Of a stretch of 64,000 nucleotides of DNA, positions 1-64,000 are shown piece after piece (position 1 is the first letter of the stretch; every line of letters begins with the position of its first letter). This DNA is from Nitrospira japonica (lineage in GTDB: Bacteria > Nitrospirota > Nitrospiria > Nitrospirales > Nitrospiraceae). Under the pieces are notes generated by a model. It did not search any database and was not told where the DNA came from. It saw only the letters and a program-made list of their open reading frames with translations. The stretch is taken from the NCBI RefSeq assembly GCF_900169565.1, contig NZ_LT828648.1:4004501-4068500 (forward strand). Direction: 5' to 3'. A program made the translations under genes and the position numbers.

Positions 1-936
1 ACGTCCCTGGCCGCCTACCACCATCTACGCTCCCGTCTGCATCTCGCCCTTGCGTTGAACGCCGTCGTCATCGTCGGTGAATTCGCCGGAGGCTGGTTGT
101 TGAACAGCATCGCCCTCATGAGCGACGCGGGCCACAATCTGGTCGACCAGGGATCGCTGTTTCTTGCATTGTATGCGCACCTCCTCACCTCGAGACCCGC
201 CACTGAATCCCGGACCTTCGGCTACCACCGGGCCGGGATGATCGCCGCCTTCCTGAACTCGTTCATCCTGCTGTTGACCGCCGGTGGAATTCTGATCATT
301 GGCATCACGCGTCTGTTCGAACCGGTCGTCGTCAACGGCGCCTGGATGATGGGCATCGCGACCGTCAGTTTCGCCGCCAATCTCGGCATCGCCCTGCTGC
401 TCCAACAAGGCGCCAAGGACGATCTCAACATCCGTAGCGCGTTCTGGCACATGCTGGCCGACGCCTGGGTCTCGCTCGGCGTCATCGTGAGCGGCGGGGC
501 CATCCTGCTCACGGGCTGGACCGTGCTCGATCCTCTCATCAGCATCTTCGTCGTAGCCGCCATCGTTCACGGATCCTGGCCGATCTTCAAGGAATCGCTT
601 GAGGTCCTGCTGGAATCGACACCGCCCGGCATCAACGCCTCGAACGTCACCGCGACGATCGAATCCATCCCGGGTGTGGCGAACGTCCACGACCTTCACA
701 TTTGGGCCATCGAACCTCGGCTGATCATGCTCACGTGTCACATTCTGACCGAAGATTCCATGGACACCACGGCGCTGTTGAAGACGATCCGTGATCGGAT
801 CACAGGAGACTTTGGGATCAAACATATGACCATTCAGTTGGAGACCAGCTGCGCCCATCCGGATACGGTGCACTGCAATCTCAACACGTTGAGGGACCAG
901 CATTCAGCCGTCGCCTCCGCGCACGTCCACCACTAA
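1..936 (+). CDS. CDF-family cation efflux protein (zinc/cobalt/cadmium type), 5' end outside window
   Basis: The reading frame is open from base 1, so the N-terminus lies outside the window; a TTG at 55 is the first possible internal start but is unlikely to be real. The protein has several hydrophobic segments and the two Asp/His metal-site patterns of cation diffusion facilitators: SDAGHNLVD in the second membrane helix and HMLADAW in the fifth. A cytoplasmic C-terminal ferredoxin-like domain follows (NVHDLHIWAI to the end). Members of this family export Zn, Co or Cd in exchange for protons across the inner membrane. It ends 9 bases before a COG0523 GTPase gene on the same strand, so the two are probably co-transcribed in a metal-homeostasis unit. 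The exact metal cannot be read from the sequence. Confidence 0.93.
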   Translation, partial: TSLAAYHHLRSRLHLALALNAVVIVGEFAGGWLLNSIALMSDAGHNLVDQGSLFLALYAHLLTSRPATESRTFGYHRAGMIAAFLNSFILLLTAGGILIIGITRLFEPVVVNGAWMMGIATVSFAANLGIALLLQQGAKDDLNIRSAFWHMLADAWVSLGVIVSGGAILLTGWTVLDPLISIFVVAAIVHGSWPIFKESLEVLLESTPPGINASNVTATIESIPGVANVHDLHIWAIEPRLIMLTCHILTEDSMDTTALLKTIRDRITGDFGIKHMTIQLETSCAHPDTVHCNLNTLRDQHSAVASAHVHH

Positions 937-945
937 TCCGATGCC

Positions 946-1911
946 ATGACCTCTTCTCCTGTGCCGTTTTATCTGCTGTGCGGGTCCCTGGGAGCGGGCA
1001 AGACCACGCTTCTGATGCGGCTGCTCGAACATTGGAAGTCGGCCGGGAAACGGGCGGGTGTCCTCATGAACGAGGCCGGCGAGGTCAGTATCGACGGTCC
1101 GCGTGCCGGCACCATCGCCGAACAGGTGATGAACCTGGCGGGTGGATGCGTCTGCTGCGATACGAAGGAAGACCTCTCGTGGGGTATTGCGCAGCTGGTT
1201 CACGATCATGCATCGGACTTGATCGTCCTGGAATGCTCCGGTTTGGCGGATCCGGTCGAAGTCGTGGACGCCGTCACCGATCTGTACACGTCGCGGCTCG
1301 CCACGCTCGAACGGGTCATCGCGCTGCTCCATCCGGTCGCCGGAGAGGAAAGCCACTCCAGCCGATTCGTCACCACCCAGGCCATCCGGTGCGCGGACGA
1401 GTTGATTCTGAACAAGCGCGACCTGTATGTCCCCGGGCATTGGGAACAGTTCAAAGAATCGATCGTCCGGAACAATCCGTTCGCCCGGCTCTGGGAAACC
1501 AGCCATGCCCGAATCGATCCGGACGCGCTCCTGGCGCCCCGCACGTCCATCAAGCCGTCCCACACCAACGTAGTCTTCGGTACAGCACGGCCGCCTGGCG
1601 AACAGGTGCGTGCGCGCTATCATCCCATCGCGACCACCGTGCGTCTTCCCGGTCCCGTCAACCGCGGGCGCCTGTTGGATTGGGCGAAGACTCTGCCCAA
1701 GGACTTGGAGCGGGCGAAAGGATTCTTCCGCTTTCTCGGAGACCACAACCTGCAGGAATTACAGTATGCGCCGCCGGCGTCCGCCACCGTCACACCGATC
1801 ATGTTGCTGGACGAACCAAATCACGCCGTCGTGATGATCGGACGCAACTACGACGTGGACCGCTGCGTCGACGGTCTCCTGGCCTGCATCGAACAGCCGG
1901 CAACGAGCTAA
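946..1911 (+). CDS. CobW/COG0523-family GTPase, putative metallochaperone
   Basis: This 321-residue G3E-family P-loop GTPase has a Walker A GSLGAGKT at residues 13-20, the metal-binding CxCC motif (CVCC, residues 68-71), a Walker B-like ECSGLADP near residue 96, and the guanine-specificity motif NKRD at 156-159. The C-terminal part (residues about 215-315) fits the CobW C-terminal domain. Family members deliver zinc, cobalt or other metals to client enzymes using GTP. Its position right behind a CDF exporter supports a role in metal homeostasis. There is no His-rich linker, which many zinc-dedicated members have, so the metal is not determined. Confidence 0.92.
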   Translation: MTSSPVPFYLLCGSLGAGKTTLLMRLLEHWKSAGKRAGVLMNEAGEVSIDGPRAGTIAEQVMNLAGGCVCCDTKEDLSWGIAQLVHDHASDLIVLECSGLADPVEVVDAVTDLYTSRLATLERVIALLHPVAGEESHSSRFVTTQAIRCADELILNKRDLYVPGHWEQFKESIVRNNPFARLWETSHARIDPDALLAPRTSIKPSHTNVVFGTARPPGEQVRARYHPIATTVRLPGPVNRGRLLDWAKTLPKDLERAKGFFRFLGDHNLQELQYAPPASATVTPIMLLDEPNHAVVMIGRNYDVDRCVDGLLACIEQPATS

Positions 1912-1912
1912 C

Positions 1913-2488
1913 TCACTGTTTCGCGACAACACCGACGGAGGGGGTGGAAGGAAGCGGACGGCGGCGGAATCTCGGCCATTGAAGCAGCGCCCAAGCCGTC
2001 GCCGCCCCGAACAGGCCGCCCAACAGCCAGCCGCCCAGTACGTCCGTCAGGTAGTGGGCGCCGATGAAGACGCGGGCCAGCCCGATCACCGCCACAAGGG
2101 GCCAGCTGATCCAGGCCGATCGCGGGTATAGCACATGGAGGAAGGCGGCCGCCGCTGCGGTGTTGATTGCATGATTGGAGGGAAACCCGAAGGCTTTCCC
2201 GCAGGTCTCGATCTGGTGAATGTCCGGCAGCGCAACACAAGGCCGCGGCCGGGCCACCAACCCCTTAATACGGGCACCTAGAAAATCGGCGACCCCGATC
2301 ACGCCGCCCAAGAGAGGAGCGGCGATGATCATTTCCTGCCGGGACAGCCACAGCCAGTACCCCCCCAGGATGACGGCAGGGCCCCAGAGGAGGTCGGGGG
2401 AGGACAGTGAGAGCGCCAGCCAGTCCAGGATACCTGACCGCCCGGCAAGGCCGTTGACGGCGCGGAAAAGAGCTTCATCCCAACTCAC
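1913..2488 (-). CDS. PAP2-superfamily membrane phosphatase (possible undecaprenyl-diphosphatase)
   Basis: This 191-residue protein has about five membrane segments and the three-part PAP2 signature: KGLVARPRP (residues 75-83), PSNHA (103-107, Asn where many members have Gly) and the R139...H145...D149 motif. It may dephosphorylate undecaprenyl diphosphate or another lipid phosphate at the outer face of the inner membrane, like BcrC/PgpB; the substrate is an inference. The gene is convergent with the COG0523 gene, and the two stop codons are separated by one base. No transcription terminator is visible between them. Confidence 0.9.
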   Translation of the reverse strand: MSWDEALFRAVNGLAGRSGILDWLALSLSSPDLLWGPAVILGGYWLWLSRQEMIIAAPLLGGVIGVADFLGARIKGLVARPRPCVALPDIHQIETCGKAFGFPSNHAINTAAAAAFLHVLYPRSAWISWPLVAVIGLARVFIGAHYLTDVLGGWLLGGLFGAATAWALLQWPRFRRRPLPSTPSVGVVAKQ

Positions 2489-2547
2489 GCGGGCATCTTA
2501 ACATGAGGCAGGACAATCGGCGATATCGGGAGCGCGCTCGTAATGAG

Positions 2548-2647
2548 GTGGTTCAAGCGGCTCGTTGGCAAGGCTGCCGCGAGCGAGAGCCCGAGGCGCA
2601 CGGTTCCAGATACGTTGCGTGTTAGCGATACGATGCCGATGAACCAC
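2548..2647. repeat. Short imperfect inverted-repeat element, copy 1 (degenerate)
   Basis: The left end (2548-2565, GTGGTTCAAGCGGCTCGT) and the reverse complement of the right end (2630-2647) match at most positions. The interior has a 'gcccgaggcgca' block followed by an 'acgttgcg' block, like the core of the better-preserved copy at 3144-3264. No ORF is convincing inside. The element fills most of the gap between the PAP2 gene and the TonB-like gene. Confidence 0.5.
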
Positions 2648-2657
2648 TCGAACCGCT

Positions 2658-3101
2658 TCAGCGGGTCCGAAAGTGAATACGGACCGTCAATTCGCCGTCG
2701 ACAGGATCATCACCCTTCATCTGCGGATCGAATGTCCACTTGTTGAGTGCGGCGATGCCGGCCTGTGTCAGCTCCCGATGCTTGGCGGGCTCCAATACGA
2801 TTACCGTGGTCTTGGCAGCCTTGGAAACCAACACCCGGGCTTTCATCCAGTCATCGAGAATGGTGCCTTCGAGCGCGGGAGGAATCCGGGGCCAGGGCGT
2901 GGATTTTGGCACCGGCCCAAGTTGCTGGTCCTTGTTGAGCGACAGCCCATGCACATGGACTTCCGGCAATTCCAACACGTCTTCCTGGTGATCGCTCTGA
3001 TGGGTAGCCTCGTCACTGGCCACCGCGAACGCGGAGACTGGCAGTGTGCAGATGAGGAGGGCAACCACGTTAAGCATGGCGACACGAGTCAGAATTTTCA
3101 T
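2658..3101 (-). CDS. Secreted protein with a TonB C-terminal-like domain
   Basis: This 147-residue protein starts with a cleavable-looking signal peptide (residues 1 to about 27, ending SAFAVA), followed by a His/Asp-rich stretch (HQSDHQEDVLELPEVHVHG). The C-terminus (from about residue 112: ALNKWTFDP... VDGELTVRIHF) matches the end of TonB C-terminal domains, where a W-x-F-x-P turn is followed by the last strand. It lacks the uncleaved anchor helix and the long Pro-rich linker of true TonB, so it cannot couple to ExbB/ExbD in the usual way. It lies directly downstream of a TonB-dependent receptor on the same strand, which suggests a role in the same uptake system. The function is unknown. 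Confidence 0.75.
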   Translation of the reverse strand: MKILTRVAMLNVVALLICTLPVSAFAVASDEATHQSDHQEDVLELPEVHVHGLSLNKDQQLGPVPKSTPWPRIPPALEGTILDDWMKARVLVSKAAKTTVIVLEPAKHRELTQAGIAALNKWTFDPQMKGDDPVDGELTVRIHFRTR

Positions 3102-3143
3102 GATCCCTGCAGCCCGAATACGAATTTGTCATCATGCTCCACC

Positions 3144-3264
3144 AGATGCCCAACAAGGTCTTCCAGCAAGGCCGCAAGGAATCTGAACCACGAGGCGTAC
3201 TCTTCGTTGTACGTCGAGTGATTCAGACGACTGAGAACGCCGCGGGAAGCCTTGTTCGGCATCT
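3144..3264. repeat. Short inverted-repeat element, copy 2 (best preserved), abutting the TonB-receptor stop codon
   Basis: The terminal inverted repeats are nearly perfect: 3144-3164 begins AGATGCCCAACAAGG, and the reverse complement of 3245-3264 begins AGATGCCGAACAAGG. Between them are 'ccagcaaggccgca', 'cgaggcgtac', 'gtacgtcgag' and 'gagaacgccgc' blocks. From memory this layout matches a dispersed intergenic repeat of Nitrospira genomes. The right end lies 2 bases from the stop codon of the receptor gene (3267-3269), so the folded transcript could act as a 3' stabiliser or terminator. Confidence 0.72.
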
Positions 3265-3266
3265 GC

Positions 3267-5690
3267 CTAGAAAAACCATTGGGCTCGGAAGAAGAACGAC
3301 CTCGGCATGCCCGCATGGGCAATCCCGAGGCCGATGCTCCCCTCGCCGGAGTTATAGAAGTACTGCTCATTGAACACATTGATCAGATCGAACCCCAACA
3401 ACATCTTCTGGTTGTCCCAGGGCAAGGGCACGACATGGGTGATCGAGGCATTATAGACGGTGTAGGACGGCTCATGCGATGAATTCGTCTTGGCTCCCTC
3501 CTCGGACGTCCTCAGACCGTACCCGTATAACATCTGGCCGGAGATCGTCGTCCGCTCCCACAGTCTGTAACTCAGCATGGCGTTGCTGGTCACGAACTGC
3601 GAGTGGTCGCAGAAGACGCCGCCTTTCGAATTGATGTCGTCGATCTCCGCCTGATCGAGCAAAAACTGCCCCGACTGCAGTCCATAGCCTTTACACTGTC
3701 CATAGGAGACGTTTCCGCGTCCCGTCAGATTCTCGCCGACCTGTACTTTCAATGCCCCGTCAATGCCCGCCTGCCATCCCCGTTCGAACGCGAAAAAATT
3801 CATCAAGGGGGTGGAGCCGAACTGCCCCGCATCCGACAGATATCGGGACAGCTTGTAGTATCCTGCAACCTGCAGCGTGGCATACTCATTGAGGGCGTGG
3901 TAGCTCCCGACCTCGAAATAGTGCGCCCGCTCGGATCTTGGCCGAAACCCGGTCGGATCATCCGGTGCCGCCGTGGTGTTCTGCGTGTTGAGATTGACAA
4001 AGGCAACCTGTTCGATATTCGGCGGGGTGAAGAGCCGGCCGTAATAGGCATGAAAGACGTTTGACGGGTTGTATTTGTACGTGACGCCGATACGCGGGCT
4101 GGCCTGACCTTCGTTATAGAATCCTTGAATCGCATCGCCGCGCAGACCCAGATTCAATGTCCAGTGCTCGTTTGGGCTCCACTGGTCCTGAAGCCAGAAC
4201 TCCTGTCTGGTCTGAATATTCGTATTGGAAGCTTCCCGGGTGACGACCGGACCGGCCGGTGCGCCTCCGCTCGTGTCGAAGGCGAACAGCTGAGAGGAAT
4301 TGTCCGCCCGGCTGTAGTCGATCTGAATCCCGCCTTTCACCAAATGCTGGCTGTTCGGAATCCAGGTATGGTCCAGACGTACACCACCCGAGTACGCCGT
4401 GCGTTTCTGGCTGGCCGTCTGCGCAGTATTGACGTCGTCTGCATAGGCCAGGGCATTCAACGCGTCGGTCTGAAAGTCCGCCACCCCGCGCCGGAAGTAC
4501 AACCCCAGACCGAAGAAGTTGTTCGCATTCACGTCATGCCGCCAGACCAGCTGGCTGTACTGATTGTTCTCCTTCTGAAACTGATTGACGGACTGTGAGG
4601 CCGCCGGCGCAAATCCGGCCGGCAGTAACGCCAATACATCACCGTTCGCTTCAAGGCCGGGTATCGTCGGAATCTCATATTTCGCCACCGAACCGAGAAA
4701 AATCCAGCTGAAGTTGTTTCGATTATCGTGCTGATAGTCGCCGCGGAGATAGGTGTTATTCTTCTCGCTCTGGTTATGGTAGCTGGGCCGCCCTAATGTC
4801 GGCGGCTCGATTCCTCGGTTGGTCGTCACATAGCTGTTCAGGATATAAAACCTGGCCTTCTCGCCGAGGACTCCTCCGTATTCGAACGACGGGTTCACCG
4901 TTTCGTTGGACCCTCCGAACAGCTGCACCGACCCGAATCCCGGCTTCGTCCCGCTTTTGCTGGTGATGTCGAGGATGAGGGCGGTTTTGTTTCCATATTG
5001 GGCTTCCATGCCGCCCAAGATGAGGTCGGACCGCTCCCATGCCCGCGGGGGCACGATGTCGGCGAATGCACCGGTCACCGTATCCGGTATGGGAATGCCG
5101 TCGATACGGAACTGCTGGTTTGCGTGATCTTGACGGATGTGCGTTTGTTTCAGGGCTCCGTACGCGACACCGGGAATCGTCAATAACACTTCGTACACGT
5201 CGTTGTTGTTGCCGCGCGGCAACAGTTCCACCTCTTTCCGGCTCAATTGGTATGTCGTGCTCGACGCCTTGTACTGGATGGCCGGTAACGGAGACACGAT
5301 TTCCAGTGCGATTTCCTGAGTCATCGAGAGGGTCAGCGTCACCGGAGCGGGCGGCTCGGCGCCGACCTTCACCACCATATACTCGCTCTTATAGGTGTCC
5401 TGCACGGCGCTGATCGAGAACAAGCCGTCTTCAGGCACCGTCAGGGAAAACTCTCCGGCCTGATTCGTGACGCCCTGCGTGACGACGGTTCCTTCTTGAT
5501 CGCGCACCTGCACGATTGCCTGATCCACTCGACGCAGATCTTGATTCTGGACCGTACCGGTAATGATTCGAACAGGCGACAACTCTTCCGCATACAGTGA
5601 TGCTGCAGACCAGGTACCCGAGACGACGCCCAACAGGGAAATTGCCAGACAGGCACGCCAACACGTATGAACGGGCGCAATGCGATGCAT
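3267..5690 (-). CDS. TonB-dependent outer-membrane receptor
   Basis: The ATG at 5690 is preferred over an in-frame start 24 codons upstream because a strong ribosome binding site (ggaggtgg) lies just before it and a signal peptide (MHRIAPVHTC...) follows. The mature protein (807 residues with signal) has an N-terminal carboxypeptidase-regulatory-like domain (GTVQNQDLRRVDQAIVQV), a plug domain (about residues 135-260, with LPRGNNNDVYEVLLTIPGV) and a long beta-barrel ending in the aromatic ...RAQWFF expected of outer-membrane proteins. It would import a substrate using TonB energy. The neighbours (TonB-like protein downstream, His-rich secreted protein upstream, CDF and COG0523 genes nearby) suggest a metal or metal complex, but no cobalamin riboswitch or other substrate cue was recognised. 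Confidence 0.93.
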   Translation of the reverse strand: MHRIAPVHTCWRACLAISLLGVVSGTWSAASLYAEELSPVRIITGTVQNQDLRRVDQAIVQVRDQEGTVVTQGVTNQAGEFSLTVPEDGLFSISAVQDTYKSEYMVVKVGAEPPAPVTLTLSMTQEIALEIVSPLPAIQYKASSTTYQLSRKEVELLPRGNNNDVYEVLLTIPGVAYGALKQTHIRQDHANQQFRIDGIPIPDTVTGAFADIVPPRAWERSDLILGGMEAQYGNKTALILDITSKSGTKPGFGSVQLFGGSNETVNPSFEYGGVLGEKARFYILNSYVTTNRGIEPPTLGRPSYHNQSEKNNTYLRGDYQHDNRNNFSWIFLGSVAKYEIPTIPGLEANGDVLALLPAGFAPAASQSVNQFQKENNQYSQLVWRHDVNANNFFGLGLYFRRGVADFQTDALNALAYADDVNTAQTASQKRTAYSGGVRLDHTWIPNSQHLVKGGIQIDYSRADNSSQLFAFDTSGGAPAGPVVTREASNTNIQTRQEFWLQDQWSPNEHWTLNLGLRGDAIQGFYNEGQASPRIGVTYKYNPSNVFHAYYGRLFTPPNIEQVAFVNLNTQNTTAAPDDPTGFRPRSERAHYFEVGSYHALNEYATLQVAGYYKLSRYLSDAGQFGSTPLMNFFAFERGWQAGIDGALKVQVGENLTGRGNVSYGQCKGYGLQSGQFLLDQAEIDDINSKGGVFCDHSQFVTSNAMLSYRLWERTTISGQMLYGYGLRTSEEGAKTNSSHEPSYTVYNASITHVVPLPWDNQKMLLGFDLINVFNEQYFYNSGEGSIGLGIAHAGMPRSFFFRAQWFF

Positions 5691-5789
5691 TGCCACCTCC
5701 TCATCCAACCGCCGATGAATGTGACTGAATCGAGCAACGCACCGGTGGCCCCCAGGAGCCAAACCAGAGCCCGTTGCGATGACCGGCGA

Positions 5790-6143
5790 TTAGCTGCGAG
5801 GAGGTGCGCGAGAAGGACCGGCGGAGGAACACTCAGCGGACAGAAGAAGCGACTGCGGCGGGACCTCGTAGTGGCGGACTATTTCCCAAACGGTGAACAC
5901 CGGCCCGCTGAAATCGAGTGATCCCGATGTATGGTGCTGCACCCATTGGCAGAGATCGGCATCCGAATGTTCATGTCCGTCGTCGTCCGCCGCTGCCAAC
6001 TCATGGTGAACGTCCTGAGCGACGGCGAACGGCGCCATCGTGAGGAGTAGCAGCATGAGCCAGACGGACAGACCGCTGCGCCATACTTCGGATCGTCGGC
6101 CTTTGGGAAAAAGAGGATTCATGGAAGGCGGAGTCTCTAGCAT
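5790..6143 (-). CDS. Small His-rich secreted protein, DUF2946-like
   Basis: This 117-residue protein has a hydrophobic segment that looks like a signal sequence (VWLMLLLLTMAPFAVAQ) and a mature part containing DGHEHSDADLCQWVQHH, a His/Asp/Cys cluster like that of DUF2946 proteins, which are often found beside copper or other metal-uptake receptors. The start could be the ATG at 6143 or the one at 6122; neither has a clear ribosome binding site. It sits 99 bases upstream of the TonB-dependent receptor on the same strand and is probably the first gene of that operon. Metal binding is an inference from composition. Confidence 0.65.
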   Translation of the reverse strand: MLETPPSMNPLFPKGRRSEVWRSGLSVWLMLLLLTMAPFAVAQDVHHELAAADDDGHEHSDADLCQWVQHHTSGSLDFSGPVFTVWEIVRHYEVPPQSLLLSAECSSAGPSRAPPRS

Positions 6144-6289
6144 AGTGCTCGGAACCCTGTCAAACCTATCGACTTTGTTGAGAATTATAGGCGTGACTTC
6201 AATAGTTTATACTGTGACTAGTAGACATTTCCCACACATTTCGTTATGCTGCGCCACCCACTGAACCTGGCGGAACCTACCACCATATC
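6144..6289. promoter_or_regulatory. Divergent, locally AT-rich promoter region
   Basis: This 146-base gap separates the leftward TonB-receptor operon from the rightward DAHP synthase gene, so it must hold promoters for both. On the minus strand there is a perfect TATAAT at 6184-6189, about 40 bases before the ATG at 6143, with no good -35 box. On the plus strand TATACT at 6208-6213 is a candidate -10 for the DAHP synthase gene. The region is clearly richer in A/T than its surroundings. These are visual matches only. Confidence 0.35.
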
Positions 6290-7348
6290 ATGAACCGACC
6301 GCTCGATAATCAACACGTCATAGAAATCAAGGCGTTGCCTTCCCCTCGCGCCATCAAGACCAAGCTGCCCATTACCGATCACGCGGGAGCCTTGGTCGTC
6401 GAAACTCGCGAGGCGATCCGCCGAATTCTTCATGGCGCTGATCGCGACCGCCTCGTCGTGATCGTCGGGCCTTGCTCGATCCACGACCCTGATGCCGCCT
6501 ATGAGTATGCCGACCGGTTGAAAGTGACGGCGGACTCCTTGCGCGATCGGCTGCTCATCGTCATGCGCACGTACTTCGAAAAGCCGAGGACGACCATCGG
6601 ATGGAAAGGGCTGATCAACGATCCCCATCTGGATGGCACCTGCGATATTGCCGTCGGCATGGAATTGGCTCGAACGATCCTCCTCGAGATCAACCGGCGC
6701 GGACTTCCCTGCGCGACTGAGCTGCTTGATCCGATCAGCCCGCAATATATCGCCGACCTCATCAGCTGGACCGCGATCGGCGCGAGGACGACCGAGAGTC
6801 AGACCCACCGGGAAATGGCCAGTGGAGTCTCCATGCCGGTCGGCTTCAAGAACGGCACGGAAGGAAGCCTGCAGGTGGCGGTGAACGCGATGATCTCGGC
6901 GCGCACCCCCCATCATTTCCTGGGAATCAATGCCGACGGGCAGACCTCCATCATCAAGACGTTGGGCAACCCGGACCGGCACATCGTCCTTCGCGGCGGC
7001 GGTGGGAAAACGAACTATGACGCCGAGCATGTGGCAAAGGCCGAGACCGCGGTGGCCGGCGAAGGCATCGCGCGCCCCATCATGATCGACTGCTCGCACG
7101 ACAACTCCAGCAAAGACCACCGGCGACAGGCCCTGGTCGCCCGTGAAGTGGTCCGGCAGTTTCAAGAAGGCCGCTCTTCCATCATGGGCCTGATGCTCGA
7201 GAGCAATCTGTTCCCCGGCAAGCAGACATGGCAACAGGGGAAAGCGCTCGCCCACGGTGTCTCCATTACCGACGCCTGTCTTGGATGGGGAGAGACGGAA
7301 CAGCTGCTTGGGGAACTGGCCGACGCCATCGTGGCCAAGCCGGCCTAG
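6290..7348 (+). CDS. aroG: 3-deoxy-7-phosphoheptulonate (DAHP) synthase, class I alpha
   Basis: This 352-residue enzyme condenses phosphoenolpyruvate with erythrose 4-phosphate, the first step of the shikimate pathway. It carries the family motif GPCSIHD at residues 60-66, then RTYFEKPRT..GWKGL(I)NDP, IGARTTESQTHRE and the metal-site DCSHDNSSKDH near residue 265. Its length matches the E. coli AroF/G/H type, and the three isozyme names cannot be told apart here. It is the first gene of a rightward group with tatD 44 bases downstream. Confidence 0.95.
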   Translation: MNRPLDNQHVIEIKALPSPRAIKTKLPITDHAGALVVETREAIRRILHGADRDRLVVIVGPCSIHDPDAAYEYADRLKVTADSLRDRLLIVMRTYFEKPRTTIGWKGLINDPHLDGTCDIAVGMELARTILLEINRRGLPCATELLDPISPQYIADLISWTAIGARTTESQTHREMASGVSMPVGFKNGTEGSLQVAVNAMISARTPHHFLGINADGQTSIIKTLGNPDRHIVLRGGGGKTNYDAEHVAKAETAVAGEGIARPIMIDCSHDNSSKDHRRQALVAREVVRQFQEGRSSIMGLMLESNLFPGKQTWQQGKALAHGVSITDACLGWGETEQLLGELADAIVAKPA

Positions 7349-7392
7349 CCGGCGCGGTCCCCACTCCCACCGACCCTGCCTGGAACCGCTCC

Positions 7393-8172
7393 ATGCTCAT
7401 CGATACCCACGTGCACCTCGACGACCCCCGTTTCGATGCGGATCGCGACGCGACGGTGGCCCGCGCGCGCGAAGCCGGTGTCGGAACCTTCGTCACCATC
7501 GGCTGCGACCTGGCGACCAGTCGGGCGGCGGTGGGCTTGGCAGGACATTATGAATCCGTCTACGCGTCGATCGGCGTCCATCCTCACGAGGTCAAGCACA
7601 TCGACGACGGCTGGTACGATGAATTCCGCCGGCTCGCCGCGCATCCGAAGGTCGTGGCCTACGGCGAAATCGGGCTCGATTACCACTACAACCATTCATC
7701 CCCCCAGCAGCAACGCGATCGGTTTCGTGAGCAGGTGCGACTGGCGCGGGAATTACGTCTGCCGGTGATCATTCATACGAGGGAGGCGCAAGAAGACACC
7801 GTGAAGATCTTGCAGGAAGAAAGGGCCTCGGAGATCGGCGGAGTCTTCCACTGTTTCTCAGGAGACGCGTGGCTGGCCAAGGACGCGCTGGAGCTTGGAT
7901 TTTATCTGTCGTTTTCCGGGATCCTGACCTTCAACAACGCGTCCATGCTGCGGGACATCGCCAAACAGACGCCGCTGGACCGCCTCTTGATCGAAACGGA
8001 CTGCCCCTACCTTACCCCCGTACCGCACCGGGGGAAGCGAAACGAACCGGCCTATGTGTCGCTGGTCGCCAGACAACTGGCGGCGTTGCACGCCGAGCAG
8101 GCGGGCCTCACGCTCGAAGACATCGAACGAGTCACCACGGACAACGCCAAACGGCTGTTCAAAATCGCCTGA
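7393..8172 (+). CDS. tatD: TatD-family metal-dependent hydrolase (DNase)
   Basis: The start is placed at ATG 7393, giving MLIDTHVHLDD, because the open frame upstream overlaps aroG in another frame and does not resemble the family. The 259-residue amidohydrolase-fold protein has HxH (H6, H8), GVHPHE (about 61-66), YGEIGLDYHY with E92, PVIIHTREA, FHCFSG and IETDCPYL(T)P, which are the metal ligands and core motifs of TatD nucleases (3'-5' exonuclease and DNA-repair roles in known members). Its last 14 bases overlap the end of the convergent YacP gene. Confidence 0.95.
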   Translation: MLIDTHVHLDDPRFDADRDATVARAREAGVGTFVTIGCDLATSRAAVGLAGHYESVYASIGVHPHEVKHIDDGWYDEFRRLAAHPKVVAYGEIGLDYHYNHSSPQQQRDRFREQVRLARELRLPVIIHTREAQEDTVKILQEERASEIGGVFHCFSGDAWLAKDALELGFYLSFSGILTFNNASMLRDIAKQTPLDRLLIETDCPYLTPVPHRGKRNEPAYVSLVARQLAALHAEQAGLTLEDIERVTTDNAKRLFKIA

Positions 8173-8683
8173 GCTGCCGCCCCCGCCGACGGGCCGACTT
8201 TGGCAGCTTCCTGGGGTTGCCCCGCTTCTCCGGACCGCGCCGCGGAGGCTCATCCCCCCTATCCAATTCTTTATGGACGATTGTCCTCACCGGAACGGAC
8301 GAGAGTTTTCCGGCAAACTCGAGCGCCCCCATCACAAACGCTCCATGTCCCCGCGCATAGTCAGTGACCTCTCGATCGGAGCTGACGACGGCGCAATCGG
8401 ATCCGAATTCCTGGGCAAGCCGCTGAATCACCTGGTCGGCTCGCTCCCCCCGCTTCGAATAGACGATCTGAATCCCCAGACGATCTTCCCGCCCCTCGAA
8501 GGGCTGCCCTGACTGCCAGCCGTCGAATACCACCGTCACCGCATGCCCTTTTCGGTGCCGGTAGGCCGACAGATCCCTCAGCAAACCGTCGCGGCCCGCC
8601 GCCAGCTGTGTCCCGTTGCGGCGATCCTGCCCGCCCATCGCGGCCAATAGATTGTACCCGTCGACGATGAGATGCATCGGCAT
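8159..8683 (-). CDS. YacP/NYN-domain RNA-binding nuclease-like protein
   Basis: This protein of about 174 residues begins MPMHLIVDGYNLLAAMGG, the first Asp-containing motif of NYN/PIN-like nucleases, followed by TVVFDGW, VVYSKRGE-like and VVSSDREVTDYARGHGA motifs; the acidic residues of the active site are all visible. The C-terminal 30 residues are very basic (PRKLPKSARRRGRQLRRF) and could bind RNA. The B. subtilis homologue YacP (Rae1) is a ribosome-associated endoribonuclease. The start at 8683 is chosen for a weak 'aggg' ribosome binding site; 8677 is also possible. The gene is monocistronic and convergent with tatD. Confidence 0.85.
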   Translation of the reverse strand: MPMHLIVDGYNLLAAMGGQDRRNGTQLAAGRDGLLRDLSAYRHRKGHAVTVVFDGWQSGQPFEGREDRLGIQIVYSKRGERADQVIQRLAQEFGSDCAVVSSDREVTDYARGHGAFVMGALEFAGKLSSVPVRTIVHKELDRGDEPPRRGPEKRGNPRKLPKSARRRGRQLRRF

Positions 8684-8793
8684 CCGCAAACCCTACGCGC
8701 GGGGTCCCGGACTGTCAACCTCGACGGGCGCGCAAATCCCGCCGCACCCTTGACAAGCCGTTGGACTTCTGAGACATAGATGACATCCCCATT

Positions 8794-10083
8794 ATGTCGA
8801 GCTTCGTCATGCCGTTGGCCCTCTGGCGCATTCTTGTCATCGCCGTTGCGATCAATTTGACCGGTCCGGGCTGCTACGATGCCCCCGGTCCCGCCACGGC
8901 GTCGGCCGAATCCACTCGTTCCGCCCCTGATCAACCGAGCGGATCCAAACGCAGCCGCAATTCGCGCATCAGCATGACGCCGACGACGCTCGGCATCACG
9001 ACCATCCACAATCTCCGTACGACTGTTTCCCCAGACGTGACCCGGTTGGTCCTGGATTTGGATCATGCCACCCGTACCCCCGCCAAACCCGCTCTGCAGA
9101 CGGAAGGCATCGTCATTGAGATCCCGCGCGCCGCGCTGGGAAAGTCAGCACAGGCCAAACTCACGCGAGGCTCGCTGGCCAAACCCTTCATCATCACCCA
9201 AGGCTCCGACAACTCCGTCTCCATCGCCCTGCCGGCCGGCACGTTTGAGTCCTACAGGCTGCTGTCCCTCTCGAATCCTCCCCGGCTGGTGGTTGACGTC
9301 GTGCCGTCGAAGCACATGGACATTTCGCCCGGTCCCGATCAGGTTGAGGTACCCCTGCCGTTCTCCCCGCCCGCCCAGCCGGTCCCGCCGCGCGCCAAAC
9401 CGTTTACCACGGTCGTCATTGACCCCGGACACGGCGGCAAGGACCCGGGGGCGCACGGGCAGCGCGGGACGGAGGAGAAAGACATTACGCTCAAGGTAGC
9501 GCTCAAGGTGCGCGATCTTCTCGCCAAGGAGCCGGGGCTGCGCGTCCTCATGACCCGCGAGCGGGATGTTTTCGTGGAACTGGAAGACCGTGCAAAATTT
9601 GCCAACGGCAATGAAGCGGATCTCTTCGTCTCGATCCATGTCAATTCCCACCCCCAGCGTTCAGTGCGGGGCATCGAGATCTATCACTTCGGTGAAGCCA
9701 AGGATCAGCGGGCGCTTGAGGTGGCGGCGCGGGAAAACGGCACACCGCTGGGCAGCACGGGGGCCGGATGGGAATATCTGGTGGCGGACCTGCTCACGAC
9801 GAGGAAGATCGAAGCATCCCTGGAACTCGCCTGGACCGCCAAGGAGGCGATGGTCTCGCACCTCAACGGCCACTATTCACTGGTCGATCACGGCGTCAAA
9901 ACCGCGCCCTTTTACGTTCTGCGCTACACGAGCATGCCGAGCATCCTGGCGGAGATCGCCTATATTTCCAACTCGGCCGAGGAAGAGCTGCTTCGGAATC
10001 AGACATTCACCACCCGTGTCGCCGAATCGCTGCACGAGGGCGTGCGGGTATACCTGGCCGCATCGAAGCAGCCGCTTCGATAA
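8794..10083 (+). CDS. N-acetylmuramoyl-L-alanine amidase (AMIN + Amidase_3), periplasmic
   Basis: The 429-residue precursor has an N-terminal hydrophobic signal (residues 5-26, followed by a Cys in GPGC, which is not a convincing lipobox), an AMIN domain (about residues 65-175, TTIHNLRTTVSPDVTRLVLDLD) that binds envelope components, a Pro-rich linker and a zinc amidase domain (about 205-425). Zinc and catalytic residues are visible in VVIDPGHGGKDPG, the GTEEKDIT Glu, FVSIHVNSH and LAEIAYISN. AmiA/B/C-type enzymes cut the amide link between muramic acid and the stem peptide during cell separation. truA follows 27 bases downstream and may be co-transcribed. Confidence 0.94.
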   Translation: MSSFVMPLALWRILVIAVAINLTGPGCYDAPGPATASAESTRSAPDQPSGSKRSRNSRISMTPTTLGITTIHNLRTTVSPDVTRLVLDLDHATRTPAKPALQTEGIVIEIPRAALGKSAQAKLTRGSLAKPFIITQGSDNSVSIALPAGTFESYRLLSLSNPPRLVVDVVPSKHMDISPGPDQVEVPLPFSPPAQPVPPRAKPFTTVVIDPGHGGKDPGAHGQRGTEEKDITLKVALKVRDLLAKEPGLRVLMTRERDVFVELEDRAKFANGNEADLFVSIHVNSHPQRSVRGIEIYHFGEAKDQRALEVAARENGTPLGSTGAGWEYLVADLLTTRKIEASLELAWTAKEAMVSHLNGHYSLVDHGVKTAPFYVLRYTSMPSILAEIAYISNSAEEELLRNQTFTTRVAESLHEGVRVYLAASKQPLR

Positions 10084-10110
10084 CCCGCGAATCACTTCTT
10101 CATTGATCTC

Positions 10111-10851
10111 ATGGCCACCGTCAAACTGATCGTTGAATACGACGGCACCGCGTATGCCGGCTGGCAACGGCAGCCGGACCAGCCGACCATTCAAGAGGCG
10201 CTCGAAACGGCCGTACGAGGTCTGACGCAGATCGACGTGTCGATCGTGGGAGCGGGACGCACCGACGCCGGTGTCCACGCATTGGGACAGGTCGCCAGTT
10301 TTCGGATCGACAAGAACTGGACTCCGCGGGAGTGGATCAAGGGCATGAACGCCAGGTTGCCCGAGGACATCGCCGTCCGCTCCGCGGGCCTCATGCCCGA
10401 CGACTTCCACGCGCGCTATGCGGCCAGCGGAAAATTGTACGAGTACCGCATTCTCAACCGGCCGGCTCGCTCGGCCGTCGATCGGCGTTACGTATGGCAC
10501 CTTCACAAACCCTTGGACGCCGATGCGATGCAGCAAGCCGCCGCGTTGCTCCCCGGCTCGCGGGATTTCTCGTCGTTCGAAGGTTCGCTGACCGACAATG
10601 AAGACCCTATGTGCAACCTTCAACGGCTGTCGATCGATCGTGACGGCGAGTACCTTCTGATCCAAGCCTACGCCGACCGTTTCCTTAAACACATGGTTCG
10701 CGCCATGGTCGGGACCCTGGTAGAAGTGGGCCTCCGGCAACGAAGCGCCGAGGAAATACCGGTAATGCTTGCCGCCAAAGACCGCACCAAGGCCGGACGA
10801 ACCGCACCAGCTCACGGTCTGTTTCTCCTACACGTCGATTACCACCAATAA
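10111..10851 (+). CDS. truA: tRNA pseudouridine(38-40) synthase
   Basis: This 246-residue protein starts MATVKLIVEYDGTAYAGWQ and has the catalytic-Asp motif GRTDAGVHA (D52), then the family motifs FHARYAASGKLYEYRI and FLKHMVRAMVGTLVEVG. TruA isomerises uridines 38-40 in the tRNA anticodon arm. The length matches bacterial TruA. The protein ends close to the true domain end, with no extension. Confidence 0.96.
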   Translation: MATVKLIVEYDGTAYAGWQRQPDQPTIQEALETAVRGLTQIDVSIVGAGRTDAGVHALGQVASFRIDKNWTPREWIKGMNARLPEDIAVRSAGLMPDDFHARYAASGKLYEYRILNRPARSAVDRRYVWHLHKPLDADAMQQAAALLPGSRDFSSFEGSLTDNEDPMCNLQRLSIDRDGEYLLIQAYADRFLKHMVRAMVGTLVEVGLRQRSAEEIPVMLAAKDRTKAGRTAPAHGLFLLHVDYHQ

Positions 10852-11027
10852 ATCTGCGCTGTTATACAGACAACCTCCAGGCGCTTTGTTATAGTTGCGC
10901 CGCCAATCATGCGTCCACATCGTCTCTGTACGGCGACCAATCCGTTGCAAGCCCGTCTCATGGTCGAAGACAGAACCAACGCGGACGCGTTCCGTGCCGT
11001 CCACCTACTCACAAAGGAGTGCCGCCG

Positions 11028-11342
11028 ATGAAGATCACCGGTTTGATCGCGCTGTCCTGTTTCGTGGCTGCGTTGGGATTCGCTCCAGCAGCCGGAGCCG
11101 CCTCTGCGCAGCAGAACAAGATGAAAGCCTGCAACACGGCGGCCGACGAAAAGGGCTTGTCGGGAGAAGGCAAAGGAGAAGCGAGGCAAGCATTCATGAA
11201 AGAATGCCTGTCGGCTAAATCGGGCACGGGAGGGAAAACGGCTCAGCAGGAAAAGATGAAGACGTGCAACAAGGAGGCGGGAGAAAAAAAACTTGCGGGA
11301 GAAGAGCGGAAGCAGTTCATGAGCGGCTGTCTTTCAAGTTGA
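11028..11342 (+). CDS. Secreted PsiF-repeat protein (two repeats)
   Basis: The ATG at 11028 has a good ribosome binding site (aaggag, 8 bases upstream). The 104-residue product has a signal peptide (MKITGLIALSCF... ending AGAAS) and two PsiF-type repeats, each beginning QQ(N/E)KMK(A/T)CN and ending in F-M-x-x-C-L, so each repeat carries two Cys. The linker is Lys/Gly rich. The family is named after a phosphate-starvation-inducible E. coli protein, and its molecular function is unknown. It has its own upstream gap of 176 bases and is followed by a strong hairpin, so it is probably transcribed alone. Confidence 0.85.
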   Translation: MKITGLIALSCFVAALGFAPAAGAASAQQNKMKACNTAADEKGLSGEGKGEARQAFMKECLSAKSGTGGKTAQQEKMKTCNKEAGEKKLAGEERKQFMSGCLSS

Positions 11343-11352
11343 AACGACGGCA

Positions 11353-11384
11353 CCGGGGGGCGCAGGTCTTCCTGTGCCCCCCGG
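11353..11384. terminator. Strong GC hairpin between convergent genes
   Basis: A 14-bp stem (ccggggggcgcagg pairing with cctgtgccccccgg, one G.U pair) closes a TCTT loop. It starts 10 bases after the PsiF stop codon and lies 46 bases beyond the end of cysE on the other strand, so it could serve both. There is no T-run, so it may need Rho or act as an RNA 3' stabiliser. Confidence 0.6.
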
Positions 11385-11430
11385 CAGCAACGGCTCGAAG
11401 CAGGCCCGTCAATGGACAGTCTGTGCGGGA

Positions 11431-12084
11431 TTACGATCGAGGAGGGACGACGTCGCGGTTTTCGAGCTTCTTGCGCAGTTGGATTATTTCCTGTTCGAGG
11501 GCCAGGAATCGATCGCTGATCGGATCGGGCAAATTGGTCTGGTCCATCGTCGCATCCGGCAGCCGGTCCCCCTGGCTCTTGATCACGCGGGCCGGTACCC
11601 CCACGACGGTCGAATTCGGAGACACGCTCTTGAGGACAACGGAATTGGCGCCGATTTTCACGTTGTCTCCGATGGTAATTCCTCCGAGGATCTTGGCGCC
11701 GGCTCCGACCAGGACGTGATTGCCCAAGGTCGGATGGCGCTTGCCGCGCTCTTTCCCGGTGCCTCCCAGCGTCACCCCTTGGAACAGCGTGACGTGATCA
11801 CCGATTTCCGCCGTCTCGCCGATGACCACCCCCATACCGTGATCGATGAAAAATCCGGTTCCGATCTTGGCAGACGGATGGATCTCGATGCCGGTCGCCC
11901 ATCGGGCAATCTGGGAAATCAGCCGGGGGATGAAGGGCACGTTGCGGACTTTCAGCCAATGCGCAACCCGGTAGGCCACCAACGCATGAAAGCCGGCGTA
12001 GGTGACGACGACCTCCATCCGGCCGGTAGCTGCCGGGTCTCGATCGAAGACCGCCTGCAGGTCCTGTCTGATGGCCTTGAACAT
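11431..12084 (-). CDS. cysE: Serine O-acetyltransferase
   Basis: This left-handed parallel beta-helix acetyltransferase makes O-acetylserine, the direct precursor of cysteine. ATG 12084 gives [19 protein letters not shown], the usual CysE beginning; a GTG at 12105 that overlaps the ispF stop codon is the alternative. The N-terminal helical part runs to about residue 55, then hexapeptide repeats include [18 protein letters not shown] (active-site His) and [14 protein letters not shown] short C-terminal helix ([17 protein letters not shown]) ends it. It is the last gene of the PIN-TRAM/ispD/ispF/cysE group. Confidence 0.94.
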
Positions 12085-12101
12085 CGAGTCAGTGTACGCC
12101 G

Positions 12102-12593
12102 TCACACCGGCTCAATCAAACAAACGGCGTGCGCCGTCATACCCTCCTCTTTCCCGACCGCATCCAGTCCTTCTCCGCTTTTCACCTTGACGTTGACGAG
12201 ATCCTGGGCAATTCCGGAAACCTCGGCCAACTTCTTCTGCATGGCCGGCAAATGGGGCCCCAGACGGGGCGCCTGCGCAACGATCACCGTATCGATGTTG
12301 CCGATTCGATATCCTTTGCTTGTGAGCTTGGCGATGACGTCTTCCAGCAATTTCAGGCTGGAAATGCCCTTGTACTTGGGATCGGAGCTCGGATAGTGCC
12401 GTCCAAGATCACCCTCTCCCATTGCGCCCAACAAGGCATCGCACACGGCATGCACGAGCACATCGGAGTCCGAATGGCCCAGCAAGCCTTTGTTGTGGGG
12501 AATCTCTATGCCGCCCAGGATGAGCTTGCGCCCGGCCCCCAGGGGATGCACGTCATAGCCGTATCCGACTCGCCATCCTGATTGCTTCGACAT
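12102..12593 (-). CDS. ispF: 2-C-methyl-D-erythritol 2,4-cyclodiphosphate synthase
   Basis: The 163-residue protein has the metal-binding DVH motif (residues 14-16), [11 protein letters not shown] with the third metal His, and the C-terminal [10 protein letters not shown] strand. It converts CDP-methylerythritol 2-phosphate to the cyclic diphosphate in the MEP isoprenoid pathway. A ribosome binding site (aggagcggt) precedes the ATG, and ispD ends 9 bases upstream. Both MEP genes sit together, as in many bacteria. Confidence 0.97.
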
Positions 12594-12602
12594 ACCGCTC
12601 CT

Positions 12603-13313
12603 TTAAATGGTGGACGAAAGGCGGGACGAGAGGATCGCCTCTCCGATGAACAAATCCTCCGGCCTCGTCACCTTGATATTTTCTCCGTTGCCTTCGACGA
12701 CCGATACCGGCCGACCGAACCATTCGATGAGGTAGGCATCGTCGGTCGCCTGCACCCCTTCGAGCTGCGCTTTGCGATGGGCATCGGCGAGCCATGCCCG
12801 CCTGAACGCCTGTGGGGTTTGTGCCAGCCAGAGAGGGGTCCTGTCCACCGTCCGCTCGATGACCCGATCAGGGCCCACCTGTTTCACGGTATCCCGCATG
12901 GGAAGCGCGACGATGGCGGCACCCCCGGCTCGTGCGGCCGCCACCACCTCGTCGATCATCCCGACCGTGACGAACGGACGGACGGCATCATGGACGACCA
13001 CGATCTCCGTCTCTGTTCCCACCCGGCTCAGCGCCAGACGGACCGAGTCTTGCCGTTCCTTGCCGCCGGCCACGACCTCGGTAACTTTGGTGAAGCCGTA
13101 TGCGCGGACGATCTCCGACCGGCAGTAGTCGACATCGGCCTCCGGAACGGCGAGCACGATGGCGTCGATCACGGCGGCGGAATGGAAGGTGCGCAGGGAA
13201 TGAACGATCAGAGGGAACCCGCCCAAAGCCAGGAACTGCTTGGGAACCGGTCCGCCCATCCGGAGTCCCCGGCCCGCGGCGGGAATCAGGGCGACGACGC
13301 GGCGATTATCCAC
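12603..13313 (-). CDS. ispD: 2-C-methyl-D-erythritol 4-phosphate cytidylyltransferase
   Basis: This 236-residue enzyme of the MEP pathway transfers CMP to methylerythritol phosphate. It shows the nucleotide-binding motif PAAGRGLRMG...PKQF (residues 11-27), VVHDAVRPFV and the Asp in ATDDAYLIEW. Translation starts at a GTG (13311-13313) inside the end of the upstream PIN-TRAM gene, so the two overlap by 8 bases and are likely translationally coupled. Confidence 0.96.
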   Translation of the reverse strand: MDNRRVVALIPAAGRGLRMGGPVPKQFLALGGFPLIVHSLRTFHSAAVIDAIVLAVPEADVDYCRSEIVRAYGFTKVTEVVAGGKERQDSVRLALSRVGTETEIVVVHDAVRPFVTVGMIDEVVAAARAGGAAIVALPMRDTVKQVGPDRVIERTVDRTPLWLAQTPQAFRRAWLADAHRKAQLEGVQATDDAYLIEWFGRPVSVVEGNGENIKVTRPEDLFIGEAILSSRLSSTI

Positions 13314-14331
13314 GAGCGATCTGCAACTCCTCTCGCTCGGTATCCTCCTTGAGTCTCGTGAAGATCATACGACCAGCCGTGGTCTGGAGCACGCTGGTGA
13401 CGACCACGTCGACGTTCTTGCCGATGTGCCGGCGGGCGTTGTCCACCACGATCATCGTGCCGTCGTCGAGATACGCGACCCCTTGCCCCGCCTCCTTGCC
13501 TTCCTTCAGGACGAAGACACGGATGGTTTCCCCGGGCAGTACGACCGGACGCAGGGCGTTGCACAGTTCGTTGATGTTGAGAACCCGCACTCCTTGCAGC
13601 TCGGCCACCTTGTTGAGATTCAGGTCGTTGGTGATGATCTTGGCGTTCATCTTTTTGGCTAACACGACCAACTTCGCATCGACTTCTTTGACCTGCGGAA
13701 AATCCTCGTCGATGATGCGCACGTCCACTTCCGGCATCTTCTGGACCTTGTTCAGGATATCCAGCCCGCGCCGGCCCCTGGCCCGCTTGAGGGAGTCGGA
13801 GGAGTCGGCGATATGCTGCAGCTCGTCCAGAATGAAGTGCGGCACCAGAAACGTGCCTTCGAGGAACCCCGTTTCACAGAGGTCCGCCACTCGCCCGTCG
13901 ATGATCACACTGGTGTCGAGCACCTTGGGACACACCGTGTTTCCGGACAGCTCGAAGAATTTCTGCTCGGGACTCGGCAGTTTCTCTTTCCCGAAGCGGG
14001 CACCGATAACCAACCCCAGATAAGGCAATCCCAGCAGGAAGACCAATCCGCTGATGTGAAAGAGAAAGGTCTGGACGTCGAAAATCTCGCCGCCCACCCA
14101 CTCCACCAAGCCTGTCAACAACAACCCTACCGCCAGCCCGGCCGTCCCTCCGATGATGATGCCGAATGACAGATTCCGCAGCGCATATTCCCCGGCGATA
14201 ATCAGGCCTGCCGTGGCCATCCCGATCACGAATCCATACAACCAGTATGACGCATCAGCCCCCTCAGCCTTGACGAACAGGGCCGTACCGGCCAACGCGC
14301 TGAGAAGGACAAATATGGCTCTCGGTACCAT
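13306..14331 (-). CDS. Membrane PIN-TRAM domain protein, YacL-like
   Basis: The 341-residue protein has four N-terminal membrane helices (residues 1 to about 120), a PIN ribonuclease-like domain starting at DTSVIIDGRVADL with the later acidic residues in LDELQHIADSS, VDAKLVVLA and IITNDLNLN, and a C-terminal TRAM domain (about 270-335, EGKEAGQGVAYLDDGTMIVV). This is the YacL layout known from Firmicutes, where the gene also lies beside ispD and ispF. It starts at an ATG with a very good ribosome binding site (gggaggtgaggg). Its RNA target is unknown. Confidence 0.92.
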   Translation of the reverse strand: MVPRAIFVLLSALAGTALFVKAEGADASYWLYGFVIGMATAGLIIAGEYALRNLSFGIIIGGTAGLAVGLLLTGLVEWVGGEIFDVQTFLFHISGLVFLLGLPYLGLVIGARFGKEKLPSPEQKFFELSGNTVCPKVLDTSVIIDGRVADLCETGFLEGTFLVPHFILDELQHIADSSDSLKRARGRRGLDILNKVQKMPEVDVRIIDEDFPQVKEVDAKLVVLAKKMNAKIITNDLNLNKVAELQGVRVLNINELCNALRPVVLPGETIRVFVLKEGKEAGQGVAYLDDGTMIVVDNARRHIGKNVDVVVTSVLQTTAGRMIFTRLKEDTEREELQIARG

Positions 14332-14356
14332 ACCCTCACCTCCCCCTTTGCAGGCC

Positions 14357-14469
14357 GTTGAAGAAGTCCGCCGGCAAGTGGCTCATCCCGCGGGCACTCA
14401 CAACGTGCCGGCACGGCACACATCGTCTTACCCGCAATGTCGAAACCCCGCCTGACGGCCTTGTTGAAC
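14357..14469. repeat. Short imperfect inverted-repeat element, copy 3 (opposite orientation)
   Basis: The left end (14357-14375, GTTGAAGAAGTCCGCCGGC) and the reverse complement of the right end (14450-14469) match at most positions. Read on the minus strand it shows the same order of blocks as copy 2: an 'aacaaggccgt' end, an internal 'acgttgtgag' and a 'gccggcggacttcttcaac' end. It occupies the gap between htrA and the PIN-TRAM gene, both of which point leftward. Confidence 0.6.
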
Positions 14470-14503
14470 AACCAGCGTTCATATTTTCTTCGCGAACAAC
14501 CCG

Positions 14504-16027
14504 CTACGGCTTGAGCGTAAGATAGATCGTCTGCCCCTTCCGCTTGAGCAGCACCAGCACCGATTGATCCTTGGCCAAACTGGCCGCCGCGCGTTCATAG
14601 GACTTGATGGAATTCACGGCTTTGCGATTGACCTCCAGGATGACGTCTCCTTCCCGCACGCCCGCTTGCTCGGCCGGGGTGTCGGGCTTCACACGAGTGA
14701 CCACGAGGCCTCGTTCCGAGGGCTTGAGGCCGTACCGGCCCGCCAAGTCTTCATTCAACTCCCTGACATCTATATCCGAGAGGACCCCCGAGGGGGAAGC
14801 GGATTCTCCGCCGTCATCGGATCCCGGCAGGCTCATCGACTTCGGCTGCTCGACGATCGTCAAATCGAGCGTCTTGGGCTTCTTGTCCCGGATCAGCTTG
14901 ACGGTGACTTTCCGCCCGATGGGGGTCTGCGCCACGGCATTTCGCAGATGCGTCGGAGAGTCCATCGGCTTGCCGTCGTACTCCACGATGACGTCGGCCC
15001 GTTCGAATCCCGCCTTCTTCGCCGGACTGTCCTCCATGACGTCGCTGACCAGCACACCCTTGGTGTCACCGATACCGAACTGCGAGGCCAGCTCCGGCGT
15101 GAGCTCCTGAATTGCGACACCCAGCCAACCCCGGACGACTTTGCCGCTCTTGAGCAGCTGATCCATGATCGATCGCGATAGATTGCTGGGCACGGCGAAC
15201 CCGATGCCCATGTTGCCGCCGCTCTGGCTGAAGATCGCCGTGTTGATGCCCACGAGTTCGCCCCGGATGTTGACCAACGCCCCGCCGGAGTTTCCAGGAT
15301 TGATCGCCGCATCCGTCTGAATAAAATCCTCGTACTCGGCGATCCCCATGCTGGCCCGGCCCACTGCGCTCACGATGCCCATGGTCACGCTTTGCGTCAG
15401 CCCGAACGGGCTTCCGACCGCCAACACAAATTCCCCCACTTCCAGCTGGTCCGAATCGGCGAAAGGAACCGCGGGCAACCCGGTGGCCTCGATCTTGACC
15501 ACCGCGATGTCCGTCTTGGCGTCCGTGCCGATCAGCTTGCCTTTGAACTCGCGCTTATCGGACAGAAAGACCCGGATCTCGTCGGCCTTGCTGACCACAT
15601 GATTGTTCGTAATGATGATCCCGTTGGTATCCACGATGACACCCGAGCCCTGCCCCCGCTCCTTGCGATCCCGCGGCGGCGTCTCGCGCTTGAAAAACTC
15701 ATCGCCGAAAAACCGGCGGAAGAACGGATCATCGAATGGCGTGCCGTGGGGTCCGTCGCCGGGCTTTCCGTTTCGGGTGGCGGCAATGTTCACGACCGCC
15801 GGCTTCACCATCTTGGCGATCTCGACGAAATTCTTCGCGCTCGCGCCCGGCATGACCGGCTGAGGAGCCGTAGCGACCGGACGGACGATCGGATCAGGCG
15901 TAGGAGTCTGCTCCGGTCCCGCGCTTCCGTTCGGAAGCCACCCCAAGTCCGACGCGATCCCCACCCCGATCACGATCCCGACCGCCACCAACGCGAACGA
16001 CAAGGCCCAAGACCGACTCAATTTCAT
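14504..16027 (-). CDS. htrA: Do-family periplasmic serine protease (HtrA/DegP/DegQ)
   Basis: The 507-residue protein begins with a signal or anchor helix (residues 5-27), then a Pro-rich linker, a trypsin-like protease domain with the triad H143 (ITNNHVVS), D173 (AKTDIAVV) and S247 (NPGNSGGA), and two PDZ domains (about 285-380 and 405-505). It degrades or refolds damaged envelope proteins. A ribosome binding site (gaggg) precedes the ATG. The downstream repeat element at 14357 separates it from the PIN-TRAM group. Confidence 0.96.
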   Translation of the reverse strand: MKLSRSWALSFALVAVGIVIGVGIASDLGWLPNGSAGPEQTPTPDPIVRPVATAPQPVMPGASAKNFVEIAKMVKPAVVNIAATRNGKPGDGPHGTPFDDPFFRRFFGDEFFKRETPPRDRKERGQGSGVIVDTNGIIITNNHVVSKADEIRVFLSDKREFKGKLIGTDAKTDIAVVKIEATGLPAVPFADSDQLEVGEFVLAVGSPFGLTQSVTMGIVSAVGRASMGIAEYEDFIQTDAAINPGNSGGALVNIRGELVGINTAIFSQSGGNMGIGFAVPSNLSRSIMDQLLKSGKVVRGWLGVAIQELTPELASQFGIGDTKGVLVSDVMEDSPAKKAGFERADVIVEYDGKPMDSPTHLRNAVAQTPIGRKVTVKLIRDKKPKTLDLTIVEQPKSMSLPGSDDGGESASPSGVLSDIDVRELNEDLAGRYGLKPSERGLVVTRVKPDTPAEQAGVREGDVILEVNRKAVNSIKSYERAAASLAKDQSVLVLLKRKGQTIYLTLKP

Positions 16028-16164
16028 GCGTGACCCTCTGAGAAAGACGATGACACCATGATCATCCTTACGAGCGCACTTCCGGAGGGAAGCTCAGTCT
16101 CCCGCCCTGCGTCCCTCCATGGCTCGAAGCACCTCGCCTGAGATCGGCTCCCATCGATGGGTTG

Positions 16165-17088
16165 CTATCGGACCTCTCCGGCGTAGATGCCCATGATCGT
16201 ATGGAGAAACTTGACCGCGTCCGCCTTCGGCCGCTGGAACGAATTCCGCCCGATGATCGAACCGAATCCGCCGCCCTCCCGGATGGCGCGGGCCTCCTCG
16301 AAGACGTTTTGATCCTCTGCCTTCGCGCCGCCGGAAAAAATCACGATCCGGCGCCCGTCGAACGAGCTTTGGACGACATGCTTCACCCGTTCAGCCAGAG
16401 TCTTGATGGGAATCTGAGTCGACTCGTAGATTTTCTTGGCCGGCGCCTGTTCGAGATGGGCGCTGGGCAATTTCACCTTGATGACATGGGCGCCCAGTTG
16501 AGCCGCGATCTGCGCCGCATACGCCACCACGTCGATCGCCGTTTCCCCTTCCTTGCTGAGCACGGAACCGCGAGGATAGGACCACACCACCACCGCGAGG
16601 CCGTTGTCCTTCGCTTCCTCCGCGATGGCGCGCAACTGCTCGTACATCGCGTTGCAATGAGCCGATCCCGGATAGATCGTGAAGCCGACGGCCGCACAGC
16701 CCAACCGGAGCGCGTCTCTCACGCTGCCCGTGACGGAAGGCAGCGGATCCTTTTCGTCATGCAACACGTCATGATTGTTCAGCTTCAGAATCAACGGGAT
16801 CTGACCGGCGAAATGGCTCGCTCCGGCTTCCAAGAACCCCAACGGAGCCGCATAGGCATTGCATCCGGCATCGATGGCCAATTGGAAATGATACAACGGA
16901 TCATAGCCCGCAGGGTTTGGGGCGAAGCTCCGTGCCGGACCATGTTCGAAGCCCTGATCCACGGGAAGAATGACCAGCTTGCCCGTGCCGCCAAGTTTTC
17001 CACTCCGGAGCAGGCGCGCAATATTGGTCTTGGTGCCCGCATTGTCGCTGCCGTACCAGCTCAAAATCTCTTGAACTCTGTCAGCCAT
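16165..17088 (-). CDS. fbaB: Class I fructose-bisphosphate aldolase (FbaB/DhnA type)
   Basis: The 307-residue TIM-barrel protein has the archaeal-type class I signatures LPVDQGFEHGPARSF, the PLGFLEAGASHF region, VWSYPRGS and the Schiff-base lysine region HVIKVKLPS. It cleaves or forms fructose 1,6-bisphosphate. A good ribosome binding site (ggaggg) precedes the ATG. The FBPase gene lies 142 bases upstream on the same strand, so the pair covers two consecutive gluconeogenic steps. Confidence 0.95.
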   Translation of the reverse strand: MADRVQEILSWYGSDNAGTKTNIARLLRSGKLGGTGKLVILPVDQGFEHGPARSFAPNPAGYDPLYHFQLAIDAGCNAYAAPLGFLEAGASHFAGQIPLILKLNNHDVLHDEKDPLPSVTGSVRDALRLGCAAVGFTIYPGSAHCNAMYEQLRAIAEEAKDNGLAVVVWSYPRGSVLSKEGETAIDVVAYAAQIAAQLGAHVIKVKLPSAHLEQAPAKKIYESTQIPIKTLAERVKHVVQSSFDGRRIVIFSGGAKAEDQNVFEEARAIREGGGFGSIIGRNSFQRPKADAVKFLHTIMGIYAGEVR

Positions 17089-17230
17089 GTGTCCCTCCCA
17101 ATCGGAGTGTTGAACAGTCTTTCAATTCATTACTTAATCCCAAGGACTCGGTATTGGCTCACGGGACCCGGGTCGAGGATTCTGCCGACTTCAGGCCGGC
17201 ACCGGCTCGCGCCGCGTCGTCTCCCGGTGC

Positions 17231-18232
17231 TTAGGACTTGGCGAAAAAGGCTTCCGCCTCCCGGACGTCGTCCCGGCTCCCGATCAGGAGCGGCACCCGC
17301 TGATGCAATCGCTCCGGTTGGACGTCGAGGATCCGCTTCGTCCCCGTGCTCGCCAGACCGCCCGCTTGCTCGACGATCAGCGCCAGGGGGTTCGCCTCAT
17401 AGAGCAACCGCAGTTTTCCCTCCGGCTTCTTGGCTTCGGCGGGGTACAGGTAAATGCCGCCGTTCAACAGGATGCGGTGCACGTCTGCGACCAGGCAGCC
17501 GGAGTACCGCCCGCTATAGGGGCGTCCAGTCCCCTTGTCGTCCATCTTGAGGTGATCGAAATACCGCTTCGTCCCTTCGGGCCACTTCTGATAGTTCCCT
17601 TCATTGGCAGCATAGATCCTGCCGCGAGTCGGGATGGTCATATTCTCGTGCGACAACAGATACTCGCCGAGTCCCGGATCGAGCGTAAACCCATGCACAC
17701 CCTTTCCCGTCGCCACGACGAACATCGTGCTGGGGCCGAAAAGAAGATAGCCGGCTGCCAGTTGATCCGTGCCTTTCTGCAACAAATCCCGGTCGCCCGG
17801 AGGCCGGTCGTCCGGCTGATGGGTGACGATCGAAAAGATGGACCCGAGCGGCATGTTGACGTCGGTATTCGAGGAGCCGTCGAGGGGATCGAACAGGACC
17901 ATGTAGGGCGCTTGTCGTCCCGGCTTCGATACGATCACCGGCTTTTCCATTTCCTCCGACGCCAGAGCGCACACGACGTCGCTCCGTTGGAAGACCTGCA
18001 CGCAGGTTTCGTTGGCGATTTGATCCAGCTTTTTGACCGCTTCGTCTTGCACGTTCGTGTCTCCGCTCGTGCCGAGCACGTCGAGAAGACCGGCCAGACG
18101 AAGGTCGCGGGACAGGAGCTTGCCGACCAGTCCTACGTGCGACAAGAGGGTCGTGAAGGGGGGGCCCCCTCCAGGGACGGCGGTGTGGCTCCGATTAAAA
18201 TATTGTTCAAGCGTCAGCGAATGAAGCGCCAT
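17231..18232 (-). CDS. fbp: Fructose-1,6-bisphosphatase, class I
   Basis: The ATG at 18232 gives MALHSLTLEQYF; an in-frame TTG eight codons upstream is less likely. About 333 residues carry the class I motifs ASEEMEKP, MVLFDPLDGSSNTDVN (metal and phosphate site), FVVATGKGVHGF, NEGNYQKWPEGTKRY and GGIYLYPAEAKKPEGKLRLLYE. It removes the 1-phosphate in gluconeogenesis. An A/T-rich stretch at about 18257-18300 upstream is a plausible promoter region, but no clear -35/-10 pair was identified. Confidence 0.96.
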   Translation of the reverse strand: MALHSLTLEQYFNRSHTAVPGGGPPFTTLLSHVGLVGKLLSRDLRLAGLLDVLGTSGDTNVQDEAVKKLDQIANETCVQVFQRSDVVCALASEEMEKPVIVSKPGRQAPYMVLFDPLDGSSNTDVNMPLGSIFSIVTHQPDDRPPGDRDLLQKGTDQLAAGYLLFGPSTMFVVATGKGVHGFTLDPGLGEYLLSHENMTIPTRGRIYAANEGNYQKWPEGTKRYFDHLKMDDKGTGRPYSGRYSGCLVADVHRILLNGGIYLYPAEAKKPEGKLRLLYEANPLALIVEQAGGLASTGTKRILDVQPERLHQRVPLLIGSRDDVREAEAFFAKS

Positions 18233-18341
18233 GAATGCGCGGGACCCGTCCCGCAACCCCTAATATGAATGATGATGAACGATAATAACGAACGATTATA
18301 GCCTGTCTGCGACGGGACGGGCAACGAAACATGTCGCCTGT

Positions 18342-19118
18342 TTAGGGATGAGAATCCCCGCCGGGGAGCCCGCTCACCAGATCAGCCACAATGGAGCCGA
18401 TGATCACTCGAGCCTTCATTCTGAGCGGGATCCGCCGGCCGTCGTTGGTCAGCCACACGCGGATGTTGCCCTGGTTCAAGAAGATCCCTTGAAACGGCAT
18501 GATCACCAACAAACGGACCGCCTCCGCTTTTCCCCAGGTGCCTTTGATCGTCTCCAGCCCCTCCACCCGGACTTCCAGCTTATAATTTTTCTTGTCGTGG
18601 TGAACGCTGAGTGATTCCGTCGTCCCGGGAACGAACTGCGGAAGACTCCGCACGTAGTAGAGACAGGAGATCGCGTCGAATGTGCCCGGAGGAATGGGCA
18701 GCGTCTCCTCTACACCGTCTTTGACCGCGGTCACGCTCCCTTGATCATGATGAAAGGTGTAGTCGAAATCATTCTTGCGCTTGCCCTCCCGACGATGAAA
18801 GATCATGTGCTCAGAGAGAAACGTGTCGGGATTCACCCATGATTCCACTCGGTTATCCACCGGATAGAACCTGGTGATTTTGGGGCTCGACTGCGCCGTC
18901 ATCACGAGCTTGAGCGAGGCCTGCGCGTTGCTGTTGCCTTCCGCGACTTCGAGCACGGCAGTCCCTGCGAGAATGTTGAGCCACGTCAGTTCATAGGTCA
19001 GTCGCTCGCCGACCTGCACGGCGGGAAGGAGCGGGCGGGTCTCCGCCCAGGTCAGGACCGTGGATCCCAGAAATGAGGCGAGGAGAAGGGCCGCGAGCAG
19101 CCACGGCCGTGGACACAT
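18342..19118 (-). CDS. Secreted DUF3108 protein
   Basis: The start is set at ATG 19118, which opens a signal peptide (MCPRPWLLAALLLASFLGS... ending TWAE); longer starts would overlap the mutase gene upstream. The mature part (about 230 residues) is a beta-rich domain with VGERLTYELTWLNILAG near its start, FDAISCLYYVRSLP in the middle and VWLTNDGRRIPLRM near the end, the pattern of DUF3108. Family members are predicted periplasmic or outer-membrane-associated proteins of unknown role. It follows the phosphomannomutase gene by 37 bases and is probably in the same transcript. Confidence 0.82.
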   Translation of the reverse strand: MCPRPWLLAALLLASFLGSTVLTWAETRPLLPAVQVGERLTYELTWLNILAGTAVLEVAEGNSNAQASLKLVMTAQSSPKITRFYPVDNRVESWVNPDTFLSEHMIFHRREGKRKNDFDYTFHHDQGSVTAVKDGVEETLPIPPGTFDAISCLYYVRSLPQFVPGTTESLSVHHDKKNYKLEVRVEGLETIKGTWGKAEAVRLLVIMPFQGIFLNQGNIRVWLTNDGRRIPLRMKARVIIGSIVADLVSGLPGGDSHP

Positions 19119-19155
19119 TGAACCTGCTCGCGAAAGGAGAGACGGGACCAATGAG

Positions 19156-20556
19156 CTACTGTCCCAATGAGGTCTTCGCGTCGGCCAACTCATGCTCGAC
19201 CGTGGTCCGGATCACGTCGAGCCGGGCCGGCGAGGTGGCCTCGAAGCGCAACACCAGCGCCGGTTGCGTGTTGGACGCGCGGATCAACCCCCATCCGTCG
19301 TCGAAAATCGCGCGCACCCCATCGATGGTGACCAGGTCGCGAAGCGGCAGGCGGTGCTGTCCGATCTCGTGCCGCGTCTTGAGATAGCCGGCAAAACGCT
19401 CGTGGACTCGTTTGACGACGTCGAACTTGACCGCATCCGGCATATCGACGCGGATTTCGGGGGTCACCGACGTTTGCGGAAGATCCGCCACGAGCGAGGA
19501 GAGCGGCCGCGGGCTCTTGGACAGAATCTCGATCAGCCGGCAGGAGGCATAGATCGCGTCATCGTAGCCGAAATAGCGATCGGCAAAAAACATGTGTCCC
19601 GACATCTCGCCGGCCAGTACGGCTTTTTCGCTTTTCATCTTGGACTTGATCAGCGAATGGCCGGTTTTCCACATGACCGGGCGACCGCCCTGCTTGGCGA
19701 TATCGTCGTACAGACACTGGGAAGCCTTGACCTCCGAGATGATGGTGCTGCCCGGCTTCGCGGCGAGGATGTCGCGCGCATAGACCACGAGCAGACGATC
19801 GCCCCACAATACCTGCCCCTGTTCGTCGATGGCTCCGATTCGGTCGGCATCGCCGTCGTAACCGATTCCCACGTCCGCTTGATGTTGCTTGACCGCCGCC
19901 ATCAAGTCCTGGAGATTCTCCAACACGGTCGGATCGGGATGATGATTCGGAAACCGCCCGTCCAGATCGCAGTAGAGTCCCGTCACGCGGCAGCCCAGCA
20001 GCTCCAACGCCTGTTTGGCCACCAGCGCCGCCACGCCGTTTCCGCAGTCGATGACGACATGGAGCCGCTTGCCGTTCACGTCCGGAAAGCTGCGTTTGAT
20101 ATAGGCGAGATAGTCGGGAATGATTGGGTGTTCGGACAATCGGCCCTGCCCGGACACGAACCGGCCGGCCTCCAAGATGCGTCGCAGATCCTGAATCGCC
20201 TCTCCATGAATGGCCTCCTTACCGACGCAGATCTTGAACCCGTTGTATTCGGCGGCGTTATGGCTGCCGGTGATCATGATGCCGCCCTCGATCGGCAGCG
20301 TAAACAGCGAGAAATAGACCAGCGGAGACGGACAGATGCCGACGTCCACGACGTTCATGCCGCCGGCGAGCAGCCCCCGCACCAAAGCCTGGAAAAGTCC
20401 GGGAGAGCTCAGCCGGCCGTCACGGCCGACGGAGATGGTCTTCACGCCCCGGTCATTGACGTAGGTGGCATAGGCCCGGCCCACCTGTTCGGCGATCGGT
20501 TCCGTCAGTTCTTTCCCGACGATGCCCCGAAGATCATATTCTCGAAAAAGACCCAT
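19156..20556 (-). CDS. Phosphomannomutase/phosphoglucomutase
   Basis: The 466-residue alpha-D-phosphohexomutase begins MGLFREYDLRGIVG, with the phosphoserine loop TGSHN (S98), the metal-binding DGDADR (about 233-238) and the sugar-specificity GEMSGHMFF motif, which is the form seen in PMM/PGM enzymes such as AlgC. It converts mannose 6-phosphate to mannose 1-phosphate (and the glucose pair), feeding the GDP-mannose and dTDP-rhamnose routes encoded upstream. A ribosome binding site (caggaga) precedes the ATG, and the GDP-mannose gene ends 18 bases upstream. Confidence 0.94.
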   Translation of the reverse strand: MGLFREYDLRGIVGKELTEPIAEQVGRAYATYVNDRGVKTISVGRDGRLSSPGLFQALVRGLLAGGMNVVDVGICPSPLVYFSLFTLPIEGGIMITGSHNAAEYNGFKICVGKEAIHGEAIQDLRRILEAGRFVSGQGRLSEHPIIPDYLAYIKRSFPDVNGKRLHVVIDCGNGVAALVAKQALELLGCRVTGLYCDLDGRFPNHHPDPTVLENLQDLMAAVKQHQADVGIGYDGDADRIGAIDEQGQVLWGDRLLVVYARDILAAKPGSTIISEVKASQCLYDDIAKQGGRPVMWKTGHSLIKSKMKSEKAVLAGEMSGHMFFADRYFGYDDAIYASCRLIEILSKSPRPLSSLVADLPQTSVTPEIRVDMPDAVKFDVVKRVHERFAGYLKTRHEIGQHRLPLRDLVTIDGVRAIFDDGWGLIRASNTQPALVLRFEATSPARLDVIRTTVEHELADAKTSLGQ

Positions 20557-20574
20557 GATATCTCCTGCTGCGGA

Positions 20575-22026
20575 TCAGCCGTGCGCGGTCCGTCCGTACT
20601 CGTCCTTGAATCGGACGATGTCGTCCTCGCCCAAATACGGCCCGTTCTGAACTTCGATGATGTGCAACGTCTCCTGGCCGAAATTTTCCAAACGATGGCG
20701 CGTCTCGACCGGGATGGCGGTGCTCTGGCCGACCTGCAGATCGAAGACGTCGTCGCCACGCGTCACCCGTGCCGTGCCGGCGATGACGACCCAGTGTTCG
20801 CTCCTTCGGTGATGCATTTGCAGCGACAGTCTCCCGCCCGGCTTCACCGTCACCCGCTTTACCTTATACCCGTCGCCTTCTTCCAAGATGGTATAGGATC
20901 CCCAGGGCCGATGGACGGTGACGTGCTCGAGGTGCTCGGGAGCTCCCTGCTGCTTGAGAATGTCCACGACCTTCTTCACGTCCTGCGCCCGGTCCTTCGG
21001 ACAAACCAACGTGGCATCGGGGGTATCGACCACGACCATGTCCGTCAAGCCGATCGTCGCCACGACACGCCGGTCTCCGTAGACGACGGATCTGCGGCTG
21101 CCGAGATCGACGACCCGCCCTCCCACGATATTGCCCGCCTTGTCCTTTGGAGCGACTTCGTCGAGGCTGCCCCAGCTCCCGACGTCCGACCACTCGAACG
21201 CGACCGGGACGACGGCCGATTTCGTGGATCGCTCCATGACCCCGGTATCGACGGACACGGGAGCCAACTTCTTGTATTCCTCGTCGATCGCTCCCCTCAT
21301 CCCTCCCGCCTGCATCAATTCCCGGATCCGTTCGATCCCCTTGAACAGCGCCGGTTGATGATGCCGGATTTCCTCGAGAATCGTCGCGGCCCGCCAGACG
21401 AACATCCCGCTGTTCCAGTAGTAATCCTTCGCCTTCACGTACTGCGCGGCTTTGACGGCATTGGGCTTTTCCACGAAGCGGCTCACCGGATGGCCTTTGA
21501 GTTTGCCCTGTTTGCCGACCGTGATCCGTTTGTTCGGCTTGATATAACCGTAGCCGGTTTCGGGTCTGATCGGCTTGATCCCGAAGGTGACGAGATAGCC
21601 CTGGCCCGCCAGCTCAGCCGCAAGCTTCACCGCGGCGTCAAACTCCTTCTGTCCCTTGACGATGTGATCCGCAGGCACGACCAGCATCACCGCATCCGGG
21701 TCGCGGCGCACCAATTCCAGCGCGGCCAGCGCAATGGCGGGCGCCGTGTTCCTGCCTTCCGGCTCGAGCACGAAGTTGTCCTTGATCTCGTCCTTCCATT
21801 CCACGAGTTGGATACGGATCGATTCCGCTTGGGCGGGATTGGTCGAGATCAGGACCTGTTGCGCCGGCGCCCCGTGAACGACCCGCCTCATCGTCTGCTG
21901 GATCAGAGTCTCGTCGCCGATGATGCGCAACAGCTGTTTCGGAAACAGGTGCCGGCTCAACGGCCAGAATCTGGTGCCACTGCCCCCCGCCATGATGACG
22001 GGATATACCGCCGCTCGATTCTTCAT
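20575..22026 (-). CDS. manC: Mannose-1-phosphate guanylyltransferase / mannose-6-phosphate isomerase
   Basis: The ATG at 22026 has a ribosome binding site (ggaggga) and starts MKNRAAVYPVIMAGGSGTRFWPLSR, leaving 483 residues. The N-terminal nucleotidyltransferase (GGSGTRFWP at 14-22, FVEKPN near 160) makes GDP-mannose. The C-terminal cupin domain (about 350-470: VHRPWGSYTILEEG, KPGGRLSLQMHHRRSEHW) is the type II phosphomannose isomerase. This bifunctional layout is typical of polysaccharide loci. GDP-mannose would feed mannose-derived sugars in the surface glycan. Confidence 0.96.
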   Translation of the reverse strand: MKNRAAVYPVIMAGGSGTRFWPLSRHLFPKQLLRIIGDETLIQQTMRRVVHGAPAQQVLISTNPAQAESIRIQLVEWKDEIKDNFVLEPEGRNTAPAIALAALELVRRDPDAVMLVVPADHIVKGQKEFDAAVKLAAELAGQGYLVTFGIKPIRPETGYGYIKPNKRITVGKQGKLKGHPVSRFVEKPNAVKAAQYVKAKDYYWNSGMFVWRAATILEEIRHHQPALFKGIERIRELMQAGGMRGAIDEEYKKLAPVSVDTGVMERSTKSAVVPVAFEWSDVGSWGSLDEVAPKDKAGNIVGGRVVDLGSRRSVVYGDRRVVATIGLTDMVVVDTPDATLVCPKDRAQDVKKVVDILKQQGAPEHLEHVTVHRPWGSYTILEEGDGYKVKRVTVKPGGRLSLQMHHRRSEHWVVIAGTARVTRGDDVFDLQVGQSTAIPVETRHRLENFGQETLHIIEVQNGPYLGEDDIVRFKDEYGRTAHG

Positions 22027-22030
22027 TCGA

Positions 22031-22582
22031 CTATCCCTCCACGAATCCGCTACGCGCATCAAGAATCAGATCGATGACTTCCCGAACGGCCCCCTCGCCA
22101 CCCTTTTTACGGCAGACATAGTCCACCGCCGCGATCACCGGCCGGACTCCGTCAAGCGGAGTAGCCGAAAATCCTGCCGCCTTGAGAGTGGCGAGGTCGT
22201 TGATGTCGTCACCGATGTATGCCACCTGCTCCATCGTCAACCCGTGTCTGGCCGCCATCTCCCGAACCAACACCAGCTTGTCCATCACGCCCTGGTGCAC
22301 TTCGGGAATCGCCAGCTTCTCGGCGCGTCTGGCGACCAGCTTGGTGCGCTCTTGGGTGACGATTGCGGTCACCAATCCCGCGCGCTGGAGCAGCTTGATG
22401 CCCATTCCGTCGCGCGTGTTGAATTTCTTCCACTCGTCTCCGGATTCGGCGTAGTACATGCCCCCGTCGGTCAGCACCCCGTCGACGTCGGTGGCGAACA
22501 GCCGAATCCCCTTGAGCTTGCCTGCGAGCCGCTTGCCGGCCGCCTTCTTCCCGCCGTGCGCGGCGGCTCGAGACGTAGCCAT
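22031..22582 (-). CDS. kdsC: HAD phosphatase, KdsC-like (3-deoxy-D-manno-octulosonate 8-phosphate phosphatase)
   Basis: This 183-residue protein has a basic Ala/Lys-rich N-terminal extension of about 25 residues, then HAD motif I FATDVDGVLTDG (D32 and D34), the KdsC-typical FNTRDGMGIKLLQRAG, and motif III/IV YIGDDINDL. It lacks a cap domain, as KdsC does. It likely dephosphorylates Kdo 8-phosphate for lipopolysaccharide core synthesis, although the same fold acts on nonulosonate phosphates. No kdsA, kdsB or kdsD lies in the window. It ends 4 bases before manC. Confidence 0.85.
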   Translation of the reverse strand: MATSRAAAHGGKKAAGKRLAGKLKGIRLFATDVDGVLTDGGMYYAESGDEWKKFNTRDGMGIKLLQRAGLVTAIVTQERTKLVARRAEKLAIPEVHQGVMDKLVLVREMAARHGLTMEQVAYIGDDINDLATLKAAGFSATPLDGVRPVIAAVDYVCRKKGGEGAVREVIDLILDARSGFVEG

Positions 22583-22666
22583 TGTCAAAGTAGTCCTTCC
22601 GGGTCGCTCACGTCGTCATCATACCGACTCGACGCGGCCCTGCAAACAAAAAACCATCGGCGCGAC

Positions 22667-23548
22667 TCATACAGGTGCGGCCCCCGACGACGGTATCGTC
22701 GACGCGGATGAACGGATCTGTCTTGTGAAACGATCGAGCGCGTCGCGCCAGTCCGGCAGCGGCGCCCGCACCAGCCCCAGACGGCCGTACGCCAAGACGC
22801 TGTATGGAGGTCGTGTCGCCGGACGCTGGGATTGGGTGGTCGGGATCGGACGGACGACGGTGGCGCTGCCGATCAGCCTTACGATCGTGTCGGCGAATTC
22901 GTACCAGGTGCTGCTTCCGCTGTTCGTCACATGACAGATCCCCGTAAGCCGGCTTGGAATGAGATCGACCAGCGCCCGAGCCAGATCGTCGGCGAAGGTC
23001 GGACAGCCCCGCTGGTCCGCCACGACCTCCAGCACCGGCCGTTCACCGGCGAGTTGCATGATCGTTTTGACGAAATTCTTCCCGCCGTGTCCATAGAGCC
23101 ATGCCGTGCGGACGACGAGGCAGTCCTCGCAATGTTCGGCGGCCGCCGCCTCCCCGTCCCGCTTCGATCGGCCGTACATGTTGAGGGGATTGGTGGGATC
23201 TTCTTCCGTGTAAGGCGTATCTTTCGCGCCGTCGAACACGTAGTCGGTCGAAATATAGATCAGCCTGCCGCCGACACGCTGGGCTGCGCGGGCCACGGCA
23301 GCGGTCCCCTCGACGTTGACCGCCCGGGCTCGATCCGGCTCCCGCTCCGCTCCATCGACGTTGGTATAGGCGGCGGCATGCACGACGACATGAGGCCTGG
23401 CTTGGACGATCTGCTCCTCGCACGACGCGGCGGTCAGATCGAACTCCGGCAAGTCCTTGAGGATCAGCGTCTCGGGGGGCAAGACCGACCGCAGCGCGCA
23501 GCCGAGCTGTCCCTGGGCGCCGGTGATGAGAATTCTCGTCTCAGGCAT
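22667..23548 (-). CDS. rfbD: dTDP-4-dehydrorhamnose reductase
   Basis: The 293-residue short-chain dehydrogenase starts with the NAD(P)-binding ILITGAQGQLG motif and carries STDYVFDG and the catalytic YGRSK, plus RTAWLYG and the C-terminal RPPYSVL typical of RfbD/RmlD. It catalyses the last step to dTDP-L-rhamnose. It lies in the order rfbA-rfbB-rfbD on the minus strand. No rfbC (3,5-epimerase) gene is present nearby. Confidence 0.94.
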   Translation of the reverse strand: MPETRILITGAQGQLGCALRSVLPPETLILKDLPEFDLTAASCEEQIVQARPHVVVHAAAYTNVDGAEREPDRARAVNVEGTAAVARAAQRVGGRLIYISTDYVFDGAKDTPYTEEDPTNPLNMYGRSKRDGEAAAAEHCEDCLVVRTAWLYGHGGKNFVKTIMQLAGERPVLEVVADQRGCPTFADDLARALVDLIPSRLTGICHVTNSGSSTWYEFADTIVRLIGSATVVRPIPTTQSQRPATRPPYSVLAYGRLGLVRAPLPDWRDALDRFTRQIRSSASTIPSSGAAPV

Positions 23549-23571
23549 GAAGGGCTGAGTCCATTTCCATC

Positions 23572-24588
23572 CTAACCGGCTTCGTTCAGCCGCGTCCGAT
23601 ACTGCTCTTCATAGTAACGGCGGAACTCGCCGGACTTGATGGGACGCCACCAGGATTCATGCGTCCGGTACCATTCGACCGTGGCATTCAGACCGCCCTC
23701 GAACGACACCGACGGCCGCCATCCGAGCGCGTGAAGCTTGGTGCAATCCACCGCATAGCGCCGATCATGTCCCGGACGGTCCCGGACGAACCGGATAAGT
23801 TGTGCCGGTTTGCCCAGGCAAGCCAGCAACCGCTCCGCGACGACGAGATTTTCCCGCTCATTGCCGCCGCCGATATTATAGACCTGTCCCGGTTCGCCCC
23901 GGAGCAGGACGTGGTCGATCGCCGCACAATGATCCTCGACTGCCAGCCAATCCCTACACTGGCGCCCGTCCCCATACAGGGGAAGCGCTTGGTCGTCGAT
24001 CGCGTTGGTGACGAATAGGGGAATGAATTTCTCTGGATACTGATTGGGGCCATACGTGTTGCTTCCGCGTGTGACCATCACCGGAAAGCCGAACGTCGTC
24101 CAATAGCTCAACACCAGGAGTTCCCCGCCGGCCTTGCTGGCCGAATAGGGACTGCGCGGAACGAGCGGCGCCTCTTCCGTCGAACTTCCGGTCTCAACGC
24201 TGCCGTAGACTTCGTCGGTGCTGACCTGCAGGAACCGGGAGACGCCGGCTCGCCTGGATTCCTCGAGCAGTACGCCGGTTCCAACGACGTCCGTCCGTGC
24301 AAAGGTTCCCGGATCCATGATCGACCGATCGACGTGGGTCTCGGCGGCGGCGTTGACGACGGCTTCGATTCGATGCTCCCGCAACACTCGCTCCACCAGC
24401 GGCTGATCGCCGATGTCCCCATGCACGAATCGATACCGCCGATCTCCCTCCAGATCCCGCAGGTTGGCAGGATTGCCTGAATATTTCAGCGCGTCCAAGT
24501 TGACGACTTCGTGACCGCCTCCCGTGACCAGGCGACGGACCAGATGCGATCCGATGAAGCCGGCGCCTCCGGTGACCAGAATTTTCAT
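23572..24588 (-). CDS. rfbB: dTDP-glucose 4,6-dehydratase
   Basis: The ATG at 24588 gives MKILVTGGAGFIGSHLVRR, the standard N-terminus; the 41 residues upstream in the open frame do not resemble the family. The 338-residue protein has STDEVYGS, with the active-site Thr-Asp-Glu, YSASKAGGE with the catalytic Tyr-Lys, and RGSNTYGPNQYPEKFIP, the diagnostic dTDP-glucose dehydratase motif. It produces dTDP-4-keto-6-deoxyglucose for rhamnose and other deoxysugars. Confidence 0.95.
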   Translation of the reverse strand: MKILVTGGAGFIGSHLVRRLVTGGGHEVVNLDALKYSGNPANLRDLEGDRRYRFVHGDIGDQPLVERVLREHRIEAVVNAAAETHVDRSIMDPGTFARTDVVGTGVLLEESRRAGVSRFLQVSTDEVYGSVETGSSTEEAPLVPRSPYSASKAGGELLVLSYWTTFGFPVMVTRGSNTYGPNQYPEKFIPLFVTNAIDDQALPLYGDGRQCRDWLAVEDHCAAIDHVLLRGEPGQVYNIGGGNERENLVVAERLLACLGKPAQLIRFVRDRPGHDRRYAVDCTKLHALGWRPSVSFEGGLNATVEWYRTHESWWRPIKSGEFRRYYEEQYRTRLNEAG

Positions 24589-24625
24589 GCAACCACGAGA
24601 GCCGCTCGTTGATCCGGCAACGGAT

Positions 24626-25369
24626 TCATGCCTCGATCCGTTCCATTTTATTCGCGCCTGTCCGGCTGACCAGTTGATGGGCCTGGTGAAGCGATTCGAT
24701 CGTACCGGCATCCGTCCACCAGCCTTCGAGCACGTCCCAGGTCAGAGTCCCCGTCCGGATGTAGGCGTTGTTCACGTCCGTAATCTCCAATTCGCCGCGC
24801 CCCGACGGCTTCAGCGTCTTGATGATGTCGAACACCCCGGCGTCATAGAAATAAATACCCGTGACGGCGTAGGGCGACGAAGGACTGACCGGTTTCTCCT
24901 CGATCCTGAGGACACGCCTGCCCTCCAACACCGGCACGCCGAATCGTTGAGGGTCTTTCACTTCCTTCAGCAAGATCTTGGCGCCTTTCCGCTGCTCACG
25001 AAACGCCCGCGCCGCCGCGGCGATGTTCCCTTCGATGATGTTGTCGCCGAGAATCACGCACACCTCTTCCCCGTCGGCAAAATGTTCCGCCAGCCGAAGC
25101 GCATCGGCGATCCCGCCCTCGCCTTCCTGATACGTGTAGTTCAACCGTTTGAGGCCGAACTCCTTGCCGTTGCCCAACAACTTCAAAAAATCACCCGCGC
25201 TGTTGCCTCCGGTCACGAGCATGATCTCATCGATACCGGCATTCGCAAGCGTCTGAATGGGATAGTAGATCATCGGCCGGTTGAATACCGGCAGCAGATG
25301 CTTGTTCGTCACTTTGGTCAGCGGCAACAATCTCGTCCCCAATCCTCCCGCGAGCACCACGCCTCTCAT
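24626..25369 (-). CDS. rfbA: Glucose-1-phosphate thymidylyltransferase, short form
   Basis: The ATG at 25369 is supported by a strong ribosome binding site (ggaggga) and gives MRGVVLAGGLGTRLLPLTKV; the longer open frame upstream overlaps the next gap and is not conserved. At 247 residues it is about 40 shorter than E. coli RfbA and ends after the ...WWTDAGTIESLHQA motif, so it lacks the C-terminal helical region that forms the allosteric site in the long enzymes. Short forms are known in other bacteria. It should make dTDP-glucose from glucose 1-phosphate. Confidence 0.9.
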   Translation of the reverse strand: MRGVVLAGGLGTRLLPLTKVTNKHLLPVFNRPMIYYPIQTLANAGIDEIMLVTGGNSAGDFLKLLGNGKEFGLKRLNYTYQEGEGGIADALRLAEHFADGEEVCVILGDNIIEGNIAAAARAFREQRKGAKILLKEVKDPQRFGVPVLEGRRVLRIEEKPVSPSSPYAVTGIYFYDAGVFDIIKTLKPSGRGELEITDVNNAYIRTGTLTWDVLEGWWTDAGTIESLHQAHQLVSRTGANKMERIEA

Positions 25370-25496
25370 GATCCCTCCCTCATCCGACAACTCGCCGACA
25401 TTCCGCGCGAAGAATCCTGCCCATTTATCGGCTCTCGCCGGCGGCATGCCGGACGGCTCGGCTGCTTTTGCGTTGATCGACGCCGGCTGAACGGGC

Positions 25497-27404
25497 TTAC
25501 GGAATGGGCTGGGGCTTCGGCGGAACGAGCGGCCTGTAAGTCGGGACGGCTTCCTGCAGCGCCCTGACCACCGTGTCGTCGTCGCCATGGGCGACCGCCG
25601 CTTCCAACCGTGCGACCATCCGATCGATTTCACTCTCCGCGCATGCGCGATCATTGACGGCTCGCCGGATCTTGACATGGGCGGTCGGTTCGACCCGCTC
25701 TCCGTCTTCGAACAACTCCTCATACAGTTTCTCGCCGGGCCGAAGCCCGACGTAGGTGATACGGATATCTTCCTCCGGCACGAACCCGGACAGCACGATC
25801 ATGTTTCTCGCGAGATCGACGACTTTGATTTGATCGCCCATGTCCAGTACGAACACGTCCCCGCCCTGACCGAGTACGCTGGCTTGCAGGACCAGCTGCA
25901 CGGCCTCCGGAATCGTCATGAAGAACCGGGTGATGTCCGGATGCGTGACGGTCACCGGTCCGCCCATGCGGATCTGTTCGGTGAACAAGGGCACCACGCT
26001 GCCGTTGCTCCCGAGGACGTTTCCGAACCGAACGACGGTGAACTTGGCCGTCCCCCTGAGGTTCAGCCGCTGGATCAGATCTTCCGCCACCCGTTTGGAC
26101 GCCCCCATCACGCTCGTCGGATTCACGGCCTTGTCCGTCGAGATCAGCACGAAGCGCTCGACGCCCGCTTGCAAGGAAGCTTCCGCCACGGTCCTGGTCC
26201 CCAAGACATTGTTGCGGACGGCCTCCCTGGGATTCATTTCCATCAGGGGGACATGCTTGTGCGCCGCCGCATGAAACACCAGCTCGGGTCGGGTCTGTCC
26301 CATGACGTCCGCCACCCGTTCCGGCAAGGCGACGTCGCCCACGGCGGAGATGATCTTGACCCGGGGAAACCGCGCCCGGAGTTCGAGATCCAGCGCGTGC
26401 AGGCTGTTCTCGTACCGTTCGAACAGCACCAGCGACGACGGTCGATAATGCGCGATTTGCCGGCACAACTCGGATCCGATCGAACCGCCTGCTCCGGTGA
26501 CCAGCACCCGCCTTCCTTCCAGGAGCGGATGCAATTCCTCCCGATCGGTCTGCACCGGCTCTCGCTGCAGCAAATCTTCCAGGCTCATCGGACGGACCTG
26601 CCTGAAGGCGGCCGGATCCGCCAGCAACTGCTTGACGCTCGGCAGAATCTTGATGGGAACCTTGCAGCCCTCGGCCGCAGCGAGGATCTTCTGCTTCACG
26701 GCATTCGACGCGGAGGGGATCGCTACGATGATTTCATGGACCACCAACCGTCTGGATACTTCGGGAATGTCCTGGATCCGGCCGGCCACCGAAATGCCGT
26801 GAATTTTCATCCGCTGTTTCACCGGATCGTCGTCGATCAATCCCACCGGGCGATAGTGGTAGCGGCCGTCGCTCAACATGTCCCGCACCAGCAACTCGCT
26901 CGCGTTCCCGGCGCCGACGACGAGGACCCGTCGGGTCATCGGGCTCCAGACCTGAATCCATTCCCGGAACCATCGAACCGCCAGGCGGATTCCGGCCAGG
27001 TACAACCCGCTCAGCAGCCCCGTGAGAATGATGACCGAGCGCGGGTACTCCACCAACCCGAACAGACCGTGCAGCACCGCGTACGAGGCAGCCACGCCGG
27101 CGACCGACGCCCAGAAGATGCGTCCCAGGTCGTGCAATCCCACGTACCGCCACAAACCGTGCTGAATACCGAACAAGAACAACCCCAGCCAATACACCGC
27201 CACGATGACCGGCAAGCCGCGAAGCAGCAGCGCGCTGTAAAAGGGGGAAATCTCCCCGTCGAAACGGAGCGCGAAGGCCGTCACGTTGGCCGCGACCACG
27301 AGGCCCGCCTGGCTCAGAACGACGATCACCGACCGGTAGCGGAGCAGGGCGTCGCCGTAGCGGCCGAGCAAGTGCTGAAAGATTCTCACGATGGTCAAAC
27401 GCAT
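25497..27404 (-). CDS. WbpM/CapD/FlaA1-type membrane nucleotide-sugar 4,6-dehydratase
   Basis: The 635-residue protein has four N-terminal membrane helices (about residues 20-150), a CoA-binding-like Rossmann domain (VLVVGAGNASELLVRDM) and a C-terminal dehydratase domain (VTGAGGSIGSELC near residue 300, then STDKAVNPTSVMGASKR). The Met in place of the usual catalytic Tyr in MGASK is normal for WbpM/PglF enzymes. It most likely turns UDP-GlcNAc into UDP-4-keto-6-deoxy-GlcNAc, the entry point to QuiNAc, FucNAc and bacillosamine sugars. It follows the O-antigen ligase gene by 5 bases. Confidence 0.92.
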   Translation of the reverse strand: MRLTIVRIFQHLLGRYGDALLRYRSVIVVLSQAGLVVAANVTAFALRFDGEISPFYSALLLRGLPVIVAVYWLGLFLFGIQHGLWRYVGLHDLGRIFWASVAGVAASYAVLHGLFGLVEYPRSVIILTGLLSGLYLAGIRLAVRWFREWIQVWSPMTRRVLVVGAGNASELLVRDMLSDGRYHYRPVGLIDDDPVKQRMKIHGISVAGRIQDIPEVSRRLVVHEIIVAIPSASNAVKQKILAAAEGCKVPIKILPSVKQLLADPAAFRQVRPMSLEDLLQREPVQTDREELHPLLEGRRVLVTGAGGSIGSELCRQIAHYRPSSLVLFERYENSLHALDLELRARFPRVKIISAVGDVALPERVADVMGQTRPELVFHAAAHKHVPLMEMNPREAVRNNVLGTRTVAEASLQAGVERFVLISTDKAVNPTSVMGASKRVAEDLIQRLNLRGTAKFTVVRFGNVLGSNGSVVPLFTEQIRMGGPVTVTHPDITRFFMTIPEAVQLVLQASVLGQGGDVFVLDMGDQIKVVDLARNMIVLSGFVPEEDIRITYVGLRPGEKLYEELFEDGERVEPTAHVKIRRAVNDRACAESEIDRMVARLEAAVAHGDDDTVVRALQEAVPTYRPLVPPKPQPIP

Positions 27405-27409
27405 AGACG

Positions 27410-28687
27410 TCAGCTCGAAACGGTTTCGTTTCCCTGGCTCTCCGGCGAAGGCAGCCAGAGCACGCTCATCCCCACCAATACCCAGAACAGGACGGCCAAC
27501 GCTCCGACCAGCATTTGATCAAATTGCAGGCGAACAAACAATCCGCCCATGCTCCCGACGGTTCCCGCCAATACCGACCTCGAGAGTCCGTCCGCCGCGG
27601 CTCGATAGGCTTGTGCCGTCGTCCGCACCAGTGTGACGTAGAATCCGAGAAACAGGGCCATCCCCGCGATGCCCACGTGAAGAGCCAGATACAAGAGAAT
27701 GTTATGGGCGCCTTGCGCCTTCACGGCCGCATGACCGGGAGCGACGGTCTCCGCATCATCGCCGTACAGCATCGCATAGGTCTGCCCGCCGTACCCCACG
27801 CCGACGAGCCAATGTTCGCCGATCTCCGACAGGGTGAACTTCCAGATGTCGAAGCGGTGGACGATGGAGGCCAGCCCGGTCTTGACCGGGATGGAAGTCT
27901 GGACCGCCGGTTGTTCTGCAACCGGAACCGGCGACTTGAGCCAAACCGCCAGGAGCACGACGAGCACCAGTCCAAGCGTGACCACTCCGGCCGTCCATTT
28001 GGCCAAGCTCGTACGTACAAGCCAGGCCATGACGACGAGCTCGGCCGCGAACGCGATCAGTCCGGCTCTGGATTGGGTGCTCAACAGACAGGCAGCGGCC
28101 AGCACCGACAGCGCCGCCCCCACGCCTGTCATGATAGGGGAATGATCGCCATAGGCGGCAGCCAGTGCGTACGGCAGGGTCATGACAAGAAACGTCGTCA
28201 GCCAAACCTCGGCCGGAAACGAGGAGATGATCGCCTGCGGATCGGCGACGTTGAACTGCGTCAGGCCGTATGCCGACACCAGGAACAATGACGTACCCAG
28301 GACGAGGAGCAGCACCGTTCTGCTTCCCAGATCCGTCAAGAACCACACCACGGCATAGAGTGTGGTCACGCCCTGGAGCAATTTCCCATATTCCTTGAAA
28401 CTATACGAAGGGAAGGCCGCAAACGGGATCGTGAGCCCTACCCACAGGACGAACGCAAGGAGCCATACATCGTAGGGCGTCTTCCGGTAGAACAATCGCC
28501 TCCTCACCACGCACCAGATAACCAGCAAACCGAGCAGCACGATAAATGCGTGCCGCTCCACGAACAGCAACCGTTTGAAGGGCAAGGTCGCCACATAGAC
28601 CAATAGCAGGAGTCGGATCGTCGCGTCGAAATACCAGGACAACGTGGCGAGCCATGGCGGCAACGAATTGCGACGTTCTTCTGTCAC
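27410..28687 (-). CDS. O-antigen ligase/polymerase family membrane protein (WaaL/Wzy_C)
   Basis: The protein has about 425 residues with roughly 12 hydrophobic segments and a large periplasmic loop near residues 270-350 that includes RFDIWKFTLSEIGEHWLVGVGYG and GAHNILLYLALHVGIAG, the conserved Wzy_C/WaaL pattern with the Arg and His seen in O-antigen ligases. It could ligate the glycan to lipid A-core or polymerise repeat units; sequence alone does not decide. The GTG at 28687, one base after the stop codon of the upstream gene and with 'ggag' before it, is a better start than the upstream TTG at 28750. Confidence 0.85.
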   Translation of the reverse strand: MTEERRNSLPPWLATLSWYFDATIRLLLLVYVATLPFKRLLFVERHAFIVLLGLLVIWCVVRRRLFYRKTPYDVWLLAFVLWVGLTIPFAAFPSYSFKEYGKLLQGVTTLYAVVWFLTDLGSRTVLLLVLGTSLFLVSAYGLTQFNVADPQAIISSFPAEVWLTTFLVMTLPYALAAAYGDHSPIMTGVGAALSVLAAACLLSTQSRAGLIAFAAELVVMAWLVRTSLAKWTAGVVTLGLVLVVLLAVWLKSPVPVAEQPAVQTSIPVKTGLASIVHRFDIWKFTLSEIGEHWLVGVGYGGQTYAMLYGDDAETVAPGHAAVKAQGAHNILLYLALHVGIAGMALFLGFYVTLVRTTAQAYRAAADGLSRSVLAGTVGSMGGLFVRLQFDQMLVGALAVLFWVLVGMSVLWLPSPESQGNETVSS

Positions 28688-28688
28688 G

Positions 28689-29756
28689 TCATCTGCTCCC
28701 GAGATCCGCCCGCGATTCACGTCGGTGAACCGCCAAGGCCAGACCGGCAAAGACCGCCATCCATACGAACAGGATCACCATCCGCCATCGGTCGGTGGCG
28801 CCCCGATAGACAATCGCCAACCCTCCGCACCAGAGCATGAGGCCGTACTCCACAAGCACCGATCGCCGATGGCTCCAACCTGACAGAACCAGGCGTTGAT
28901 AATAATGTTCGCGATGTCCCTCCCAGATTCGCGCGCCACGCCAGGCGCGGCGCACCACCGTCACCGTCGCGTCCAAGATGAACGGAGAAAAAATCAGGAG
29001 CGGCACCCAGATGTCGAAGAGCCGGTCCCGCACGCCAAGCAGCATGAGCGCGCCAGCCGTAAAACCTAATGGAATACTTCCGACATCTCCCATAAATATA
29101 CGTGCCGGCGGAAAATTATGAATGAGAAACCCCGCTGCGCTTGCGGCCACCAGCGACGTGATCAGCAACATGAACGGATGCCCGGATCTCCAGCCAAAGA
29201 AGGCAAGAAATCCGAATCCGATGGCGGTCATGCCTCCCGCAAACCCATCCATGCCGTCCATGAAGTTGTAAAGGTTGGTCATCCAGACGAGAAACAGGAC
29301 GCTCACCGGCGCGGCGAACCAGCCCAGTGCGACCGGCCCGACACCGGGAATCGGTACGGACGACACTCTGAGCCCCACGCCCCAGACGACGATCGCCGCC
29401 GCGGCCGCCTGCGCCCCGAAGCGAACCCACACCGGCAACCCGCCGCGATCGTCCAGAAATGACACGACGGTCACAAGGGCGATTGATCCGACGATCCAGA
29501 GACTGGCGGACGCAAATCCTTTCGGAAGAAATCCCTTCGATTGCGGCACCAGGGCGTACCCGATCGCGGCCAAGCCCAGCCCGATCAGAATGCTGACCAG
29601 GAGGGCGATACCTCCGGAACGGGGTGTCGGCGCGCTGTGCAAGGACCGTTCGTTGGGATGATCCAGCGAGCGAAGAAATGAGGCTTCGCGAGCCAAACGG
29701 CCGGTAATCCACCAGGCCAGCGTGCCCACGACCGCGAAAACCAAAAGCCCCATCAT
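28689..29756 (-). CDS. MraY/WecA-like polyprenyl-phosphate sugar-1-phosphate transferase (WbpL type)
   Basis: The 355-residue protein has about ten membrane helices and the family motifs VVSFLDDRGGL, NLYNFMDGMDG and IFMGDVGSIPLG, with the acidic residues that bind Mg and the nucleotide sugar, and the cytoplasmic HREHYYQRLV loop. It should start glycan assembly by moving a HexNAc-1-phosphate type sugar to undecaprenyl phosphate. It overlaps the upstream epimerase gene by four bases (ATGA). In Pseudomonas the WbpV/WbpL pair has the same arrangement, hence the likely substrate UDP-QuiNAc or UDP-FucNAc. Confidence 0.92.
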   Translation of the reverse strand: MMGLLVFAVVGTLAWWITGRLAREASFLRSLDHPNERSLHSAPTPRSGGIALLVSILIGLGLAAIGYALVPQSKGFLPKGFASASLWIVGSIALVTVVSFLDDRGGLPVWVRFGAQAAAAAIVVWGVGLRVSSVPIPGVGPVALGWFAAPVSVLFLVWMTNLYNFMDGMDGFAGGMTAIGFGFLAFFGWRSGHPFMLLITSLVAASAAGFLIHNFPPARIFMGDVGSIPLGFTAGALMLLGVRDRLFDIWVPLLIFSPFILDATVTVVRRAWRGARIWEGHREHYYQRLVLSGWSHRRSVLVEYGLMLWCGGLAIVYRGATDRWRMVILFVWMAVFAGLALAVHRRESRADLGSR

Positions 29757-30739
29757 GGCCGTGACTGTCGATAGTGCGCAATGAGGTCCGGCACCGCCGC
29801 GTCGAACCTGTCGAACGGCCGGTATCCGGCCTCCCGCATCAACGCTTCGGAACTATACCAGGCCTGCCCGATGAGTTTCACAAGGGTCGCGGACGTCAGC
29901 GGCAAAGGCCGTCTGACACAGAGTTGGAGCAGATCACCACAGAGGCCGGTGACAGTCAGGATCGGGAGCGGAACGCGCCAAGACGGAGGCGGAAGGCCGA
30001 GTCCGCTCCGCAGCAGATCGTAAATGTCCGTCACGGAGTAAGGGACTTCGTCCGTGACGACGTAGCAAGGCCGCGCCACGGCTTTGGGTTGCAGCAGTGC
30101 GCGGACGGCGAGCACGAAATTCTTTACGCTGAGCAGGCTGCGGAGCGCCCGTACCCGGGGGAGCGGAGGAAAGCGGCCGCGATCGATCGCATCGATCATG
30201 CGATAGAGATTCCCCTTGGCGGTCCGACCATAGACGAGGGGCAGGCGCAACGAGACCGTGGCAAAGCGTCCCGGCACGGCGGAGGCCGCTACCGCCTGTT
30301 CGGCTTCCCATTTGGACCGCGCATACGGGGTTTGCGGATCGGGAGGGGTCCGCTCATCGGCGCAGCCGGCGGTCGTTTCGCCGAAGACTTTCACCGAACT
30401 TGCGAAGAGAAACCGGGAGACGCCGCCCGCGACGGCCGCGTCCAGCAAATGCCTGGTACCATCGACGTTGATCGACCGGTAGTCTGCTTCCCTCAGGGAC
30501 TTGTCATCCGCCGCATGAACCAAGCCGGCCAGATGCACGACGGCATCGCAGCCGCGTGCCGCTTCTCCGGCGCAACGCGGATCGCGAATGTCACCGACGA
30601 TGGTATCGACGCCGGGAACATCCTGCGGGAGCGCCGGCTGCCGGATGAGCGCCCGGACGCGATGGCCGGACCGTACCAGGTCCTCTGTGAGCGCGTGTCC
30701 GAGAAAGCCTCCCGCCCCCGTCACGAGCACTCTCGTCAT
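29753..30739 (-). CDS. NAD-dependent epimerase/dehydratase (WbpV/WbpK-like 4-ketoreductase)
   Basis: The true start is ATG 30739 (MTRVLVTGAGGFLGHAL), overlapping the stop of the upstream glycosyltransferase gene by ATGA. The 328-residue extended short-chain dehydrogenase has FASSVKVFGE with the catalytic Ser and YARSKWEAEQ with Tyr-Lys. Homologues placed next to a WbpL-type transferase reduce UDP-4-keto-6-deoxy-GlcNAc to UDP-QuiNAc or UDP-FucNAc. Together with the WbpM-type dehydratase at 25497 this gives a complete route to the initiating sugar; the stereochemistry is not predictable. Confidence 0.85.
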   Translation of the reverse strand: MTRVLVTGAGGFLGHALTEDLVRSGHRVRALIRQPALPQDVPGVDTIVGDIRDPRCAGEAARGCDAVVHLAGLVHAADDKSLREADYRSINVDGTRHLLDAAVAGGVSRFLFASSVKVFGETTAGCADERTPPDPQTPYARSKWEAEQAVAASAVPGRFATVSLRLPLVYGRTAKGNLYRMIDAIDRGRFPPLPRVRALRSLLSVKNFVLAVRALLQPKAVARPCYVVTDEVPYSVTDIYDLLRSGLGLPPPSWRVPLPILTVTGLCGDLLQLCVRRPLPLTSATLVKLIGQAWYSSEALMREAGYRPFDRFDAAVPDLIAHYRQSRP

Positions 30740-31887
30740 GACACTCCCGGCGGCTTTCCGGCCAATAACTCCCGATACAGCCGGATCACCTGCTCCGTGA
30801 CTGTCTCGACCGAGAACGACCGCACGACCAATTCGCGGGCTGCGACTCCCATCTCGGTCCGCAGCGCAGGATCGTCGAGCAGCGAATGAATCGCCGCAGC
30901 GAGCGCCGCGGAGTCTTTGGGGGGTACGAGCAGGCCCGTCACTCCGTGCACGAGAATCTCGCGACAACCGGGAACGTCGGTCGCCACCATGGGCTTGCCG
31001 CAAGCCGCAGCCTCCAGAAGACTCTTCGGAAGGCCCTCCCTGTAGGAGGGCAACACCGCGATCGTCGCCAGCGCCAGGGTGGCCGGCATGTCCTCCCGAT
31101 GTCCCCACCACTCGACCAGACCTTCCTCTGCCCAGCTTCGAACCGTTTCTTCGAGAATGGCGGCGGGATTGTGTTCGTCGCAGCGGCCGACCAACACGAA
31201 GCGCGCCGACACGCCGTTGGACTTGAGGCGGCGAACGGCTTCGATGAACTCTCCGATGCCCTTGTCCCAAAGCATCCGTGACGCCAGCATGACGATCGGT
31301 CCCTCACCGGACGGCGGGCGAAGGGTGAACGTCGAGACGTCCACCCCCGATCCCGGAATGATCCGGCTCTGTTCCCGCGTCACCACCCGTTCCTTGATGA
31401 GGAGATCGCGATCGTCGTGATTCTGAAAGATCACGGTCGAGCGGACGGATGTCAGCACCGCACGCAACACGCGTCCCAACGTCTTGTTCAAGAATCGGCC
31501 CTGCCTGTCCTCGTCCGTGAACAGATAGCCCAACCCGGCGAAGGCGTTCACGACGGTCGGCACCGAGGCGAGCCGCGCGGCGATCGACCCATACAGAATC
31601 GGCTTCAGTCCCACATGATGGACGACGGCAGGCCGCTCACGCTTGTAGAGTCTCGTCAGCTCCGCGAGGGCCAGGAGCTCGGCCAGGGGATTTTTGCTGC
31701 GCCGGGACAATCGGATGGGAAACAGCCGGACCCCTTCCTTCAGAATCCGCGTCTCGTGGTCGGTCACGCGGGTCGCCAGGGCGACGTCGAACCCGGACGC
31801 GACCGCCGCGCGGGCGAGGTCCAGCCGATGAGACCAGAAATACCAGTCCTCAGTGATGAGATACAGCAGCCGCGGACGAGCGTTCAT
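30736..31887 (-). CDS. Glycosyltransferase family 4 (PglA/WbpJ-like)
   Basis: This 383-residue GT-B enzyme begins MNARPRLLYLITEDWYFWSHRLDLA, a beginning typical of the PglA/CapM group, and has the C-terminal nucleotide-sugar site LPSYREGLPKSLLEAAACGKPMVATD with the E-x7-E pattern. It probably adds the second sugar to the undecaprenyl-linked HexNAc made by the neighbouring WbpL-type enzyme. The start ATG 31887 lies inside the end of the upstream asparagine-synthetase gene (overlap about 38 bases). A GTG two codons upstream is possible. Confidence 0.9.
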   Translation of the reverse strand: MNARPRLLYLITEDWYFWSHRLDLARAAVASGFDVALATRVTDHETRILKEGVRLFPIRLSRRSKNPLAELLALAELTRLYKRERPAVVHHVGLKPILYGSIAARLASVPTVVNAFAGLGYLFTDEDRQGRFLNKTLGRVLRAVLTSVRSTVIFQNHDDRDLLIKERVVTREQSRIIPGSGVDVSTFTLRPPSGEGPIVMLASRMLWDKGIGEFIEAVRRLKSNGVSARFVLVGRCDEHNPAAILEETVRSWAEEGLVEWWGHREDMPATLALATIAVLPSYREGLPKSLLEAAACGKPMVATDVPGCREILVHGVTGLLVPPKDSAALAAAIHSLLDDPALRTEMGVAARELVVRSFSVETVTEQVIRLYRELLAGKPPGVS

Positions 31888-33865
31888 GTGCACTGAGCCA
31901 CGCTTGGAACATCAGCACGTTCCAGAGCTGATATTGCCAGTTGCGCCGTCCCGAAAGATGCTCGGCCCATCGTTCGCGAATCGGCCCCGGATGGAGGAAG
32001 CCTTCGCGCCTGATCCGGGCCTCGCTCAACAGATCCTCCGCCCAGGCCCGCAAGGGGCCGCGCAGCCACTGGTCGATTGGAATCCCGAATCCCGTCTTCG
32101 GCCGGTCGATCAGAACCCGTGGCACGTACCGATACAGCACATGGCGAAGCAGCCATTTCCCCTCTCCTTCCCGCTTGATCTTCATGGAGAGCGGCAGACG
32201 CCATGCGAATTCGATCACCCGATGGTCGAGCAGCGGCACGCGGGCTTCGAGGCCGTTGCCCATGCTCGCCCGATCCACTTTCGTGAGGATGTCGTCCGGC
32301 AGATAGGTCATCAGATCGAGGTACATCATCTGCCCGGTAAAATCCGGCAATTCCGCGCGCCGACGGCCGTCCGACAGCAGCGTAAGAGGTTCCCGTCCTC
32401 CGATCACGAGTTCCGCCGGACGCTTCCATTGCGACACCATGTTCAGATACATGCCTGCCGGCGAATCGAAGCGCAGCATGTCCGCCAGTTTGTGAATCTT
32501 GTCTCCGGGCGTATGGGGCCAACCTTTCCACGGCATCATGGCCATGGCGATCTGCACCGTGCGATCCCACCCTTCCGCCGGCAGAGCAGTCATCAGCCGT
32601 GCGACGACATGACGAAGGGATTCGGGCATCCACTGAAACCGGTTCCAGATCCGCCTCCACCAAAAATAGCGGTTATATCCGGCGAAGAGTTCATCGCCGC
32701 CGTCCCCCGACAGACTCACCGTCACGGAGCGGCGGGCCAACTCCGACAGCAGGAAGGTGGGAATCTGCGAAGGATCGCCGAACGGCTCATCGTAGAGATG
32801 CGGCAACCGCGGGATCACCGCCATCGCCTGCTCGGATGAGATGTAGAGCTCGGTGTGGTCCGTCCCGAGCGCCTGGGCCACCCGTTTCGCGTGCGTGGCC
32901 TCATTATAGCGGGGGTCATCAAACCCGATGGTAAACGTACGGATCGGTTTCCTGCTTTGCTTCTGCATCAATGCGGAGACGAGCGACGAGTCCACGCCGC
33001 CAGAAAGAAAGGCCCCGAGCGGCACGTCCGAAATCATCCGCAAGCCGACGGCGTTCGTCAGCAGCTCGTCGAATTGATCGAGCGCCTCTTCGTCGGTTCC
33101 TTCAAACGGCCTCATGACTCCGGCCTCGGCGACGCACCGCGCGGACCAATAGCGAATCGGACGCCAGTCCGCCGCGGTTTCGTCCGGGTCCGGGCTGAAC
33201 CCCCTTTGAGACGAAGTGCGCCCAGCCGGAACGGTCAGCAGACATCCGGGAGGCAGCTTGTAGATGGATCGATAGATGGAGAACGGCGTCGGCACATAGC
33301 TCAGGCGCATGAACGAGACGAGAGCGTCGCGGTTGATGTCGCCGCTGAATCCCGGTACCTGCTCGAATGCCTTCAGTTCAGAGCCGAAGGCAAACAGCGA
33401 TCCCACCCAGCCATAGTACAGAGGTTTGATTCCGACCCGATCCCGCCCCAGATGCAGTTCGCGCCGCTCGAGATCCCACAAGGCGAAGGCGAACATTCCG
33501 ACGAACCGTCCGACAGCGTTCTCGACGCCCCAGGTTTCGATCGCCGCCAGCATCACTTCCGTGTCCGAGTGTCCTCTGAAGGCTGCGCCGAGCCGCTCCA
33601 GCTCGGCTCTCAATTCCGTGAAGTTGTAGATCTCGCCGTTGTAGGACAGGAGATACCGTCCACCGGCCGATCGCATCGGCTGATGGCCTTCCGACGACAG
33701 ATCCAGAATGGAGAGCCGCGCGTGTCCGAGCGCGACGCCTACTTCAGGATCGACCCAATTTCCGGCATCGTCGGGCCCTCGATACCGTATGGACCGCACC
33801 ATCAACCCGATCACGAGCCGGAGATCCAGATCTTTGCCTCCCAGCAGTCCCGCTATTCCACACAT
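31850..33865 (-). CDS. asnB: Asparagine synthetase (glutamine-hydrolysing)-type amidotransferase, paralogue 1
   Basis: The 671-residue protein starts MCGIAG, so Cys2 is the N-terminal nucleophile of the class II glutaminase domain (residues 2 to about 190, with YRGPDD, SYNGEIYN and HSDTEVM). The synthetase domain has the PP-motif FLSGGVDSS near residue 290 and SLSGDGGDELFAGY. It would make an amide from a carboxylate using glutamine and ATP. In polysaccharide loci such proteins are thought to amidate uronic or amino acids on the glycan rather than make free asparagine. It is the first of four divergent copies in 25 kb. Confidence 0.93.
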   Translation of the reverse strand: MCGIAGLLGGKDLDLRLVIGLMVRSIRYRGPDDAGNWVDPEVGVALGHARLSILDLSSEGHQPMRSAGGRYLLSYNGEIYNFTELRAELERLGAAFRGHSDTEVMLAAIETWGVENAVGRFVGMFAFALWDLERRELHLGRDRVGIKPLYYGWVGSLFAFGSELKAFEQVPGFSGDINRDALVSFMRLSYVPTPFSIYRSIYKLPPGCLLTVPAGRTSSQRGFSPDPDETAADWRPIRYWSARCVAEAGVMRPFEGTDEEALDQFDELLTNAVGLRMISDVPLGAFLSGGVDSSLVSALMQKQSRKPIRTFTIGFDDPRYNEATHAKRVAQALGTDHTELYISSEQAMAVIPRLPHLYDEPFGDPSQIPTFLLSELARRSVTVSLSGDGGDELFAGYNRYFWWRRIWNRFQWMPESLRHVVARLMTALPAEGWDRTVQIAMAMMPWKGWPHTPGDKIHKLADMLRFDSPAGMYLNMVSQWKRPAELVIGGREPLTLLSDGRRRAELPDFTGQMMYLDLMTYLPDDILTKVDRASMGNGLEARVPLLDHRVIEFAWRLPLSMKIKREGEGKWLLRHVLYRYVPRVLIDRPKTGFGIPIDQWLRGPLRAWAEDLLSEARIRREGFLHPGPIRERWAEHLSGRRNWQYQLWNVLMFQAWLSAHERSSAAAVSHH

Positions 33866-33897
33866 GGCCAGGCTCTCGATACTCCTCGGCTAATCCG

Positions 33898-35154
33898 TCA
33901 GCACGTCAGCTGCGGAATCATCCCCGATCGACAGATCAGGCGATCGAGTGCGCCGGCCATCTCGGCATGTCCCGCTTCGTTCGTGTGGGGATCCCGAGGC
34001 CAGAGGTAGAATCGGCCGGGATCATTCGTCTGCTCGAATATCGGCGTCATGTCGACGAACGGAATGCGGAGGCGCCGGCAGGCATCGAGCAGGATGTGAT
34101 TGATCTGTTGCACGTCCGGATGGTGCAGCTGCGACACGTCCGGTATCAACATGAGCACGAGTGCAGCCTGCGCGGCATCGGCACGCTCCTTCACTCTGGC
34201 GAGATGGCGGCCCAGCAGATCGATATACTGTCGCCGCTCTTCCGTGTCGCCCGTACTCATCAAGTAGTTGGAGCGTTTGGACCATTCTTCCCGGCGAACA
34301 TCCAGGTCGTGCAGGTACCCCACCCTCGCCGGTCTGTTTTTCTCCCGCACGAGGTGGCTGAGCGACTTCATGAAATTGAACAGGCGGGAACGGTGGAGGA
34401 CGCCCCCTTTGTATTGCAGGCCTTGCTGATACTGAAGATCAGGCGGCAGCCGATCCTGGAGCGGTCCGTTCAGGTCGTCGACGAAATAGGCCAGCACGAT
34501 CAGATTGGGAGCCAGCTGCGGCTCCATCGACGTGAGATAGATATAATATTGATTGAGTCCCCATCCCGGGACCCCGGTATTGATCGTCTCGATTTGCCGT
34601 CCCGTGCGATCCGCAAGCAGCCGTTCAAGCCGTCGAAGAAACGTCCGGTCTTCAGGGACGCCCCACCCGAACAGGAAGGAATCGCCAAGCCCCAGGATCC
34701 GCACCGTGTCCGCCGGCTTACGCGGCGCGTGTTCTCCGTCGCGGAACCCCTGTTCATTGATCCGTATCGGTACGTTGAGCGGACCGAATCCCTCGAACCC
34801 CGGCACCAGTTCGTGACCGAACTTGTCGGAAGGCCGATACCAGGCGGCATAGTCGATATGGGCTTTGGAGAGCGGATGATCCGAAACCCGCAGCATCGCC
34901 TCCGCCGCGACCCCGGCTCCCACGAGCGAGCCGCAGACGAGGGCCGCTTCACGCCACTTGCCCGCCGATGCCAAGGCCGTCAGGCCCGTCACCAACAGTC
35001 CGATAACCGGAAACTCCATGGTGGTTGAATGAAGTCGAAGCCCTCCGATATCGAGCGATACTCCGGAGCCGAACACCACAAGAGTCAAGTCGACGGCGCA
35101 CAGCAAGAATGCCGTCATCAGCACGGCCCTGAGCAGCCTCAACAGAACTTGCAT
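33898..35154 (-). CDS. Membrane-anchored SGNH/GDSL hydrolase-like protein
   Basis: The start is placed at ATG 35154 (MQVLLRLLRAVLMTAFLLC), leaving 418 residues; an upstream start would overlap the glycosyltransferase gene. Three N-terminal membrane helices (about residues 5-90) are followed by an SGNH domain with the nucleophile block LGLGDSFLFGWG (GDSF at 157-160) and the C-terminal DPHTNEAGH carrying the catalytic Asp/His pair. It may remove or add acyl (acetyl) groups on the glycan. It lies between asnB paralogue 1 and a glycosyltransferase on the same strand. Confidence 0.82.
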   Translation of the reverse strand: MQVLLRLLRAVLMTAFLLCAVDLTLVVFGSGVSLDIGGLRLHSTTMEFPVIGLLVTGLTALASAGKWREAALVCGSLVGAGVAAEAMLRVSDHPLSKAHIDYAAWYRPSDKFGHELVPGFEGFGPLNVPIRINEQGFRDGEHAPRKPADTVRILGLGDSFLFGWGVPEDRTFLRRLERLLADRTGRQIETINTGVPGWGLNQYYIYLTSMEPQLAPNLIVLAYFVDDLNGPLQDRLPPDLQYQQGLQYKGGVLHRSRLFNFMKSLSHLVREKNRPARVGYLHDLDVRREEWSKRSNYLMSTGDTEERRQYIDLLGRHLARVKERADAAQAALVLMLIPDVSQLHHPDVQQINHILLDACRRLRIPFVDMTPIFEQTNDPGRFYLWPRDPHTNEAGHAEMAGALDRLICRSGMIPQLTC

Positions 35155-35209
35155 GCGTATTGATCCCGGTGCTGCACTTCCGCTCCAGAAGTCTCCTCGG
35201 CCCGATGAC

Positions 35210-36352
35210 TTAACGACCGGAAGCGCGGGCGCTGAGACGATCGGGATGTCTGCGGTCAAAGGAGGCGACAACCTGGTGCAGGAACATGTCAGTTTGAGCG
35301 GCGCGGGCGTCCCATGAATGCTCTCGACGAATCAGGTCAAGCCCTCGACGTCCCATCTCTGCGGCTGCGGCGGGACTTCTTGCGAGATCTGACACGGCTT
35401 GCGCCAGCGCCTTTCCGTCGTCGGCGGGAAATACCAGCCCGCAGTGATTCGATCGGACCAGTTCCGCCTGATAAGGAAAGTCGCTGACGATCGCCGGGAT
35501 GCCGCAAGCCAGTGTTTCGAACAACTTCAGCGGAGCAAGACCCGTCATGGACCGACCGCCGGGATTTGATATCGGGACAAGTCCGGCCAGCGCGCCGGCG
35601 ACGACGGATCCGACCTCCGCATAGGGTCGTCGTCCCAGCAACACCAGTTTCTTATTGTCCCGCGCCGCCTGCTCCAACGTACTCGTCCCGCTCCCGTCGC
35701 CGACGATCACGAGAGAGACGTCTGCAGGCCAGGAGGCGTCACCCGTCGCCGCAACCAAGGTGGAGATGCCATGCCAGTGGGCCAACCCGCCGAAAAAGAC
35801 GACATAGCGGCCGGGCAACCCCTCATACCGTTCCCGTTCCGGGCTAAAGAGTCTCGTGTTCGCGCCGTTCGGGATGACAGACAAGGGTTGATGCCCCCCC
35901 GATTCCTGTTTTACCCACCCCGCAAGCTGCGGCGTCACCGTAATCAGCCCGGCTGCGTGACGGTACTGCGTTCGCCATAGGCGAGTCACCAGACTCCGCC
36001 ATCTGGCCGCCGTGGGATACCCGACAAAAATGTCCTCATAGATACCGTTGACTTCGTGAACGACGGGAACCTGAAAGATCCGAGCGGCCCGAGCCGCCAG
36101 GGCGGCCATCGGATGCGCTCGAACGTAGATCAACTGATACTGTCGTACGCGAGAGGCCAGCCGAAGTTGAATCAACAGATGTTCCCAGAGCCGGCCTGCA
36201 AGAGATGGTCGGATCCAGCGATCGCTGTAAGAGGGAGCGAACAACTCCACCACATGGCCTCTTCTCCTCAGGCCCTCGATAATTTCGACCACGTGTACAT
36301 AAGACGCTTGTCCTTCGCGAGGAGCCTCCAGCGCCAGATAGGCGATTCTCAT
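35210..36352 (-). CDS. Glycosyltransferase family 4
   Basis: This 380-residue GT-B protein has MRIAYLALEAPREGQASYVHV at the N-terminus, HEVNGIYEDIFVG in the acceptor domain, SVIPNGANTRLFSP at the linker and GLAPLKLFETLACGIPAIVSD, which contains the E of the donor site in the C-terminal domain. The donor sugar cannot be inferred. It follows asparagine-synthetase paralogue 2 by 58 bases, repeating the AsnB-then-GT order seen at 31850/30736. Confidence 0.9.
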   Translation of the reverse strand: MRIAYLALEAPREGQASYVHVVEIIEGLRRRGHVVELFAPSYSDRWIRPSLAGRLWEHLLIQLRLASRVRQYQLIYVRAHPMAALAARAARIFQVPVVHEVNGIYEDIFVGYPTAARWRSLVTRLWRTQYRHAAGLITVTPQLAGWVKQESGGHQPLSVIPNGANTRLFSPERERYEGLPGRYVVFFGGLAHWHGISTLVAATGDASWPADVSLVIVGDGSGTSTLEQAARDNKKLVLLGRRPYAEVGSVVAGALAGLVPISNPGGRSMTGLAPLKLFETLACGIPAIVSDFPYQAELVRSNHCGLVFPADDGKALAQAVSDLARSPAAAAEMGRRGLDLIRREHSWDARAAQTDMFLHQVVASFDRRHPDRLSARASGR

Positions 36353-36410
36353 CTTCCGGTCCCGCTCATCTTGATATGAGCATCGCTTGGCTTCCCATCC
36401 CGATCATCGC

Positions 36411-38408
36411 TCATGCGCGCATGGCAAACGTTCTCATCCAGATTCCAAAACTGATAAGGCGCCAAATAACGAACGAAAACGACCGCCTTCCCGTAACAAT
36501 CTTTTCGAACAAGCCGGCCGCATCCGATCCCAGGATGCCGGATGAAAGATCTATCGCGTTGTGCACGGCACGGCGGAACAGATCGGGATCTTCTTCCCTC
36601 ATCCACACTTCTTCCGGCGTCGCAAATCCGAGCTTGTCCCGGCGCGTGCGCACGCGTTCGGGCAGCGTCGCGCGCAGTCCCTCTCGCATCACTCGTTTCG
36701 TCATCCCGTTTCCGATCTTGTATTCATCGGGCAAACCCAGCACGAACTCGACCAGACGGTAGTCGAGAAAGGGAACGCGGGCTTCGATGGAGTGCGCCAT
36801 GGAATTGCGATCCTCCCAATGAAGGAGCATCGGCAGCGACGTCGCCCCGACCTGTGCCCGGGACATCGCTTGAACCGTGCGCGCTTTGGCAGCTCCCGCC
36901 GCGGCAAACGGATCCAGAGGAACCGCTCCGAGCCGTTTCATATCCAACCACGATGCATCCCTTCCCGACTTCCCTGCCCATAACCGCAACCGCTGACGGG
37001 CAGCCTCCGGCAGCACGTTGTCCATCACCTGTTTGGCACCCCAGGATATCGGATACCCGTGAATCGTGTTGAGTTCGCGTAATTCCGTTAATAAGGTCGA
37101 CCACCGCATTTCCCTCAAGAGCCGGCCCAGATAGGGAGAAAAATATGCATGATAGCCCGCGAGTTGCTCATCGGCTCCCTGCCCGTCCAGCATCACTTTC
37201 ACACGGTGTTCCGCGGCCAGTCCAAACACATGCCATTGAGCATAAATGCTGGTCGAACCGAACGGCTCGTCCTGCGTCCACGTCAAACGGTCCGCCGTCT
37301 GAAACAGGTCGACGAGACGGGGATACACAGAATGTCCCTCAGCTCCCGTGTGTCGGACCACTTCGTCGATATACAGTCGTTCGTCGAATCGATCGATTGT
37401 TGAACAGGAAGAAAAGGTTTTCTGCCGTACAGCCGCTCCGTTGCCGCGGAGAAGTTCGTTCATCACGCAGACAATCGCCGAAGAATCGAGACCGCCGGAC
37501 AAACAGGAGCCGACCGGAACATCGGATCGGAGACGGAGCCGAACGGCATCCGTAAAAAGTGAAAGAAACCGCTCCGCCGCGGTCTTCATGTCGCCGTCGA
37601 ACGGCTGCGGACTCAAGTGGTACCACCGTTTGATCGGCGGGCCGGCCAGTAGTTCCTCTATAGAGCAATGGAGCGATTCACCGCCCCGCAGTTGACGGAC
37701 TCTCTCGAACAGGGTCTCATCCGTATGGTCCATCAACCCCCAGTTGAGAAAGTCGTACGCGCGCTGGCCGTTGACGGAAGGCGACCACTCCGGCAACACG
37801 GTGAACTGCTTGATCTCCGAGGCCATCGCCATCAGTCCCTGCCCCGAACACCACAGATACAGCGGCTTGACGCCGAATCGGTCGCGCGCGGCAAAGACCC
37901 GTCCGGCTTCTCGATCCACGAGCACGAACGCGAACATGCCGTTAAAGCGCTGCAGGCACTCCTCTCCCCATGCCCGGTAGGAAGCAAGGATGACCTCGGT
38001 GTCGGTATGCGAGACGAAGGAATGTCCCAGAGATTCCAGTTCGGCGCGAAGCTCGAGGTAGTTGTAGATCTCCCCGTTGTGAATGACCCAGAAGCGGCCG
38101 TCGGCCGTGCACATCGGTTGATGACCGGCTGCACTCACGTCGAGAATCGACAGCCGCCGGTGGCCCAGCGCCGCGATCACGTCGCGGTGAAATCCGTTCT
38201 GCCGGACCGGGGCGTAGGAGACCGCCATCTCGTATACCGCCTGCGGAGTATCGATCCCTCCCGAAGCAGCCGCCTTCATCGTGCCGGCCGAGAACGCCAC
38301 GACCCCTTCATCATCCGGACCACGATGGCGGACGGCGTCGGTCATGGCACGAACCAGCGGTTCCAACGGAGCGGGGGTTGAGGCAAAGATCGCTGCGATG
38401 CCGCACAT
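36411..38408 (-). CDS. asnB: Asparagine synthetase-type amidotransferase, paralogue 2
   Basis: The 665-residue protein starts MCGIAAIF with Cys2 as glutaminase nucleophile. It differs from the other copies by an insertion of about 30 residues after the RHRGPDDEG motif (roughly residues 40-75). The PP-motif reads CLSGGLDSSAIV (near residue 305) and is followed by MLDGQGADEQLAGY instead of the usual LSGDGGDELF. These features place it in a different subfamily from paralogues 1, 3 and 4. The role is probably amidation of a sugar acid or attached amino acid; the substrate is unknown. The next gene downstream begins a codon's length away. Confidence 0.91.
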   Translation of the reverse strand: MCGIAAIFASTPAPLEPLVRAMTDAVRHRGPDDEGVVAFSAGTMKAAASGGIDTPQAVYEMAVSYAPVRQNGFHRDVIAALGHRRLSILDVSAAGHQPMCTADGRFWVIHNGEIYNYLELRAELESLGHSFVSHTDTEVILASYRAWGEECLQRFNGMFAFVLVDREAGRVFAARDRFGVKPLYLWCSGQGLMAMASEIKQFTVLPEWSPSVNGQRAYDFLNWGLMDHTDETLFERVRQLRGGESLHCSIEELLAGPPIKRWYHLSPQPFDGDMKTAAERFLSLFTDAVRLRLRSDVPVGSCLSGGLDSSAIVCVMNELLRGNGAAVRQKTFSSCSTIDRFDERLYIDEVVRHTGAEGHSVYPRLVDLFQTADRLTWTQDEPFGSTSIYAQWHVFGLAAEHRVKVMLDGQGADEQLAGYHAYFSPYLGRLLREMRWSTLLTELRELNTIHGYPISWGAKQVMDNVLPEAARQRLRLWAGKSGRDASWLDMKRLGAVPLDPFAAAGAAKARTVQAMSRAQVGATSLPMLLHWEDRNSMAHSIEARVPFLDYRLVEFVLGLPDEYKIGNGMTKRVMREGLRATLPERVRTRRDKLGFATPEEVWMREEDPDLFRRAVHNAIDLSSGILGSDAAGLFEKIVTGRRSFSFVIWRLISFGIWMRTFAMRA

Positions 38409-38410
38409 GT

Positions 38411-39601
38411 CTATGCAAAGTCCTGACGAACCGTCGCCGTTTCGGCAGCTCGGCCGCCATGAGATTGGTTGATGAGATTCTGGTAGGTCGATTTGAGGTG
38501 GGAGGCGATACGGGCGGGATCGTGCCAGACTTCGGCGTACCGCCTGGAGCGCATACCCAGTTCGCCGAGTTCATGACGCCGGACCGTCAGCAATTCGCGC
38601 AGCACGCGGGTAATGGAATCGGGTGTGGCGTTGACCACCGGCAACTCCGCACGCATGGCGGGCGGAATGAAATGGAGATCTCGGTCCCGGATATAGGCGA
38701 CGACCGGCTTGCCGAGGGCCATCAGTTCCACGGCCAGTCCTCCGTACCAGCCGACCAACAGCTGATCGATCAGGAGGTCGGCGCCGGCATACAGTCTCAT
38801 CGCTTCGACATGAGATAACCCTTCTACCAACACGAATTCGAATGGCACGCCTTCGGACTTGAGCCGATTGACGGCGTCGAGGACGAACCTGGTTCCCTTG
38901 ACCCCTCGATGGCTCGGCGCGTGCAGGACCATCGGCACAGCACGAGTCGTCCCACCGGGTGGCGTAATCGCCGCCACGTCCAGATGTGCATACGGCATGA
39001 ACCGGGCGCGGGCGGGCAGGACGTGAAGCAGGTCGGGATTCACCGCAAACACGGCATCCGCATAGCGTCCGACCGTTTCAATTCGCGCTCTCTTCAGGCG
39101 GTCCGATTCGGCCGTGTAATACCCCGCTTCATCCGCCGGATGGATTTCACAGTGCGCGCGAAGGAAGTCGCCCTGTCGGGCATCATCCCCCTGATACGTC
39201 ATGACGATGGACTTCCCGTTGAGCTTCAGAAGCCGCAGATCTGCCAGCTCGAGCGGCGCGGCGTACAGATTGTACAGGCGCCGAGTCCATGACGGGAGAT
39301 TGCGCTTCGAAGCGGCATCCAGTGGAAGCCGCTGAGGCATGGCGGATTGGCCGAAGTTGAAATGGATGACGTCGTAGTGCCGCAAGGCCATGGCGAGGAG
39401 TCGCCAGCGCGCCAGTTGAAGAGCCGCTTCACCGCCTGACGACAGCACCCGGTCTGCGGGATAGCCGAAGGGATGCGGTTGCAAGGCCACGCATTGGCTC
39501 TTCAAACCTATGGCCCGTTCGGCCTTGGCAAGTTGGTAGGGTTGGCCTCCGACGAGATCCGGGCAATGCAACACTCGTATGGGAGCCGGCGCGATCTCCA
39601 T
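38411..39601 (-). CDS. Glycosyltransferase family 4-like protein with the HRGVKGT motif
   Basis: The 396-residue protein begins MEIAPAPIRVLHCPDLVGGQPY and has VMTYQGDDARQGDFLRAHCEIHP in the first domain and VLHAPSHRGVKGTRFVLDAV in the second. The last segment is clearly related to the glycosyltransferase at 42833 (HAPNHRGVKGTEYILTAV, then DQL(L/I)...GYG/WYG, MA.GKPV/GLPV). It ends two bases before asnB paralogue 2 starts. Donor and acceptor are unknown. Confidence 0.8.
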   Translation of the reverse strand: MEIAPAPIRVLHCPDLVGGQPYQLAKAERAIGLKSQCVALQPHPFGYPADRVLSSGGEAALQLARWRLLAMALRHYDVIHFNFGQSAMPQRLPLDAASKRNLPSWTRRLYNLYAAPLELADLRLLKLNGKSIVMTYQGDDARQGDFLRAHCEIHPADEAGYYTAESDRLKRARIETVGRYADAVFAVNPDLLHVLPARARFMPYAHLDVAAITPPGGTTRAVPMVLHAPSHRGVKGTRFVLDAVNRLKSEGVPFEFVLVEGLSHVEAMRLYAGADLLIDQLLVGWYGGLAVELMALGKPVVAYIRDRDLHFIPPAMRAELPVVNATPDSITRVLRELLTVRRHELGELGMRSRRYAEVWHDPARIASHLKSTYQNLINQSHGGRAAETATVRQDFA

Positions 39602-39612
39602 TCAGCAGGCGA

Positions 39613-40491
39613 CTAGCCGGACCTGCCGCGCATGGTGATGCCGTAGAAGTCAACGTGCTCGTGGAGCACGCGCAAACCGGCGCGGTCAAACCAGGCCCGT
39701 ATTTCCTCCACCGTGTGCCGTGAACAGAGTTGCGGATGGTACCATTCGTAGTTGATGACGGCGTTGTCGTGAAAACTCAGCTCCGGATTCCAAAAACACT
39801 TCATGAAAAAATGATAGAGAAATCGTTGCAGGTCATAACGCCCCGCCGGGATTCCCAGCGCCTCGACTGCGGGAACGTCGACGTCCGTGCGAAGTTCGGA
39901 CAGCACCTTCCCCAGGGCGGTTATCTGCTCCGCCGTCTTCATCGCGTCCTCATACGACAGCCCGGAAATACGGGCCCGTACGAAGTCATCCACAAACTCA
40001 CGAACCGGGGCTTTCTGCTTATACACGTACACAGCGATCTCCCCTCCCGGCTCGAGCAGAGAGCAAAGATTGCGGAACGCCTTCTCCGGATCAGAAGTAT
40101 GATGGAGCACTTCCTGACAGTAGATGAAATCGAACCGTCCCAACCCCGACAGATCTCCCAGCAGATCCGCCTCCCTGACGTCGATTCGTTCGTATCCGGC
40201 CAGGTTGCGTCGTGCGACGTCGGCCGCGACGAGATCGAACGCCACGATGTCCGTGTGGTCGACCGGTGAGCAGGACCGCAGCAACGCCGTGACCCGGCCG
40301 TTGCCGCACCCTGCATCCAAAATACGGCGCTTCGTCGCCAGATAGGCCGCGAGCTCGGCCTTGCTCGCGAATCCGTTTCGCGTCAGGATCCATCGATTGA
40401 TATCGCTGCCTTCTTCGAGCGTCTGATCGAGCGCCAGATGGGGATTGTTCTCCCATTTGTCTTTGAAGCTATGTCGGGTGTTGTCCGCCAT
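39613..40491 (-). CDS. Class I SAM-dependent methyltransferase
   Basis: The start is ATG 40491 (MADNTRHSFKDKWENNPHLALD); the upstream open frame is not conserved-looking and overlaps the epimerase gene. The 292-residue protein has motif I RILDAGCGNGRVTALL (near residue 55), the acidic loop IVAFDLVAADVA and the motif IV/V region RFDFIYCQEVLHHTSDPEKAF...LEPGGEIAVYVY. It could methylate a sugar hydroxyl or an assembly intermediate. The C-terminal extension (about 130 residues) is all alpha-rich and typical of methyltransferases in surface-glycan clusters. Confidence 0.88.
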   Translation of the reverse strand: MADNTRHSFKDKWENNPHLALDQTLEEGSDINRWILTRNGFASKAELAAYLATKRRILDAGCGNGRVTALLRSCSPVDHTDIVAFDLVAADVARRNLAGYERIDVREADLLGDLSGLGRFDFIYCQEVLHHTSDPEKAFRNLCSLLEPGGEIAVYVYKQKAPVREFVDDFVRARISGLSYEDAMKTAEQITALGKVLSELRTDVDVPAVEALGIPAGRYDLQRFLYHFFMKCFWNPELSFHDNAVINYEWYHPQLCSRHTVEEIRAWFDRAGLRVLHEHVDFYGITMRGRSG

Positions 40492-40499
40492 TGAACCCT

Positions 40500-41387
40500 T
40501 TAGAGATGGTGGGAGCCGCCGTGGGATCCCTTCAGCGTCCGCTCCAGTCCGTCGGAGAAGCTCACGGTGGGAGCGGCCAGTAACCGGCACATCTTCGTGA
40601 TATCGCCGCTGAGATGCCTCGGGGACGCGGCGTGGTCGACATGGAACACGGGATCGCGTCCGACCGCTTTCCCGATAAGGCTCGCGATGTCGCGCATATG
40701 CATGACTTCGGGACCCGCGACATTGATAATATGGCTGCCCGATAACTCGAGTGCCCGAGACACGGCCAGGGACGCATCCTCGACGAAAATGGGATTGAGC
40801 CGGATACCCTCTTCCCCCTGAAGCGTGACCGGCCTCCCCTCCTTGATGGAATCGATCAGCCTCGGAATGAGCATCGACTTCTTCTGGCCGGGACCAAAGA
40901 CGAAGAAGAATCGGAGGATCACCACCGAAAAGCACTCGGAATAGCTCGCCGCCACGAGTTCCGAACACTGTTTCGAGGCCAAGTAAAAGCCGAGAGGTCC
41001 ACCCGGCCCCACCTTGTCGTCCTCCCGAAATGAATTCTCCCCGTGCCCGTACACCCCGCCCGATGAGGCAAGGATGAACCGCTGGACGCCGGAAACCCTC
41101 GCCCAGTCCAGCATCCGCTGGACATTGGCGACGTTGACTTCAAAAATGTTCCGGGCCTGCTCAGGAAAATCCCGAAAGTGATCGGATTGAGCGAGATAGA
41201 TGACTGTCGATACATCCTTCGGCAACACCGGCAGAATGGAATCGGACAGATCGTGCGCAATCCATTGGACGCCGGACACCTCAGGCTCGTGGCGTCCAAC
41301 TGCTACAACCTCGGCATGAGCGGACATTCGTGCGAGTAGGCTTCTGCCGATCAATCCGGAACCGCCAGTCGCAAGTATCCGAGCCAT
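40500..41387 (-). CDS. NAD-dependent epimerase/dehydratase
   Basis: ATG 41387 gives MARILATGGSGLIGRSLLARM, the expected Rossmann start. The 295-residue extended short-chain dehydrogenase has LASSGGVYGHGENSF (catalytic Ser) and FYLASKQCSEL (Tyr-x3-Lys), then LRFFFVFGPGQKKSMLIP, as in UDP-sugar epimerases. It is a distant paralogue of the 29753 and 50659 proteins. The product could be a galacto/gluco epimer or a 4-keto-reduced sugar. It is flanked closely by the methyltransferase and the flippase genes on the same strand. Confidence 0.88.
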   Translation of the reverse strand: MARILATGGSGLIGRSLLARMSAHAEVVAVGRHEPEVSGVQWIAHDLSDSILPVLPKDVSTVIYLAQSDHFRDFPEQARNIFEVNVANVQRMLDWARVSGVQRFILASSGGVYGHGENSFREDDKVGPGGPLGFYLASKQCSELVAASYSECFSVVILRFFFVFGPGQKKSMLIPRLIDSIKEGRPVTLQGEEGIRLNPIFVEDASLAVSRALELSGSHIINVAGPEVMHMRDIASLIGKAVGRDPVFHVDHAASPRHLSGDITKMCRLLAAPTVSFSDGLERTLKGSHGGSHHL

Positions 41388-41397
41388 CTGCTTCGAC

Positions 41398-42852
41398 CTA
41401 CTTCTCCACCGGCGTGCCGGTCGGCGGGACAATGGCGGCGAGCGTCTCACGGAACAAACCTCCCCGCCACATCAAGAATATGGGAATGATCATGACAAGT
41501 ACCTTGACAAGGACTGTCCGAAGCCCGGTATCGAAGCCGTTCAGCGTCCAAGCGACGGGAACCGACAACAGCCCGACGACAAAGACCGACAGTAACTGAG
41601 TCCAGTTTAACGGCAATGGATGTACCCGCTGCGTCCAGTATAGATAGCTTCCGCTGAGAGCGAAGTAGGTCACGGTCGTGGCCAGCGCTGCACCGAGCGC
41701 GCCCAATCTAGGGATCAATACAAGGTTCAGTGCGACGTTGAGCGCTGCTCCGACCCAAGCCGAAACAGCAAAGATGCGGGTTCGTTTTTCCAACGAGATG
41801 CCCACGGCGGTAATTTGCGTGGTTCCGAGAAATACCACTCCCAACACCGCGACGATCAGAATGTTCGCCGCCGGCCAATATCGTTCCGGCGTCGTGAGGA
41901 TCAGAAGTTCCTTGGCGAACAACGACAGGGCGCATCCAGCGAGGGTGAGGAGCAAGAACCATATGGAGAACACTTCGCTGTAGACTTTCCGATAGTCAGG
42001 CCGGTCTGCCCGAACCTTCATCGCCCATGGACTCCACGCTTGTCCGAAGGCCGTATTCAGGAACATGACGACCGCGGCGAATTTAAACGCGATCCCATAC
42101 AGTCCTACCTCATCCATGTTGCTGAACTGAGCAATCATCCAGCGATCGATCGAGCCCAACGCCCAATAGGCTAGTCCGCTGAAAATAAATGGGTAGCCGA
42201 ACTGAAACAGTGTCTGCGCGACGCCGGAATTGAAGTCGAATTCCAGATCCTTGCCGATCAACCAAAGGCCTACCGGAACCGCCAGCAAGCCGGCGACGGC
42301 CGTTCCCATGAAGATTCCCGTCACGCCGAAACCGAATGCCAGGATGAGGACCAGTCCCGCTCCCACGCCCACCGCGTTCTTGAGAAAGGCGACGCAGGCA
42401 TAGCGCCATGGAACGAACTGGAGCCGGAGCACGTCAAGAACGTACTGCAGCGCGACCGAAGGGACGAGGCCCGCGAGTGCAAACAGGATAAGCGGCCAGG
42501 ACATCCCGTACTGCTCTTCAATCGGCTGTCTGACCGCATAGAGGCAGATTGCTGCCGCCGCGACGACAGCGATTGTCGAACCTGACTGGAACAGCAAGCC
42601 GGTGGACACAAGCCGCCGTTTGCCCTCCTCCGTCAGGTCGGAATCCCAATAGTATCGTTGCACAGCGTTGTTCAGCCCCAGACTGCAGCAGATCGTCAGC
42701 AGCATCGAAAACGCCGTCACCAATTCAATCACTCCGAAGTCGCGCACCGAGAACGTATAGGCATAAATCGGGAACACGGAGAAGGCCAGTACTTTGAACA
42801 ACAGATCGCTGGCTCCGTAGAGAACGACGTCCTTACCGAGGCTCGTAAGCAT
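41398..42852 (-). CDS. wzx: Wzx-type polysaccharide flippase (MOP superfamily)
   Basis: The start is ATG 42852 (MLTSLGKDVVLYGASDLLFKVLAF); the TTG two codons earlier is less likely. The 484-residue protein has about 14 evenly spaced hydrophobic segments and the N-terminal pattern (VLYGASDLLFKVLAFSVFPIYAYTFSVRDFGVIELV) of the oligosaccharide flippase family. It should move the undecaprenyl-linked repeat unit across the inner membrane. Its presence points to Wzx-dependent rather than ABC-transporter export. It overlaps the end of the upstream glycosyltransferase gene by about 20 bases. Confidence 0.92.
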   Translation of the reverse strand: MLTSLGKDVVLYGASDLLFKVLAFSVFPIYAYTFSVRDFGVIELVTAFSMLLTICCSLGLNNAVQRYYWDSDLTEEGKRRLVSTGLLFQSGSTIAVVAAAAICLYAVRQPIEEQYGMSWPLILFALAGLVPSVALQYVLDVLRLQFVPWRYACVAFLKNAVGVGAGLVLILAFGFGVTGIFMGTAVAGLLAVPVGLWLIGKDLEFDFNSGVAQTLFQFGYPFIFSGLAYWALGSIDRWMIAQFSNMDEVGLYGIAFKFAAVVMFLNTAFGQAWSPWAMKVRADRPDYRKVYSEVFSIWFLLLTLAGCALSLFAKELLILTTPERYWPAANILIVAVLGVVFLGTTQITAVGISLEKRTRIFAVSAWVGAALNVALNLVLIPRLGALGAALATTVTYFALSGSYLYWTQRVHPLPLNWTQLLSVFVVGLLSVPVAWTLNGFDTGLRTVLVKVLVMIIPIFLMWRGGLFRETLAAIVPPTGTPVEK

Positions 42853-44161
42853 TTTCAAAATATCTGCGGGGTATGCGGTTGTCGACCAGAGGATGTTTGA
42901 CCATGGCTCTTTCGCGGCAGTAGGCCGATTTGAGGGGATGATACAGGTTCATTAGGTCTACGGCTTCACCTGCAAACTTCTTATAGATGGCGCCGAAGAG
43001 ATATTGTGCCGTCGCATAAGAGTGATACTTCTCCACGTAGGCCCTGCCGGCCGTCCCTAATTCCGATCGTAGCGACCGGTTCGTGACAAGCACGCGCAAG
43101 ACCTCAGCGATGGTGGCGGGAGTCGCGGAAACGACAGGGCACTCATCGAGAAATGAGTAGCGCCGGAAGATCTCCGTCGCGGCGCGGTCATCGAGGTTGG
43201 CGACGACCGGCAACCCGCTGGCCATGCCTTCGATCGCGTTGAGCCCGTATCCCGGCAGGATCAACTGATCGGCGAGAATATCCACCTCCTGCATGAGCTG
43301 CCTGACCTGATCGTTGGAAATGCGCTCCGCGAGCACCAGTTCTACCGGCAACCCCTCCGTCTTCAATCGATCGACCGCCGTGAGAATGTATTCCGTCCCC
43401 TTGACCCCACGATGATTTGGCGCATGCAGAATACGAACCGGCCTATCGGATGTTGCCTCCGATGTCCGCCGCGTCTGACTCCAGTTATTGGTATCAATAC
43501 ACACCATGTTGCCGCTGGGAACATCCCACCGTCCGACACCGTCCATGGTAAACCCCATGACGATGGCATCAGCATGCTCGGTCCAGTAGCGAACCGACCT
43601 TTCCACCCGTGCTTCCCGTCTTGCCGCATCAGGATAGGAGAGCAACAAGGCGTGGCGGACCATGGGATCGATCACTTTCGAATACCGGTAGATATCCGCG
43701 CCGTATGGAAGAACCACCGTCCGAACACCGGCCAGACGATAGAGACGGGCTTCCCACTTCCATAAGAATACGGTCCTGCCCAGAGGCCCTCCGGAGAAAG
43801 GAATGTGTACGACTTTGGCGTGTCGAACGATGTACAAATGCGCGACGTAGGCCCCCAGCGCTTCCGCCAGACTTCCGAGCCACCGGATCTTGAATAAATC
43901 CTCGTAATAGATATCGTAATCGCTGCGCTGGTTGATCGACGAGTAATAGGTCGACATCAGCGTACGGGAGTCCCAACCGGCCCGACGCATGGCTTCCGAC
44001 CAATATTTGTTGTTGATGATCGGGATAGGCCCCCAGATGAGGAGCCGCTGGCCTCCCCGTAATGTAAGGCTTGCGAGCACAAGCCACGGGAGACAAGCCA
44101 GATCGAAGAGGAGAGCCACGCCCCTGGCCAACCCTCGCAACACAGGCGACACATCCGTCAT
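42833..44161 (-). CDS. Glycosyltransferase family 4-like protein with a membrane-proximal N-terminus
   Basis: The 442-residue protein has a hydrophobic N-terminal stretch (about residues 10-45, ...ALLFDLACLPWLVLASLTLRGG) that may bind the membrane, an acceptor domain with VVLPYGADIYRYSKV, and a donor domain with ILHAPNHRGVKGTEYILTA and GYGLNAIEGMASGLPVVANLDD. It shares the HRGVKGT region with the 38411 protein, suggesting related donors. It overlaps the upstream glycosidase-like gene by ATGA and the flippase downstream, so all three are probably one transcript. The sequence is visibly less GC-rich than the sugar-precursor genes. Confidence 0.82.
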   Translation of the reverse strand: MTDVSPVLRGLARGVALLFDLACLPWLVLASLTLRGGQRLLIWGPIPIINNKYWSEAMRRAGWDSRTLMSTYYSSINQRSDYDIYYEDLFKIRWLGSLAEALGAYVAHLYIVRHAKVVHIPFSGGPLGRTVFLWKWEARLYRLAGVRTVVLPYGADIYRYSKVIDPMVRHALLLSYPDAARREARVERSVRYWTEHADAIVMGFTMDGVGRWDVPSGNMVCIDTNNWSQTRRTSEATSDRPVRILHAPNHRGVKGTEYILTAVDRLKTEGLPVELVLAERISNDQVRQLMQEVDILADQLILPGYGLNAIEGMASGLPVVANLDDRAATEIFRRYSFLDECPVVSATPATIAEVLRVLVTNRSLRSELGTAGRAYVEKYHSYATAQYLFGAIYKKFAGEAVDLMNLYHPLKSAYCRERAMVKHPLVDNRIPRRYFENAYEPR

Positions 44162-45126
44162 GATGACGTCATCGCCACTGAAGCCTCGGAGTCATCAGCG
44201 ACGGCGAGCCCAATGCCTTCCCGGCCGAATCCATTGCCGTTGTAGAACATGTACAATTTGTTTTCGTGATGAATGACGTGAGGATAACAGATCATTTCGC
44301 TGTCGAATCCTTCATCAGAGACGTCAAAGCCGACTCCCTCGTCAATCCTGGTCCATCGAGTGCCATCGTCTGATTCAGCATATCCGATGCGATAGGGACG
44401 GACAGGCAACCGCGCGGTCGAATACCACATACGATACGCGCCGCCGAATTTGAGCACGCTTGAACGGGCGATATTGGTTTCATCCTTGGAAGCGAAATCT
44501 ATCGCGACGGTTCCGTCCCGGGTCCAAGAAATCCCGTCCCGAGACTCCGCATATTTGATGTGATACACGGATTTCAGGCCTCCGTCCGCAGATTCCTCCC
44601 AGCGGATGCCTGATACGTAAGTCATTCTCCACAGATCGTTGTCGATGAATACGTTCGGAGAGGTCACCAGACAGGGATCGTGTTCGCTTCGCGCCATAAT
44701 CGGCGATCGAAACAATCTTTCGAACGAGCGCCCTCCGTCTTCACTGACAGCCAGTCCGATTGAAGCATAGAAGAGTGGCTGACGGCACCCTCGATTCCAG
44801 CCGATAAAGTAAAGGTATTTCTTGTTCCCAACCGTTACAATTGACGACGGATAGACACCGTGTTCATCAAAGTGTCCCGTCGGCCCAGGCGACAAGATCG
44901 GCTGCACGGTAGAGCCGAGGACTTTTACGGGTTCGTGAAGATCGATCTCGATGCAGCCGATGTGAGAGCGTTGCAACTCGTCGCGGCTGGCAAAATACAC
45001 TCGGTACCGTGACCCATCGAGTTGGTCCGCGACGGGCAATTGGCAATGTGACTTCATCCACGCCACTCTCGCGTCCGGCCGATAGATCAACCCCTTTTTT
45101 TCCCATCGAGGCCGGGAGAATCTCAT
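44158..45126 (-). CDS. Five-bladed beta-propeller, glycosidase (GH43/GH32/GH130-fold)-like protein
   Basis: ATG 45126 gives MRFSRPRWEKKGLIYRPD, which I take as the start; ATG 45165 would add 13 residues. The 322-residue protein has no signal peptide and shows repeated blade-like motifs: HFDEHGVYPSSIV, ASIGLAVSEDGGRSF, HDPCLVTSPNVFID, IKYAESRDGISWTRDG, IGYAESDDGTRWTRID and SEMICYPHVIHHENKLYMFYNG. This is the pattern of GH43/GH32/GH130-type propellers. Being cytoplasmic and inside an assembly cluster, it may act on a sugar phosphate or lipid-linked intermediate. The catalytic residues were not assigned and it may not be a hydrolase. Confidence 0.75.
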   Translation of the reverse strand: MRFSRPRWEKKGLIYRPDARVAWMKSHCQLPVADQLDGSRYRVYFASRDELQRSHIGCIEIDLHEPVKVLGSTVQPILSPGPTGHFDEHGVYPSSIVTVGNKKYLYFIGWNRGCRQPLFYASIGLAVSEDGGRSFERLFRSPIMARSEHDPCLVTSPNVFIDNDLWRMTYVSGIRWEESADGGLKSVYHIKYAESRDGISWTRDGTVAIDFASKDETNIARSSVLKFGGAYRMWYSTARLPVRPYRIGYAESDDGTRWTRIDEGVGFDVSDEGFDSEMICYPHVIHHENKLYMFYNGNGFGREGIGLAVADDSEASVAMTSS

Positions 45127-45238
45127 GGCTGCGCCGCTGTGCATGCTCGGGTACACGCACGGCATCCGATCCCGACAAAGTTCTCCCTGTCTCTGCTGAT
45201 CAACCGACGTCGCATCCCGAGGAAGTCAATGCAGGAGG

Positions 45239-45853
45239 TTACTTTCGCACCGTGATCGTCCATTCAAATAGGGGATAATCGTGCAGCAACGACACCCGAC
45301 GGGAATATCGTCGCTTGCAGTAGTCAAAGAAATACAACGGATCGCCATAATAGAGCTGCGGCTCCCGGTAGTCGACATATGTGGAAAGCAGATTGAATGC
45401 AAATCCCCGAGAAGAGTGTTGAAACAGGTTGTCGAGCGTCCGCTCGATATGACCGAGCCAATTTGCTTCATCCTCCTGGAGTCGCACGTTGAAAATGCCG
45501 CTGGCGAACGAATAGTCCGCTGTTTCATCGAGGACACTGCTCTTTCGGAAGTCGCCGTGAGGCACACGGACTTTGGCCTGCGCGAGCATTTTGTCGCTGA
45601 TGTCGTATCCGCGAAACAGGGAGACCTCAATGCCCCTTGAGATCAGATAGTCGTGCAATGCGCCGTACCCGCACCCAAGATCGTTGATGCTTGACCGCCC
45701 CTCCGCATCGATGACCGAGGCTAGCTTGTCGAATCTAAGCCGGTGAGAGTCTTCATCGCGCCAACCCACCCCCAGAGGCTTGAGCCCATGTTGTTCCAGA
45801 CTCTCTTCGTAGAGTCTGGCAATCGGCTGTAGATCAGCCTTATCGTCAGTCAT
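45239..45853 (-). CDS. SAM-dependent methyltransferase, small
   Basis: The 204-residue protein has SAM motif I SINDLGCGYGALHDYLI near residue 60, followed by LFRGYDISDKMLAQA and the motif IV-like DYSFASGIFNVRL. It begins at an ATG that overlaps the stop codon of the NeuD-like gene (ATGA), so translation is coupled. The acceptor is unknown; a sugar, an amino or a hydroxyl group on the glycan is plausible from context. The coding sequence is more A/T rich than the rhamnose and mannose genes downstream. Confidence 0.88.
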   Translation of the reverse strand: MTDDKADLQPIARLYEESLEQHGLKPLGVGWRDEDSHRLRFDKLASVIDAEGRSSINDLGCGYGALHDYLISRGIEVSLFRGYDISDKMLAQAKVRVPHGDFRKSSVLDETADYSFASGIFNVRLQEDEANWLGHIERTLDNLFQHSSRGFAFNLLSTYVDYREPQLYYGDPLYFFDYCKRRYSRRVSLLHDYPLFEWTITVRK

Positions 45854-46512
45854 CGCAAAAACTTGCTGCTGTCCTTGGGAAGTTTTTTGGCACGTTCGGC
45901 GACATGGACTTCGCCGTCGGACGTAGACTTCTGAATGAGCGCGCCCGGCCCAATGATGTTATCGTTGCCGACGACCACGCTGTCCGTAATCGTCGCGTTC
46001 ACACCGATAAAGCATCGGTCCCCGACTGTGCAATGCCCGGAAACGACCACATGGCTTGAAATGAAGCAACTCGGCCCAATGGAGCTATGGTGACCGATGT
46101 GATTTCCACTCCACAAGATCGCTCCATTTCCGATTTTCACAAAAGGTTGAATCGTATTATCTTCAAATATGAAAACATTATCTCCCAACATCGTGTCACC
46201 CCAATGTGTCGCCTTTGAGGAGAGATAGGTAAGCAGCTTGTACCCCTTCGTTCTCGCCGCTGAACAGTACTGCTCCCGTAACCGGTTCAGGTGCCTATAG
46301 CCAACGGCCACAAACATCTCGTACGTGTCCGGAGGAAACCGGGTTTCCACTTCCTCGAAGGCAACGAGCGGCCGACCGAGAAACTGCGGTTGACCGACAA
46401 AATCGCCTGTCGCGGTGAATGCGGCAACACGATACGGGCTGTCATGCGCGAGGTAAAAATCGATGACCTCCGCCAAGCTCCCGGTGCCGAAGATGACGGC
46501 TTGCTTCGTCAT
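45850..46512 (-). CDS. NeuD/PglD-like sugar O- or N-acyltransferase
   Basis: The 220-residue protein has an N-terminal Rossmann-like domain (AVIFGTGSLAEVIDFYL, with VAVGYRHLNRLRE), then a left-handed beta-helix of hexapeptide repeats (from about residue 100: GDNVFIFEDNTIQPFVKIGNG, SGNHIGHHSSIG with the catalytic His, ISSHVVVSGHCTVG). This is the NeuD/PglD fold, which acetylates sialic acid or UDP-4-amino-sugars. Because a DegT aminotransferase lies 3 kb away, a PglE/PglD-like pair is possible. It follows the FemAB-like gene by three bases. Confidence 0.88.
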   Translation of the reverse strand: MTKQAVIFGTGSLAEVIDFYLAHDSPYRVAAFTATGDFVGQPQFLGRPLVAFEEVETRFPPDTYEMFVAVGYRHLNRLREQYCSAARTKGYKLLTYLSSKATHWGDTMLGDNVFIFEDNTIQPFVKIGNGAILWSGNHIGHHSSIGPSCFISSHVVVSGHCTVGDRCFIGVNATITDSVVVGNDNIIGPGALIQKSTSDGEVHVAERAKKLPKDSSKFLR

Positions 46513-46515
46513 GGG

Positions 46516-47598
46516 CTACGTCGCAGCAGTCAGACTGTGAAAGGGGACGACAAAGAAATCCGGATAGGCGGAAAGGATCTCCGACTTCGATCGTTTCAGA
46601 ATATCCGGCCCGTTTAACTGCGTGAAATACCGGTAGGATGCATCCTTTGCACCCCATTTTCGCTTGAAGCGCAGGACGCCGTCCTGGCTGAGCCATGTCC
46701 CGCCCCAGTTCCAGCGAAGAAATCCCTGCCTGGCGGCATCGACCATGGCCTTTGCCAAAATGAGCGCCATCGGCTGACTCTCGCGGTTTTTCGAAACGGT
46801 AACAGGGGTGAAATATTCCACCGTCCTGTTGAAATAAAATAGCAAGAGACCCGAAATCAATATCCCGTTCTGCTCGGCCACATAAATACGATAGTCGGTC
46901 CCAGCATTGAAATGGGTGCGCACCTTTGAGAAAAACTCATGACTCTTCGCCTTGCCTGAGATTTCCGCCATGTTTTCGGTGTGCACGGTCTCGATGAAGG
47001 AGAGTTGATCGTTGTCGATTCGCACCGTCACGCCGCTCGATTCAGCCTTGCGTATATTACGTCTAGCCGAGCCGTCTATGGCGCCGAGCAGGGCCGACTC
47101 CGGATCATGTCCCTCCCACAACAGCGACGTCCACTGTGCAATCCGTTCGTCGATCACCGTGTGCGCGGGGGTGACCGAAGGGGCATGAAACGGATGACAG
47201 ATCCACGTTGCCGCCGCGACATCGGGTTTCGAGACCAGTTCGTCATACTTCGCCGTGAGTGCGAATGCGACGTCTTGGTCGGTCGCCAAGACCCCGCCGT
47301 TGCTGCCATAGTAAGGAAGCGAGTTGATGACTTTTCCGTATGGTCCGTCACGCCACATGATCGGCAGTACGCCCGAAATCAACTCGTCCTTCCAAGCAAT
47401 CCAATACTGGGCTTCGCACCGCAGCAAGGCCTGGAGAAACACCTTGTACCGCAGTGAAGAGTAGAGCAGAGACTCCTCGACACCGAGCAGAAAGGTTTCA
47501 TAGGCGGCCTCGTCATCCGGCCCTAGAACCGAAAGTCTGGGCGTCAATGCAGTGTCTCGCGTTCCCGCGCCCCGCCGTCGAGAAAGATCCGGCACCAT
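46516..47598 (-). CDS. FemAB-like GNAT acyltransferase
   Basis: The 360-residue protein has the double-GNAT layout of FemAB/peptidyl-transferase relatives: an N-terminal half with YWIAWKDELISGVLPIMW and INSLPYYGSNGGV, and a C-terminal half with ARRNIRKAESSGVTVRI, YRIYVAEQNGILISGLLLFYF and FLRWNWGGTWLSQDGVLRFKRKWGA. Family members transfer amino acids or acyl groups to cell-wall or glycan acceptors. The ATG at 47598 overlaps asnB paralogue 3 by 55 bases; a TTG at 47547 that overlaps its stop (TTGA) is an alternative start. The pairing with an amidotransferase suggests an aminoacylated glycan. Confidence 0.78.
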   Translation of the reverse strand: MVPDLSRRRGAGTRDTALTPRLSVLGPDDEAAYETFLLGVEESLLYSSLRYKVFLQALLRCEAQYWIAWKDELISGVLPIMWRDGPYGKVINSLPYYGSNGGVLATDQDVAFALTAKYDELVSKPDVAAATWICHPFHAPSVTPAHTVIDERIAQWTSLLWEGHDPESALLGAIDGSARRNIRKAESSGVTVRIDNDQLSFIETVHTENMAEISGKAKSHEFFSKVRTHFNAGTDYRIYVAEQNGILISGLLLFYFNRTVEYFTPVTVSKNRESQPMALILAKAMVDAARQGFLRWNWGGTWLSQDGVLRFKRKWGAKDASYRYFTQLNGPDILKRSKSEILSAYPDFFVVPFHSLTAAT

Positions 47599-49448
47599 TC
47601 CTCAAAATAGACGAGCGACCAGATCAGGAGCCGGCGGTTCTGTCGTCCGTCCAAATGTTCGTCGACCAACCGCTGTATAGCCTCTCGATCGAAAAATTCA
47701 TAGATCCGCGGAGACCCCTTAAATAGGAGCTTGCGAACATAGTCGATACTTTCCCCTCGAAACCAGCTGGCATCGGGCGCCGAGAATCCCTGCTTTTCAG
47801 CCTGAGTGATGGAATCGGGTATATAGTTCTGCATCGCCTTCCGGAGGAGCAGCTTCCCGTCCCTGGTTCGCTCAAAGTACTTGCGCGTCTTGGCGCCGGG
47901 TTCGTTTTCATTGAGCTTCACGACTTCGTCCAGATTGCCGAGCTTGAATCGGACGGGCAGACGCTGGGCAAAATCAGCCAGATCGTTATCCAGAAAGGGC
48001 ACTCTTGTTTCGAGACTATGGGCCATGGATAGCTTGTCTTCTACGACCAACAATCCGTGCAGGAACGTCCGGGCTTCGAAATAGAGCGAATGACTGACGT
48101 AGTCTTCCGGCCTCGTAAACGTCTCTGCATGTTTCTGAAAGACATCGCGGAAAATGTCCCGTGTCCAGACCTTTGACACGTCGTTCCAGACGGGCTTGAA
48201 TACCTGCTGAATCGCCTTGTTGGGGATGAGTCGTTGCCAGAAAAGATAGTATTTATCGATGTAGTGTTCGAAATCATCGTTGACGACCGCTCGGTAATAC
48301 CGCCAAGGATATCCGCCGAACAATTCGTCTCCTCCGGCTCCGGACAGCACGACCTTTACAAATTTGCTGGCCAGTTTGGCGGCAAAAAAGTTCGGATAGC
48401 TCTGTCCCACCCTTGGTTCTTCCAGGTGATATACGAGCCGAGCCATGATGCGTTCCATGTCGCCGGCCTTGAGGACCATTTCATAATGTTCGGTCTTGAA
48501 TAGATAGGACATATGTTCGGCCCGGGAGCGTTCGTCGTAGCCAAGCTCGACGCCGGACACCGAACTGAGGTCGAATCCGGTTGTGAATGTCTTGATGTAG
48601 GGCAACTGCGACGCGGCGACTGCGGTGATGGATCCGGAATCCATTCCTCCGCTGAGATATGAACCGACATCCACGTCGCTGATCAGTTGGCGGCCGACGG
48701 CCTGCCGGAACAGACGGCTGAGTTCTTCGACATATTCCCTCTCATCGCCCGACGAGTCGGGTTCGACAAAGCGATAATCCCAGTATCGTGTGCTGGTCAG
48801 ATCACCGTGCCCGGGACGGATGGTCGCGTAGGTTCCGGCGGGCAGCAGCTTGACGCCCCGAAAGAGCGTTCTGTCTGTGAAGAAATTCTGAAAGGTGAAG
48901 TATTCGAGCAGCGCCTCGCGATCGAGACCGGTTTCGTACGCCGGATGTGCAAGGATCGCTTTGATCTCCGAACCAAAGAGCAACGTGTTCCCGACCGCCG
49001 CATAGTACATGGGCTTGATGCCATACCGGTCTCGGGCCAAGACCAGAGCCTGTTCCTTTTCGTCCCACAGGGCAAAGGCAAACATCCCGTTGAGCCGCTC
49101 GAGCGCCTTGACTCCCCATTCGGCGAGGGCATAGAGCAGTACTTCCGAGTCGGTTTTTGACCGGAACCGGTAGCGAAGACTCTCTAACTCCGCTCGAATC
49201 TCTTGGAAATTGTAAATCTCCCCGTTGTAGGTGAGAACATATCGCCCATCCGGCGTCATCATGGGTTGATGGCCGGCAACGGACAGATCGATGATGGCCA
49301 AGCGTCGATGACCCAACGCCACATTGTTTCGTACCCACTGCCCTTCCCCGTCCGGTCCGCGGTGGGCAATGGCGTCGGTCATGCGCTTCAGCAACACCGG
49401 CGATGCCGGGGCGCCGTCGAGATGGACTATGCCTGCGATACCGCACAT
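47544..49448 (-). CDS. asnB: Asparagine synthetase-type amidotransferase, paralogue 3
   Basis: The 634-residue protein starts MCGIAGIVHLDG with the glutaminase Cys2 and contains AHRGPDGEG, TYNGEIYN and KTDSEVLLYA. The synthetase PP-motif reads YLSGGMDSGS near residue 262, so Met and Gly replace the Val and Ser of paralogues 1 and 4, and the second motif is VLSGAGGDELFGGY. The C-terminal part includes RTRDGKLLLRKAM and SAPDASWFRGESI. It is adjacent to the FemAB-like and NeuD-like genes, which favours modification of a glycan substituent. It probably shares a transcript with the aminotransferase upstream. Confidence 0.92.
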   Translation of the reverse strand: MCGIAGIVHLDGAPASPVLLKRMTDAIAHRGPDGEGQWVRNNVALGHRRLAIIDLSVAGHQPMMTPDGRYVLTYNGEIYNFQEIRAELESLRYRFRSKTDSEVLLYALAEWGVKALERLNGMFAFALWDEKEQALVLARDRYGIKPMYYAAVGNTLLFGSEIKAILAHPAYETGLDREALLEYFTFQNFFTDRTLFRGVKLLPAGTYATIRPGHGDLTSTRYWDYRFVEPDSSGDEREYVEELSRLFRQAVGRQLISDVDVGSYLSGGMDSGSITAVAASQLPYIKTFTTGFDLSSVSGVELGYDERSRAEHMSYLFKTEHYEMVLKAGDMERIMARLVYHLEEPRVGQSYPNFFAAKLASKFVKVVLSGAGGDELFGGYPWRYYRAVVNDDFEHYIDKYYLFWQRLIPNKAIQQVFKPVWNDVSKVWTRDIFRDVFQKHAETFTRPEDYVSHSLYFEARTFLHGLLVVEDKLSMAHSLETRVPFLDNDLADFAQRLPVRFKLGNLDEVVKLNENEPGAKTRKYFERTRDGKLLLRKAMQNYIPDSITQAEKQGFSAPDASWFRGESIDYVRKLLFKGSPRIYEFFDREAIQRLVDEHLDGRQNRRLLIWSLVYFEEWCRIFLDGGARERETLH

Positions 49449-49504
49449 ACCCGGGTCGCGTCCTTTCGGCTCAGCACCGGATCAGGATGGGAAAATCTCG
49501 AACA

Positions 49505-50650
49505 TCAAAGCCGGCTGAGAGCCTGAACGATATACGAAAGATCGTCATCGCTCATCCGATTGTGCAACGGAATGGCCATGGTATTCCGATCGCAATCGCG
49601 GGCGCCGGGAAAATCGTCCGGCTTCAAGCCGAACCGCTGTCGGTAGTACTTGAGCATGTGCACCGCGTGGGTTCCCGGCCTGGTCGAGATGCCCTGTTGC
49701 TGCAGGAACTCCATGATCTCGTTACGTGAGCGAGGAGCCGCGTTCGGATTCACATAAGTCACGAAGGCCTGCCATGCATGCCGTCCCTTCGGCGGTTCTT
49801 CCGGCATGCGAAGCCACCTCACACCGGCCAATTCTTTGCGGTATCGGGCGGCCAAGTCGGCCCGTTCATCGATGAATGTGTCCAGCTTCTTCAGCTGTAC
49901 CAGACCGACCGCGCCTTGCAGATCGGTCATCCGATAATTGAACCCCAGCAGCTCGAACTCCGGGAGCAAGTAGGGGCGCGGGCCATGATGTCGTTCTTCT
50001 TCCGATACCGATGCCCCGTGGTTGCGCAGCTTCCTTACCCGGTCGGCCAACCCGTCGTCGTTGGTCGTCACCATGCCGCCTTCGCCGGTCGTGATGGACT
50101 TGCGCGGGTGGAAGGAGAACACCCCGAGATCTCCCAGTGCGCCGGCGGGCCGGCCTTCCCAGCTTGCCCCCGCGGCGCAAGCCGCATCCTCGATGATCTT
50201 GATATCGGGGCGGAGGACCTTGCGCAACGCGGCCATGTCGGCGCAGAGGCCGAACAAATGAACGGGGATGACGGCCTTGGTCTTGGGAGTCAGCCGGCGG
50301 GCCACGTCCTTCGGATCGATGTTGTAGGTGACGCGGTCGACATCGGCAAAGACCGGAGTGGCCCCGCAGTAGAGGACGACGTTGGCCGTCGCCACCCAGG
50401 TAAACGCCGGCACGATTACTTCATCTCCCGGTCCGATTCCCAGAGCGGCAAGCGCCAAGTGAAGACCCGTGGTGGCGGAGGTGGCGGCCACGGCATGTTT
50501 GACCTCATGCCGCGCGGCGAAGGCGTTCTCGAATGCCGCGACTTTCGGCCCTTGCGTCAGCCAACCGGTTTCGATCGGTTCGCGCAAGGCCTGCCATTCC
50601 TCTTCTCCAAGGCTCGGCGTAGCGATCTGAATTTGGCGACGTTCGGTCAT
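49505..50650 (-). CDS. DegT/DnrJ/EryC1 sugar aminotransferase
   Basis: The 381-residue PLP enzyme has VIVPAFTWVATANVV, EDAACAAGASWEG, the lysine motif GVFSFHPRKSITTGEGG and NYRMTDLQGAVGLVQL, all typical of sugar 3- or 4-aminotransferases such as perosamine synthase and PglE. It should aminate a keto sugar with glutamate as donor. The most obvious substrate is a UDP-4-keto-6-deoxy sugar made by the dehydratase at 25497, with the NeuD-like protein at 45850 acylating the amine. An epimerase gene ends 8 bases upstream. Confidence 0.93.
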   Translation of the reverse strand: MTERRQIQIATPSLGEEEWQALREPIETGWLTQGPKVAAFENAFAARHEVKHAVAATSATTGLHLALAALGIGPGDEVIVPAFTWVATANVVLYCGATPVFADVDRVTYNIDPKDVARRLTPKTKAVIPVHLFGLCADMAALRKVLRPDIKIIEDAACAAGASWEGRPAGALGDLGVFSFHPRKSITTGEGGMVTTNDDGLADRVRKLRNHGASVSEEERHHGPRPYLLPEFELLGFNYRMTDLQGAVGLVQLKKLDTFIDERADLAARYRKELAGVRWLRMPEEPPKGRHAWQAFVTYVNPNAAPRSRNEIMEFLQQQGISTRPGTHAVHMLKYYRQRFGLKPDDFPGARDCDRNTMAIPLHNRMSDDDLSYIVQALSRL

Positions 50651-50658
50651 GAGCGTTT

Positions 50659-51654
50659 TTATCCCCCTGCCGCGGCGCGCCGAGCGGCGACTTCTTCCTT
50701 ATGTGCCGCTCTCCAGGCGATCAGTCGGGTCAATCCCTCTTTCAATTCGACCTTCGCCGTGAATCCGATCTCCTCGCTCGCGCGTTTTGCGGACCCGATC
50801 CTGTTCCGCACCAAGGTGGCCTGGCTGCGCGGAGCGTACTTGATCGGCGCCTTGCAGCCGGTGAGATCGATCACCATCTCGGCCAACTGTTTCAGGGACG
50901 TCCTCTTGCCGGTTCCCACGTTGTAGAATCGATCGGTCGTCTCGGCCTTCATCGCGCACACGTTGGCTCTTCCGCAATCGGCGACCGCGACGAAGTCGAA
51001 GGCTTCGCTTCCGTCGCCGAGGATCGTGGGCCCCTCCCCCCGGTCGATCGCATCGAGCATTTTCATGATTACCGCGATATAGGCTCCCCGGTAATCCTGC
51101 CGCGGACCGTACACGTTCATGTACCGCAATCCCACGAAATCGAGCCCATAGCGGTAATGGAAGGAGCGGGCCATCGCTTCGCCGCAAATTTTCGTCGCGC
51201 CGTAGAAATTCTTGTTATTGAACGGATGGTCTTCCGTCATCGGTTCTTCGACGGCGTCCCCGTACACCGACGCCGATGACGAGTAGACGAGCCGCTTGAT
51301 CTTGTTGGCCACGCAGGCCTCGAGCACGTTAAAGGTTCCCCGCACGTTCACGTCGAAGGCGGAGCGCGGATATTCGTGGCATTGGAGCAACCAGAGCGCC
51401 GCGAAATGGAAGACCGCATCCATGCCCTTCATCCCGGCGTCGAGGATATCGGTCTGGCAGATGTCGCCCCCGACCTCGTAGATTTTTACGCGCGGATCTT
51501 TCAAGGCTTCATGGAGATTCTCCTGTCTCCCCCGCACGAAGTTGTCATAGATTCGAATTTCCGAGACGTCTTCCTTGATCAATTCATCCACGGCATGGGA
51601 TCCTATGAGTCCGGCTCCGCCGATGACGATGACCTTCTTTCCCATCAGATCCAC
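50659..51654 (-). CDS. NAD-dependent nucleotide-sugar epimerase/dehydratase
   Basis: The GTG at 51654 is preferred because 'gagaggag' lies 7 bases upstream; an in-frame ATG at 51645 is too far from it. The protein (331 residues) has KKVIVIGGAGLIGSHAVDEL, YSSSASVYGDAVEEPMTEDH with the catalytic Ser, FYGATKICGEAM with Tyr-x3-Lys, and GLRYMNVYGPRQDYRGAYIAVI. It resembles UDP-GlcNAc/GalNAc 4-epimerases and related dehydratases. It heads a minus-strand group (epimerase, aminotransferase, AsnB 3, FemAB, NeuD, methyltransferase). Confidence 0.9.
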   Translation of the reverse strand: MDLMGKKVIVIGGAGLIGSHAVDELIKEDVSEIRIYDNFVRGRQENLHEALKDPRVKIYEVGGDICQTDILDAGMKGMDAVFHFAALWLLQCHEYPRSAFDVNVRGTFNVLEACVANKIKRLVYSSSASVYGDAVEEPMTEDHPFNNKNFYGATKICGEAMARSFHYRYGLDFVGLRYMNVYGPRQDYRGAYIAVIMKMLDAIDRGEGPTILGDGSEAFDFVAVADCGRANVCAMKAETTDRFYNVGTGKRTSLKQLAEMVIDLTGCKAPIKYAPRSQATLVRNRIGSAKRASEEIGFTAKVELKEGLTRLIAWRAAHKEEVAARRAAAGG

Positions 51655-51955
51655 GTGATGGCTCCTCTCGTCGGACAGTCTGAACCGTTTCTGGTGCTCT
51701 CTTGATCTCCGCGGTACTCGACCACTAAAAATCCCTTCCTTATAGCCTAGTTATCAGAGTAATTCCCAGAAAAGGCTGGAATGATCCGCATACAGCTCCG
51801 CCCTCTCACTTACAGGGGCCATTCCTGGCAGGCCACGACCCCCATTGGAGGCGCAGTGTACACGGCTCAGCAGAATGTTGGAAGTGACTGGGAAGGCTGG
51901 GATCTTCCGGCCGGAGGCGGTCTACTCTGTCTTGAGAAATAGTAAGAAGAACCGG
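51655..51955. other. 301-base gap, likely promoter region for the leftward epimerase group
   Basis: No convincing gene lies here. The minus strand has an A/T-rich patch around 51725-51770 with TATAAG as a weak -10 candidate and no good -35. Near the right end a 10-base perfect palindrome (tccggccgga, 51906-51915) sits 41 bases past the stop of the glycosyltransferase at 51956 and could be part of a terminator. This is the largest gap in the polysaccharide region and probably divides two transcription units. Confidence 0.4.
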
Positions 51956-53089
51956 TCAGGCTGCGGCCGAATCGTTGCTGATGTCGGCATAAAATGCCTG
52001 ATAGGCATTGATCACGCTGGTGAGGGAATACCGGGACTGGATACGGGCCCTGGCGGCGGTTCCCAAGGCAATCCGGGAAGCCGCGTCCCGGTCGATCAAG
52101 TTGATGACGGCGCAGGCCAGCGCCTCCGGATCCCTGGGCGGCACCACCAAGCCGGTATTGTCCACGATCGTTCTGGCGTCACCGACGTCCGTCGTGACGC
52201 AGGGGACGCCGCAGGCCATGGCCTCGCCCAGAACGTTGGAGAAACCTTCGCCGAACGCGGAGCTGAGACAGGCTACGTCGGCTCCGGCAAACAAGCGATC
52301 GATGTCGTGCCGCAATCCGAGCAGATGGACCTGTTTCTCCAACCCGGCCAGACTCACAGCGGGCTCGAGCATGTGCGTGTATTTGCCTGCTAACAGGAAG
52401 TGCACCTTGGGACGAAGCAGGACGATCCTCTTGGCTGCATCGAGAAATGTGGTGTGATCCTTCATCGGATCGCATCGCGCGATGAGCGCCACGAGTCTCA
52501 CGTCGTTGGGAACGCCCAATTCTTCGCGCAGCTTGCGCGCCGCCACCGGATCGGGTCGGAACCGGTTGGTGTCGAACCCGTTCGGAATATAGGCCCAGCG
52601 CCGCGGCCGGTAACCGAACATCTCGTGGATTCGTCTGCCGGCCTCGCTGTTCGTGACGATGGCCACCGGAATTCGGGAACACCAGCAGAGCATCTGGCGC
52701 ACGCAACGGGTCTGAAACGGATAGTATTTCAGTTGCATGTCCGAGCAGCGGATGTTCCACACGAGCCTGGTCGATTTAATGAAGCGGGCCGCAAGAAGGC
52801 TGATTAAATCAGCGTGGTAGAGCCAGCTTTGCACGATGGTGGGCTGCGCGTCCCGCAACGACCGGATCAGCTTGGGCAGCGAGGCCATGTCGGGACGGCC
52901 GCGCTTCATGCCCAGCGAATGCACTGCAATACCGCTCGATTCGATCCGATCCGCCAGCTGACCCCGATCCGTCAGGGAGATGACAGTATTGTGGAATCGG
53001 CCCCTGTCCATCCCCGTGACCAGCTGGGCGAGCATCATCTCGGCCCCGCCGACCTCGAGATTGGAAATGATGTGGACAATGCGAATCAT
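51956..53089 (-). CDS. Glycosyltransferase family 4
   Basis: ATG 53089 gives MIRIVHIISNLEVGGAEMML, the usual GT4 start with a GGAE motif; the longer open frame upstream has no family resemblance. The 377-residue protein has RLVWNIRCSDMQLKYY, AYIPNGFDTNRFRP and AFGEGFSNVLGEAMACGVPCVTTD, containing the E-x7-E donor site. It is closely related to the next glycosyltransferase (53322), with shared NIR/GIR...(S/N)DM(Q/D)L and GEGFSNV(L/V)(G/A)EAMACG motifs, indicating tandem duplication. The donor is unknown. Confidence 0.9.
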   Translation of the reverse strand: MIRIVHIISNLEVGGAEMMLAQLVTGMDRGRFHNTVISLTDRGQLADRIESSGIAVHSLGMKRGRPDMASLPKLIRSLRDAQPTIVQSWLYHADLISLLAARFIKSTRLVWNIRCSDMQLKYYPFQTRCVRQMLCWCSRIPVAIVTNSEAGRRIHEMFGYRPRRWAYIPNGFDTNRFRPDPVAARKLREELGVPNDVRLVALIARCDPMKDHTTFLDAAKRIVLLRPKVHFLLAGKYTHMLEPAVSLAGLEKQVHLLGLRHDIDRLFAGADVACLSSAFGEGFSNVLGEAMACGVPCVTTDVGDARTIVDNTGLVVPPRDPEALACAVINLIDRDAASRIALGTAARARIQSRYSLTSVINAYQAFYADISNDSAAA

Positions 53090-53229
53090 GCAAAAATTAC
53101 GATAGCGGTTGCGTAGGAGAGGCATCACTGGGGGGATCCCTTGACTCACCCGGTTTTCATCCGAGCGCAAGACCCGGCATGGCCCGTCATGATTTTGCGG
53201 GTTTACACAATTTGCACGAGAACTGGGAG

Positions 53230-53247
53230 AATCCCTCGCAAGGGATT
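53230..53247. other. Short hairpin in the gap between two glycosyltransferase genes
   Basis: The gap 53090-53321 (232 bases) contains a perfect 7-bp stem (aatccct / agggatt) with a CGCA loop. It lies about 75 bases past the stop of the 53322 gene on the minus strand and may stop or attenuate transcription before the next glycosyltransferase. It has no T-run. Nothing else was recognised in the gap. Confidence 0.35.
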
Positions 53248-53321
53248 TCCACAGGAGCAGCCCATCCTGTCCGGATTGTCCGGAGTCGGGCACAGACGAA
53301 GAAGCACTACGCGGGTCTTTC

Positions 53322-54482
53322 TTACTTGAACGAACCGGCGAGCGTGAGGGCGCTGAACGAGGCTTCGACCAACCTGTCCAATCCGAAATGCCGGACGATC
53401 CTATCCCTGGCCGCATGCCCCACATTCGCGCGTTCTGAGCAGCTGAAGGACAGGAGTTTTTCCCATGCGGCCACGACTTCGTCGCTCCGGTCGGGCGTCA
53501 CGATGCAGCCCGTCTCTCCGACGATCCGGCCGGCGTCCCCCACGTCGGTCACGACGCAAGGACACCCGCACGCCATCGCCTCGGCGACCACGTTCGAGAA
53601 TCCTTCACCATAGGACGAACAGGATGTCAGCAGATCCAAACCGTTGTAGACCTCTTCGATCGGATCATGCTCGTCCAGCCAGGTCACCAGGCCGGCGACC
53701 CCGAGCCGTTCGGACTGCGCGCGCAGTTCTTTCTTTCGTCGTGCTTCTCCATTTCCGACACACACGAAGCGGGCGTTCCCTCCGGCGGCGATCAACGCAG
53801 CGGCGGCCTCAAGGAACGTGCGATGCCCCTTCATCGGATCGATGCGCCCGACCAGCCCGATCAGAGGAATATCCTCCCCGACGCGCTGTCTGCGCCGGAA
53901 ACGGCGGCCGGCTTCGGCATCCGGCTTGAACCGCTCCGTATCGATGCCATTGGGAATGCACAGCATCTTTTCCGCGGGAAATCCCTGCGCGACGGCGTAC
54001 TCCCATCCTCGTTCGGAATTCACGATGATGAGATCGGAGAATCGTGAAAGGCGCGACTCGAGCCGATAGAGCGTCCGATCCAGCCACCCGTAGCGCCGCA
54101 AATCCATGTTGCTGGCGCGAATCCCCCACACGACCGTGACGGAAGGCGCCGCAATTTTAGCCAGCAGCGCCAAGATGTTGGCTGTACCAAGATATCCATG
54201 CACCACCATGGGACGCATCCGGCGCACGAGCTTCACCAAACGGGCGAGGCAGCGCACCAGGTCCCATCGCGTCTGTTTGGCAAGCGAAAACACCGGCGCG
54301 GCGGTTCCCTGGAGCTCGGCGCGCATGGGACCGCCGTCATAGAGTGTGGCCACCGCGACCGGAGCATTCCGTTGCGCCAGGCTCCGCACCAACTCGACCA
54401 GCTGACGCTGGCTGCCCCCACAAGTCAGGGACCTGGTGAGAAAAAGCCATTGCACCGGCCGCTCGACGGCCTGCGGGAGCAT
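53322..54482 (-). CDS. Glycosyltransferase family 4
   Basis: ATG 54482 gives MLPQAVERPVQWLFLTRSLTCGGSQRQL; further upstream ATGs (54554, 54578) fall inside the asparagine-synthetase paralogue 4 gene. The protein of about 386 residues has VVWGIRASNMDLRRYG, LCIPNGIDTERFKP, GLVGRIDPMKGHRTFLEAA and SYGEGFSNVVAEAMACGCPCVVTD. It is a tandem relative of the 51956 enzyme. It repeats the pattern of an AsnB-type gene followed by a GT4 gene. Confidence 0.88.
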   Translation of the reverse strand: MLPQAVERPVQWLFLTRSLTCGGSQRQLVELVRSLAQRNAPVAVATLYDGGPMRAELQGTAAPVFSLAKQTRWDLVRCLARLVKLVRRMRPMVVHGYLGTANILALLAKIAAPSVTVVWGIRASNMDLRRYGWLDRTLYRLESRLSRFSDLIIVNSERGWEYAVAQGFPAEKMLCIPNGIDTERFKPDAEAGRRFRRRQRVGEDIPLIGLVGRIDPMKGHRTFLEAAAALIAAGGNARFVCVGNGEARRKKELRAQSERLGVAGLVTWLDEHDPIEEVYNGLDLLTSCSSYGEGFSNVVAEAMACGCPCVVTDVGDAGRIVGETGCIVTPDRSDEVVAAWEKLLSFSCSERANVGHAARDRIVRHFGLDRLVEASFSALTLAGSFK

Positions 54483-54511
54483 GGTCGGCCCGGATCGGCG
54501 GGCGTCACACG

Positions 54512-56368
54512 CTAGACCGCCGACAGTGCCCGATCTCGACTCTTGCGAAGCCATAATTCCAGGATGAGGAGAGGCCACACCCGATAGATGGAAAAACAGC
54601 CGGGAAACCGCTGCCGTTCAACCAATCGGCGCAGGGCCGCCCGATCCGTATGCCGGCTGAGCTGTCCCGACGATGAGAGGATAAGATCGCCCGCCAGGCT
54701 CAGCATTTCGTCCCGGGACCAGGCGCTCGCGGGCAGGCCGAATCCCATTTTCTTCCTCATGACCCATTGTTCGGGTATATAGCGTGCGGCCAGCCGCTTC
54801 AGAATGTGCTTGGTATCTTGCGGGGCGCGCCAGCAATCGGCGGCAGACAGGGACTGAGCGAACTGCGCCACTTGGCGATCGAGCAACGGGCAACGCACCT
54901 CCAGCGATACCTGCATGCTCATCCGATCGACTTTTCCCAAGACCGCACCGGGCAGATAGGTCGCCACGTCGAGGTTGCGCATCCGATGGATCAAGGGCCG
55001 GCCCGAGTCATTCAGCTGGTCCCGCCAGGCTTGAATCTGTTGCCACAGCAGGGGCGAGAGTCCGCCAAGCAGATCCGCCACCTCCTCTGGTTGGAACATC
55101 AGCCACCGGGGCGATAGATACGCATCGGCCGGCCTGCTCCAGCGGCGCGCGCGGACGCTCCACCGAAGGCGGCCGAGCCAGTCCGCAGCGTCCAGCAACG
55201 TGTCGCGGTATCGTCCGTACCCGCCGAACATTTCGTCACCTCCGTCCCCGGACACGGCGACCGTGACGAATTGCCTCGTGTAGCGGCACAGGAGATAGGT
55301 CGGCAGACAGCTCGTGTCGCCGTTCGGCTCATCCAGCATGGACGCGACGTCGTCGATCAACGTGACCGCGTCGGGACTCACGAGCTGCTCGTGATGATCG
55401 GTCCCAAGATGCTCGGCAATTTGTCTGGCAAAGACGTGTTCCGTTTCCTCGGTGCCTTCGAAGCCGATGGAAAAGGTCTGAATCGGTCGGCCGAGTTCCC
55501 GGGTGATCATCGCAACGACCAAGGATGAATCGACGCCTCCGGACAGAAACGCTCCCAACGGCACATCGCTGATCAAGCGCTTGTCCACCGCCTCCAGAAT
55601 CAGACGCCGCAGAACCGCCTCGCGGTCTTCGGGCGCCCGCGGCAGCAAGGTCGGCGCTTCGCGCGCGTCGAACGTCGTATAGGGCTGCACAAGGGGTTCG
55701 GGAGTCGAACGGCCCGAAAAATCCGCGATCAGATACGAGCCAGGCGGCAGTTTCCTGACGTTCCGATAGATGGTCCAGGGAGCGGGGATGTATTGCAGGA
55801 GCAGATACAGGGCGAGCGCGTCCTCGTCGACGGTGTCATCGAATCCCGGCACGCAGCGCAATGCGTGCAGTTCCGACGCGAACGCGAACCACCCTGTTCC
55901 CGTTGCATAATACAGCGGCTTTTTTCCGAACGGATCCCGGGCCAGCAAGAGCCGGCGCTGCGCGCGGTGCCAGCAGCCGAAGGCGAACATCCCGTCCAAC
56001 TCGGCGAGCCGCCGCGGATCCAGCCCTTCGAACAGATGAGGCAGCACCTCCGTGTCGGTCCGGGAATGAAACCGGCGGCCCTGACGCTCGAGCGATGCTC
56101 GGATGGACTGATAGTTGTAGATTTCCCCATTGAACGTGACGACGACCGACCCCTCCGGATCGGACATCGGCTGCCGGCCTTCCTCGCTCAAATCCAGGAT
56201 CGAGAGCCGCCGGTGCGCCAGGGCAGAGGATCCATCCGTCTCGATCCACAGACCCGCGTCATCCGGCCCCCGGTGGACCATCGTATCCCGCATTGCGGTC
56301 ACGACCTCCCGCAGCCGATGCGGCCCGAATCCGGCTCCATGATCGATCAGACCGGCTATGCCGCACAT
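54512..56368 (-). CDS. asnB: Asparagine synthetase-type amidotransferase, paralogue 4
   Basis: ATG 56368 is required because the family needs Cys right after the initiator Met (MCGIAGLIDHGAGF); the open frame extends 97 codons further without similarity. The 618-residue protein has VHRGPDDAG, TFNGEIYNYQ, RTDTEVLPHL, the PP-motif FLSGGVDSSLVVA (near residue 275) and VAVSGDGGDEMFGGY. Its synthetase domain is closest in motif to paralogue 1. The C-terminus (GFGLPASAWSRDEM...) is typical. It may amidate a glycan carboxylate; free-asparagine synthesis is the alternative for at least one of the four copies. Confidence 0.92.
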   Translation of the reverse strand: MCGIAGLIDHGAGFGPHRLREVVTAMRDTMVHRGPDDAGLWIETDGSSALAHRRLSILDLSEEGRQPMSDPEGSVVVTFNGEIYNYQSIRASLERQGRRFHSRTDTEVLPHLFEGLDPRRLAELDGMFAFGCWHRAQRRLLLARDPFGKKPLYYATGTGWFAFASELHALRCVPGFDDTVDEDALALYLLLQYIPAPWTIYRNVRKLPPGSYLIADFSGRSTPEPLVQPYTTFDAREAPTLLPRAPEDREAVLRRLILEAVDKRLISDVPLGAFLSGGVDSSLVVAMITRELGRPIQTFSIGFEGTEETEHVFARQIAEHLGTDHHEQLVSPDAVTLIDDVASMLDEPNGDTSCLPTYLLCRYTRQFVTVAVSGDGGDEMFGGYGRYRDTLLDAADWLGRLRWSVRARRWSRPADAYLSPRWLMFQPEEVADLLGGLSPLLWQQIQAWRDQLNDSGRPLIHRMRNLDVATYLPGAVLGKVDRMSMQVSLEVRCPLLDRQVAQFAQSLSAADCWRAPQDTKHILKRLAARYIPEQWVMRKKMGFGLPASAWSRDEMLSLAGDLILSSSGQLSRHTDRAALRRLVERQRFPGCFSIYRVWPLLILELWLRKSRDRALSAV

Positions 56369-56414
56369 GAGCATTCTCCATCCGCCATGACCGTTCGATC
56401 CATTGTCATCACGG

Positions 56415-58232
56415 TCATGCGGACCGTCGCCGGCCAAAGAGCGCGCGCCAGCATCGTACGGCCAGCCGCAACAGTCTCGGATAGCGTCCCAGACGCAGGG
56501 CGACGCGGTACTCAAGACTCTGTTGGATTCCCGTGATGACTCTCCCCTGTTCGGCAATCCGCCGCTGGTACTCGGACGTCTCGTGCCGGTGCTGGACGAT
56601 CGTCTGCTCCTGTTCCTGCACCAACGCGCTCGACCGGGCCAGCATTCCTTCCAACACACGCACCGACGCCTCGCTTTGCCTGGTCAACTCCTGGCAGTCG
56701 CCGATCGTCTGTTCCTGTTCCAGCAAGCGGCGATCCTTCTCAGCGATCCACTGCTGCGACGCATGGGACTCTTTCAGCGCGTGCCGGAGCGCGATGTCGC
56801 TGAACAGGCCCTGGAGCGTCAGGTCCTCGACGCGCCGTTCCTTTTCCACCAGCACGGCTTCCACCGCCTCGGAAGACCAGGGCGGCGGCGAGGCGTCGCG
56901 ACGGACCAGATAGATGCTCGCCAATTCCGTCGAGCGTATGTCGTAGATCGGCGCGAAAGAATTCGCGAACCGGAGCGGTTCAAAACTCGGCCGGACGAGG
57001 TCGTGGAAACGGTAGCCGTGCTTCCAGAACTCGCGCACCCAGTTTTCGATCGGCAACGCGCCGTCTCTCGCGACGCCCGCTTCGCCCGGCGGGGTCGAAC
57101 AGAACAGGACCGTGTCACTGCAGGCGACGCAGGATGCGACCAGATCCCGGCAGGACGTTTCGGTGAGGTCGTGCTCGTCCGTGATGAAGAGGCACAGGTC
57201 CATGCGGAGATTCGGACGATAGACCGATCGGTAATCGAACGCCTCCCAACGAATCGGCCCGGTACCGGGGGAAACCGGCTGAGCTTCCGTGCCGACGCCG
57301 ATCAACTGCCCGGCTCCCCAGCGACCGAACTGTGCCAGCAACCCGCCGTGATCGGACCCGAGACAGAGGACGGAGGACGGCCTGCAGAGGTTATGGACGA
57401 CGGCGGCGAGTTGCTCCGTAAACCCCGGCTGTTCCAACAGGTCCGAACCGGCCTGGCGCACGGTCGCCGTGGGAGCGGATCGAGTCGAACGGTCGGATGC
57501 CTGTTCGATCACGCCGATCGCCTCGTAGAGGTCGGCATAGCGTCCGTGACGGAAGATCATGCCCGGCGTCTCGGCCAAGAACTGAAAGACGGCGCGCCGG
57601 ACGTTGGATCCCCAGCAGCCGATCACATCGTGCAGGACGATCCGGCCGCCGGGACGCAGATGAGGCCTCGCCAGACGCAGATCCTCGAGGACCGCGTGGC
57701 TGTAGTGCAGACCGTCGATGAAGATGAGGTCGAACGGTCCGTGCGACCGGCAGACATCGGGTCCGACGACCGGCGTCGTGTGGGTCGGATCGGTCTTCGT
57801 CGAGGCGAAGGTCGCCGGCGTGGAAAACCCCCCCGCGTGAAACACGATCTTATGCGACAATCCCAGCCGCTCGGCCGCCTGGCGCGCGAGCGTTTGAGAA
57901 CGCACCGTCAAATCGGCTTCCCGACTTTGCGTCCGCATCGCTTCAAGCTCGACCTGCAAGGGAAAGTTGGGATCCACGGTATGGATCACGGCGCCCTCCC
58001 CCGTCTTGAACGCCATGGCCAACGTCGATAACCCCACGAACGTGCCCACTTCGAGGAGACGCTGCGGAGCCGCCTCCTCGAGTTCCGTCAGGAGTTGCCG
58101 AAGGTCGCGTCCCGGGAGCGCCCAGTGGCTGACCAGTTCCCGCTGATACCCCAGGTCGGCATAGGTCGTCAGGAGCTGTTCATGCAGCTCGCCGAGTTCG
58201 ATCGGTGTCCGCAATTGGTTCATCAGGTCCAT
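56415..58232 (-). CDS. Two-domain methyltransferase with C-terminal coiled coil (module B-C)
   Basis: The start ATG 58232 (MDLMNQLRTPIELGELHEQ) is chosen because similarity to the neighbouring 859-residue protein begins here; ATG 58223 is also possible. The 605-residue protein has a SAM methyltransferase domain (LLEVGTFVGLS at 59-69, HTVDPNFPL, FDLIFIDGLHYSHAVLEDL), a second, degenerate methyltransferase-like domain (about 270-460: SSVLCLGSDHGGLL, then VLFCSTPPGEAGVARDG), a coiled coil of about 110 residues (VEAVLVEKERRVEDL...) and a basic amphipathic end (YRVALRLGRYPRLLRLA). It matches the last two thirds of the 58291 protein. Base composition is GC rich. Likely roles are methylation of a glycan or a scaffold at the membrane. 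Confidence 0.85.
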   Translation of the reverse strand: MDLMNQLRTPIELGELHEQLLTTYADLGYQRELVSHWALPGRDLRQLLTELEEAAPQRLLEVGTFVGLSTLAMAFKTGEGAVIHTVDPNFPLQVELEAMRTQSREADLTVRSQTLARQAAERLGLSHKIVFHAGGFSTPATFASTKTDPTHTTPVVGPDVCRSHGPFDLIFIDGLHYSHAVLEDLRLARPHLRPGGRIVLHDVIGCWGSNVRRAVFQFLAETPGMIFRHGRYADLYEAIGVIEQASDRSTRSAPTATVRQAGSDLLEQPGFTEQLAAVVHNLCRPSSVLCLGSDHGGLLAQFGRWGAGQLIGVGTEAQPVSPGTGPIRWEAFDYRSVYRPNLRMDLCLFITDEHDLTETSCRDLVASCVACSDTVLFCSTPPGEAGVARDGALPIENWVREFWKHGYRFHDLVRPSFEPLRFANSFAPIYDIRSTELASIYLVRRDASPPPWSSEAVEAVLVEKERRVEDLTLQGLFSDIALRHALKESHASQQWIAEKDRRLLEQEQTIGDCQELTRQSEASVRVLEGMLARSSALVQEQEQTIVQHRHETSEYQRRIAEQGRVITGIQQSLEYRVALRLGRYPRLLRLAVRCWRALFGRRRSA

Positions 58233-58290
58233 CGCAAGAGAGTTTGTTTCGAACGAACGTCCTTCGAATCGGTTCCAGCAAAAGTGATCG

Positions 58291-60870
58291 CTAACGACGG
58301 AACATGGCCTGCCAAAAACGTGTACCCAACCGCATGAGTCTTGGATATTTTCCAAGGCGCATGGCGATTCGGTATTCGGGGCTTTGCTCGATCCTTGCTA
58401 TCGCATGATCACGTTCTTCAATCTCTTTCGTTGAGTCGAGGATGATTTTATCCTTTTGTCGAAGGCACTCATCCTTCTCCCGAATGGTATCTTCATGCCG
58501 TTTAATACTGTCCTCGCACTGATGAATGAGAGCTTCTTGCTCGGTGACGATCCGATCGGCTTTCGCCCGAGCCTTGTCCTTGTCCACCAACGCAGCCTGA
58601 GACGACGTGAGATCCATTTGCATGTGCCGGAGAGCGACATCGCTCGACAGCCCTTGCAGGATGAGATCCTCGATACGCCGCTCTTTCTCAACGAGTATCG
58701 CCTCCACATCCTGCTGTACCGTTCGCAACCCTTCCGACTCGCGTCGAATGAGATACAGATTTGATAACTCTGACGAATGGACGGTGCACATGACATTCGC
58801 CAACCTCGGCAGTTCAAAATGGGGGCGGACTTGATCGTAGAAGCGATAGCCGTAGTTCCAAAATTCACGGACCCATTTTTCAATCGGAAATGATCTTTCC
58901 CCTGCAATACCCGCTTCACCGGGCGGGGTCGAGCCGAAGAGAATGATATCGCTGCACGCTACGCAAGAGGCGACAAGATGAGGGAGCGAGCACCGTGTTA
59001 AATCATGATCCACCAGACAGATGCAGAGATCGAATCGCTGTTTGGGCTTATATGGGGAACCAAAATCAAAGTGCTCAGTGATAGCCGGACCTTCCGTCAC
59101 CGGATACGCACCGTCCTGAACTTGCATCACTTGCCCAACTCCGCATGTGCTCAACTGCGGTAACAGGCGCCCCCGATCAACACCGAGATAGATCGCGCTC
59201 TTTGGAGTACAAAGCCTATAGACAACAGCAGCAAGCCTTTCCATGAACCCCGGATGTCTGAGAACGCTATTCTCGAGGGGCGGCACCTTCGTTTCAGCAA
59301 CCTGTGGCGAATGATCCGGGAGCTGTTCCAGTACGCCGATGGATTCATTAATATCGGCATACCGCGCATGCTGAAAGAAGAATTCCGGCGCCTCGACCAG
59401 GAATTGGAATACCGCTCGTCGCACATTACCTCCCCGGAGACCGATCGCGTCGTGAACCACAATACGACCCCGAGGGCTCAGGTATCGTGAAGCCAGGCGG
59501 AGGTCGCTCAAGACCGCATCGCCGGAGTGGAAGCCGTCGATACAAATAAGGTCGAACGGTCCGTGCTTTTGGCAGATTTCCACGCCAATCACGGGAACGC
59601 TCCCCTCATGTTTTGCGGGCGCAACCGTGACTGGAGCCGAAAATTCGCCGGCGTGAAAGACGATCTTATGTGCCAGCCCTACTTGCTGCGCAATCGCCGA
59701 AGCAAGTTCCTGACGGCGCATCGTCAGGTCGACGTCGCGGGCCGGGATATTCATGGCTTCCAATGCAACAGCCAGCGGCAAATTCGGATCGACTGTGTGA
59801 ATCACGGCTTCGTCATGAAGCTTGGCGGCCATCATCATGGTAGACAGGCCGACAAACGTTCCGATCTCAAGGACCCTCTCGGGCTGCTTTTCTTCAAGTA
59901 ACTCAGCAAGTTTCCGGCTATCACGCGCTGGAAGCGCCCAATTCGTAACGAGTTCGATCGGATACCCGTGATCGGCATAGGCGCTGAAGATCGAGTGGAG
60001 ATGTGAATCCTCTGAAAATGGCTTGAGTGTAAAGAATCGGCCGCCGAGGACTCGAAGAGCCTCCGGCGGCATCGTTTTGTATTTTGGTTGGAGTCGAGGC
60101 TGCAAGGCCGCAAGGTACTCCTCGTCAGCAAGCAAGTTGGGGTCAAATTGGACAATTCGAAAACCGGCCGCCCTAAACATGGCTTCAAATTCTGTCGAGC
60201 GAACCCCGTTGCCGAAAGTCCAAGCCATTCTCTTGAGCTGCAATTCCGAGTTCTGCGGGGAGATAGTCAGATATTCAAGAGGACGCTCAAAATTCCGATG
60301 ATCCCGAAAGTCAATCTGGTGAAATCCCAACCCACCAGGACGGGTGACACGGGCCAACTCCTGTATTGCGCGGGCCGGATCAGTGAGGTGCTCAAAGGTC
60401 GCGTTAGAATACGTGACGTCGACGGACGAGTCGGGCACCTCATGAATATTCTCCATGCCAACCTTCATGGCCGCTAAATTTGGGATTGCATGACTATCCT
60501 TCTTAACCACTTGATCCAAAGGGTCTGTCTCAATGGATGGAAAGATATCGGCGATTTCCTGGCGCAAATTCCTATAGTACAAGGGGTGAAAATCCGGGTC
60601 CCATTGGCATAGATAACGATCCACCAAGATGATGCTCGCACCGAATCCCATGAGAATGAGCGGAATCCCCAAGTCTTGCCCGGGACCGACCTCCAGCACC
60701 GTCTTGTTACGAAGGTAGCCGCTTTCGCCGGGGAGCCAGGAGATCAAATGTTTCGCGCTTTTGATCGCGAATTTGACGGCCTGGTCAACCTTTCTCTCCA
60801 AAGGATTCCCGTTTGACCATGAGGCCGCGTGTTCTTCGGCCGACGTGCGTGGACCATCCTCCAGTTGCAT
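58291..60870 (-). CDS. Three-domain methyltransferase fusion with C-terminal coiled coil (module A-B-C)
   Basis: The 859-residue protein starts at an ATG with a strong ribosome binding site (aaggagg). Module A (residues 1 to about 285, VLEVGPGQDLG at 58-68, SNATFEHL at 155-162, FHQIDFRDH) matches the separate 330-residue protein encoded next door. Module B (290-520, VLEIGTFVGLS at 333-343, FDLICIDGFHSG) is a complete SAM methyltransferase. Module C (540-710, SAIYLGVDRGRLL, LFGSTPPGEAG) looks like a methyltransferase fold with a worn SAM motif. A coiled coil spans about 720-828 and a basic end (YRIAMRLGKYPRLMRLG) closes it. By eye it is more A/T rich than its paralogue at 56415. I do not know a described protein with this order. 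Confidence 0.85.
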   Translation of the reverse strand: MQLEDGPRTSAEEHAASWSNGNPLERKVDQAVKFAIKSAKHLISWLPGESGYLRNKTVLEVGPGQDLGIPLILMGFGASIILVDRYLCQWDPDFHPLYYRNLRQEIADIFPSIETDPLDQVVKKDSHAIPNLAAMKVGMENIHEVPDSSVDVTYSNATFEHLTDPARAIQELARVTRPGGLGFHQIDFRDHRNFERPLEYLTISPQNSELQLKRMAWTFGNGVRSTEFEAMFRAAGFRIVQFDPNLLADEEYLAALQPRLQPKYKTMPPEALRVLGGRFFTLKPFSEDSHLHSIFSAYADHGYPIELVTNWALPARDSRKLAELLEEKQPERVLEIGTFVGLSTMMMAAKLHDEAVIHTVDPNLPLAVALEAMNIPARDVDLTMRRQELASAIAQQVGLAHKIVFHAGEFSAPVTVAPAKHEGSVPVIGVEICQKHGPFDLICIDGFHSGDAVLSDLRLASRYLSPRGRIVVHDAIGLRGGNVRRAVFQFLVEAPEFFFQHARYADINESIGVLEQLPDHSPQVAETKVPPLENSVLRHPGFMERLAAVVYRLCTPKSAIYLGVDRGRLLPQLSTCGVGQVMQVQDGAYPVTEGPAITEHFDFGSPYKPKQRFDLCICLVDHDLTRCSLPHLVASCVACSDIILFGSTPPGEAGIAGERSFPIEKWVREFWNYGYRFYDQVRPHFELPRLANVMCTVHSSELSNLYLIRRESEGLRTVQQDVEAILVEKERRIEDLILQGLSSDVALRHMQMDLTSSQAALVDKDKARAKADRIVTEQEALIHQCEDSIKRHEDTIREKDECLRQKDKIILDSTKEIEERDHAIARIEQSPEYRIAMRLGKYPRLMRLGTRFWQAMFRR

Positions 60871-60894
60871 TTGGAAGAATCCTCCTTGAACGAC

Positions 60895-61887
60895 CTATCT
60901 GACCCCGGCCGCTCTCCCGGATTGACGTTCTTCGCTGGTATGCGGTCTCACTTTCCCTGACCGAACAAACAATCGTCCCCCTACGACACGCAGATCATCA
61001 AGCGACGTAGACGCATACCGAGGCAACAAACTCGGACGGATTGCTTTCACGTATGTTTCATCTGCAAAACAGTTCGGTTCGAATCGGACCAATTCCAATC
61101 CCGCCTTCTCAAATTCCGCGATGAGGTCAGCCGGCCGGACCCGGTTTCCTCTTCCGCCATGACCATCGGCAAAACTGACTGCATACGTTGAATCTGGGAT
61201 GGTCAAGAACTCCAGAGGTCGCTCATTGCTGGAATGGTCACGGAAATCGACCTGGTGAATACCAATACCGCCCGGCCGGGTTATGCGTCCCAACTCACCG
61301 CACAGGCTCGGAACGTCGGTCACATGTTCCAGCGTGGCATTGGAGACGACGGCGTCAAAAAGGGAATCGTCAAAATCGATACCACCGGGCACGAAGTCTC
61401 CGCGCTTCATTTGGATGAATTCCGCTGGGTGGCAGCGTTCGGACGTGACGAGATCCAGAATGGTCATGTCCAAAGTTGGGTACTTTCTGTGCAACCCCTC
61501 TCTCAACAAAGAGTAGAAACGAGGATGATAGTCCGAATGCCAATCCACGAGATATTTATCGAAGACGGCTACTCTTGCTCCCGCCATGGCGCAAAACAAG
61601 ATCGCTCCGAGGTTGATTCCGGGGCCCAATTCCAAGACCGACAAAGAGGACAAATCAGGAATCGGTTTCACTGGTCGTCGCAGCTCTTTGGCCACATGTT
61701 TGGCATACTCGGCTCCGCAGGCCATGGAAAATTCCACTTCTTCGCGCAGCCGTTCATCACTGTGCTGGCAGTTGGCGTAGTACACATGAACACCCTGTGT
61801 ACCCTTCGTTCCCGCGAAACGGCGGTATATTCGCCGCAAGATCATCTGACAGTTGGCTTTTATGTCCAAGACCGTGGTCGTTATCAT
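60895..61887 (-). CDS. Class I SAM methyltransferase (module A alone)
   Basis: The 330-residue protein has motif I VLELGPGINLGAILF (residues 84-98), the acidic loop VAVFDKYLVDWHSDYHP, DAVVSNATLEHVTDVPSL and the block GIGIHQVDFRDHSSNERPLEFLTI in two runs, all aligning with module A of the 859-residue protein. The N-terminal 75 residues are helical and specific to this copy. It ends 24 bases before the fusion gene starts and overlaps the stop of the SGNH gene upstream by ATGA, so SGNH, A and A-B-C are probably one transcript. The substrate is unknown. Confidence 0.87.
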   Translation of the reverse strand: MITTTVLDIKANCQMILRRIYRRFAGTKGTQGVHVYYANCQHSDERLREEVEFSMACGAEYAKHVAKELRRPVKPIPDLSSLSVLELGPGINLGAILFCAMAGARVAVFDKYLVDWHSDYHPRFYSLLREGLHRKYPTLDMTILDLVTSERCHPAEFIQMKRGDFVPGGIDFDDSLFDAVVSNATLEHVTDVPSLCGELGRITRPGGIGIHQVDFRDHSSNERPLEFLTIPDSTYAVSFADGHGGRGNRVRPADLIAEFEKAGLELVRFEPNCFADETYVKAIRPSLLPRYASTSLDDLRVVGGRLFVRSGKVRPHTSEERQSGRAAGVR

Positions 61888-63728
61888 TGTCTTGCAAAGG
61901 GTTGCAGATCAGATCGGTTTCTCACACGCATCTCAATCATCCTGGCCCAGATGGCGTTCGCGACTTCATTGGGGTGCCCCTCCCATCTGCTGACGGTCAG
62001 GTTTTGCTCGCTAAACGAGCGGTAGTATGGTTCCGTGTCGATCACATCCATGCCGGCACGCGCGAGGTGGCGTTCCGCTATCTTGGTGATCTCGTAAGGG
62101 CGTGGATCCACCGCACGATACTTTTGATCCAGCACAATGGCGACCATCGGAGGGAGTCCCTGAGAGAGAACATAGGCATTCATGGCGGCCACGTCCTGAG
62201 CAAATCGTCCTTGATAATTTCCGAAGTCTTTCAAAATATCTTCGTAAAAGTCCGCGCGCAGTCCCACCCGTAGAAGAAATGCACTGTACCCGTCACTGGT
62301 AAGCCTGAGTATTCGGCTTCGTGTCATGAGATCCTGTTTGAGCCATTCCGGAAGGGGAATCGAGAAGTTATTCGTCATTGCGTACTGCCCAACGCCGGAG
62401 GGCAGAAAATCGTTATGGCAGACCCCATAAATCACGAGATCAGGCCGCAGGCGTGGTACAAACTCATAAATCCTCTTCTTGATGTCCTCACTTTGCATTC
62501 CATCCGATCCCAGATTGAGAAATTCTATGGCGTACTCCTTCTCCATGAGTCGTTGCAGCACTGCTGGGTACGTAAACCGTTCTTCGATCCCATCGCCATA
62601 CGTAAGACTGTCCCCTACGACCATGACACGGAATGTATTCGAACGCTTGGCGTCAAAATCAGACGTTCGCCGTATCCCATTCGCGTCGTACACGTGCAAA
62701 ATGCCATGCCACTGCGACGCTCGAACGGCGCCTTCCACCATTGCAGATCGCCTTTCCCATTCCTGGGGCATGGTCAGTAACGACTGCCTCCATGCGACCT
62801 GAGCGAGCACCTCCGATGGTACGGACACGGAGAATGAATTCAGTAGAGTACGAAGATGGGAATTTGCAGTCTCATGAGCCTGCCTCGGCACGTCGTGGCC
62901 GCGCTCGTCCGGGCTCATGCCCGCCCGCTCATGCCAGGCCAAGACCGCTTCAGTAACCGTCAGAGTCAATCCGATCGAGACGGCTGCAAGCGTCAGATCT
63001 CCGACTCGCACCCCTCGACTGCTTCTTTCTGGTATTTCCCGTGTCATCTCCCACAGTGCATACACCATCCATATCGCCGCCACTACAGCACTGCACAACA
63101 TGACCCACAACATGACGCCGTGAGCCTTCATCGTCCCCCATCCACACAATAGTGCGATGGATAGTATGAGCATGAAGCGAATGCCGTCGTGAACGAGCCG
63201 GCTGCCGTCCGTTTTCCTGCACCGGTCCCTGCAGAGACGTTTCACAAGCAAGAGCAGCCCAAACAGTCCGAGTACAAGAGAAAGAGATGGAGCGAGAAAA
63301 AGGCGCAAGCGGACGGCATACCGGTGCTCATTCGTTCGGGGGTCGCTGTCGTCAGAAGCGGAAAAGTACAGCTCGTGCCTCCAGTGAGAAAACTTGCCAT
63401 GCCCCTCCTTGCGGATGTTGGCGTGCATTTGGTGCGGAGGTCCGAGAGGCTTGCCGTCTTCGAACAACTCGGTGAACGCCTCATTCGGCGCCCCCACAGC
63501 ATCCGGGCGGGTTGCGAGTGGCCAGGACAATGCCACTGGCCATGCATATGCATGACCATCGTCGTGGCGAATATCTGTTTTCTCCAATTGCCACAACACA
63601 GGCACGCCGGCGAATGTTCCGAATCCCAGCAGCATCGCCAGAAGCAAGAGCAACGACAGAGACATTCGATTATTGTGGGTTACGACGCCGGGACGAGCTG
63701 TATGGATCATGGATAGCTTGCGTTCCAT
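61884..63728 (-). CDS. Multi-spanning membrane protein with SGNH hydrolase-like domain
   Basis: The 614-residue protein has a signal/anchor helix (about residues 22-42), an extracytoplasmic segment of about 100 residues, three or four further membrane helices (about 145-270) and a C-terminal SGNH domain (365-610) with RVMVVGDSLTYGDGIEE (nucleophile Ser), LGSDGMQSEDIKKR (block II Gly), VIYGVCHNDFLPS (block III Asn) and EGHPNEVANAIW (catalytic His). It is presumably an acyl esterase or acyltransferase acting on the exported glycan. Starts at 63728, 63710 or 63665 are all possible. It is translationally coupled to the methyltransferase at 60895. Confidence 0.8.
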   Translation of the reverse strand: MERKLSMIHTARPGVVTHNNRMSLSLLLLLAMLLGFGTFAGVPVLWQLEKTDIRHDDGHAYAWPVALSWPLATRPDAVGAPNEAFTELFEDGKPLGPPHQMHANIRKEGHGKFSHWRHELYFSASDDSDPRTNEHRYAVRLRLFLAPSLSLVLGLFGLLLLVKRLCRDRCRKTDGSRLVHDGIRFMLILSIALLCGWGTMKAHGVMLWVMLCSAVVAAIWMVYALWEMTREIPERSSRGVRVGDLTLAAVSIGLTLTVTEAVLAWHERAGMSPDERGHDVPRQAHETANSHLRTLLNSFSVSVPSEVLAQVAWRQSLLTMPQEWERRSAMVEGAVRASQWHGILHVYDANGIRRTSDFDAKRSNTFRVMVVGDSLTYGDGIEERFTYPAVLQRLMEKEYAIEFLNLGSDGMQSEDIKKRIYEFVPRLRPDLVIYGVCHNDFLPSGVGQYAMTNNFSIPLPEWLKQDLMTRSRILRLTSDGYSAFLLRVGLRADFYEDILKDFGNYQGRFAQDVAAMNAYVLSQGLPPMVAIVLDQKYRAVDPRPYEITKIAERHLARAGMDVIDTEPYYRSFSEQNLTVSRWEGHPNEVANAIWARMIEMRVRNRSDLQPFARQ

Positions 63729-63764
63729 AATATCGAGACCCGCTCACTCAACCGATTGATCTGC

Positions 63765-64000
63765 TCAGTGTGTCTTCTTGCCGAGCATGTGGTACGCGCA
63801 CTTGTGCGGCTCGTCCCGATTGAGCATCACGACGTCCGTAAATCCTTCCGCCAGATACCATTCCCGGATGAGGTCCTCTTCGATCGTCCAGTTGAAAAAG
63901 GTATTGAGCATGTCGAACAGATTGATCGCATTCTCCGGCCGGTCGGCGATCTCGTACGCATAGCGCAGCCGCTCTTCGATGCTCGCGAGCTGACGGTGAT
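63765..64000 (-). CDS. C-terminal part of a probable SAM-dependent methyltransferase, cut by the window edge
   Basis: On the minus strand the frame is open from the window edge to a TGA at 63765-63767, giving the last 77 residues of a protein. It contains NLFDMLNTFFNWTIEEDLI, then REWYLAEGFTDVVMLNRDE and ends HMLGKKTH. A helix with WY..EGF.D followed by a strand is the usual end of class I methyltransferases found in glycan clusters, but the catalytic part is missing, so the call is tentative. It lies 36 bases upstream of the SGNH gene and is probably in the same transcript. Confidence 0.55.
   Translation of the reverse strand, partial: HRQLASIEERLRYAYEIADRPENAINLFDMLNTFFNWTIEEDLIREWYLAEGFTDVVMLNRDEPHKCAYHMLGKKTH

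Follow-up and report, generated by a model that had tools for sequence, protein, structure and literature searches.

How does one surface-polysaccharide locus come to hold the same methyltransferase modules in both a split and a fused form, and what would such a set of enzymes do there? The locus lies in a 64,000-nucleotide stretch of the Nitrospira japonica genome (the window), where neighbouring genes encode a free-standing protein (A), a fused protein (ABC) and a shorter fused protein (BC) (Table 1). In the whole genome, which is one 4.08-Mb contig, the copies found are this trio plus one very weak methyltransferase match. The surrounding locus is large and includes glycosyltransferases (GTs), RmlB/RmlD, ManB/ManC, a Wzx-type flippase, Wzm/Wzt and a member of the O-antigen ligase family; its nucleotide-sugar genes are those for dTDP-rhamnose and GDP-mannose.

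Table 1. Coordinates of the trio, its modules and adjoining features; positions prefixed L019 refer to that stretch, all others to the window
Feature	Position	Strand	Description
A	60895-61887	minus	330 aa; free-standing class I SAM methyltransferase, Methyltransf_23/11; SAM motif LELGPGINLG intact
ABC	58291-60870	minus	859 aa fused protein; closing gene of variable block
BC	56415-58232	minus	605 aa from ATG; intact B (Methyltransf_24), degenerate C, helical tail
Module A of ABC	60016-60870	minus	Residues ~1-285; SAM motif LEVGPGQDLG intact
Module B of ABC	59311-60003	minus	Residues ~290-520; Methyltransf_24; EIGTFVG, VDPN, IDG and HD present
Module C of ABC	58735-59268	minus	Residues ~535-712; degenerate class I methyltransferase fold, GVDRG replacing GCGxG
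Helical tail of ABC	58294-58734	minus	Residues ~713-859; KERRIEDL motif, 84-residue predicted helix, short basic C-terminal helices
SGNH/GDSL hydrolase	61884-63728	minus	D domain at residues 46-146; same low-GC stretch as A and ABC
Asparagine-synthase-like amidotransferase	54512-56368	minus	Downstream of BC; putative native flank, 90% identical to same-genus copy
Putative exchanged block, window part	58243-64000		Runs ~3.6 kb past the window, ends inside wzt
D domain copies	61884-63728 (residues 46-146); L019:1222-2841; L019:5750-8233 (two copies); L019:7633-8937

Module composition of the trio

The three open reading frames were confirmed at these positions, all on the minus strand. The start of A overlaps the SGNH hydrolase gene through ATGA, and a Shine-Dalgarno-like AAGGAGG is found upstream of ABC. 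An alternative TTG start would extend BC to 58355 and into overlap with ABC; the BC homologue of a second genome of the same genus (G005) also begins with MDLMN.

By BLASTP, residues 79-308 of A match residues 53-281 of ABC with 40% identity (174 bits, E 5e-53), residues 20-601 of BC match residues 294-859 of ABC with 50% identity (554 bits, E 0.0), and between A and BC there is no match (E 1.1). The top score among 50 shuffled sequences was about 24 bits, which rules out chance similarity as the source of the module matches. The coexistence of split and fused forms of the same modules, put forward in the preliminary description, is thereby confirmed, as is the alignment of BC with the remainder of ABC, and the motifs quoted there are all present. 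Its claim that the A-type and B-type likenesses exceed those between random class I methyltransferases was put to a refutation test and survived it. A had been said to align with about residues 1-285 of ABC; the match is real, but it extends over only about 230 residues and leaves the N-termini unaligned. In a tree of A domains, module A of ABC clusters at 96/94 with the two free A proteins, separately from other A-like methyltransferases.

Pfam detects class I methyltransferase domains at the N-terminal side, in the A and B modules. Methyltransf_24 (Pfam: PF13578) scores 54.7 bits in ABC and 56.8 bits in BC against a cut-off of 26.3, with the SAM motif present. Judged by sequence, A and B are ordinary members of the Methyltransf_23/11 and Methyltransf_24 folds. 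Among curated families, none matched either the A-B-C order or the pseudo-methyltransferase C.

The C module and the helical tail

Two methyltransferase modules and a coiled coil had been described in these proteins. The modules are real, but there are three with a methyltransferase fold, C among them, degenerate here. The idea that C itself is the coiled coil was discarded: C is a methyltransferase fold, and the long helix comes after it. Pfam does not detect C in the window proteins, where the SAM motif (GxGxG) is lost and reads GSDHG in BC and GVDRG in ABC. We identify C as a methyltransferase from its relatives and its fold. In a distant relative of 621 aa (genome G378), the colinear C passes Pfam Methyltransf_23 at 46 bits (cut-off 27) and has GCGAG intact, and free-standing C relatives, which adjoin glycosyltransferases, retain GCGxG. 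The structure model of C (mean pLDDT 71) has 72 PDB matches in Foldseek at E<=0.001, of which the best 50 are methyltransferases or methyltransferase-like enzymes. In VIA, the same model reaches a Z of 14.1 to NodS (rmsd 3.1, 163 aligned) and of about 14 to the sugar N-methyltransferases TylM1 and CalS10. Thus C adds a third class I methyltransferase fold to the set; in the window proteins its SAM motif has been lost. A profile comparison gave a probability of 2% for A and C as mutual duplicates, and so no support for this idea.

In G378 the decay falls on the other module: B lacks E61, D87 and D173, replaced by A, G and H, respectively, and C is intact. In a further relative (genome G399), a GT4 domain stands in place of B, and C is degenerate there too. 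Between the two same-genus BC genes, dN/dS is 0.085 for B versus 0.27 for C. B is thus under stronger constraint than C, as we would expect if C is non-catalytic here. In the literature, a search for pseudo-methyltransferases among enzymes of polysaccharide synthesis or modification gave no result.

A motif resembling KE.RIEDL is common to all C-containing fused proteins, taking the form KERC or KEAR in distant relatives. For the tail of ABC, AF2 predicts one long helix (residues 745-828) followed by two short C-terminal helices that are strongly basic. The heptad periodicity of the long helix is not above that of shuffled sequences; the earlier coiled-coil assignment is therefore unsupported, and we do not use this label. 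The hydrophobic moment of the C-terminal helix is marginally above shuffled sequences, 4-8% of which reach it.

Comparison with other genomes

G005 carries the split A + BC pair only, with the two genes overlapping by 10 bp. The window genome and G005 are collinear, at about 82% nucleotide identity, on both sides of a 9.3-kb break at 58243-67586 (coordinates extended past the window). One end of this block lies within wzt, where the nucleotide breakpoint is at residue 246, between the ATPase and C-terminal domains; compared with G005, the NBD of Wzt is 94% identical and the C-terminal domain 42%. At the other end, homology to G005 resumes 10 bp before the BC start. The block includes A and ABC, and BC lies outside it. 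Beyond the window it holds two further methyltransferases and a second SGNH protein.

Protein identity to G005 is 57% for A, about 82% for BC and 90% for the amidotransferase downstream, most flanking genes being about 80-97% identical. BC and its G005 orthologue differ by a dN of 0.105 and a dS of 0.667, indicating purifying selection. The BC half of ABC is about 50% identical to each of the two BC proteins, which are 82% identical to one another. The GC content of SGNH-A-ABC is 0.52-0.57 versus 0.59-0.65 in the flanks, and both GC and GC3 differ sharply from those of BC. The rest of the block has ordinary GC in the window genome; the corresponding block of G005, 3.6 kb long, also has a low mean GC (0.575). 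The breakpoints and the contrasts in GC and identity to G005 place A and ABC in a probable exchanged block, with BC native. Cassette exchange beside a native BC, and not an ancestral three-gene system, best accounts for finding split and fused forms together.

At L017:8629-9003, G005 retains an internally deleted remnant of a methyltransferase that is intact just past the window end in N. japonica. Both lineages have therefore changed in the block, and some of its genes may have been lost in G005 rather than gained in the window genome.

Of 396 genomes of the phylum, the BC profile matched four at E<=1e-15, one of them over the B part only, and A-type matches occurred in 18 genomes; no second A-B-C fusion was seen among them. 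Pattern scans of 84,980 species genomes, which reach near-identical relatives only, returned nothing either for ABC or for the BC profile, and scans of this kind for the BC profile in viral contigs, BC in plasmids and ABC in phages, which reach close relatives only, also found nothing. At the reach of these searches, which for all phyla is limited to near-identical relatives, the A-B-C fusion appears in the window genome alone.

In G378 and G399 (L016 and L048), A proteins together with C-containing fusions stand beside fliD/fliS-like and flagellin-like genes, which suggests methylation of a flagellin glycan in these genomes. No Wzt was seen near them in the stretches examined. Cap-making therefore cannot be a general function, and glycan methylation in general is the safer claim. 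In another genome (G261), A occurs without BC beside a GT2-D protein.

In four genomes, an asparagine-synthase-like gene adjoins the trio or relatives of it. This gene was considered as a specific partner and rejected, since the G005 copy is no nearer to the G378 and G399 copies than to other paralogues (~35-36%). The locus holds four diverged asparagine-synthase-like amidotransferases (31850-33865, 36411-38408, 47544-49448 and 54512-56368), and the three compared are about 31-35% identical pairwise.

Many enzymes in these loci carry a domain of about 95 residues, here called D, with the pattern LxEDGxPLG..LHDDIR..G.GRYS.WG..LYFSTSDNSDPR.NGR.Y, which matches no Pfam or NCBIfam model at E<=1. 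The five copies found in the window genome all lie within about 8 kb adjoining the trio. Elsewhere D is fused to SGNH hydrolases, radical SAM proteins, methyltransferases, GT2 and GT4-C proteins, occurs in tandem within other large proteins, and is also found on a Solidesulfovibrio plasmid. In a further genome of the same genus (G002, L050:9930-11405), D stands in front of an A-like methyltransferase, and the GT4 gene adjoining it resembles the GT4 part of the G399 fusion.

Possible function and relation to known systems

ABC2_membrane (Wzm) and Wzt_C domains are found about 3-5 kb past the window end (Wzm/Wzt at L019:3545-5703). The Wzt C-terminal domain matches Aquifex Wzt chains (1.7e-10); in Aquifex this domain binds 3-O-methyl caps, and the cap sugars are rhamnose and mannose (PMC9445017). 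With genes at 41398-42858 and 27410-28750 and with Wzm/Wzt, one region contains polysaccharide export genes of both the flippase type and the ABC-transporter type. The export route of the glycan is uncertain, as a Wzx-type flippase and an O-antigen-ligase-family protein are also in the locus.

Published O-antigen terminators combine methyltransferase modules with a helical ruler and a membrane contact, in arrangements that vary by serotype (PMC11231755; PMC3482155). The preliminary description put the trio forward as its best candidate for something new, but related modular, helical-tailed methyltransferase proteins were already known from O-antigen assembly, so the kind of system is not wholly undescribed. 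WbdD of E. coli O8/O9a and K. pneumoniae O3/O5 likewise has an N-terminal methyltransferase, an extended helix and a C-terminal membrane-contact segment, and is encoded with a Wzm/Wzt bearing a cap-binding C-terminal domain. Unlike WbdD, the fused proteins here have no kinase, consisting of B and a decayed C or, with A, of three modules; they have no detectable sequence match to it, their heptads are unsupported and a second free copy is present. The heptad result weakens the parallel with a molecular ruler. In ORF6 of K. pneumoniae O7, which reads methyltransferase - kinase - coiled coil - GTs, and in other modular terminators, catalytic modules are also split and fused differently between serotypes (PMC11231755), whereas here the fused units are methyltransferase folds and the split and fused versions stand side by side in one locus. 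As in other ABC-transporter-dependent O antigens, the cap-reading Wzt domain is separate from the conserved ATPase domain (PMC9445017); the difference is that the putative exchanged block here also takes in A and the fused gene ABC, up to the start of a native BC.

We propose that the trio consists of SAM-dependent methyltransferases belonging to the surface-polysaccharide locus, probably with a glycan substrate; the SAM motif is intact in A, in the A module of ABC and in B of both fused proteins. C would be a decayed methyltransferase that now serves without catalysis, as a scaffold or a partner domain; the helical tail, which is basic, would tether the proteins at the membrane or at the sugar polymerase. 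A cassette comprising the Wzt C-terminal domain - methyltransferase - SGNH - methyltransferase - SGNH - A - ABC would have been exchanged by recombination between the ATPase-coding part of wzt and the beginning of native BC. Its methyltransferases would most likely place specific methyl marks on the glycan, plausibly including a terminal cap read by the co-exchanged Wzt domain, and native BC would provide shared or redundant methylation. Cap-making is plausible because of the homology of Wzt_C to the Aquifex cap-binding domain and because of the published terminators. We regard this composite reading, with the cap as a possible part of it, as evenly poised between holding and failing. The idea of a modular methyltransferase system on the surface glycan keeps its modules and its locus, but its parts list has changed, and the coexistence of forms is now read as cassette exchange; A and B may, as supposed there, methylate different positions.

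Tentatively, A and B may instead methylate non-terminal sugars of the repeat or a flagellin-type glycan, with the tail as mere membrane or scaffold contact and the co-exchange of Wzt reflecting linkage within a serotype block. This possibility deserves serious consideration, as relatives occur in flagellin loci, where no export-linked cap is expected, several further methyltransferases lie in the same block, and A occurs without BC in G261; a breakpoint exactly between the Wzt domains, and not at a gene border, fits it poorly. Possible as well, but more doubtful, is a WbdD-like terminator, in which ABC and/or BC would methyl-cap the chain, the tail would measure its length and recruit the polymerase, and the cap would license export by Wzt. 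A Wzt with a C-terminal domain of the cap-binding type changes together with the methyltransferase block, the succession of catalytic domains, long helix and basic C-terminal helix is the published WbdD layout (PMC11231755; PMC3482155), and the nucleotide-sugar genes present correspond to the Aquifex cap sugars (PMC9445017). However, ABC matched no PDB chain by sequence (E<=0.01), not even WbdD, WbdD was absent among the matches for the A and BC profiles, there is no kinase domain and coiled-coil character is not supported; homologous cassettes also occur in flagellin loci, with no Wzt seen nearby.

The origin of ABC could also be local, by an old duplication and fusion of the A-BC pair on the spot, with ABC later lost in the sister species and with no import. 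The 10-bp overlap of A and BC in G005 would be a natural starting point for such a fusion, and the methyltransferase remnant there agrees with loss; we nevertheless find this unlikely, given the low identity of A between the species compared with most flanking genes, the GC and GC3 contrast between SGNH-A-ABC and BC, and the equal distance of the BC half of ABC from two BC proteins that are far closer to each other. Class I and Methyltransf_24 folds do not determine the substrate, and a non-glycan target such as a protein or lipid carrier is conceivable. We consider this very improbable, since the trio lies in a glycan locus, distant relatives also occur in glycan or flagellin gene sets and the best fold matches of C include sugar methyltransferases.

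The methyltransferase trio is real and more than a plain duplication, because its exchange is linked to Wzt and because B and C have decayed reciprocally; its general kind is already known. A bolder view, which we hold to be decidedly unlikely as a whole, is a plug-in glycan-cap system in which B and C alternate as enzyme and pseudo-enzyme, A, glycosyltransferases and D are recombined around them, and the set is exchanged with its cap-reader, both changing together. In their alternating decay, B and C would offer a bacterial example of a role swap between enzyme and pseudo-enzyme within a fused pair. If the cassette reading is true, a single recombination would alter both the sugar-marking enzymes and the domain with which the exporter checks their mark. 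Writer and reader could in this direct way stay matched through a change of the bacterial coat.
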